The notes below the pieces were generated by a model. It had not been told where the DNA came from. It ran no database searches and worked only from the letters and a program-made list of their open reading frames with translations. Positions 1-31,285 of a stretch of DNA of 31,285 nt are shown one piece after another. Within the stretch, counting starts at the first letter, position 1. The number at the start of each line of letters is the position of its first letter. The stretch is taken from positions 1-31,285 of IMG/VR virus record IMGVR_UViG_3300048908_000034, one strand, 5' to 3'. A program made the position numbers and the translations under genes. This DNA comes from a virus.

Positions 1-126
1 CAGCAGTCCGTCCATTCGGGCGCGAATGTCCTCGCCTGTGAGGTCCGCCCACACTTCGCACGTGAAATGAAGGCAGTTGTACTCACGAGCATCATAGACG
101 CGCCCGAAGAACTTGTCGATGTTCAT
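1..126 (-). CDS. NlpC/P60-like tail-tip peptidase, 3' end outside window
   Basis: Only the first 42 codons are visible, from the ATG at 126 overlapping the DUF1833 stop. The peptide has FGRVYDAREYNCLHFTCEVW, with Cys18 preceding a helix in the manner of the catalytic Cys of NlpC/P60-type proteins, though the Cys-Leu-His order is a variant. Tail-tip members of this family cut peptidoglycan during DNA entry, or assist tail assembly. The rest of the active site lies outside the window. Confidence 0.55.
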   Translation of the reverse strand, partial: MNIDKFFGRVYDAREYNCLHFTCEVWADLTGEDIRARMDGLL

Positions 127-620
127 AGGTACCCGCGCAGTGGCGTGAACCTGTCCGGAAGATATCGCTCGCCCGATTTCACGTAGTTCAAGCTCGGAGC
201 CTGAGCAGTGAACGACGTTCCTTCTTTCTTCATGGCGAAATTGATCGCCTCGTAGATCAGCGGACCGACCATCGGAGTCGAGAGATCGTCGCTGCGATAG
301 ATCCGGTATTTGATCGTCGGACGCGTCGTGAAGGTGCCTGCCCCTCGTACACGGTCCAACTCAGCAGACACGACGTCGCCCAGGTCACCGAGATCAATGT
401 TCAGCGAGCTGTCCAGGTCGTCGGTCGCGCCGCTACGCGTAATGCGAAGAGGATAGTACGTGTAGACGTGCGCCGTCCCATCTTCGTGCATCACAGTCAC
501 TCCATCGAACTTGTTGCGAACGATGTAGTAGATCTGCGAGAACGCAGGATGGCTGATTTCCAACAGCTCGAGCTGGGCCACCGAGCGATTGGATGACAGG
601 AAGAAAGTCGCGAGGCTCAT
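123..620 (-). CDS. DUF1833 tail-tip protein
   Basis: The 165-residue product has the DUF1833 family pattern: ISHPAFSQIYYIVRNKFDGVTV near 22-43, then YYPLRITRSGATDDLDSSLNIDLGDLG near 55-81, and a late R-Y-L-P-D-R-F region. The family lies in tail-tip operons before an NlpC/P60 protein, as here. Both ends overlap neighbours as ATGA, so translation is coupled. It is likely an equivalent of gpL-type tail-tip proteins in a different family. Confidence 0.8.
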   Translation of the reverse strand: MSLATFFLSSNRSVAQLELLEISHPAFSQIYYIVRNKFDGVTVMHEDGTAHVYTYYPLRITRSGATDDLDSSLNIDLGDLGDVVSAELDRVRGAGTFTTRPTIKYRIYRSDDLSTPMVGPLIYEAINFAMKKEGTSFTAQAPSLNYVKSGERYLPDRFTPLRGYL

Positions 621-3600
621 GATCCTTTAACGACGAACGATTGGCAGATCCAGTTGCAGGACGAATCGGCTGTGGCGCTGAAAGCGAACGTTTCCGTCGC
701 AGTTTCCTTCTTCTTGAAGATCCACACAGCCTGAAACGTTCCAACGACAGTGTCAACCAATGTCCATCCCGTGTCAGGCGTGATAGTGTGGCTCGTTCCG
801 GCCACGCAGACGCCGATAAGTACGAGATCATTGGGCTTGGTCGTCGCAGTCGTCGCAGTCAGCGAGATAGACGTCGTACCTGTACCCTGCGAGCTGTCCG
901 TTGGAATGTCCATCACAGTCGTGACGTCCAGTCCACCCACTTCGATTGCGATAGCCGCTCCACCGGCTCCGCTATCCATGTTGATCGTGAGCGAGTAGGG
1001 AGCCGACGACACAGTCTTGAAGTACCCCCAGCCGATCCAAGGATTGCCGGCGGTGTGGTTAACAGCAGTGGTCCGGGTGAAATCCGACGTGCCGTGACCT
1101 TGCGAATCTGAATAATGCCCGTTATAGGGAGCCTGATCCCACTCCCCCATGAAAGCCAGGATCAGATTGCCGCTGCCTACATCACTGCCGAACGAGAAGT
1201 TGACATTGGTGCTGGGAATGAGCGAATGCGATACCGCAGCCTGTTCGATCACCGGATCAGCAGGCGCAGGCGTGATCGGGCCCACGGCAACAGCCGCGGC
1301 AACCTGAGAGCCATTGACCGGATCCAGCGCGTAGACGCGGCCCGTGATCATAAATCCGACATCGCCCGGTACCTTGGTGTACGTGTTCGCCGTCTCGCCG
1401 CTCAGCACAGTAGAACCGCGCATCCAATCGTATGCGTAACCGTGCGTTGCCCCGGTCCACGATCCATCCGACAGACTGGACACTGTGCCGGAAGCGAGTG
1501 AGCCAGTGACCACGGGCAGTGCCGTATTCACGGGTGCGCCTGAGCCAACAGCGATCGTGCCGATGTTCAGGCTGTACGTCACCGTACCAGAGGCATTCGT
1601 AGCACTTACGTCACAGACGAGCGTTTTGCGCTCATCGCCCGCGACAGGCGTATAACTTGCCGTGCCCGTTCCGGTGATCGCAGAGCCTGCGGGCGAACCG
1701 TTCACGCGGAACTGACGCGAATAGCTCGTCGGCGAATTGCCCCATGAACCGACGCCCGCAGAGGTAGCCACACCGATTTGTGGACCGCCCGTGAAAGTCG
1801 GAGGGGTGATGATGTAGGGAGTAGGCTGATTGAACTCGAATGCGCCAATATCAGGTGCCCCACCAGGTTCACGCGTGAGTTGACAGGTGAAGTCGTCCGC
1901 CATGATCAGATCAGCGGGCAGAGCTTGCGTACCGGCATTGACAGCAGGGGAGGAGGATTGCAGCTTCAAGTTCATGACCGTGGGGTCCACGAACTTGGGA
2001 TCACCGATCACAGCGAGCGCGTCAGACGAGGGAGGGGCAGGGGATGTCGTGTCGCCGTTGACCCAGTACAGGTTCCGCGACCACACGATGCCATCGCTGA
2101 AGCCTGTCGTATCATTCAGCCATCCTGTACCAGGAACAGTGTTCGGACCGAAGGCGATGATGTTATTGTACATCGACCATTGGCGCCCAGGAGTGTGCAT
2201 CCAGCCGTCGTTTCGTACGACAGCATTCCCACCGGTCACGGTCCGATTGCAGTCGTAGATCGTGTTGAATGCGACCACGACGTCGGCTGTAGCAGTTGTG
2301 GTGCCCAAGTGGAACGGAGGCAGGCCGGTCCCGATGATCACATTGTTGTAGATGCGAGCGTCGAGCTGACCTTGCTGCGCGCCGACATCATTGAAGCTGA
2401 CACTGTACTTCGCCGACCCTTCCATCCAGTTGTGATGGATCTTGATGTTCGTGAAGCCCATCCAGGTCCCGAACGGCGTCTCGAAGGTTCCCGTACCACC
2501 GTCCGAGTCGTTGAAGCTCAAGTGTGAGCCACCGGTGATGTTCTCGATCCAGTTGTAGGCGATCGTCCAGCCGTAGGAGTTCGTTCCGGGGTACAGCCCG
2601 TGATTCTGTTGCGCAGCAGTGCCTTCGATATCGTGAATGTAGTTGCCCAGGGCTTCGACGTAGTTTCCTTCGCCTGTGATCCCTGCGCAGTTCAAGACAG
2701 GAGAGTCTCCCGCAATCCACGGACCGATCTCATTGCCCACGACGCGGCAGCGCTGGGCGTTGTACTGCATGTTGAAGCCGCCTGCGTCGCGGGTTGCTCC
2801 TCCATCCCAGCGCATGCGGAAGTTCGAGAAGACCACGAAGTCACCGGTCGTTCCCGTGATCGCTTGAGACGGGCCTTGGAACCCGCCTTTGTTGCCCGCA
2901 GTCGTCCGATACTTGACATCTTCACCGGGATACCCGATGAAGGACAGCCATCCTGTGCCCGGGTCGCCTGTCGGGTTGGATCCTTGCTGAGCGGAGTCCG
3001 CAAAGCGAAGCCACGCAGTGGCGTAGGCAGTGTCGGTCCATTCCGCTCCACCGTCTCCACGGACGACGATCTGATCTCCTGCGCGCATGAGAGGGTACAC
3101 GCCGCCGTGATGCCGGTCTGCGATCTGCAAGAACCTGAAAGGCTGAGAGGGGTCTCCGATCACACCTGTCGAATCGTTCCCGAACTTGGACACGTAGAAG
3201 ATGCGTCCAGGGTTCGGTGTGAACACTGCATCGGTGTTGCTGTCCTGTCCACCTACCACGACCTTCAGATGCAGCGGCTTTCCGAGCGTCGCGCCGGACA
3301 GCGCACCCACGCGGAACCCCATACGCTGGCGCCCGAATCCAGGCTTGGCATTCGGGTCAGCCTCGAGCGTGATGTATTCACCGACCTCGATATCGCCGAT
3401 GTAAATCTTCGTCGTCGTGCCCAGACCGCTCGAGTCGCCGAAACGCACGCCATAGACGTGCATGCAAGCGCCGCCAGTGTTGTCGCCCGAGCCATCGTCC
3501 ACTGGGCCACTCACGATGTCCGTATACAGGACGACAGGCTGAGAACCTGCAATCGAAGGATTGATCGAGATCGTCAGGTAGCCAGGCTCATCATTCACGC

Positions 3601-4372
3601 CATCCGTGACGATGTACGTGATCAGTGGAACGGGGCCGACGAACCCGCCTACAGGCGTGAACGTGTAATCGCCGTTCTCTTGAATGACGATCGTACCGAC
3701 GCCGCTGATTGTGGTGCCTGTGCCCACAGGATGCGAACCGGAAATCCCGTCGACCGAATAGCTGCCGATCACGGGTACGGTTTCATAATCGAAAGCAAGC
3801 CGATAGATCAGATTCCCTTGCAGTGTATGATTCATCGGCGTAGAGCCGTTCACATAGCTGACGATTGGCGCGCTGTTCGTCCCAACGATCGTCAGCGTGA
3901 GATGCTTCGTGGACAGTCCGCCGCGCGGGTCTTGCGACACGACCGTGAAGACCTCGTGTATGACATCGCCCGTCGTGAGCGCACGAGCGGCAGCGCCGAG
4001 AATGTAGACCCAGAAGCCGTTGTCCTCCCAGTAGAACGTCCCGTACACCGCTTGCGACGTCGTGTTGACAGGGAACGACGTACCTGCGTAGACCACATTA
4101 CCGACAACGATGGGTTCTCCGTCGTTGTCGTAAGCACCCGAGAGCAGATTGCCAGTCAGCTGGAGACCGGTATCGTTGATCGACTGCGAGAAGTCTTGCG
4201 TAACCGGCGCGCTGTTGATATTCAGGTACGTGGTCAGCCAGTGCGCCAGATCGTTGATGGTGTACTTGTACGTCACCCCGTCTTTGACAACGGGGAAAAC
4301 CTCCGCGCCCGTAGGCGTGCCGGTGACGTAGGGAAGCTCAGTGATTCGTTTGATATCCGGAAGCGTCGGCAT
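617..4372 (-). CDS. Large multidomain tail spike with beta-helix, Ig-like and lectin-like domains
   Basis: The 1251-residue product has these regions. Residues 1-50 form a virion-anchor motif (ITELPYVTGTPTGAEVFPVVKDGVTYK). Cadherin/VCBS-like repeats follow to 275. Residues 280-390 form an IPT-like domain. Residues 391-845 form a right-handed beta helix (FYVSKFGNDSTG, GTGWLSFIGYPGED, GNEIGPW). Two Ig-like domains span 850-1035 and a jelly-roll-like domain spans 1040-1251. The IPT plus beta-helix part is homologous to the spike at 25539-27443, and the last domain to the N-terminus of the adhesin at 23971-25542. It probably recognises and perhaps cuts host surface polysaccharide. It starts directly after the stop of the minor tail gene, and its end overlaps the DUF1833 start. 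Confidence 0.85.
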   Translation of the reverse strand: MPTLPDIKRITELPYVTGTPTGAEVFPVVKDGVTYKYTINDLAHWLTTYLNINSAPVTQDFSQSINDTGLQLTGNLLSGAYDNDGEPIVVGNVVYAGTSFPVNTTSQAVYGTFYWEDNGFWVYILGAAARALTTGDVIHEVFTVVSQDPRGGLSTKHLTLTIVGTNSAPIVSYVNGSTPMNHTLQGNLIYRLAFDYETVPVIGSYSVDGISGSHPVGTGTTISGVGTIVIQENGDYTFTPVGGFVGPVPLITYIVTDGVNDEPGYLTISINPSIAGSQPVVLYTDIVSGPVDDGSGDNTGGACMHVYGVRFGDSSGLGTTTKIYIGDIEVGEYITLEADPNAKPGFGRQRMGFRVGALSGATLGKPLHLKVVVGGQDSNTDAVFTPNPGRIFYVSKFGNDSTGVIGDPSQPFRFLQIADRHHGGVYPLMRAGDQIVVRGDGGAEWTDTAYATAWLRFADSAQQGSNPTGDPGTGWLSFIGYPGEDVKYRTTAGNKGGFQGPSQAITGTTGDFVVFSNFRMRWDGGATRDAGGFNMQYNAQRCRVVGNEIGPWIAGDSPVLNCAGITGEGNYVEALGNYIHDIEGTAAQQNHGLYPGTNSYGWTIAYNWIENITGGSHLSFNDSDGGTGTFETPFGTWMGFTNIKIHHNWMEGSAKYSVSFNDVGAQQGQLDARIYNNVIIGTGLPPFHLGTTTATADVVVAFNTIYDCNRTVTGGNAVVRNDGWMHTPGRQWSMYNNIIAFGPNTVPGTGWLNDTTGFSDGIVWSRNLYWVNGDTTSPAPPSSDALAVIGDPKFVDPTVMNLKLQSSSPAVNAGTQALPADLIMADDFTCQLTREPGGAPDIGAFEFNQPTPYIITPPTFTGGPQIGVATSAGVGSWGNSPTSYSRQFRVNGSPAGSAITGTGTASYTPVAGDERKTLVCDVSATNASGTVTYSLNIGTIAVGSGAPVNTALPVVTGSLASGTVSSLSDGSWTGATHGYAYDWMRGSTVLSGETANTYTKVPGDVGFMITGRVYALDPVNGSQVAAAVAVGPITPAPADPVIEQAAVSHSLIPSTNVNFSFGSDVGSGNLILAFMGEWDQAPYNGHYSDSQGHGTSDFTRTTAVNHTAGNPWIGWGYFKTVSSAPYSLTINMDSGAGGAAIAIEVGGLDVTTVMDIPTDSSQGTGTTSISLTATTATTKPNDLVLIGVCVAGTSHTITPDTGWTLVDTVVGTFQAVWIFKKKETATETFAFSATADSSCNWICQSFVVKGS

Positions 4373-4816
4373 TTAGGTCCCCAGGAGGTCTCCATCTTCC
4401 GCTGCAAGGATCGCACTCTGATAGTCGGTGTCAGGCGGCCAAGTGACATCAAGGCCGGTGAGCGGGGCCACGAGGAGCACCGCGCCCCAGATGTAGGCAT
4501 TCCCTTGCACAGACTGAAGCTTCGCAGTCCCCGGCATGAACATGGCCTCTCGCTCGGTGAGCGTGCCCTGATCCACTACAAGATCAATCAAGAAGTGCGC
4601 GCCCCCGTTCGCCTCGCAGTATCGGTAGGCCTGCTGAAGGTATTGCAGGACATTGCTGTCCGCATCCCATTGGCAGGTCACCGGAATGTACTGGCCCACG
4701 ACATCGAGGCGCGTGCGCGGAGGGCCTCCATCGAGGTTCGCCTCCAGAACGCCCGTAGGCATCGTGAAGGTATAGCTCTCCTGAGAAGGAGCGAGGGACA
4801 GTTTCGGGAGCGTCAT
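4373..4816 (-). CDS. Minor tail protein (gpM-like position), 147 aa
   Basis: The 147-residue beta-rich product follows the tape measure with an ATGA overlap. It contains RTRLDVVGQYIPVTCQWDAD and a segment AYRYCEANGGAHFLIDLVVDQG, then a Trp-containing strand (AYIWGAVLLV). Position and length fit the minor tail protein that begins the tail-tip complex. I cannot name a family with certainty. Confidence 0.65.
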   Translation of the reverse strand: MTLPKLSLAPSQESYTFTMPTGVLEANLDGGPPRTRLDVVGQYIPVTCQWDADSNVLQYLQQAYRYCEANGGAHFLIDLVVDQGTLTEREAMFMPGTAKLQSVQGNAYIWGAVLLVAPLTGLDVTWPPDTDYQSAILAAEDGDLLGT

Positions 4817-7800
4817 GCCGATCGCCTACGCGGAGTGAGAGTGTTGTTCTTCAGCGACTTGGAGAAGGTCGAGTTCGGGTTGTTGAGATTCGCGGCGACA
4901 GCAGAGCCCGCCTTGCGCTGGACAGCATCCTCCGCGATCAAGCGGATTTCGTCCCGGCTGATATGTTGAGCGTTGTACGTCTGCGGCGTGCCGTTGTTCT
5001 GCACGGTGATTCGGAGCCCTTGACGCGTCGCATCGCGAACGGCATTCGGAGCAGTAACCACACGCTGTCCGCGATTCATCGACTCCAGGAGCTCGCGATT
5101 GCGGGCGGTCGCATCGGCGTTCACGACGAACTCTTGTCCGTGGACGACGCCCGAGACCTGATCGCGGCCTCCGTTGCCCGTGTATCCGCCGTCCTGGAAT
5201 CCCGCAGCCGAACTGATCGCCATGGCCTCCGATTCCGCGTAGATTGCAGCCAACGCAACAGCCCCGGCATCCGCCCCCGCGCCAAACGTTGCCGCGTTTA
5301 CGAGCGCGGCTGCGGAAGCCCAGGCAGTAGCGACGCCGGCCGCGGCAGCAGCGCTTTCCGTTGCCGTGGTAGCCATCGCTTCCGCCCCCGTCGTTTCCAT
5401 CAGGACTTGGTTCGCAACCCACTGGATGCCGAGCTTGACGACAGCGCTGATGAGCTCGCTCGTGATCTCCTTAGCCACATCCCTGAAGCCTTCCTCCAGG
5501 CTCTTGGCATGTACCGCAGCCTGGCCGACGGCGTTCGCGAAGCCATCCTCCAGGCTACCGAGGAAGTTCGTCAGCGCGTCGTTCATGCCGGCGAGGACCG
5601 TCGTGAAATTCTCCTTCAGACGATTCATCTGCACGAGCGTCGCATCCGCCCAGTCTCCCGATCCGAGTTGCAGACGAGCGTTCGCCGCCTGCACTTGCGT
5701 CTCGATGAACTTCTGCTTCAGGAGCTCGGCCTGCTGAATGCGAAGCTGATCCGCAGTCTTCTCGTCGATCAAACCCTTCTGCCGAAGTTCGTTGATCTGA
5801 TCGTACATGCGCTGGTACTGCGCAATGGTACCCGACACCCAGAGCGTCGTGCCTTGCAGCATCTCGCCGTAATTGCGCGTCAGCACTTCCGCCGCATCCT
5901 GCTGGGTGAAGTTGCTCGTCGTGTCCGACAGCAGTCGCGCGATCGCTTCGAGCTGCTCGCTGTAGTCGCGGCGAGCATTCACGGTCTGCGACATCATCTG
6001 CGTCTCTTGACCGACGATGCGAACCAGGCGGGCGTGCGCCTCCAGCTCTGCGGTCAAGTGCGCCACAGTCTCGTCGCTGATGACGTTGTTCTTCTTGTGC
6101 TGCTCCTCCTGGAATTGAAGAGCGGCCGTGTACGAATCAATCTCGTTCACGTTTCCGTTGAGCGCCTTGTTCTGGAGGTCGAGCGCACGGTAGAACGCAC
6201 CCACGGGATCGAGAATGTCCTTGTAGTGGTTGCGCACCTCACCCATGATCTCGGCAGCGTTGATGTTGTCGATGATGCCAACCTTCACCGCGTCGTTCAC
6301 GATCTGCTGAGCTTTGGCGAAGTCGAGCAGCGCTCCTTCCATCGGCGCGATCGTGTTCAGAAGGCCGCGAAGCTGGTTCTCGGCCTTCTTGAGCAGCTCG
6401 GGGTCGACGTACGGCGTCGGGTTCGTGTGGTCATCCAGGCGCGCGTTACCCGCGGGCTTGGCTTGTGCCGCCCGCGCCTGTGCGATCTTCTGAGCACGAG
6501 CGAAGATGTTGTCGAGCGACTTCTCCAGGTACTGACCTTGGATGTCGAACCCTTCTGTCAGCGACTTGCCCCAGAGTTCCCCGAACGACTCGAACTCCTT
6601 GGCGTCGACATTCATCTTCTCGATGTTGATCGGCGCGATCATGTTGCTGTTGCCGATCAGGTCGCGCAACTTGTTCACGCCACCGATGACGGCGTTCACC
6701 ATCTCTTCGATCTGCGTGGCGACAGCGTTGTAGGCCTGCTTGAAGGCGTTCTCGAACTGTGCGGGGATGCGCTCGAGGACATGCCCGATCATCACGTTCA
6801 CACCGATGATCAGTCCGCCCATCGAATCGAAGACGCGCGCCACGCTTTGCAAGAAGCCCGCGAAGCCTGCCCGCGTATCATCGAAGAAGTGCGGAAACGT
6901 CACGCTCGTGATTTCTTCGAACGAAGCTTTCACAGTGTCGCCGATGCCCGACAGGCTCTCGGCCACCGTTTCGCCGAACGCCTTGAAGACATCGTTGTAC
7001 GTCGTGATGTCATCGATGCCCGCGTTGATCTTGTCACCGACGAGTCCGAAGTACGTCACGAGAGCCGCCACTGCACTTGCAAGCGCGATGAACGGGTTCG
7101 TATTGATCAGAACGAACAGCTTGACGACCTGTGTATAGAACGCCGCGATCGCCCCCGGCGCGAAGGCCACAGCGACAGCAACCCCCAGCGCAATGACAGC
7201 GCTGGCGATCAGATCGATGTTCTTCGCGATGATCTGAGCAGCAGAGGCGAATTGGTTGCTGAAGCCCGAGGCTTCATTCAACTCGCCGATGTACTTGATC
7301 ATCGCGTTGTTGATCACCGTCAGACCTTGTCCGATGGTGGCGCTCGCTTTGCTGAACGCATCCTCCATGGCGGGCTGGCCCTTCAGGAACGCCTCGAAGA
7401 ATTGCTTCGAGGAAAGCGCACCCTGCGCCATCATCCCACGGAGACGCGCCACGCTGCCTCCTGCGCCGTCGATGTTCTTGGCGACAGTCTGCATGATGAC
7501 TGGAAGGCCCTGGTTCACGGAGTTGAACTCCTGCGCGCGAACCTTGCCCGTGCCGAGCATCTGGCCAAGCTGAAGCAGCGCTCCGCTGGCTTGCTCAGCG
7601 GTCGTGTGCTGGATGACGAGAGCCTTGCTCACCCCTTCCGTGAACTTGATCACTTGATTCTGTGAAGCGCCCAGCTCTTGCCCCTGGCGCGCGGCAGCGG
7701 AGTACAGATCCACGATCTGCGTGAAACTCGAGCGCGACTTTTGCGACACGTCGTAGAGCCGCTCCATCACGGCAGCATGCTGCTCGACGGAGTTCGTGGC

Positions 7801-8013
7801 CACATTCACGAGGCCGCTTGCGCTGCTCCAGGCGTCCGACCAGCGCTTCAATTGATCGAGTGCCAGTGCCGTGCCAAGCAATTCAAGCGCCCTGTTCAAG
7901 AGGTCGACTTGTTGGGACGACTTCTCCGCGGCTTGTCCGACGCCCTGGAGTTGCACCTGAACGGTACGCGCACCGCTTTGGCTGACAACAATCTGGATAT
8001 TGCTGGTCGTCAT
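4813..8013 (-). CDS. Tape measure protein
   Basis: The 1066-residue product has an N-terminal tape-measure domain (about 60-190: SASGLVNVATNSVEQHAAVM and a conserved GTGKVRAQEFNSVNQGLPVIMQTVA segment). Hydrophobic segments lie around 270-330 (ASAVIALGVAVAVAFAPGA), which could enter the host membrane. Long helices follow, then a C-terminal region with GFQDGGYTGNGGRDQVSGVVHGQEFVVNADA-type motifs, typical of lambda-like tape measures. Its length sets tail length; about 1066 residues suggests a tail in the 150 nm range by the usual helix scaling. Stop and next start overlap as ATGA. Confidence 0.95.
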   Translation of the reverse strand: MTTSNIQIVVSQSGARTVQVQLQGVGQAAEKSSQQVDLLNRALELLGTALALDQLKRWSDAWSSASGLVNVATNSVEQHAAVMERLYDVSQKSRSSFTQIVDLYSAAARQGQELGASQNQVIKFTEGVSKALVIQHTTAEQASGALLQLGQMLGTGKVRAQEFNSVNQGLPVIMQTVAKNIDGAGGSVARLRGMMAQGALSSKQFFEAFLKGQPAMEDAFSKASATIGQGLTVINNAMIKYIGELNEASGFSNQFASAAQIIAKNIDLIASAVIALGVAVAVAFAPGAIAAFYTQVVKLFVLINTNPFIALASAVAALVTYFGLVGDKINAGIDDITTYNDVFKAFGETVAESLSGIGDTVKASFEEITSVTFPHFFDDTRAGFAGFLQSVARVFDSMGGLIIGVNVMIGHVLERIPAQFENAFKQAYNAVATQIEEMVNAVIGGVNKLRDLIGNSNMIAPINIEKMNVDAKEFESFGELWGKSLTEGFDIQGQYLEKSLDNIFARAQKIAQARAAQAKPAGNARLDDHTNPTPYVDPELLKKAENQLRGLLNTIAPMEGALLDFAKAQQIVNDAVKVGIIDNINAAEIMGEVRNHYKDILDPVGAFYRALDLQNKALNGNVNEIDSYTAALQFQEEQHKKNNVISDETVAHLTAELEAHARLVRIVGQETQMMSQTVNARRDYSEQLEAIARLLSDTTSNFTQQDAAEVLTRNYGEMLQGTTLWVSGTIAQYQRMYDQINELRQKGLIDEKTADQLRIQQAELLKQKFIETQVQAANARLQLGSGDWADATLVQMNRLKENFTTVLAGMNDALTNFLGSLEDGFANAVGQAAVHAKSLEEGFRDVAKEITSELISAVVKLGIQWVANQVLMETTGAEAMATTATESAAAAAGVATAWASAAALVNAATFGAGADAGAVALAAIYAESEAMAISSAAGFQDGGYTGNGGRDQVSGVVHGQEFVVNADATARNRELLESMNRGQRVVTAPNAVRDATRQGLRITVQNNGTPQTYNAQHISRDEIRLIAEDAVQRKAGSAVAANLNNPNSTFSKSLKNNTLTPRRRSA

Positions 8014-8014
8014 A

Positions 8015-8479
8015 TCAGTACCTTGTCGTTCCGCTCTTGTCGGTGACCAGAATGTCGTCGTGCGCGATTGCTTGCACGCCCGCTGCCACAGCCTGTTCCA
8101 CGAAGCTCGCCGGCGCTTGACGGCTGGACCCGTTGTTCAACTCCTCGATATAATCGAGGTTGTTCGTGATGCAGATCTGCTTCTGGTTCTTGAACGTCGA
8201 AATGACGTTCTTGCCTTGATCGATTGCCTGCTGAGCCACGGCTCCACCGGTACTGCCGTGCGAGCCTGGATTGTAGGAGGGGACTTCACCTTGAGCAGGC
8301 TGGTCGATCGTGACGATCCAATTGGACCGCGCCCGCCCTGTGTCAACTGGCGTCGCCATGACCACAGTCTGATCCACTGCCAGTGCGGCCTTGCGCACGA
8401 GTGCATCAGAGTTGCCGGGGATCGCGTTCGCAGCGGCTGCGATCTGCCTTGCGAACGCGTTGAGCGACATCGTGGCCAA
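8015..8479 (-). CDS. HK97 gp10-like tail protein, TTG start
   Basis: The 154-residue product matches the HK97 gp10-like pattern: NSDALVRKAALAVDQTVVMATPVDTGRARSNW near 23-54 and ITNNLDYIEELNNGSSRQAP near 104-123. GGAGG stands 6 bases before a TTG at 8479 but 15 bases before the first ATG (8470), so TTG is the better start. Such proteins are tail-completion or minor tail factors and usually sit before the tube gene. Here the gene is between the chaperone and the tape measure. Confidence 0.8.
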   Translation of the reverse strand: MATMSLNAFARQIAAAANAIPGNSDALVRKAALAVDQTVVMATPVDTGRARSNWIVTIDQPAQGEVPSYNPGSHGSTGGAVAQQAIDQGKNVISTFKNQKQICITNNLDYIEELNNGSSRQAPASFVEQAVAAGVQAIAHDDILVTDKSGTTRY

Positions 8480-8489
8480 GTAGAACCTC

Positions 8490-9244
8490 CTACTTTGATT
8501 CTACTTTAGATTCCTTGTTACGGTGCTTGAGATACACCATGTCCATCTCTCGAATGAACTGGTGCAAGTCGCTCTTTTGATCACCAGTGATATTCTTGAT
8601 ACGGGCATAGTCCTCTATCTTCGACCAAGGGATGGGCCCTTCACCGAATCCCATGCTGCGCTCCGTTGTCAGGTCAAAAAACGCCAGATAGAACAACTCG
8701 AGCCCTGGGAACAGCTCGGGAGCGTTCGCGATAGCATTCGGGAGTGGCCGGCGCTCCCGAATGCAGGCGTTGATGATGAACTGTTCGGTCGGGCCCTGCT
8801 CCAGCGCGTAGAGCAGGACGGCCGTCAGTTTCCCGCGTCGGCCTGGTTGATCTCCGCGCGGAAGAGCGCCGCGTTGTTGGAGTTCGACAGAACCTCGCTG
8901 TACAGGTCGGGAAGGTCGGTGAACAGCTTGATCGCGTTCTCGCGCGTGAACTCAAGTTCGTTGCCGTCCTCGCCTTCGATGTTCTCCCATCCGAGCAAGC
9001 AGCCGTCGACGAAGACTTCCATCATCTTCGCTTCGAAAAGCTTGCGGTTCATCGTCTCGGTCTGGATCTGCCGGCGATGCGGCTTCAGGATCCGCTCACC
9101 TGCCTTGAGGTACTTCTCGTTCGAGCCGCCGGCGCGTGCGACCTGCATCGCCATGATGGCGCCTTTGCTGTTCGGACCGAATTCGATGCGAACGCCTTGT
9201 TGTTCGACGTTCTTGTCCGACTTGTACTGCTTGTAGAGGGTCAT
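8490..9244 (-). CDS. Tail assembly chaperone, -1 frameshift fusion (GT-like)
   Basis: A -1 shift at GGGAAAC (8828-8834) fuses the 139-residue short form to 112 further codons (LTAVLLYALEQGPTEQFIINA ... to the stop at 8490), giving 251 residues. The second frame has no good start of its own; an in-frame TTG at 8696 has no role in this reading. The extension reads as a natural protein throughout, including the stretch between the two apparent genes. As in lambda, the T domain would contact tail tube subunits while G coats the tape measure. Confidence 0.85.
8825..9244 (-). CDS. Tail assembly chaperone, short form (G-like)
   Basis: The 139-residue product lies between tube and tape measure, and GGAG precedes the ATG by 5 bases. 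It is helical at the C-terminus (TRENAIKLFTDLPDLYSEVLSNSNNAALFRAE). The gene ends at a TGA directly after a GGGAAAC slippery heptamer, so a fraction of ribosomes should produce the longer form. Gene order and the frameshift site identify it as the equivalent of lambda gpG, which binds tape measure protein during tail assembly. Confidence 0.85.
   Translation of the reverse strand: MTLYKQYKSDKNVEQQGVRIEFGPNSKGAIMAMQVARAGGSNEKYLKAGERILKPHRRQIQTETMNRKLFEAKMMEVFVDGCLLGWENIEGEDGNELEFTRENAIKLFTDLPDLYSEVLSNSNNAALFRAEINQADAGN
8828..8834 (-). other. -1 ribosomal frameshift slippery site GGGAAAC
   Basis: In the zero frame the codons are GCG GGA AAC TGA, so the heptamer G GGA AAC fits the canonical X XXY YYZ pattern and the zero-frame stop follows immediately. 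After slippage the ribosome reads GGG AAA and continues with CTG ACG GCC. It resembles the GGGAAAG site of lambda. A stimulatory structure downstream was not established. Confidence 0.85.
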
Positions 9245-9258
9245 ATGATCTCCGAGTG

Positions 9259-9286
9259 GAAATAGAAACGGGGCCCGTAGGCCCCG
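9259..9286 (-). terminator. UACG-tetraloop intrinsic terminator after the tail tube gene
   Basis: CGGGGCC-TACG-GGCCCCG is a perfect 7-bp stem with a UNCG-class tetraloop, followed on the minus strand by TTTCTATTT. It parallels the terminator after the capsid gene and would lower expression of chaperone and tape measure relative to tube protein. Confidence 0.8.
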
Positions 9287-9311
9287 CCATTATGGCACGT
9301 ACCGGCCGCGA

Positions 9312-10829
9312 TCACATCGCAGCGTTCGGCAGGTACGGGAAGAACATCATCAGCGTCGTGTACCCGAACGGAGACATGGCCGCGTTCGTGTCCAGCGGCA
9401 GCGTGATCGGCTTGTCCTGTTCCACGGACAGACGGCCGTCGCCCAGGGCAATGAGCGGCAAGTCGAGCAGGGTGCCCTTGTTCGACTTGCCGAAGAACAC
9501 GTCGATCGTCACATCGCTGTTGTTGCGCACCGCCTTGGTCGCATTGATGTCGGCGAAATAGGCGGTCAGCTTGCCGGAGACTTCGAACGTGCCCGTGGAC
9601 GCATTGAAAGCACCGAGCACACCGACGGCCTTGTTCGGCGTCACGTTGTTCGAGATAGTGATGTTCAGGTCCGTGGAGTACGCGAACAGCGGCGAAGGCG
9701 ACGACGTACCCGTGCCGACCAACGCAAGCTTGATTCGGCCGACGTCCGAGGAAGTGTTGATCGCGTCCTCGGACACGTCGGTGACACGGGTACCGGACTT
9801 CAGGCCATCCACGCCGGTGTGCTGCTCGTTGTCCAGCGCGACGAAGCTCAGGTCCACGTTGACCTTATCGGCTTGCGGCACGTTGAACGTCAGCTCGTTC
9901 GGGATCGCACCCACGAGGTATTCGGCCATCGTGCCGTCGTCATCGTTGCCGAGTTGGCGCTCGATGTTGTACGAGCGGCGAACGATGTTGCTGTAGACCG
10001 GTTCGTTGCGGAGCACGTTGCCGAAGTACAGCTGAACGGTCTTGCCCGTGCCTGCGTCCGTCACGGCGGTGAAGTCGGTCTTGTCCAGCGTGATGCTGTG
10101 CGCAGCGATGGCGACGTTCGCGATGCGGCAGAGACCGACGTTGGCACCCAGTTGCGTTGCCGTGGTGTCGCCGCCCAGGAAGAACCATTCACCGGGGATC
10201 AGCCCGAGCGTCGTGAAGTCCAGCGTCGTGGACAGGAGCGTGACCACACCTGCCGTGACGTTCATCGTGATGTCGCCCGACGCGCCTTGCTGGCCGATCA
10301 CCTCGAGCTTGGCAGTCGCCGGAGGGCTGGCTTCCGCGGTCAGCGTCTGCGTCACCGTAACGCCGGTAGAATCCGCAGCCGACACGTTCTTCACGCCGTT
10401 GTTGGCGGCAGCGCTGAACGCGCTGGCAAGCACCAGGGCACCCACGCGGAACGTGCCGGGGTTGCTGCCGTAGGAATACTTGTTCGCCGCGACGCCGGAG
10501 CACGTCAGCGCCGCACCGTTCATCGGCTGCGTGGCGGTCTTCTGGCGCAGGTTCGCGAAGAAGAACCCCTGAAGCAGACGCGTCAGGTTGTTCATCGTGA
10601 AGTCCTGGTTCAGGCCGCCGGACGCGTCCAGATCCACGGTCGCGCCCTTGAGGCGCTGACGCGTGTTGTTGATCGGGCTTCGCGCCACCTGCTTGGTCTG
10701 CCCGCCGAAATCCTTGTAGGTGTTCGGTTGGAGCGGATACCAGACCGGCGTCGTCGGAAGAGTCTTGATGCTTTGCTCTTCCGCGAACGCCAGCCCGGTC
10801 AGGTTCGAGTCTTGCTTGGTCACGGTCAT
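9312..10829 (-). CDS. Major tail tube protein
   Basis: At 505 residues this is about twice the length of lambda-type tube proteins. The N-terminal part (NTRQRLKGATVDLDASGGL) and the C-terminal part (from about 285, YNIERQLGND, ELTFNVPQ, and SKLTAYFAD-like strands) carry the tube-fold features. Residues of roughly 90-270 look like inserted beta domains that may project from the tube. It is the first gene of the tail set and is followed by its own terminator, consistent with high expression. The assignment rests on context and pattern. Confidence 0.8.
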   Translation of the reverse strand: MTVTKQDSNLTGLAFAEEQSIKTLPTTPVWYPLQPNTYKDFGGQTKQVARSPINNTRQRLKGATVDLDASGGLNQDFTMNNLTRLLQGFFFANLRQKTATQPMNGAALTCSGVAANKYSYGSNPGTFRVGALVLASAFSAAANNGVKNVSAADSTGVTVTQTLTAEASPPATAKLEVIGQQGASGDITMNVTAGVVTLLSTTLDFTTLGLIPGEWFFLGGDTTATQLGANVGLCRIANVAIAAHSITLDKTDFTAVTDAGTGKTVQLYFGNVLRNEPVYSNIVRRSYNIERQLGNDDDGTMAEYLVGAIPNELTFNVPQADKVNVDLSFVALDNEQHTGVDGLKSGTRVTDVSEDAINTSSDVGRIKLALVGTGTSSPSPLFAYSTDLNITISNNVTPNKAVGVLGAFNASTGTFEVSGKLTAYFADINATKAVRNNSDVTIDVFFGKSNKGTLLDLPLIALGDGRLSVEQDKPITLPLDTNAAMSPFGYTTLMMFFPYLPNAAM

Positions 10830-10836
10830 GATGGGA

Positions 10837-11247
10837 TTACCTCAGCTCGTCGTATGAAAAGTCGATCAAGACATTGGTTTGGGTAAAGGCTCCACTCGGC
10901 TTCGCGTCACGGATCTGCTGATTGCGAAACCACGCTTGCCCACCATGGGCCTTGCAGTACGCCACCAGAACCGTGTGAGCGAGGTCCATCCCCTTGGAGT
11001 TCCCATCGCCGATAGGTGCGAACACCTGGATCGTCAGCGTCCCCTGATTCGTGTAGATCCTCTTACGATCCGCGGAGGCGAGCGAACTCTGTCCGCCGAT
11101 CGTATGAATGAACGTCACGCGTGCCCACGGCTCTTGCGCGTCAGGCACGGTACCAGGGAGATCACCGTAGATCGCAGTGTAGCCGGTATCATCCCATGCG
11201 GTCTTGAAGATCGCAAGGATTTCGTCCTGGGCTTCGCTGGGTGTCAA
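10837..11247 (-). CDS. Tail terminator/completion protein, TTG start
   Basis: The frame extends upstream to 11307, but that part lies within the previous gene. A TTG at 11247 overlaps its stop as TTGA and is preceded by GGGGTG at 5 bases, giving 136 residues. The fold pattern (helix EAQDEILAIFKTAWDD, strands WARVTFIHT and TLTIQVFAPIG, helix DLAHTVLVAYCKAH) matches gpU-like tail terminators, which cap the tail tube and join it to the head. Its position before the tail tube gene agrees. Confidence 0.75.
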   Translation of the reverse strand: MTPSEAQDEILAIFKTAWDDTGYTAIYGDLPGTVPDAQEPWARVTFIHTIGGQSSLASADRKRIYTNQGTLTIQVFAPIGDGNSKGMDLAHTVLVAYCKAHGGQAWFRNQQIRDAKPSGAFTQTNVLIDFSYDELR

Positions 11248-11624
11248 CGTTTCACCCCGTAGGCATAGAGAAGGATCTCGTCCTGAGGTCGCAGGGTGTG
11301 AACCCATTCGACGCCCCAGTCGAGCGCATTGTCCACGACGATGTGGATGTTCGAGAAGTCGGACCCGATCCTTCCCGCCACCAGAAGGACTTCATCTGCG
11401 CGTTGCAGAAGATCGTCGCTGACGAGCTGTCGCCCGAACGCTTCGCCGCTTGCAGGCACGAAGACACCCTTCACCGGGTACTCGTGTTCGACGCTCGGTT
11501 GCCCCGGGCCGTTCCACGGCTTGTTGGAATCGATCGGTGTGTTTCCGAGCTGTTGCAGAAGAACGAGACGTCCGTTCTTGTCGATCAATCGTTGAGCGAC
11601 CGAAATGATCTTTGCAGTGTCCAT
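11244..11624 (-). CDS. Head-closure (stopper-like) protein, 126 aa
   Basis: The 126-residue product lies between the connector and the tail terminator, where phages place their head-closure protein. It has an N-terminal helix (DTAKIISVAQRLIDKNGR) and a following beta region (VKGVFVPASG, ADEVLLVAG, ALDWGVEWVHTLRP), which fits small SH3-like stopper proteins. Its stop overlaps the proposed TTG start of the next gene. Confidence 0.65.
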   Translation of the reverse strand: MDTAKIISVAQRLIDKNGRLVLLQQLGNTPIDSNKPWNGPGQPSVEHEYPVKGVFVPASGEAFGRQLVSDDLLQRADEVLLVAGRIGSDFSNIHIVVDNALDWGVEWVHTLRPQDEILLYAYGVKR

Positions 11625-11625
11625 G

Positions 11626-12144
11626 TCATGCGCGGATTACTCCGCCCCCACTGGAGAGCAGCACCGGACGCAGAAGACCGTCAGCGGCAGGGTAAGGCAC
11701 GATCAACGAGGGACTCGTCATCGGCACGTAGTCGATCTTTTCTTCGATGGGACCGACTTTGTTTGCCGTCGATTGTACTGCTCGCCCCGTTTCATCGACA
11801 ACCGGGTCCGGGGCCAGTGCAGCATCCAGCGCACGCACCGCGTACTCGGCACAAGCCTTCTGGACTTGCACCGGGACACCAGTGGGAAATTCGGGGGTGT
11901 AGATGTCTTGGCGAGGCCAAGAGAGCGCCTGGATTGTGGTCAGCCGATCACCGATGAAACGGTTCCCAAACCTCAGTTCGATGTAATCCGTTGCACGAAC
12001 GATCGCTTGCTGCTTCAGGGAGGAGTCCGTGACAGCAGCCCATTTCTGGTTGCCGCGGTCGGCGAAGTACGAATCGGCGAACGCCACTGCGATGTAAGCG
12101 TTCGCGTTGGCGAGTCCGGTTCCATCTTCGACGACGAAAGTCAT
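11626..12144 (-). CDS. Head-tail connector protein (phage 'DnaT-like' family)
   Basis: The 172-residue product begins MTFVVEDGTGLANANAYIAV, then FADSYFADRGN and a helix AIVRATDYIELRFGNRF followed by ALSWPR. This set of phrases is typical of the phage family labelled putative DnaT-like ssDNA-binding protein. In tailed phages the family occupies the adaptor slot after the capsid, so it is more probably a head-completion adaptor than a replication protein. The order here, capsid genes then this and then the tail terminator, supports that. Confidence 0.75.
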   Translation of the reverse strand: MTFVVEDGTGLANANAYIAVAFADSYFADRGNQKWAAVTDSSLKQQAIVRATDYIELRFGNRFIGDRLTTIQALSWPRQDIYTPEFPTGVPVQVQKACAEYAVRALDAALAPDPVVDETGRAVQSTANKVGPIEEKIDYVPMTSPSLIVPYPAADGLLRPVLLSSGGGVIRA

Positions 12145-12145
12145 A

Positions 12146-12496
12146 TCAGCCTTGTGCGATCAGGTACAGGTGCCCGAAACCGTTTGCGACATAAACCTTG
12201 ACCGTGCCAGGCGCACCTCCCGCCTTGACCACATTCGTGGCCCGGCTCAGCTTGCCGACGTGCTGCGTTTGTCCCGCAGGACCCGAACGCGCACCCAGCT
12301 GACGCACCGTCTCGCCTGTGGCGGTCACGAGTACGGTCGAAGCGGCCAGAACACTGGTCGTGCTGATGTGGATCTGTCCGTTCGCAGGCAGCTTGAACCC
12401 CGTCACAAGGTTGGCAGGCGTCGTGATCAGCGATTTGAACTTCTTGAAGTCCTGCCGCTGATCACGATCTTCGCAAACGATGTGACGGTAGTTCAT
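12146..12496 (-). CDS. Hypothetical beta-rich structural protein, 116 aa
   Basis: The 116-residue product is mainly beta (TGFKLPANGQIHISTTSVLAA, GTVKVYVANGFGHLYLIA). It lies between the coiled-coil protein and the connector gene with 1-base gaps on both sides. A minor capsid or decoration role is possible, but I do not recognise a family. Confidence 0.6.
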   Translation of the reverse strand: MNYRHIVCEDRDQRQDFKKFKSLITTPANLVTGFKLPANGQIHISTTSVLAASTVLVTATGETVRQLGARSGPAGQTQHVGKLSRATNVVKAGGAPGTVKVYVANGFGHLYLIAQG

Positions 12497-12497
12497 C

Positions 12498-13061
12498 TCA
12501 GGTTCCCGGACGCTTCATCCCGAAGCCGGTCTTGCGACGGAAAGAGATGTCGAGCGGAGTGGCAGTGGGGAGGAGATCCTTCAGCGGTACGCCCCTCAGC
12601 GCGTCGATGCGCTTCTTGCGGTCCTCCAGCTTGGCCATCTGCGCCTCGCGGTACTGGGCATGTTGCTCAGCGAAGGATTCCGCCGGGAGGGCGTTGTTCT
12701 CGATCAACGCATCCACCGCGCGAACTGCCGCCGCGTACTCTTGATCCGCTTCCGTCTTGCGCTTCGCTGCGTCAGCGACTCGCTGTTGAGCGGCCGCGAC
12801 CGCGTCAGCCCCGGTGAGCGGCTTTCCCTGTTCGGTTTCCGAAGTGGAAACCACGGAAGGTTGAACGGTTCCCGCGGGCGCATCGCTGTCTCCCGTCTTG
12901 CGCTTGGCATCGGGAGCAGCAGCCGCGACGTCTTCGCGCGTGATCGATTGGTCGCCCGCGAACAGGCGGACAGCTTCCAGCTTCGGGGAGCCGTCGGCGA
13001 TCCAGTGACTCGGGTTTGTGTGGTCGAGCTTGGCGATCGCCGCGAGGATCTTTTCCAGCAT
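12498..13061 (-). CDS. Hypothetical head-region protein with coiled coil, 187 aa
   Basis: The ATG at 13061 has GGAGG 6 bases upstream and is chosen over one 15 codons earlier that overlaps the preceding gene. The N-terminal motif (ILAAIAKLDHTNPSHWIADGSP...ITREDVAAAAP) recurs in small phage head proteins as a W-x-x-D/G-x-P segment. A low-complexity stretch and then a charged coiled coil (about 90-150) follow. The C-terminus is basic. Function is unknown; a virion or assembly role is likely from context. Confidence 0.65.
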   Translation of the reverse strand: MLEKILAAIAKLDHTNPSHWIADGSPKLEAVRLFAGDQSITREDVAAAAPDAKRKTGDSDAPAGTVQPSVVSTSETEQGKPLTGADAVAAAQQRVADAAKRKTEADQEYAAAVRAVDALIENNALPAESFAEQHAQYREAQMAKLEDRKKRIDALRGVPLKDLLPTATPLDISFRRKTGFGMKRPGT

Positions 13062-13062
13062 T

Positions 13063-13290
13063 TCAGGCCTCCATGGTGACACAGACCATGACACGGCCTG
13101 AGCCATCGGGGTTGATGTGTCCCGAAGTGCTGATACGCATCTTCCCCTCCGGGAATGCTTGCATCAGCGCGGCGGCAGCCTTCGTCAGGCGGTCGTCCTT
13201 CGGAATGTAGCGATTGCGAGCGACGGTCGCAGCCAGAGCGTCGAGCGAATCTTGCTTGCTCGGGCCGGCTGCGCCGTCACTCCAGGTCAT
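13063..13290 (-). CDS. Hypothetical head-region protein, 75 aa
   Basis: The 75-residue product begins one base after the previous stop and ends two bases before the next gene. It is a mixed alpha/beta small protein (LDALAATVARNRYIPKDDRL, then RISTSGHINPDGSGRVMVCVTM). I do not recognise it. Its tight packing within the head operon supports expression. Confidence 0.65.
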   Translation of the reverse strand: MTWSDGAAGPSKQDSLDALAATVARNRYIPKDDRLTKAAAALMQAFPEGKMRISTSGHINPDGSGRVMVCVTMEA

Positions 13291-13291
13291 G

Positions 13292-13798
13292 TCAGTCGTC
13301 GCCGAGAGTGGAGTACAGCAGCGTGACCCAACCCGACGCCGTCACCGGCGTGGTACCCGAGATCGACGCGTCGTCGATCAGCAGGTTCAGGTAGACGGCC
13401 TTGCTGTTGTCCGTGTTGTCGACGATCGACTGCGTCGGCTGCGGCGAACGCGTCACCGGGGAAACCGATGCCGTGGCAGCGGCCAGCGTGGCGGACGGAA
13501 CGATGTCCTGCGTGGTGCCAGTGAGCGTCGCGCCTGCCGCGTTCAGCGTGGACCCGATGCCGAAACTGCCGGTCCACGTCGCGATCGTGTTCGCGCCCGC
13601 GGTGAACTGCATGTTCGACACCGCACCCAGAATCAGGATGTTGGCCTCGGGGAGACCCCTCAGCGCAACACCGCCGAATCCGATGCCGCTTGCCCCCACC
13701 ACACTGATGGCGACGGCATTGACCGGAATGGTCATCTTGTGAACCTGCTGTCGCAGGGCCGGGCCGCGCTTCTGCGACCTGATCAATCCTTTCGTCAT
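13292..13798 (-). CDS. Probable head decoration or minor capsid protein, 168 aa
   Basis: The frame opens upstream at 13852, but that part encodes the terminator hairpin; the ATG at 13798 has AAGGAG 9 bases upstream and is preferred. The product is 168 residues: a basic N-terminus (MTKGLIRSQKRGPALRQQ), then a Gly/Ala/Thr-rich beta region. The position directly after the capsid and the composition fit a capsid decoration protein. I do not recognise a named family. Confidence 0.65.
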   Translation of the reverse strand: MTKGLIRSQKRGPALRQQVHKMTIPVNAVAISVVGASGIGFGGVALRGLPEANILILGAVSNMQFTAGANTIATWTGSFGIGSTLNAAGATLTGTTQDIVPSATLAAATASVSPVTRSPQPTQSIVDNTDNSKAVYLNLLIDDASISGTTPVTASGWVTLLYSTLGDD

Positions 13799-13820
13799 GA
13801 TGACGATCTCCTTGAGCTTG

Positions 13821-13846
13821 TTGAGAAAGAGGGCCCGAAGGCCCTC
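13821..13846 (-). terminator. UUCG-tetraloop intrinsic terminator after the capsid gene
   Basis: On the minus strand GAGGGCC-TTCG-GGCCCTC, a perfect 7-bp stem with a UUCG tetraloop, is followed by TTTCTC. It lies between the capsid stop and the next gene. Some read-through is probably needed for the downstream head genes, because no obvious promoter follows. Confidence 0.85.
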
Positions 13847-13856
13847 CCTCATTCGA

Positions 13857-14915
13857 TCAGGACTCGCGCGTCTTCAGCCGCGCGATCTTGATCTGCTTGC
13901 GCTCCGGATAGACGCGCATCCACGAATCCAGGTGGGCCAGGTTGCCCGTGGTCGCAGCATTCGACGGACCGCCCGACGCCGGGGAAGCCACGGCGTACTT
14001 GTGGCCGACGGGGTGGAGACACCACTCGAGGCGGCTGTAGAGCTGCTCTTGACCGCCGCCGTTGCCAGCGGACGGCAGGCGGAAGATTTCCGCCGGGACG
14101 CGCGGGGAACCGACGCCCAGGCGAACCGCGCCCATGCCGAACAGCCAGGTCTCGTACACGCCGCCGGAGGCAGGCATGCCGTCGTCCACGATCACGACAC
14201 GACCGAGGAACGTCGGAATCCCTTGCTGGCCCGGGGCCGCATTCGGGTAGGCGTTCGTGTTGGTCGAGTCCGGGATGAAGTCGATCAGGTTGTTCTTCAG
14301 CATCCGCATGAAGACCACGGAGTGGACCATGCAGAGCTTGATCGAGTCCATCGAATCGCCCATGGTGCCGCAGGCGTCGACGAAGGCTTCTGCCGTGAAG
14401 TTCGTCACGCCGTCAGTGAACGAGCTGCCGGAAACGTCCCAGGTCAGATCGTTCTGAACGTGCTCCGAACCGGCCGGGGCCGCGGCGTTGTCGGCGAAGA
14501 TGCCGGTCAGCGTGGCGACGAACGCAGCCTGCTGGCGGCGAACCCAGTAGTCCGACACGCGGCTCGCGATGGCGTTCATGGGATCGGAGCCAGCCAGCGC
14601 GGCGGCCAGATCGGCAGAGGCCCAGCTGTTGTTGCGCGAGAGGCGAACCTGGATCTCGGTCGCGGTGCCGATCTTGTTCGGGCTCGAGGTGCCCGCCGTG
14701 TCGCTGGACACATTGTCGACGTCGTTGTCCAGATCCTTCCACGACGGTTCGTTGGCCGTCAGGCCGCCGCCGGCGAGGAAAGCGTCGAGGGCCGCGTCAC
14801 GGGTCAGGGCGCCGGAGCGCACGAGTCGCGACTTCTGTTCGGTGAGCTGCTGGACGTACGGGGCGAAGATCGCCGGGACGACGACGTCCGAAATGGCGGT
14901 GGTGCCGGAAGCCAT
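13857..14915 (-). CDS. Major capsid protein
   Basis: The 352-residue product follows the scaffold gene and is flanked by its own promoter-like element and a strong terminator, as expected for the most abundant virion protein. Its composition (Ala/Gly/Asn-rich, N-terminal helix IFAPYVQQLTEQKSRL, later a long helix around DYWVRRQQAAFVATLTGIFADN) fits an HK97-fold coat protein. I cannot assign the subfamily by eye. The ATG has AGGAG about 9 bases upstream. No N-terminal prohead-protease domain is seen, in line with a separate scaffold. Confidence 0.85.
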   Translation of the reverse strand: MASGTTAISDVVVPAIFAPYVQQLTEQKSRLVRSGALTRDAALDAFLAGGGLTANEPSWKDLDNDVDNVSSDTAGTSSPNKIGTATEIQVRLSRNNSWASADLAAALAGSDPMNAIASRVSDYWVRRQQAAFVATLTGIFADNAAAPAGSEHVQNDLTWDVSGSSFTDGVTNFTAEAFVDACGTMGDSMDSIKLCMVHSVVFMRMLKNNLIDFIPDSTNTNAYPNAAPGQQGIPTFLGRVVIVDDGMPASGGVYETWLFGMGAVRLGVGSPRVPAEIFRLPSAGNGGGQEQLYSRLEWCLHPVGHKYAVASPASGGPSNAATTGNLAHLDSWMRVYPERKQIKIARLKTRES

Positions 14916-14948
14916 GGTAGGTTTCTCCTGTAGATGGCATCAAGTTGA

Positions 14949-15020
14949 CTAGACTCGAAGCTCACCCCATGGCTCGCATTCGACTGGGAAGACGGCGTAC
15001 AGACCCGGTCCGTATCGCAT
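14949..15020 (-). CDS. Possible 23-aa leader ORF before the capsid gene
   Basis: A 23-codon frame runs from the ATG at 15020 to a TAG at 14951-14949, in the capsid mRNA leader. The peptide (MRYGPGLYAVFPVECEPWGE...) reads naturally but is too short to judge. The ATG falls at the expected transcription start. A 5-bp hairpin (GGTCC/GGACC, 15008-15026) covers its beginning. It may be a chance ORF. Confidence 0.2.
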   Translation of the reverse strand: MRYGPGLYAVFPVECEPWGELRV

Positions 15021-15027
15021 GGACCTG

Positions 15028-15057
15028 ACTATAGACCGTCTTCCACTTTGATCACAA
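15028..15057 (-). promoter_or_regulatory. Promoter of the major capsid gene
   Basis: On the minus strand TTGTGA (15057-15052), an 18-base spacer and TATAGT (15033-15028) resemble a sigma-70 promoter, about 110 bases before the capsid ATG. The -35 region overlaps a perfect 7-bp inverted repeat, TGATCAC and GTGATCA with 3 bases between (15049-15065), which could be an operator. The TGATCAA element also occurs at the two adhesin promoters. Confidence 0.55.
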
Positions 15058-15071
15058 GGTGATCACCGCAC

Positions 15072-15917
15072 TTATTTGCGGGCGGCGGGCGGGAGGCCGC
15101 CGATTCGCGTGCCAGCGGCTTGCGCCATCTGCTCCGCGCGCTTCTGGTCCTTCAGGTAGATCTGACCCTGCTTGGTCAGGTTCCAGTTCTCCGCAGTCCA
15201 CGGATTGTCCGCGAGGCCCGGGTTGCCGCCACGATTGCCCCCTGCGCCGCCGCCAGCGGACGGACCCCACCAGTGTGGGCGCTTCGGCTGCATGTCGGTC
15301 AGCCAGCTCTTCGGATCGAGACCGGGCATGAAGCCGACGCCGTCCTTCACGACGACTTGCCCTTCTTCGTTGACCTCCATCACACGCTCGGCGTACATGA
15401 TGGCGTCGTCGACTGCCTCGGTCTGCATCTTCATGGCCACAGCAGCCGTGCGAACCGCGTCGGAGATCGTGCGCTGCCGATCCTTGGCGGTCATGGTGTC
15501 GACTTGCGTCTTGAAACCGTCACGCTCGGCGGTGAGTTGAGCGAGCTGACGCTCCAGCGGGGTCATCTTGGCCTTGATGCGGCCTTCGACGATCGCGTTG
15601 ATCTTGTTGTCGTCGAGCTTGCCACCGGCAGCGGCTTCGAGTTCAGCGATGCGGTCGAGCTTGGCGACGATCTCGGCGTGGTCCATGCCCTCGAAGGCGC
15701 TGATCTTGCCGTACTTGCCCTCGATGTCGCGCAGCTTGACACGATAGCCGGCAGCCTCGCTGCGAAGAGCCTTCGTGTGCGGAAGCACGTTGACGTCGCC
15801 GTCCAGATCGATCACGAACACCTTCTTCTGGGTCGTCTGGTCGGTCGTCTCCTTGTAGTGGGGACGGAACGACTCGTCGACATCATCCAGATTCTCGACC
15901 ACGGTTTTGAAGGCCAT
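15072..15917 (-). CDS. Capsid scaffolding protein
   Basis: The 281-residue product is acidic and helical, with a central coiled coil (LERQLAQLTAERDGF near 121-135 and neighbours). The C-terminal region is Gly/Asn-rich (about 220-240), followed by a basic end (RIGGLPPAARK). This architecture and its place directly before the major capsid gene fit a scaffold that guides prohead assembly and is then lost. The ATG is preceded by AGGAG at 6 bases. No protease domain is visible. Confidence 0.75.
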   Translation of the reverse strand: MAFKTVVENLDDVDESFRPHYKETTDQTTQKKVFVIDLDGDVNVLPHTKALRSEAAGYRVKLRDIEGKYGKISAFEGMDHAEIVAKLDRIAELEAAAGGKLDDNKINAIVEGRIKAKMTPLERQLAQLTAERDGFKTQVDTMTAKDRQRTISDAVRTAAVAMKMQTEAVDDAIMYAERVMEVNEEGQVVVKDGVGFMPGLDPKSWLTDMQPKRPHWWGPSAGGGAGGNRGGNPGLADNPWTAENWNLTKQGQIYLKDQKRAEQMAQAAGTRIGGLPPAARK

Positions 15918-15954
15918 GCCTTACTCCTAGAGCGCCCTTGCGCTTGTTGATAAA

Positions 15955-17157
15955 TCAGAACTTGGCGGGATCCAGCCCCGCCTCCTTGAACGCGCCGGGA
16001 TACTTGGCAGCGAGCTGGCTCAAGCTCAGTTCGGTACCGTTCGCAGCGACGTACTTGTCCAGTGTAAGACCATTCCGGAAAAGATCACCCTTGGTCTTAC
16101 CAAGGATCTCGTCCTGAAAGCCCTTCGATTGGCGAGTCAACCACTCTTGATAAGTCGTAGACGCAGGTACTTGGCCGGTCATCTGTTGAATGGTTTTGCG
16201 CTCGTAGGCGTCAAATTGACCCTTCATCCCACGGGGTAGATCATCCCGAGAGGTGATGCCCATGTCCTGCAAGTCGTTGTCTTCGATGAAGCCATTCAGC
16301 GCTTGCTTTCGCGTAGCTGCTTTGGCAGGTCGAGCACCCAATACTTGATCATCGAATGCAGCGACGCGCAGAGAACGGCAGCTGAAGTGAAGAGGAGGCC
16401 GAGGGCCTTCGCCAGGCTGGAATCGCTTGCCATCCAAAGCACGACAGATAGCAGTAGTACGAGCGTCCAGCGTCGCAACGAAGACCTCAGCTTCCATGAC
16501 ATCCGCATTCTCCTGAAAGAAATCGTCACGGGTTTCGTTGGCCACAGTCATGACCGCCGTTCGGGTGATCGCTTGCACCTGGCGTCGTGTGATCTCTGTC
16601 ACACCATCTGCCCCGTCAAGCGCTCCGGTTCCAACGACGCGTCTCGCAATCGCGTCTGAACTTTCACCCGAGATCATACCCATCTGAACAGCAGCCTGAA
16701 TCCTCCGAAGGTCCTCCGCTGCCATTGTATCAGCCCAGTCGCTCAGAACTGCGCCTTGCATCGGTTGGGACGTCACAATCTTGATCAGTTGACGATCAGG
16801 AGGAAGCCTCATGCCGAGCTCAACCGGCGAAGCCTGCTCCATGATACCTTTCGCAAATTGAGGTTCGGCAACCGCAAGTTGCTTCATCTGGTCCACAAGC
16901 CACTCGCTCGCGTCTGTCCAAGCGCCTCCACGGATCTTCTCGATGGACGCCATCAGCTTCTGCATGCGAATGACATCGGCAGGCGTGTTGAATCCTTTCG
17001 AATTGCGCAACGCATCTCGAATCTTCGATGCCAAGTCTTGCTCGGTTGCATCAAGCAACTGAAAGACATAGTTGCGCACATACGCGCTGAACCGCAACAG
17101 GTAGACCTGATGGCGGATTAGCGCGTCCTGTAGCGTTTCGTTGGCAGTGGGGTCCAC
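15955..17157 (-). CDS. Minor head protein, Mu gpF-like
   Basis: The 400-residue product starts at GTG (17157), 20 bases after the portal stop. Residues 229-262 carry the Mu F family signature: TLDARTTAICRALDGKRF followed by PLHFSCRS. The Cys/His pattern (Cys238, His257, Cys260) is that of the family core. These proteins are internal or minor head components joining portal and capsid during assembly. The N-terminal 200 residues are helical. The gene lies between portal and scaffold, the usual place. Confidence 0.9.
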   Translation of the reverse strand: MDPTANETLQDALIRHQVYLLRFSAYVRNYVFQLLDATEQDLASKIRDALRNSKGFNTPADVIRMQKLMASIEKIRGGAWTDASEWLVDQMKQLAVAEPQFAKGIMEQASPVELGMRLPPDRQLIKIVTSQPMQGAVLSDWADTMAAEDLRRIQAAVQMGMISGESSDAIARRVVGTGALDGADGVTEITRRQVQAITRTAVMTVANETRDDFFQENADVMEAEVFVATLDARTTAICRALDGKRFQPGEGPRPPLHFSCRSLRVAAFDDQVLGARPAKAATRKQALNGFIEDNDLQDMGITSRDDLPRGMKGQFDAYERKTIQQMTGQVPASTTYQEWLTRQSKGFQDEILGKTKGDLFRNGLTLDKYVAANGTELSLSQLAAKYPGAFKEAGLDPAKF

Positions 17158-17177
17158 TGGGGTACAGCCCTAGCCGT

Positions 17178-18788
17178 TTAAGCGCTTGCCGGGGCGTTGC
17201 CGGGCTTGGGAGCGGCGCCCGTAAGGCTGGGCGGAGGAGGGGGCGGAGGCACCTGCTGGCCTGTGAGATCCAGACCGAAGCCCTTCATCGTCTTCGCTCG
17301 TCCCGCGTCCTCCTCTTGAATGAGCGAAGTCTCGTCCTCGTACGTCATCTTCGTCAGGCCGCGCTCGACCATGAGCCCGTGAATGGATTGCTGACTGATC
17401 GGAGCGCCGAGCGTGCGGGCCGTTTCCAGATCCACGAACTCCTTGCCATCGATCTCGAAGTCTGCGAATTCCAGGTTCGGTTTGACAATGACCTTCGTCG
17501 GGTCCTGACCCATCCACTCCGCGCAGATGCGAAGGATGCGCTCGAGCGCTGCACCACCGGCGGTGGCGATTGTGGTCAACGTCGCAGTCTGCGCCGCCAT
17601 GCGAACGCGAAGCGCGTCTCCGCTGGCACGCTGCTCACCTCCGCCATTGCGTGAGGTGCTGGAAGCCAAGATCATCGACTTCTTGATCGCGCGCGAATGA
17701 TCGTTTTCGACTGCCATCCGTTGTTCGGGAATGCCAGCGGAGTTCGTCCCGATATATTTCGCGTCACCGTTCAGGTTGATATCGAGACGCGCGCCCGCTC
17801 CGACACGAACTTGTTCGTCCGCGCCGGGGTTGTCAATGAGCCCGCCGATGACCACAAGCGTGTCTTGGCCGTTCATGTGCAGGCTCTGGCGGTAGTCCGC
17901 TTCGCCTCGATACATCGTCAGGCAGATTTCCGCGAGCCCGAGTAGGGGAGGCGAATCGGGCGTCGCGACGACATCCATCGTGTTGATGAACACGAACGGA
18001 ATTTCGTTCAACGCTTTGCCGCGAAACAGCGGCGTCCGGAGCAGATCCGGATTCATCGTCTGGCCGTCGCGCGTGTAGAAGACACCGGTCTGGTATACCG
18101 TCTCACCAGCTTCCGCGGCAGCCTCCGCCTCCGGCGTCTGTTGAGGCGGCTGAACGTTGTCTCCTGTCCCGTTGGCAGGCGCACTGGGGTTCGTCAGGAT
18201 CAGAACCCTGTACTTCTCCATCGTGCGCCACACGAAGTCTTGATCGCGCTCGAAGGCCGTTTCGTTCAGCACGACGAGATTGAGCTTGTTCATGCCCATT
18301 TCGTCCGAGCTGTCGTCCCAGTTGTTGATCGTCTCCGCGTAGTACGAAGCGATGTACGGCATCGGGTTCGATTGATCCGGCTCCGCTGGCATATCGAGCA
18401 ACAGGCCGACGCGTCCTGTGATCAATTGCTGCTCATTGATCTTTCGAAGGAGCATCTGCATGTCTTCGCCGTTGATCGTGCAATTGTCGAGCAGCGGCTT
18501 CATCGCGTCCGGCAATTCGATCACGGCAGGCTTCTGATGCAGCAAACCCATGTAGGACTTCACCGCCTCCTTGACGTAGTCGTGGAAGACGGCACGCATC
18601 TTGTAGGCCTGGTAATTCTTCCACCCGAGCTTGTTCACGCTCATGTTGTCGATCAACATGGCAGCGGTCGGGGGAAGATACGTCTCACCCTTCTCTTTGA
18701 TCACCCGTTCGCCTTCATGGCAATCGCGCATCGTGTTCCAATCGACGATGCGCTGTACATACTGCGGATGCGGAGTGCTAAGTGCCAT
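17178..18788 (-). CDS. Portal protein, DUF4055 type
   Basis: From the ATG at 18788, which overlaps the terminase end by 11 bases and has AAGG upstream, the product has 536 residues. The frame runs 83 codons further upstream, but that part lies inside terL and is discarded. The N-terminal MALSTPHPQYVQRIVDWNTM and the later VVATPDSPPLLGLAEICLTMYR segment with its following region are characteristic of the DUF4055 portal-like family. The portal dodecamer forms the DNA channel at one capsid vertex. The C-terminus has a run of seven prolines and a Pro/Ala/Gly tail, probably disordered. Confidence 0.85.
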   Translation of the reverse strand: MALSTPHPQYVQRIVDWNTMRDCHEGERVIKEKGETYLPPTAAMLIDNMSVNKLGWKNYQAYKMRAVFHDYVKEAVKSYMGLLHQKPAVIELPDAMKPLLDNCTINGEDMQMLLRKINEQQLITGRVGLLLDMPAEPDQSNPMPYIASYYAETINNWDDSSDEMGMNKLNLVVLNETAFERDQDFVWRTMEKYRVLILTNPSAPANGTGDNVQPPQQTPEAEAAAEAGETVYQTGVFYTRDGQTMNPDLLRTPLFRGKALNEIPFVFINTMDVVATPDSPPLLGLAEICLTMYRGEADYRQSLHMNGQDTLVVIGGLIDNPGADEQVRVGAGARLDINLNGDAKYIGTNSAGIPEQRMAVENDHSRAIKKSMILASSTSRNGGGEQRASGDALRVRMAAQTATLTTIATAGGAALERILRICAEWMGQDPTKVIVKPNLEFADFEIDGKEFVDLETARTLGAPISQQSIHGLMVERGLTKMTYEDETSLIQEEDAGRAKTMKGFGLDLTGQQVPPPPPPPSLTGAAPKPGNAPASA

Positions 18789-20370
18789 GACTGGTACCCT
18801 TGGTCTTTCCGGCCTTGCCGCCGATAGCCTTCGAGAGAACTTGGTAGCGCGTTTCGTCGCCGATATGGTCTTCCGACTCAGTATCGACGTCGTCTGGATC
18901 TTCCTCGTCCCGAGGCAGCACGGGGAAGAGCTTGATAAAATATTTGCAGGTGTTGAACGTGAACAACCCGGGGCGCATCCGCGGAACACGCATCTTAGTT
19001 TTGCCGTCCGCGGCGAGCACGTATTGTGCCCGAGCATTGTCCAGATAATTGCGGACTTTCTCCCACCCGTGTTTCCGACTGCCAGGACTCTTGTCAGATC
19101 GAATCCAGGTCACGCCTTTGTGCGTTGTGCCATTGTCTAGGCGCACAGACGCAGACATATCAACGGCAATGCAGTTTCCGTTCTCGGTGTCCCAGATGCT
19201 GTTGTCCGCGGGCCCCGGCTGAACTCTTCCATCCAGCCCCATCGCCATTTCACGCTCAACGATCCCCTTCGCGATGTCTTTCGCAAGCATACGCAGACCT
19301 TGATTGGTCTTGCCCGTGGTGCCGTACCATTCACCGATGCGGAACAGATCACCCTTGATTGTGCTGCGCCACCTGCCGTCTGCAAGCTTGACATCACTTC
19401 CATCGGACTCAGCCCACCATCCTACACTGAACGGCTTGCTTGATCCCCAGTCGAAGGAACGATCGATACGCCACGTATGAGGAATGTCGAACGGTTCGAC
19501 TACATGATCCTGATCATCCCATTGCTCACCGAACATGCCGCCCGCGGCGATATTCCAATCACCTTGAAGCCAAGCCTTCCGCTTGTTCGGATCACTGATC
19601 GTTTCGAGCTCAGCGATGTATTCAGGACTCAGGTAGATATTCTCCTTGTAGGAGCCGAACAAATGAACCTGAGTCTTTACGATGTCTTCGCGTTGTTGAG
19701 TGCGAGGATTGAAGACATTGATCGTGCGGCGAACAATCTTGCCCATCGGGGCGACGTTGATGAAACGATCCTTGACCCAGGTATGGCCGACGCCGTGCGG
19801 GTTGCACGTTGCGAAAACCTGGAGAGGAAGTTCCGGCAGGAAGTATTCGATCATCTTCCCGTTTTCCTTTCGGTACTGCGGGTAATCCTGAGGCCGGAAT
19901 GAACTCCGGTTGCAGGACATCATCGCATCGAAAAGAATATCGGTCGGAAACTTCGTCAGCTCATTCCAACCAATGAAAGGAAACTCCTGGCCGTGGTACC
20001 CCCAGTAATCGGTGTCCTTCTTGACTGCGCGAAATAGCAGCTCTTCTCCAGTTGGCCACACCCACCGGTAATCGCTCTTGCTGCTCATGAACCGGGCGTC
20101 GCCCTTGGTCTCACCCTCTTCGCGGATCTCTGGAAACCAGCGCATCGACTTGGAGACCAAGTCGTCCAAGTTCTTGTACTCACGGTCGAAGATGATGCCA
20201 CGCCAATGCCGCCCGTACCCCTGACCGACATTGCGCCTGAAACGGATCAACTGGGCGTCGGTCTTTCCCGGACCACGAGTACCGTGATAGACAATGACGT
20301 CGGCAGGACAGCTAAGCGCGAGCGTCTGCGAGCCGGGGAGGGGTCGCCAGGCGACTTTAGTGTCGAGCAT
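18778..20370 (-). CDS. terL: Terminase large subunit (packaging ATPase and nuclease)
   Basis: The 530-residue product has Walker A HGTRGPGKT at residues 29-37, a Walker B-like strand FIGWNE at 132-137 with Glu137 as the catalytic base, and coupling motif FATCNP at 186-191. An RNase H-like nuclease domain follows: Asp307 in DRSFDWG, then GPADNSIWD with Asp389. This is the two-domain packaging motor that cuts concatemers and drives DNA into the prohead. The Walker B Asp is replaced by Asn (WNE rather than DE), a known variation among phage terminases. The last residues are Gly/Lys-rich. The portal gene starts inside its 3' end. Confidence 0.95.
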   Translation of the reverse strand: MLDTKVAWRPLPGSQTLALSCPADVIVYHGTRGPGKTDAQLIRFRRNVGQGYGRHWRGIIFDREYKNLDDLVSKSMRWFPEIREEGETKGDARFMSSKSDYRWVWPTGEELLFRAVKKDTDYWGYHGQEFPFIGWNELTKFPTDILFDAMMSCNRSSFRPQDYPQYRKENGKMIEYFLPELPLQVFATCNPHGVGHTWVKDRFINVAPMGKIVRRTINVFNPRTQQREDIVKTQVHLFGSYKENIYLSPEYIAELETISDPNKRKAWLQGDWNIAAGGMFGEQWDDQDHVVEPFDIPHTWRIDRSFDWGSSKPFSVGWWAESDGSDVKLADGRWRSTIKGDLFRIGEWYGTTGKTNQGLRMLAKDIAKGIVEREMAMGLDGRVQPGPADNSIWDTENGNCIAVDMSASVRLDNGTTHKGVTWIRSDKSPGSRKHGWEKVRNYLDNARAQYVLAADGKTKMRVPRMRPGLFTFNTCKYFIKLFPVLPRDEEDPDDVDTESEDHIGDETRYQVLSKAIGGKAGKTKGTSHGT

Positions 20371-20884
20371 CGCTCGCGAGCTGGGCCTGGCTCGCTACAG
20401 CCGCCGCCTCCCAGTCATTGATGTTCGCAATGGTGGGAACCATCAGGACGCCACCCTTGTGCGTATGTTCATTCTTGACCTCGACAGGCTTGTCCATGCC
20501 GAGGATGGAAGCCATCTTGGCGGCCGCCTGTACACGCGCTGCACCCGTAGAGCCCTCGTTCTGCATCTCGCGGCGGAGCACCGCACGAACGGTCTGCTTG
20601 TCGTACTCCTCCATCTTGCCCATGTCGACGGGTGCGTGCTTCAGATCCTGGATCTTACGCTGCACATACGGCTCGTTCATGAACCGTGCAGCGTACTCTT
20701 TCGCGAATGCTTCCTGAAAGCCGCAGCGAAGCGCCGCCTTGATCGGATGTTCATCGACAAGAAATTCCGCACAGAAGAGATCGCGGAGCGCTTTCTCCCG
20801 ATCGGAGAGTTCCGGTGCCATTGCGACACTCAACATCCATTGAGTGTCAAATTTCGAATCGTCGTCGGTATCGTGGGAGGCCAT
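20357..20884 (-). CDS. terS: Terminase small subunit
   Basis: The 175-residue product lies directly upstream of the large terminase, overlapping it by 14 bases. Residues 25-80 (LSDREKALRDLFCAEFLVDEHPIKAALRCGF...) resemble the helix-turn-helix DNA-binding domain of small terminases. The central region has long helices suited to ring oligomerisation. The N-terminus is acidic and Asp-rich. TerS binds the packaging start site and stimulates the large subunit's ATPase. Assignment rests on position, domain pattern and length. Confidence 0.8.
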   Translation of the reverse strand: MASHDTDDDSKFDTQWMLSVAMAPELSDREKALRDLFCAEFLVDEHPIKAALRCGFQEAFAKEYAARFMNEPYVQRKIQDLKHAPVDMGKMEEYDKQTVRAVLRREMQNEGSTGAARVQAAAKMASILGMDKPVEVKNEHTHKGGVLMVPTIANINDWEAAAVASQAQLASDARH

Positions 20885-20889
20885 GCCTC

Positions 20890-20933
20890 TACTCCGATAG
20901 ATTGATCAGGACCTTTCCTGACATTGATCGGAG
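20890..20933 (-). repeat. Nested inverted repeats upstream of the small terminase gene
   Basis: On the minus strand CTCCGAT ... ATCGGAG (7 bp) encloses a second repeat CAGGA-AAGG-TCCTG (5 bp). Two GATCAAT direct repeats, one of them in a TGATCAA, lie inside. The position before terS could mark a promoter/operator or a terminase recognition site. Neither is proven. Confidence 0.35.
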
Positions 20934-20937
20934 TATA

Positions 20938-20984
20938 AACGCGCGCAGGTCATCAACGGTAGACGAGATAATCCTGCGCGCGTT
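20938..20984 (-). terminator. 12-bp perfect inverted repeat after Rz1, probable terminator
   Basis: AACGCGCGCAGG and CCTGCGCGCGTT are perfectly complementary, 12 bp, with a 23-base loop, starting one base after the Rz1 stop on the minus strand. The stem is GC-rich but the following bases (TATACT) are not a T-run, so termination may be partial or need a factor. A protein-binding site is an alternative, because TATACT could also serve as a -10 box for the terminase operon. Confidence 0.45.
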
Positions 20985-20985
20985 G

Positions 20986-21207
20986 TTACTGCCCTAGAGC
21001 CGCTGCTCGGCAGGCGTAGTAGATGCCCGCCACTTCAACGAGCTTGTTCGCCGTCGAGCCGAACGACGGGTCCTGAAGCGGCGTCAGCGGCGGGCATGAC
21101 GAGATCAGGAGGGACCTGTCGGGAGCCGGTGAGGGCGGCGTTGACGTAGCGCAGGCCGTCAGGAGTGTGCTCGCAATCGCGATACACGGTGTGAGTCTCG
21201 ATTTCAT
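20986..21207 (-). CDS. Rz1: Outer-membrane lipoprotein spanin (Rz1-like)
   Basis: The 73-residue product has a signal peptide with a lipobox (LTAC, lipidated Cys19). The mature part is short and Pro-rich (PPSPAP, PPLTPLQDP). It starts inside Rz in a different frame (AAGGTG upstream of the ATG) and ends 49 bases beyond the Rz stop. This is the overlapped Rz/Rz1 arrangement. Two further cysteines (38 and 66) could form disulphides, as in dimeric Rz1 proteins. A 12-bp inverted repeat starts one base after the stop. Confidence 0.85.
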   Translation of the reverse strand: MKSRLTPCIAIASTLLTACATSTPPSPAPDRSLLISSCPPLTPLQDPSFGSTANKLVEVAGIYYACRAAALGQ

Positions 21208-21427
21208 GCATCACCTTCGCTTGTATGGTCGTGTTCACGACCTTGATCTGCGAAATGGCCTCCGCCGCTGATGCGGCTGCCGCCTGCGAAGCAACCTGCG
21301 CGACTTGCTGCTCGCGCGCCGCCATCGCGTCCTTGTGGTCAGCTTCGACGTGCTTGCCGTACACGAACCCTGCCGTGACGCTGGCAATCCACATGACCAC
21401 ACCAGCCAGGATGAGGTACGGGTTCAT
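21035..21427 (-). CDS. Rz: Inner-membrane spanin (Rz-like)
   Basis: From the ATG at 21427 (GGGAG 9 bases upstream) the product has 130 residues. Residues 4-23 form a signal-anchor helix (YLILAGVVMWIASVTAGFVY). A long periplasmic helix rich in Ala, Gln and Glu follows, then HTVYRDCEHTPDGLRYVNAAL, a phrase typical of phage Rz-like proteins. With Rz1 it would span the periplasm and fuse the inner and outer membranes at the last step of lysis. The frame is open 45 codons further upstream, but that part overlaps the 34-aa gene and lacks a ribosome site. Rz1 is encoded within and beyond its 3' end in another frame. Confidence 0.85.
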   Translation of the reverse strand: MNPYLILAGVVMWIASVTAGFVYGKHVEADHKDAMAAREQQVAQVASQAAAASAAEAISQIKVVNTTIQAKVMHEIETHTVYRDCEHTPDGLRYVNAALTGSRQVPPDLVMPAADAASGPVVRLDGEQAR

Positions 21428-21528
21428 CTGCACAACTCCCGAGCCCGCCTGGAGATTTCTCGCGCACGCTTGCAGGCGTACAGGAACGACGCCAGAGAGA
21501 CGTACCACGCCATGTAGAGGTATCTCAT
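21424..21528 (-). CDS. 34-aa membrane peptide between DUF5675 and Rz
   Basis: A 34-codon frame begins at the ATG at 21528, which overlaps the DUF5675 stop (ATGA), and ends at a TGA that overlaps the Rz ATG (ATGA again). It exactly fills the gap between the two genes. The N-terminal half (LYMAWYVSLASFLYAC) is a short hydrophobic span and the C-terminal half is strongly basic (KRAREISRRARELCR). This is the form of a small inner-membrane peptide with a cytoplasmic basic tail, consistent with a pinholin, antiholin or lysis regulator. The double coupling is the main support. Confidence 0.65.
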   Translation of the reverse strand: MRYLYMAWYVSLASFLYACKRAREISRRARELCR

Positions 21529-21932
21529 TGCGTGATCTCCACCGAAATGACATCGCGCGCACGGTTGGTGTCCTCGATCAGTTCGTAGAGAGCAGCGAAG
21601 GCGTCGCGCGATTCCTGGATCGCGTTGTCGGTATGCTCGAGCCCGACAAGGATGCAGCCCTCGGTATCCGCCGGGGTGTTGCCCGGATGGATGCGGACAC
21701 CGGAGAAGTTCGGGACGTCACCCAGCAGCGGAAGGTTTCTTCCGAAGTGCGGGCTGTACGTGATGGTCAGCGGGTACGTCCCGTAGGGGATCGCCGTCTC
21801 GCCGAACACCTTGGGCTCAGTCGGAGGCCTGACCTTGTCTTCGAGAGTGTAGCAGAAAAATTTGCCGTCCACCGACAGACGCCCGATCGTCGCCTTGTCC
21901 CCGAATATGAACCGCGTGACTTGTATCTTCAT
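21525..21932 (-). CDS. DUF5675 protein in the endolysin position
   Basis: The 135-residue product matches the phage DUF5675 family: an N-terminal MKIQVTRFIFGDKATIGRLS, then IPYGTYPLTITYSP, then the conserved signature HPGNTPADTEGC (His82, Asp89, Cys93). The His...Gly-Cys spacing recalls the HxGx..xGC active site of L,D-transpeptidase-type folds; that relation is inference. No lysozyme, amidase or other classic endolysin is visible in the window, and this gene sits between the holin-like gene and the spanins, so it may process peptidoglycan. The ATG has GGAG 7 bases upstream. Its stop overlaps the start of a 34-aa gene as ATGA. Confidence 0.75.
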   Translation of the reverse strand: MKIQVTRFIFGDKATIGRLSVDGKFFCYTLEDKVRPPTEPKVFGETAIPYGTYPLTITYSPHFGRNLPLLGDVPNFSGVRIHPGNTPADTEGCILVGLEHTDNAIQESRDAFAALYELIEDTNRARDVISVEITQ

Positions 21933-22110
21933 GGAAGCTCTCCGACCGCTGGAGGACGCAGTCTGAGAGAGCCTGAAGCTCGTTCAGCGTGCGATGAACG
22001 ATCGAGCTGTTAGCGGCGTCGAGCTCGACCCGAGACGCTTCCCGTTTTTCCCGAGCCTTCGTGCGACGCGGCCAGAGTAGACACAGAAGCAGAAGTTCAA
22101 GCTTGGTCAT
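21817..22110 (-). CDS. Possible 97-aa protein with hydrophobic N-terminus, overlapping the DUF5675 gene
   Basis: A frame from the ATG at 22110, inside the end of the holin-like gene, fills the 164-base gap before the DUF5675 gene. It begins LELLLLCLLWP (a short hydrophobic stretch) and continues with a charged helix (AREKREASRVELDAA). The first 57 residues are outside any other gene; the last 40 overlap the DUF5675 frame. An AAGGG lies about 9 bases upstream. It may be a small lysis-regulating or spanin-like membrane peptide. The long overlap and lack of a recognisable family keep confidence moderate. Confidence 0.45.
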   Translation of the reverse strand: MTKLELLLLCLLWPRRTKAREKREASRVELDAANSSIVHRTLNELQALSDCVLQRSESFHEDTSHAVHIRGQGDDRASVGGRQIFLLHSRRQGQASD

Positions 22111-22354
22111 TTTTGAAGCCCTTGGATGCGAGTGTGATTCGCATCTGAGTGATTGCGTCGGCAACCTTTTCCAGGACTTGATTGTTCTTCTCTTGCGCAG
22201 CAGTCGCTCTCGCTTCCTGCGCTTGGCGATCTTCACGGTCCTCTTTGCGGACTGCAACGATCACCTTGCACAAGAAGGCGCATACAACCACAAGGACAAG
22301 GATCGCGATATTTTCAGTCTTCGCAATCCCCGTAAGGAGAGGTGTGAGGTCCAC
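22097..22354 (-). CDS. Holin-like single-span membrane protein with coiled-coil tail, 85 aa
   Basis: The 85-residue product starts at GTG (22354); no ATG exists in frame upstream before the stop at 22394. Residues 15-34 (NIAILVLVVVCAFLCKVIVA) form one membrane helix, followed by a highly charged region (RKEDREDRQAQEARATAAQEK) predicted to be a coiled coil. The cytoplasmic or periplasmic side of the tail is not certain. At the head of the Rz/Rz1-containing cassette this is the best holin candidate. Its Shine-Dalgarno site is weak. The last codons overlap the ATG of the following small frame. Confidence 0.55.
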   Translation of the reverse strand: MDLTPLLTGIAKTENIAILVLVVVCAFLCKVIVAVRKEDREDRQAQEARATAAQEKNNQVLEKVADAITQMRITLASKGFKNDQA

Positions 22355-22401
22355 GGGATACCCGATGCCGTTGGTAAACGATTCCCCGCGAGTTTAGCGG
22401 A

Positions 22402-22431
22402 GTATCAATACCGTAGGTTCAGGGGTATCAA
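22402..22431 (-). promoter_or_regulatory. Pair of TTGATAC direct repeats before the lysis cassette
   Basis: TTGATAC occurs twice on the minus strand (22431-22425 and 22408-22402), 23 bases apart, in the 73-base gap between the nuclease and the holin-like gene. TTGATA resembles a -35 box and repeats two helical turns apart could bind an activator or repressor. No convincing -10 box accompanies them. Confidence 0.25.
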
Positions 22432-22895
22432 ACCCGGGGCAATTCCCCGGACATCATCTTGTAGTAGACCCACTGGTAAAACCAGGTCGCGAATGGATCT
22501 TCTTCCATCTGCACACGCATCGTGCTGATCCTTCCTCCCGGCAGAGGAGCATGCCCCATGGTGATGCAGCGCCACGGCTGGTGGTTCTGCCGATACAACA
22601 GAACGGGGTGTTCATTGTTGCGGACCGCCTGCTCCATGCATTGCTTCCACCATTGCTCGATGTGAAGCGTTTCGTGGCGCTTGATTTCGATCGCAAGACC
22701 GAACACGCCGCTCAGGTCTGAACCGCCGACAGCGGACTGGTTCTGGTTGCGCTGGATGCACTTGCGCGCCACGTTGACCACATCCTCGCTCCACTCCACG
22801 TTCATTGCGAGGATGCGCTCGATGATGGAGTTCAGCTTCGTGACGACTTCCCGCTCGCCGTTCTTCCCCTTGTTCAGGGACATGCGCCCGCTCAT
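22428..22895 (-). CDS. PDDEXK-family nuclease / Holliday-junction-resolvase-like protein
   Basis: The product has 155 residues. An N-terminal KGKNGEREVV puts a Glu at position 14. GGSDLSG at 57-63 supplies Asp60 and AIEIKR at 68-73 supplies the E-x-K pair (Glu70, Lys72). A QWW motif follows at 81-83. This order (E, D, ExK) is that of PDDEXK nucleases such as archaeal-type Holliday junction resolvases and related phage nucleases that cut branched DNA. A role in resolving replicated DNA before packaging fits the position upstream of the terminase. The start overlaps the stop of the 42-aa gene. A second in-frame ATG four codons on is less well placed. Confidence 0.75.
   Translation of the reverse strand: MSGRMSLNKGKNGEREVVTKLNSIIERILAMNVEWSEDVVNVARKCIQRNQNQSAVGGSDLSGVFGLAIEIKRHETLHIEQWWKQCMEQAVRNNEHPVLLYRQNHQPWRCITMGHAPLPGGRISTMRVQMEEDPFATWFYQWVYYKMMSGELPRV
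22434..22450 (-). terminator. Weak terminator-like hairpin at the end of the nuclease gene
   Basis: CCGGGG and CCCCGG form a 6-bp stem with a 5-base loop, followed on the minus strand by GTTTGAT. It overlaps the last codons of the nuclease gene. The T-run is poor, so partial termination at best. Confidence 0.3.
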
Positions 22896-23020
22896 GCCGT
22901 GGTCACCGGAATGACGAAGGGCAGAACCACCGTGAGAACGATCACGAGGCTGATGACGAAGCCGATCCAGACTCCGAAGAAGTCACGCGGAGCGGGCTTC
23001 GGTTTGTTCTTGCAACTCAC
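22892..23020 (-). CDS. Tiny single-span membrane protein, 42 aa, GTG start
   Basis: A GTG at 23020 preceded by AGGAG at 7 bases opens a 42-codon frame: a polar, Lys/Pro-rich N-terminus (about 13 residues), then one continuous hydrophobic span (FFGVWIG through VVLPFVI, residues 14-37) and a short tail. Its TGA overlaps the ATG of the PDDEXK nuclease as ATGA, so it is coupled on its downstream side. The strong ribosome site, the coupling and the clear membrane segment make it a real gene despite its size. It could be a pinholin, an antiholin or an unrelated inner-membrane peptide. Confidence 0.7.
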   Translation of the reverse strand: MSCKNKPKPAPRDFFGVWIGFVISLVIVLTVVLPFVIPVTTA

Positions 23021-23201
23021 GATTCTTCTCCTGTTGTGAATTGATCTGCACCGTCTCCAGATCCGGACGGGTTCCCCCGAATTTCGCGAAGTGACTGCGC
23101 GTCAACTCCATGTCGAAACAGAACAGGCAGCACCTCCCCTTCCCGGGGACGTAGACCTCTCTGAACATGCTGCTCAAACAATTGGGGCACTGGTTGTTCA
23201 T
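22983..23201 (-). CDS. Zinc-ribbon protein, 72 aa
   Basis: The 72-residue product has a CPNC knuckle at residues 5-8 and a second CCLFC knuckle at 24-28, spaced like a small zinc ribbon. The remainder is polar and ends in a Gln/Glu-rich helix. The ATG is preceded by GAAAGGG with about 7 bases spacing, which decides the start. Such proteins in phages often bind nucleic acid or a host protein, but the target is unknown. The gene overlaps the candidate 107-aa frame upstream and the 42-aa membrane gene downstream. Confidence 0.7.
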   Translation of the reverse strand: MNNQCPNCLSSMFREVYVPGKGRCCLFCFDMELTRSHFAKFGGTRPDLETVQINSQQEKNRELQEQTEARSA

Positions 23202-23340
23202 TTGCAGCCCTTTCGACGTAGTCAGTTGTATACGGTCTGGAGCGATCAGCCTTATGCTGCATGTGGCTGAACGGAATGCCTTCCGACTGTAGCATGAACG
23301 CGAATACCTGCCACAGCGTTGATTCAGCAGGGTGTTTCAT
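23017..23340 (-). CDS. Possible 107-aa protein overlapping the zinc-ribbon gene
   Basis: A frame from the ATG at 23340 (GGGAG just upstream, but only 3 bases away) encodes 107 residues. The first 46 (MKHPAESTLWQVFAFML...) read like a natural protein and fill a gap that is otherwise empty. From 23201 on it overlaps the zinc-ribbon gene in another frame. Its TGA overlaps the GTG start of the 42-aa membrane protein as GTGA, a coupling arrangement seen repeatedly in this genome. Alternatives are a decayed gene or a frameshifted fusion with the zinc-ribbon protein. I do not recognise a family. Confidence 0.35.
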   Translation of the reverse strand: MKHPAESTLWQVFAFMLQSEGIPFSHMQHKADRSRPYTTDYVERAANEQPVPQLFEQHVQRGLRPREGEVLPVLFRHGVDAQSLREIRGNPSGSGDGADQFTTGEES

Positions 23341-23366
23341 ACGCTCCCAGCAAACGGGGTTGGACG

Positions 23367-23407
23367 CTAGGGCTTTGGATAGCCCTAGGACGCACGGCAA
23401 AGCCCCA
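23367..23407 (-). promoter_or_regulatory. Two mutually exclusive hairpins (attenuator-like leader)
   Basis: On the minus-strand RNA, arm UGGGGCUUUG (23407-23398) can pair with CAAAGCCCUA (23377-23368): 10 pairs, one G-U. The same downstream bases can instead form a perfect 8-bp hairpin CUAGGGCU/AGCCCUAG with a 6-base loop (23388-23381 with 23374-23367). The two structures share bases 23368-23374 and cannot coexist. The element begins 9 bases after the DUF3310-like stop and ends 27 bases before a candidate ATG at 23340. No T-run follows. Regulatory function is inference. Confidence 0.45.
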
Positions 23408-23415
23408 AGGAGCGC

Positions 23416-23727
23416 TTAGCGCGTTTGCTGGAAGGGCTCCAGCGTACCCCCGCAAAAAAGCTGGATGCCGTGCTTCTCCTTCTGGAAGCGAGCATCGTCC
23501 TGTTCGCGCATCTCGAGCCAGCGATTCAAGCTGTCGATGGCTTCCCGAACGTCCTGCTTGATGTCCTTGCCGGCACCCCTGCCTCCTGCCACCAGAAGCT
23601 TCTTGATCGCGTGCTGGAGGCTCGGGCTGTCTACGTCGAAGAGCTCGAGCACACGATAGACATCGATCGTCTTCAAGCCTTCGACGCTCTTGAAGTAATG
23701 GTTGTGAGAAGGGTTTGTCTGCATCAT
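23416..23727 (-). CDS. DUF3310-like protein, 103 aa
   Basis: The 103-residue product carries the pattern of the DUF3310 family seen in many phages: an opening NPSHNHY, then a short helix, then LQHAIKKLLVAGGRG, which corresponds to the family's NAIKYLLRAGKKG-like core, and a closing D-x-x-x-A-x-x-L-x-x-W-L helix. The family is sometimes described as nucleotide-kinase-like, but its biochemical role is not settled. It is coupled by a 4-base overlap to the 64-aa gene upstream. A 200-base segment with alternative hairpins follows the TAA. Confidence 0.65.
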   Translation of the reverse strand: MMQTNPSHNHYFKSVEGLKTIDVYRVLELFDVDSPSLQHAIKKLLVAGGRGAGKDIKQDVREAIDSLNRWLEMREQDDARFQKEKHGIQLFCGGTLEPFQQTR

Positions 23728-23918
23728 GTCTCCTCAGTGCCACATGCGCAAGCATTGTCACGCATGATGGTAAGCTCAAGGTCTTGCTTCGCTTTTTCAA
23801 GCGTCGCCCTGTGCATCGCAAGAATCAAATCGGAGCCTTGGAAGTTAGCGAGCGCAGCCTCGAATTGATCGATCTGCGCTCGGAAGACTTCAATCGCTCG
23901 GACACGACTGCAATGCAT
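23724..23918 (-). CDS. Small helical hypothetical protein, 64 aa
   Basis: I do not recognise this 64-residue protein. It is mostly amphipathic helix (IDQFEAALANF, HRATLEKAKQDLEL) with a C-terminal CAC motif. No membrane segment is visible. Its TGA overlaps the ATG of the following DUF3310-like gene as ATGA, which supports it being translated. A weak GGAG lies 14 bases before the ATG, behind the hairpin at 23922-23954. Confidence 0.6.
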   Translation of the reverse strand: MHCSRVRAIEVFRAQIDQFEAALANFQGSDLILAMHRATLEKAKQDLELTIMRDNACACGTEET

Positions 23919-23921
23919 GCT

Positions 23922-23954
23922 GGACAGTGTACTCCAGCTTAACAGTACCTGTCC
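23922..23954 (-). repeat. Hairpin just upstream of the 64-aa gene
   Basis: On the minus strand GGACAG-GTACT and AGTAC-(A)-CTGTCC form an 11-bp stem with a single bulged A and a 10-base loop. It sits between the 523-aa adhesin and the next start codon, ending 4 bases before the ATG at 23918. There is no T-run, so it is not a standard intrinsic terminator. An operator or mRNA-stability element is possible. Confidence 0.45.
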
Positions 23955-23970
23955 CCGCTGAACCCTATGA

Positions 23971-25542
23971 TTAAGCCCACCAGAATCCGATGGGTTGATT
24001 GCTGGCTGCCAGATTGTATACGGTCACCGTCCCGGTGGATCCGTAACCTTGGCCAGCCACACCGACCTTGTATGTGAACTGCGATACCGTCGGCGGCATC
24101 GTATAGCTTCCGTCGGTGTTCACAGTAACAGAGCCCGAGCCTACGACGTTGCCCCATGCGACTTGATTGCCGCTGGCCACATCGCCTCCGCCCGTTGCCT
24201 GCACGCGGAACGCGGCAGTCGGGTTCGGCGTCCCAATCGTCACCGTCTGCCATCCAGCAGGAGGGTTGAACGTGATCGAGAACGCATTGGACGCGCCACC
24301 GGTGGAATCAGTGGCGACAACGGTTTGCGCACCGTACAGGTTGGTACCGAGCGAGCTCGCAGCAGCGCTGACCGCGGTGTTGGCCCAGGTGAGCCCCGAT
24401 TGAGTTGCCGTGCCCCCGTTCCCGTCGCTGAGAACCACCGTTCCCGCACTCGCTCCGAAGTTCGTGCCGGTCAGGGCGATCGAACCGCCATCCACCACGG
24501 GGCTTGGCGTGACATTCGTGATACTCGGCGGCAACGCATGCGTGGTGAACGAACCCGTGACGGCATTGGAGTCGCCAGCAGTCGTGTTCTGCACCACCGC
24601 GTAATTGTAGGTGGTGCTGGCAGTCAGGCCCGAGCCGGGGATCGTCTTGGCGCCCGTAGAGGTCACCGCGACGTTGCCGCTGCTCACGGCTGTCGCGCCG
24701 CTCGCATTCTTGCCTGTCTTGATCTGCGCCTTGGTGATACCGGTCAGCGAGGCTGTGTCGACCACCATGTACATGGTACCCGAGCCGGTGTCGGTCGTTG
24801 CACCGACGTTGGCCGTGGTCGAAGTAGCGATCGTACCCGAGGGGGTGGGCGTGCTCAGGACAGCCGCAGGCGCTCCGGTCGTGCCGAACGTGACAACGAT
24901 GGATGTCGCCTCGGTTGTACCCGACCAACTCCAAGTGGCCGATTGCGCACCAGTAGACGTGACTTCCTTGTAGGCGAACTCGACACCACTGCCGGTGTTG
25001 GTGTCCTGGACAACCGCGAGTGACGTGTAGCCCGAGGGCGGGTTGGTCAAACCGATGTTCGAATTGCTGGTCGCGAACGCGCAAGCGTGACCAACGATCA
25101 CCAGCTCATTGGCCTGTGACGTAGTCGCAGACGTCACCGTAAGCGTGGTGGCGCCTGCACTGGTATTGACGGCAATCTTGTCAACCGGCGCAGACGTTGC
25201 ATATCCGCCGTATTCGGCCAGGATCGTCCGCGCGTAGGTAGATGCCGGATAGTTCAGCTTCAGTGAGGCTGTTCCAGACGGCGCGTTTTGCAGGTAGTAG
25301 ACGCTGACGCCCGTGGTCCAGCCCGGGTGGCCTGAACTGTCCACCCCGCCTGCGTGCCCAGCCTCCTGCCATCCGGCAGTGACCGAAGTCGAATCGAGGC
25401 TCGGGACACTCGTCAAGCCTGCGTTGATCGCCCACGAAGATACAGCAATGACGAGATTGCCAGACGTGACGCTGGTCAGCGTCGTCGTCTGCGTGGTGAC
25501 CGTCGTCGACGAGTTGAGCGTGTTTTTCTGAACGAAGCTCAC
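23971..25542 (-). CDS. Adhesin with lectin-like, FN3/Ig-like and IPT/TIG domains
   Basis: This 523-residue all-beta, Ser/Thr/Gly-rich protein has four regions. Residues 25-220 form a jelly-roll-like domain (SGNLVIAVSSW, ELVIVGHA, VEFAYKEV) also found at the C-terminus of the 1251-residue spike. Residues 225-335 form an FN3-like domain. Residues 339-430 form an IPT/TIG domain (PSITNVTPSPVVDGGSIALT). The C-terminal region from 430 is cadherin-like. It probably binds host surface sugars as part of a fibre or baseplate appendage. The start is GTG, overlapping the preceding stop as GTGA, with GGAG 8 bases upstream, so it is translationally coupled to the beta-helix gene. Confidence 0.75.
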   Translation of the reverse strand: MSFVQKNTLNSSTTVTTQTTTLTSVTSGNLVIAVSSWAINAGLTSVPSLDSTSVTAGWQEAGHAGGVDSSGHPGWTTGVSVYYLQNAPSGTASLKLNYPASTYARTILAEYGGYATSAPVDKIAVNTSAGATTLTVTSATTSQANELVIVGHACAFATSNSNIGLTNPPSGYTSLAVVQDTNTGSGVEFAYKEVTSTGAQSATWSWSGTTEATSIVVTFGTTGAPAAVLSTPTPSGTIATSTTANVGATTDTGSGTMYMVVDTASLTGITKAQIKTGKNASGATAVSSGNVAVTSTGAKTIPGSGLTASTTYNYAVVQNTTAGDSNAVTGSFTTHALPPSITNVTPSPVVDGGSIALTGTNFGASAGTVVLSDGNGGTATQSGLTWANTAVSAAASSLGTNLYGAQTVVATDSTGGASNAFSITFNPPAGWQTVTIGTPNPTAAFRVQATGGGDVASGNQVAWGNVVGSGSVTVNTDGSYTMPPTVSQFTYKVGVAGQGYGSTGTVTVYNLAASNQPIGFWWA

Positions 25543-27443
25543 GTACCCACTCCTTCATACGCGCCGATCCACTTGTGGGCACCTGCGCCGCCTCGAATGA
25601 TCCCCAGGAAGTCCGTAACGGCTGCCTGCACCTCGGACTGAACCATATCCGCTCCAGCAGTACGCGTCAGGTTCGGCGGAGAAGAGGTGAGATCCGTGAA
25701 GTTCGGATTGACCGACTTACCGAAAGCCGAGTCCTTCGACGGAACACCCGTGAGCCCACCCGAAGTCTTGAAATCCCACCAGATGTTCTCTTTCATCTTG
25801 ATGGCAGAATCTCCAGCCCCGCCGTTGGCGTACCAGCTGTTCGAGGTCGAGCGCGATCCGTTGGCCGCGAAAATGTTGTGGTCGATATTGACCACACCCA
25901 GGTCGGCGAACGCCTCGGTGAAGACAGCCGCGTCAGCGATCGACCCGCGCGTGTTCCAACCGTAGCAGGTATTGCAGTAGATGTTGATCGTGAGGGTGAC
26001 GTTGGACGTTTGCAGCCGGATGGGGTTGAGTCCGATGTTCACCATCACGTTGTTGAAGACGTCGCACGACTGCGACGAATCGCCGACGTTGACGCCGTAC
26101 TTGAACGTGTTCTCGATGTAGTTGTGGTGAACGCTGTTGCCGGTGAAATACTGCGTATCGCCCGCGCCCGTGCCCTGCCAATTGAACTGGATGCCGGTGC
26201 CTGCGTAGATGTCGTGGCACCAGTTGTAGCAGATTTCGGTGTTCTTGGTGGCGCCGATGAATGCATCACCAGCATTGCCCGCTCCGCCCATGTAGATGCC
26301 GTGGGCTTCCTGCGTCAGACCGTTGATGCCGAAGCATTCGTTGCCCGCGAGGAAACCGTTCTGCCCTTGACCAGTGATCGATGCGGAGCGGTTGCCGCCC
26401 GCGATCGTGCTGGGCCAAGGGCCGAGCTTGTTGCCGACCGCGCGCCAGTAGTCCCCACCGTTCTGAAGATAGACCATACCGCCGTCGCTCGCCGCGCCAG
26501 CAGTCAACTCCATCGAGAAGTTGGAGATCTGAATGTACTTGCCCCAGCCTGCGGCCGCGAAGCTCGATTCAGAGCCGTGAATCCCGCCGCCTTGGCTGAA
26601 CTTGCCGTGAGGATCTTCACCGGGGTAGCCGTAGAAGGTGATCCAGCCGGTATTCGGAGAACTCGTCGGCGTGGTTCCGCCCCCGACCGCAGGGGACCAG
26701 CTGCCCGCTTGAGCCCGCGCGAGGCGAAAGTATCGGCTGTTGTATCCGTTCTGGCTGGTGTGATCCGTTCCATCGGTGTTGCGCAAGACGACCGTATCAC
26801 CCGGGCCAAAATTGCTCTTGCTGCACAGACCAGTGAACGTCGAGCCCGTCCAGACCTGCGGGTACTTGAACGGCTTGGTCGGATCGTTCGCTGCACCAGT
26901 CGACTCGTTGCCGATGCTGGGATCGACATACCAGAAATTTCCGACCTGCACGATGAACACGCCGGTCATGATGTTCGAATCAACACCATTGACGACGAGC
27001 TTCGCATCGAGCGATCGACCGGTGACCATGTTCCCGCCGAGGTTCCCCGGCTGGACACAGACCTCCACGAGCTGATTGCGCACGAAGGTCGGCGAAGTCT
27101 TCAGGTGCCAGTAGGCGGCGACTTCATGCCAGCCGGTGTCCGTACCCGTCGATCCGCCGAGCGGATCGCGGATCATGACCTTGCAGCCGTTGGTCTGGCC
27201 GAGGTTGGAAGCCCGTCCAGGCGAATAGCAGAAAAAGCGAATCCAGTCGCCGCGATTGTTGATACCGCCGACGAGCTTGATACCCTTCAGGTCGGTGAAG
27301 ACGATTGTCGGAGTAAGCTGAACTCCCGACGGCTTGTCGCCATCGGGATAGATGCTGTTCAGCAGACCATCGAAATTCGCAACCGGCGGAGCGTTGTGCG
27401 CCGAGTTCGAAAAGATGATCGAGACGGCATTCTTGACTGCCAT
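25539..27443 (-). CDS. Right-handed beta-helix tail spike, paralogue of the 1251-aa spike
   Basis: The product has 634 residues. Residues 1-165 form an IPT-like beta domain; from 168 (NFWYVDPSIGNESTG) to about 560 the sequence shows the periodic N-x-I/V-x-x-N pattern of pectate-lyase-type parallel beta helices, for example ISNFSMELT, CYNWCHDIY, VHHNYIENT and VFNNVMVNI. Landmarks NTGWITFYGYPGEDP (264-278), GNKLGPW and HGIYMGG recur in the 1251-residue protein at 617-4372, so the two are homologous. Beta-helix spikes commonly cleave or bind capsule and O-antigen sugars. The ATG at 27443 has an AAGGA ribosome site 7 bases upstream, and the gene begins 9 bases after the fibre stop. Confidence 0.85.
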   Translation of the reverse strand: MAVKNAVSIIFSNSAHNAPPVANFDGLLNSIYPDGDKPSGVQLTPTIVFTDLKGIKLVGGINNRGDWIRFFCYSPGRASNLGQTNGCKVMIRDPLGGSTGTDTGWHEVAAYWHLKTSPTFVRNQLVEVCVQPGNLGGNMVTGRSLDAKLVVNGVDSNIMTGVFIVQVGNFWYVDPSIGNESTGAANDPTKPFKYPQVWTGSTFTGLCSKSNFGPGDTVVLRNTDGTDHTSQNGYNSRYFRLARAQAGSWSPAVGGGTTPTSSPNTGWITFYGYPGEDPHGKFSQGGGIHGSESSFAAAGWGKYIQISNFSMELTAGAASDGGMVYLQNGGDYWRAVGNKLGPWPSTIAGGNRSASITGQGQNGFLAGNECFGINGLTQEAHGIYMGGAGNAGDAFIGATKNTEICYNWCHDIYAGTGIQFNWQGTGAGDTQYFTGNSVHHNYIENTFKYGVNVGDSSQSCDVFNNVMVNIGLNPIRLQTSNVTLTINIYCNTCYGWNTRGSIADAAVFTEAFADLGVVNIDHNIFAANGSRSTSNSWYANGGAGDSAIKMKENIWWDFKTSGGLTGVPSKDSAFGKSVNPNFTDLTSSPPNLTRTAGADMVQSEVQAAVTDFLGIIRGGAGAHKWIGAYEGVGT

Positions 27444-27452
27444 GAACGTTCC

Positions 27453-29048
27453 TTACGACAGCGTGCGAGTGCCCGACAGCGTGAGCTGGAGGCCAGTGCA
27501 GCTCGAGGAGCTCGCGGCATCGACCTCGAGATAGTCGCCGGCCGCGAATGCCACCGCTGCGAACGTCACATGGTTTTCAGTCGTGTTGGCCGTGTTCGCA
27601 CTGCCGACGTTGGTGCCGTTCTTCTTGACCTGCAAGGAGGTCGACCCTCCCGTGGTCTTGTAGTACCCGTCGGAAAGCGTGAACGCGTACAGGCATCGGC
27701 CGACGTAGACGACACCGTCCGTCACCGCTGCCACGTATCCGCCCATGCCACCCGTCTGCGAGGTTCCCGCCTTCGCGGTATCGCTCGGGTGAACGTGATC
27801 TTGGCGGGCGACCTTCGGCGAGGTTCCGACGGCGCCCGTTCCGTTCATCAACGGGGTCGCCGAAGCCAGCTGGCCGGCCACCCAGGCCGTCGTCGCGATT
27901 CGCGTCGTGTTGTCGTTCGCCGCAGGCGTCGTCGAGCTCGGCGTGCCGGTCAACGTCGCGGAGTCGAGCGGAGCCGCCCCAGACACGTCGCCGACGACCA
28001 GACTGACCACACCTTGCTTGCCCGCGACGCTCACGACGTCCGCGGCGGGCGCCGCAACCTTCTGCCAGACCGTGCCGTTGAAGATGATGTGATCGCCGAC
28101 AGCCCAGGAGGCCGTTCCGTCGATCGAAGTCGTGCCCGCCACCGAGACTGTGTAGTACCAGCCATTCGTACCGACACCGCTCGCCAGCGTAGGGCTGTTC
28201 GTCGACGCGTTCCAGGTGCCCTTGTAGAGCAGCGTCCCGGTCACTGTCGAGGGAATCTGGCTGATGGGAATCTTGCCGGTATTGTCCAGGCTCGCGACGC
28301 CGTTCGGCTGCGCCACCGTTGATGTGGCGACCTTCGCGTCGAGATACCCCGCCAGCGTCGTGTTCGCCCTCGGATCGTCGGCCAGACCCGCGAACGACGT
28401 GCCGCCAATCGACAGGCCGAAATTGTTGCTGACCTGCGTGGCCGCCAGGAAGGCGTTCATCGGATTGGTCAGGATGTTCACAACGATGTCGGAGGTCGAC
28501 CCGTTGATCGTCTGCCCGCTGGTTGGATGCAGCGTCGCAGAGCCGGTCTGCGCCGGGCGAATCAGCGCGCCGACCTTCCAACCGAGCCCCGACGGAACCG
28601 TGACGGTGATCGCCAGTCCTGCAGGAAGGTCGAACACCTTGCCATCGTCACCCGATGCGAACGTGTAGTCGCTGGCGAGCACCACGGGCACGACAGGCGG
28701 ATCACCGCCCGAATTGCTGTTCCCGTCCCCGAGGCCCGGCAAATCGAAGTCGCCGACCTGGATGTTGTCGTTCGGGGTGTACGACGTGATCGTCAGGACC
28801 GCGGGGTAATCGCACGTGACCAGCACTTGCGAGGTCGGCTCCAGGATATCGGTGATCTCCCGGTTGCTGATCTTGACCCAGCCTTGCCCGTCCATGTTGT
28901 ACTGGAACGTGGCGCGCACATCGGTCTGAACCTGCAACCGCAGGCCCGCGATGTCGGTAACGTTGAGGGAATATCCGAGGTGAGCGGTCAGCGACAGATT
29001 GCTGACCGTCTCATCCATCAGAGCATAGACGGGGAGGGTTTGAGTCAT
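27453..29048 (-). CDS. Modular tail fibre protein
   Basis: The 531-residue product has the modules of many phage tail fibres. Residues 1-90 look like a beta-sandwich base, followed by a flexible Gly/Asn/Asp/Pro stretch at 100-120. The typical fibre phrases come next: VASLDNTGKIPISQIPS near 251-267, LLYKGTWNAS near 273-282, VAGKQGVVSLVVGDVSG near 341-357, TPAANDNTTRIATTAWV near 374-390 and ARQDHVHPSDT near 414-424. The C-terminal 100 residues form a probable beta-rich receptor-binding head. It would be trimeric in the virion and bind the host surface. The gene follows the glycosidase-like gene by 55 bases and has its own promoter-like element. Confidence 0.85.
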   Translation of the reverse strand: MTQTLPVYALMDETVSNLSLTAHLGYSLNVTDIAGLRLQVQTDVRATFQYNMDGQGWVKISNREITDILEPTSQVLVTCDYPAVLTITSYTPNDNIQVGDFDLPGLGDGNSNSGGDPPVVPVVLASDYTFASGDDGKVFDLPAGLAITVTVPSGLGWKVGALIRPAQTGSATLHPTSGQTINGSTSDIVVNILTNPMNAFLAATQVSNNFGLSIGGTSFAGLADDPRANTTLAGYLDAKVATSTVAQPNGVASLDNTGKIPISQIPSTVTGTLLYKGTWNASTNSPTLASGVGTNGWYYTVSVAGTTSIDGTASWAVGDHIIFNGTVWQKVAAPAADVVSVAGKQGVVSLVVGDVSGAAPLDSATLTGTPSSTTPAANDNTTRIATTAWVAGQLASATPLMNGTGAVGTSPKVARQDHVHPSDTAKAGTSQTGGMGGYVAAVTDGVVYVGRCLYAFTLSDGYYKTTGGSTSLQVKKNGTNVGSANTANTTENHVTFAAVAFAAGDYLEVDAASSSSCTGLQLTLSGTRTLS

Positions 29049-29081
29049 GGCTGATCAGAGTAGGAAGGATCAACGCGACCA

Positions 29082-29106
29082 ATACTACCCTGATCAAACT
29101 TGATCA
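29082..29106 (-). promoter_or_regulatory. Candidate promoter/operator of the tail fibre gene
   Basis: The element TGATCAA-N12-TAGTAT matches the one at 30269-30293. Here TGATCA occurs twice as a perfect inverted repeat (TGATCAA and TTGATCA separated by 2 bases, 29091-29106), and a third TGATCA lies at 29052-29057. The site overlaps the stop codon of the preceding gene and lies about 34 bases upstream of the fibre ATG, which has no clear Shine-Dalgarno sequence. Each TGATCA contains a GATC Dam site. Confidence 0.5.
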
Positions 29107-30270
29107 AGTTGCTGAAATGCGAGCCGCTCCGAACTTGCTTTCGATGAGTGCGCGGCGAGTGTTCCCGCCCGTGGACAGAACGCGCCCGGCGCCGTCCCGC
29201 GCGGCGTTCAACGTGGGATCGTTCCAAGGGCCGTAGTTGTTCGGGCCCTTACTGATCTTCTCCCACATCGTCCAGCCGATCGACCCGCCGGTCGCGCTGT
29301 TGAGATCGTCCAGCCTCCGCCCCAGGAGCGAGCTGTCCGCGTCACTTGTCAGCTTGGTGCCCGCCTGTTGGCAGAACACCGGGTAACCCGCCGACGTCCG
29401 TGTGTCCGTGAAATCTTTGACCGCCAGGGCCCAGGTCGCATCCGACTGCGTCATGATGTTGTCGAGCGCATCCGCGGTCAGGATGATATTGGACGTTGGC
29501 CACACCGTGCCCTGGAGCATCGGATCGTCGATCTTGGCATGCTGGTAGGCGTTGCCGCCCAACATGAAGATCAGATCCGGGTCGTCGAGCAGCCAGGCGT
29601 TCATGCACGCCATGTAGATCGCATTGGTGGCGACCTGCGTCAGCCCCACGGATAGATGGTTCGGCTCCACGAGAGGCTCCACGATGTCAACGAGACCGTG
29701 GAGGGCGCGCAGTAGAAGCCGACCCCGATTGACATGCGCGGGGAATTTCTGGGCCTTCCCCAGCGTCGTGTAGAAGTTCTGACCTTGCTGCCAGACGGAT
29801 CCGTCGTACAGGGAACAGAAGCCCTGGGTGGCGGCATCCTGATTGCCGTTCTGCCCGCAGTTCGAGTCCATCGCAAGGATGGTCTTCAGTCCAGCGGATT
29901 TCGCCCGCTGGAAGGTCAGCTTGACTTCCGCCAGGTAGGTGGGGTCCATGTCCCCGAAGCTGCCGATGGATTCTGCATCCATCGTCGGCGCGGTGTACGT
30001 GTTCCCGCCGTGGCCGCCTCCCCAGGCCCGCACCATGAGCCGGACCGCATTGGCGCCCGCTGCCGCGTCGTCCGCGCTGTCGCTGGGCTTCCACAGCTCA
30101 CGCTGGCCGTAGACGTACCCGCGTCCGATCCAGGGGTTGCCGTTCTCGTCGACGATGTTCTTGCCGACGCGGCGCATCCGCCCCGCACGCCTGCCCGGCG
30201 TCGTGTAGGGCTTCGTGTAGGTGTTGATGTACGGAGCAGCGCGGCGGAGGATTTGAGACATGCTGCGCAT
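29104..30270 (-). CDS. Glycoside-hydrolase-like (GH5-type TIM barrel) virion protein
   Basis: The product has 388 residues from the ATG at 30270, or 385 from the ATG at 30261. From residue 35 on it reads like a GH5-type (beta/alpha)8 glycosidase: an opening strand with DENGNPWIGRG, GANAVRLMVRAWGGGHGG at 72-89, KTILAMDSN at 129-137, VEPLVEPN at 197-204, LIFMLGGNAYQ at 233-243, PVFCQQAG at 297-304 and GWTMWEKIS at 332-340. GH5 enzymes need a Glu in an NEP-like motif as acid/base and a second Glu as nucleophile. Here the EP-containing segment is present but the neighbourhood is unusual, so activity is uncertain. The first 30 residues are basic and Tyr/Thr-rich, possibly an anchor. It heads the adhesin block, so a capsule or polysaccharide depolymerase in the tail is likely. 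It could also be a non-catalytic binding domain. Confidence 0.7.
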   Translation of the reverse strand: MRSMSQILRRAAPYINTYTKPYTTPGRRAGRMRRVGKNIVDENGNPWIGRGYVYGQRELWKPSDSADDAAAGANAVRLMVRAWGGGHGGNTYTAPTMDAESIGSFGDMDPTYLAEVKLTFQRAKSAGLKTILAMDSNCGQNGNQDAATQGFCSLYDGSVWQQGQNFYTTLGKAQKFPAHVNRGRLLLRALHGLVDIVEPLVEPNHLSVGLTQVATNAIYMACMNAWLLDDPDLIFMLGGNAYQHAKIDDPMLQGTVWPTSNIILTADALDNIMTQSDATWALAVKDFTDTRTSAGYPVFCQQAGTKLTSDADSSLLGRRLDDLNSATGGSIGWTMWEKISKGPNNYGPWNDPTLNAARDGAGRVLSTGGNTRRALIESKFGAARISAT

Positions 30271-30282
30271 ACTAGCGCAGCA
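30261..30282 (-). repeat. 8-bp perfect hairpin over the -10 box and start codon
   Basis: TGCTGCGC and GCGCAGCA form a perfect 8-bp inverted repeat with a 6-base loop. The loop is exactly the TAGTAT box and one arm abuts the ATG at 30261. It could be an operator overlapping the promoter or, if transcribed, a structure hiding the start codon. Which of these applies is inference. Confidence 0.5.
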
Positions 30283-30293
30283 CTGTTTGATCA
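30269..30293 (-). promoter_or_regulatory. Candidate promoter/operator of the glycosidase-like gene (TGATCAA-N12-TAGTAT)
   Basis: On the minus strand TGATCAA (30293-30287) is followed after exactly 12 bases by the -10-like TAGTAT (30274-30269). The same element with the same spacing precedes the tail fibre gene at 29082-29106, and both are preceded by CAACT. It lies directly after the helicase-operon terminator, where a new promoter is expected. If TAGTAT is a -10 box, the transcript would begin at about the ATG at 30261, giving a leaderless or nearly leaderless mRNA. The -35 match to sigma-70 is poor, so a phage-specific factor is possible. Confidence 0.5.
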
Positions 30294-30298
30294 GTTGT

Positions 30299-30352
30299 AA
30301 AAAAGACCCCGCGCAGACCTATGGCAACTACGAAGGAGGAGGCTGCGCGGGG
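30299..30352 (-). terminator. Intrinsic terminator of the helicase operon
   Basis: Read on the minus strand, a perfect 10-bp stem (CCCCGCGCAG pairing with CTGCGCGGGG, at 30343-30352 and 30307-30316) encloses a 26-base loop and is followed by TCTTTTTT. This is a textbook factor-independent terminator. It separates the helicase/69-aa operon from the adhesin genes. The other strand lacks a T-run after the stem, so it is unidirectional. Confidence 0.9.
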
Positions 30353-30361
30353 TGGAGGAAA

Positions 30362-30571
30362 TCAGATGTCGTTTTCGGCCTTGTCGGTCGGAGCGAACAG
30401 CGCATCGAGTGTCTGGACCGCCTTGTCGTGGAAGTCCGCGCGTTCGTGTAAAGTGCGGCGCCCATGCTTCGTGAATGCGATATGGGCCCGTTGCCGATAG
30501 TGCTCCGCTTCCCTCCAGTGCCAGCGGCGGAGAGAGCGGAGCCGCCCTAGGTTGATACCGTAGAATTCCAT
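30362..30571 (-). CDS. Small basic hypothetical protein, 69 aa
   Basis: I do not recognise this protein. It has 69 residues and is rich in Arg and His, with no membrane segment. It starts at an ATG 6 bases after the helicase stop and ends just before the terminator at 30299-30352, so it is probably the last gene of the helicase operon. An overlapping frame of 126 codons covers the same DNA and the end of the helicase gene, but lacks this spacing and is judged a shadow. The position next to a helicase suggests a DNA-related accessory role, but nothing in the sequence shows it. Confidence 0.6.
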   Translation of the reverse strand: MEFYGINLGRLRSLRRWHWREAEHYRQRAHIAFTKHGRRTLHERADFHDKAVQTLDALFAPTDKAENDI

Positions 30572-30577
30572 GATACC

Positions 30578-31285
30578 TCACTTTGCAGCCAAGACAACGT
30601 GCTTTGAGGCACGCGTCAATGCAACATACATCATGCGGGCACGGTCCGGACACCGATACACAGAGGACCAATCGACGAACGAAATGTCGTACGTAGACCC
30701 CTGCGACTTGTGGACCGTGTTCGAATAGCAGTGGCGCAGCGGCGCCAGCTTGTTGAGCGGCTTCCGCAGCTCGAGCAGCTTGCGGACCTCGGACTCCGGC
30801 TTGCCCTCCCGGCGCATTTGCCAGATCGAATTCGTCAGCTCTTGGTGGACTTGTGCAGCATGACGCGCGTCGAGCGCGACATCGAGCTCGTAATCCCGGA
30901 CACCGACCTTGTACGTCACCACACCGCAGGCCAGCGTCGGATTGATCGTGCAGCTCTTCACTTCGAGGATCTCGCCGTTATAGAGCATGTCCGTTTCTTC
31001 CGAGGCCGGATCGGTGTTCGGCAACTCGAAGGTTTCATTCACGAGCACGCGCTCGCCGATTCCGAAGAGCTCGTCGTTCGGAAAGAGTGCGTTGTGCATG
31101 ATCGCATTGTGCGCGTCGACGTCGGCGTTCGTGAACGCGACGATGCGCCCGTCCATCCCCTTCTGGTACGCCGTGAGGGCCCAGTCGTACAGCTTCCCCA
31201 TCTTGATCACAGAGAGCTGGCCCGAACTGTCGCGGAATTCCATGAGGTCTTGCAGGATGAACGTCTGCCCGGACTGGATGCGTTC
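30578..31285 (-). CDS. Superfamily 1 DNA helicase (RecD/Dda-like), C-terminal part, 5' end outside window
   Basis: The reading frame stays open to the window edge, so the true start lies beyond base 31285 and the ATG at 31243 is internal. About 235 codons are visible. They carry the C-terminal half of an SF1 helicase: a segment IVAFTNADVDAHN, a small beta-barrel-like insert (GERVLVNE...LYNGEILEV), motif V (HKSQGSTYD) and motif VI (YVALTRASKHVVLA, with the arginine that contacts the nucleotide phosphate). This layout is typical of RecD2/Dda-like phage helicases that unwind DNA during replication or recombination. Walker A and B must lie outside the window. A 69-residue gene starts 6 bases after its stop and the pair ends at a strong terminator, so this is the tail of a separate replication operon. 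RecD-like versus Dda-like cannot be decided here. Confidence 0.9.
   Translation of the reverse strand, partial: ERIQSGQTFILQDLMEFRDSSGQLSVIKMGKLYDWALTAYQKGMDGRIVAFTNADVDAHNAIMHNALFPNDELFGIGERVLVNETFELPNTDPASEETDMLYNGEILEVKSCTINPTLACGVVTYKVGVRDYELDVALDARHAAQVHQELTNSIWQMRREGKPESEVRKLLELRKPLNKLAPLRHCYSNTVHKSQGSTYDISFVDWSSVYRCPDRARMMYVALTRASKHVVLAAK

Follow-up and report, generated by a model that had tools for sequence, protein, structure and literature searches.

A TGATCA word about 30 bases upstream of predicted capsid, tail-fibre and glycosidase-like transcript starts is probably a regulator site in a Nipunavirus-like phage

At the middle promoters of phage T4 a MotA box of 9-10 bp, centred at -30 and located 12 +/- 1 bp from the -10 element, replaces the -35 element (PMC2988021). 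In the late promoters of the T4 genes e, soc, 49 and I-TevI the -10 region lies inside the 5' arm of an inverted repeat, and T4 provides the precedent of a late gene whose start site is masked in read-through RNA (PMC3014915, PMC2988022). For phages of the Queuovirinae family no mapped promoters were found in the literature searched, most subscription journals being outside its scope. A further arrangement is that of the lambdoid morons, inserted accessory genes with their own terminator and promoter.

We analyzed a virus record of 31,285 bases, called the window in the following, which is a partial genome lacking about half of the genome; all its recognisable genes are located on the minus strand. 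Judged from sequence comparison, the phage is related to the Queuovirinae (Nipunavirus-like). The head-packaging module terS-terL-portal-scaffold-MCP is homologous to and syntenic with that of this group, the major head protein is 70% identical to its counterpart in Nipunavirus NP1 (Queuovirinae), and the large terminase shows about 77% identity to those of the contigs L100 and L177, the two closest relatives. The early region, where the 7-deazaguanine (preQ0) gene cluster of this group would be sought, lies beyond the window. Three large genes within 617-4372 and 23971-27443 (1251, 523 and 634 aa) had no PHROG match; the first of them gave a cadherin-like Pfam match below the threshold. The evidence for all promoter readings given here is computational.

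The element TGATCAA-N12-TAGTAT occurs exactly twice in the window, at 29082-29106(-) (P2) and 30269-30293(-) (P1), and in 0 of 100 shuffled sequences, in agreement with the first-pass annotation, which had described a repeated element with an identical 12-base spacing. The 5' flanks of both copies (CAACTTGATCAA at the fibre gene and CAACTGATCAA at gene 29104-30270) differ in a single base. The genes behind the two copies had been taken for adhesin genes. This is only partly borne out: the gene under P2 is tail-fibre-like, and the product of the gene under P1 shows a weak, sub-threshold match to a GH5 cellulase. No homologue of the latter protein was found in viral contigs, phages or the PDB, so that P1 has no orthologue for comparison. 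When viral contigs were searched with the exact element of P2, five matches were obtained, all of them non-homologous and judged to be due to chance, and no other homologous contig. The transcript of P2 is predicted to start at about 29075, that of P1 at 30262/30261, at the ATG at 30261, and that of the capsid promoter near 15021. If the start is located 7 nt after the -10 box, the P1 mRNA would be leaderless. Both accessory genes lack a Shine-Dalgarno sequence and have the start context ATGnCTCAAAnCCTCC in common (29048 and 30261), which is present nowhere else on the coding strand.

Positions of promoter features and associated genes in the window
Feature	Position	Strand	Remarks
P1 TGATCA box	30288..30293	-	begins 19 nt upstream of -10
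P1 -10 box TAGTAT	30269..30274	-	forms the entire loop of the inverted repeat
P1 inverted repeat TGCTGCGC[TAGTAT]GCGCAGCA	30261..30282	-	encloses -10; shuffle p=0.010
Intrinsic-terminator-like stem CCCCGCGCAG...CTGCGCGGGG, then TCTTTTTT	30297..30352	-	directly upstream of P1; sequence reading
Gene under P1	29104..30270	-	weak GH5-like protein; ATG 30270 or 30261
P2 outer TGATCA	29101..29106	-	19 nt upstream of -10; includes stop codon of upstream gene
P2 inner TGATCA	29091..29096	-	9 nt upstream of -10; end of left arm of inverted repeat
P2 -10 box TAGTAT	29082..29087	-	coding strand
P2 inverted repeat TGATCAGGGTAG[21]CTACTCTGATCA	29052..29096	-	z = -3.7; shuffle p=0.003
Gene under P2	27453..29048	-	tail-fibre-like; PHROG minor tail/tail fibre matches
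P3 (terS) -10 box TATACT	20932..20937	-	TATACTCCGATCAA conserved in NP1, L100, L254, L116
P3 inverted repeat TACTCCGAT[28]ATCGGAGTA	20890..20935	-	right arm holds terS Shine-Dalgarno; shuffle p=0.017
P3 TGATCA	20903-20908	-	in loop of inverted repeat, downstream of -10
Terminase small subunit gene (terS)	20357..20884	-	
Paired TGATCA boxes TGATCACCTTGTGATCA at capsid promoter (P4)	15049..15065	-	start 32 and 21 nt upstream of -10; kept in L100
Capsid promoter TTGTGA-N18-TATAGT	15028..15057	-	-35 and -10
Capsid inverted repeat GGAAGACGGTCTATAG[26]CTGTACGCCGTCTTCC	14987..15044	-	-10 in left arm; shuffle p=0.007
Major head protein gene	13857..14915	-	
Possible fifth copy TGATCG-N14-CATAAT	9289..9314	-	upstream of gene 8825-9244; weak; -10 not conserved in relatives
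Gap before capsid gene	14916-15071		
Gap before terS	20885-20985		
Gap before fibre gene	29049-29103		
Gap before gene 29104-30270	30271-30361		

The hexamer TGATCA was counted 26 times in the window, 7 times in the four promoter gaps (403 bp in sum) and 19 times elsewhere. The earlier estimate of about seven copies in roughly 400 intergenic bases was therefore accurate, whereas that of about sixteen in the remaining sequence was too low. Since the total corresponds to the expectation of a maximal-order Markov model (28.6), the placement of the word alone is unusual, and a genome-wide over-representation was rejected; the high score of TGATCA in dinucleotide shuffles is due to the GATC-rich coding sequence. 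In the four gaps, a set chosen in the first-pass annotation, TGATCA is the top hexamer with 7 copies, where the remaining sequence would predict 0.25 (Poisson p=1.1e-8, or about 2e-5 once some 2,080 strand-collapsed hexamers are corrected for). Two caveats apply to these copies: the one at 29101-29106 shares bases with the stop codon of the preceding gene, and those at 29091 and 29052 form both arms of a single inverted repeat. Pooling all ten gaps leaves TGATCA in first rank (6e-6 before correction). The maximum reached in 3,000 dinucleotide shuffles within the gaps was 2.

The GATC site within TGATCA had led to the proposal that Dam methylation could modulate these promoters; such control would resemble the phage Mu mom or pap-type switches. 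Four GATC sites are indeed located inside 55 bp at P2, but GATC is dense everywhere in the window (304 sites, as expected), and the 9 sites in the gaps correspond to an enrichment of only about 2.3-fold, with 7 of the 9 lying within TGATCA. The enrichment is thus specific to TGATCA and not to GATC, which leaves control by Dam unsupported; a Dam-only model was rejected on these site counts, and we consider any tuning of the promoters by methylation most improbable.

On the coding strand the hexamers TAGTAT (two copies), TATAGT (one) and TATACT (one) were found within the four gaps and nowhere else in the window, which makes them credible -10 boxes; a TAnnnT hexamer in promoter position, as expected for sigma-70, is present in all four gaps. 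The upstream distance from the -10 box to the first base of TGATCA is 19 nt for both P1 and P2 and 21 nt for the capsid gene. The coding strand has 33 -10-like hexamers, and in three of them TGATCA was found at -19 to -21 compared to 0.08 expected, a test which is partly circular as two of the three define the motif. In a consensus scan the capsid gene alone had a sigma-70 pair (TTGTGA-N18-TATAGT), and at P1 and P2 no sigma-70-like -35 was present at 16-18 nt. The poor -35 match noted earlier for the two promoters on the adhesin side was therefore confirmed, and the lack of a -35 makes an activator or an altered polymerase plausible at P1 and P2. One candidate of the latter kind would be an alternative sigma factor of phage or host, which reads TGATCA as a -35 element with a gap of 12-15 bp to a TAnnnT -10 box. 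It would account for the constant distance of 19-21 nt between TGATCA and the -10 box and for the poor sigma-70 -35; but the -10 hexamers fit sigma-70, the capsid promoters of more distant relatives are of the ordinary sigma-70-like type TTGCnn-N17/18-(TGn)TAYATT without TGATCA, and phages of this family are not known to encode a sigma factor. A dedicated sigma factor appears very unlikely.

The first-pass annotation had placed TGATCA twice at the capsid promoter and once before terS, and these copies were recovered as the paired boxes and the single P3 copy of the table. For the capsid promoter, 107 non-redundant upstream regions of capsid genes from related phages were compared. TGATCA at -21 was found only in the window, L100 and L177, and in each of the three a second copy is located at -32 or -34. 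In L100 and L177 TTGTGATCA is kept at -21 and the spacer sequences have diverged. A search of viral contigs for the capsid TGATCA pair returned L100 and one unrelated contig, and TTGTGATCA-N14..16-TAYAGT was absent in the records of 18 other relatives. L109/L183, a more distant relative, has TGATCA on either side of the -10 box, at -9 and +8. A structural-gene cassette inserted between the scaffold and capsid genes of L177 opens with TGATCA-N14-TAACAT, so that, together with the capsid orthologues, six promoters in three phages have TGATCA at an equivalent position, orthologous and analogous ones, of which two define the motif and three are orthologous; the decisive conservation comes from two relatives. 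The proposal that the repeated element is a promoter element is supported by -10 boxes confined to gaps, by the fixed position of TGATCA and by the retention of this position at the capsid promoters of two relatives. TGATCA, about 30 bases before the predicted transcript starts of the capsid, tail-fibre and glycosidase-like genes, is probably a landing site for a regulator.

The L177 cassette (L177:13764-17228) carries the repeat AATAACACTGATCA at both ends, which suggests recombination at promoter ends. In the capsid mRNA leader (window 14900-14985, minus strand) the block GCCATGGGGTGnGnnTTCGAGT...AACTTGA, located between the promoter hairpin and the Shine-Dalgarno sequence, is conserved in about 60 of the 107 relatives. 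The flanks of this block often look pairable, and the start codon of the capsid gene could be a pairing partner of CCATGG; Rfam contained no match to the block, and no consensus structure was obtained when RNAalifold was applied to a rough alignment.

Our preferred reading, to which we assign an even chance, is that TGATCA is a clade-specific regulator site at about -30, placed over a sigma-70 -10 box at late promoters. A sequence-specific regulator encoded by the phage or the host would occupy roughly the positions -31 to -26, where it covers or replaces the -35 element, and the host RNA polymerase with its main sigma factor would read the -10 box, which is TAGTAT before the fibre and glycosidase-like genes and TATAGT before the capsid gene. 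At P1 and P2, which have no -35, the regulator would act as a MotA-like activator, and at the capsid promoter the TGATCA box would overlap a usable -35 (TTGTGA). The second TGATCA copies at a distance of 10-13 bp may allow cooperative binding. Like a moron, each accessory gene would carry a separate promoter, in one case preceded by a separate terminator. Against this reading, the terS copy is located downstream of the -10 box and not at -30, the box is limited to three contigs, with more than 100 other capsid promoters having no TGATCA, the exact P2 element is absent from other homologous contigs, and in the window, itself about half of the genome, no candidate for the regulator was found. 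When compared by eye with the consensus sequences of the host regulators FNR, CRP, LuxR and IHF, the TGATCA site showed no match. L177 encodes at 5290-5658 an NrdR-like zinc-ribbon protein between the helicase and RusA genes, with homologues in L103 and L101 and no homologue in the window.

Repression through the TGATCA site is the main rival of the activator reading. TGATCA would then be a repressor operator, active for example in the early phase or in superinfection, which blocks the -35 region until the repressor is lost and the late genes are turned on. Such a role would fit the position of TGATCA over the -35, the paired copies of P2 and of the capsid promoters, which are 10-13 bp apart in helical register, the flanking copies around the -10 box of L109/L183, and the terS copy, which suits a repressor better than an activator. 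On the other hand, P1 and P2 have no -35 and would need compensation, TGATCA is single at P1, and no repressor gene was found in the window. We regard repression as rather unlikely.

The terminator-like stem upstream of P3 resembles the stem and T run at P1. Upstream of terS the relatives retain TATACTCCGA at the promoter, and the ACTCC within it is the complement of GGAGT in the Shine-Dalgarno sequence of this gene; RNA folding gave no support for a switch.

All four -10 boxes of the window are located within the left arm or the loop of an inverted repeat, an arrangement that is met again, in varying form, in relatives. At P2 the outer TGATCA is the centre of a 14-bp palindrome AACTTGATCAAGTT, and a third copy at 29052-29057 forms the right arm of the repeat and ends 3 nt before the ATG; at the capsid promoter TGATCAC-CTT-GTGATCA is a hairpin in itself. 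Among the 107 capsid upstream regions, 82 contain a strong inverted repeat (6 of 107 after shuffling). The repeat encloses the -10 box in 27 of them (0 shuffled) and begins at most 20 nt after it in 21 further regions (1 shuffled). Since the -10 boxes of the family are coupled to TTGCnn or a similar sequence at 17-18 bp, they are likely true promoters. The arms differ between relatives, with compensating changes at many positions, which indicates that pairing and not sequence is kept; the pair counts were drawn from repeats chosen for pairing and describe the variety, and the shuffle comparison is the independent test. These repeats raise the question whether the hairpin was selected and the TGATCA copies are partly its by-product. 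A self-complementary hexamer arises readily in hairpin arms, inverted repeats around the -10 box occur throughout the family, hairpins include the capsid pair as well as the copies at 29091 and 29052, and in L183 each of the arms around the -10 box contains TGATCA. In most hairpins of the family, however, the arm sequences differ from TGATCA, and the copies at P1, the outer position of P2 and the L177 cassette lie outside the arms of the -10 hairpin and still at -19 to -20. A by-product origin of the word seems to us quite unlikely.

A combination of both features is possible, although we place it below an even chance: the late promoters of the family would be embedded in hairpins as a class, with the -10 box in the loop or 5' arm and the pairing kept, and the clade of the window would have added a TGATCA activator box at -30. 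If true, the hairpin would be a structural promoter feature, involved in processing or insulation of read-through RNA or, as an extruded DNA hairpin, in promoter opening. A different role would follow if read-through RNA folded the promoter hairpin and thereby hid the start codon, so that only the RNA from the own promoter is translated, as in the T4 gene e and I-TevI type. RNAs from the own start and read-through RNAs were folded and compared to controls with shuffled upstream sequence. At P2, where the right arm reaches almost to the ATG, the predicted accessibility was 0.26 in the read-through RNA versus 0.69 (p=0.025), and at P3, where an arm covers the Shine-Dalgarno sequence, start hiding gave p=0.06. 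In contrast, p was 0.35 at both P1 and the capsid promoter and 0.76 for 17 terS relatives combined, and upstream terminators make read-through less likely at P1. With only P2 below 0.05, sequestration of the start site is not the general explanation and was rejected as a general mechanism; as the reason for these hairpins it is highly improbable.

The TGATCA box predicts a regulator that binds it, and the repeats predict late promoters with the -10 box inside a hairpin. Accessory fibre and glycosidase-like genes bearing the regulatory word of the capsid gene would be timed with virion assembly, and such timing would show how accessory cassettes plug into the lytic programme.

In their layout P1 and P2 match the T4 middle promoters, with TGATCAA-N12-TAGTAT, an element at about -30 and no -35 at 16-18 nt. 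The sequences found at the position of the MotA box, ACTTGATCAA and AACTGATCAA, do not correspond to its consensus WWWTGCTTTA; moreover, the capsid promoter of the window keeps a -35, and the genes concerned are structural. No MotA_activ match was obtained in the 31-kb fragment of a partial genome, where the control search was equally silent. With a different box sequence, the promoters are T4-middle-like at most and not members of this class. With the T4 gene e type they share the -10 box in an inverted repeat, but sequestration of the start site is unsupported beyond P2, and at the capsid genes a distance of about 70 nt or more separates the hairpin and the start codon. Relatives among the Queuovirinae (NP1, PaMx25 type) have sigma-70-like capsid promoters at the same place, with the -10 box in an inverted repeat and a spacing of 17-18 bp, but differ in having a TTGCnn -35, a TAYATT -10 and no TGATCA. 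Compared to the lambdoid morons, the accessory genes of the window would carry a late-type promoter in common with the capsid gene.
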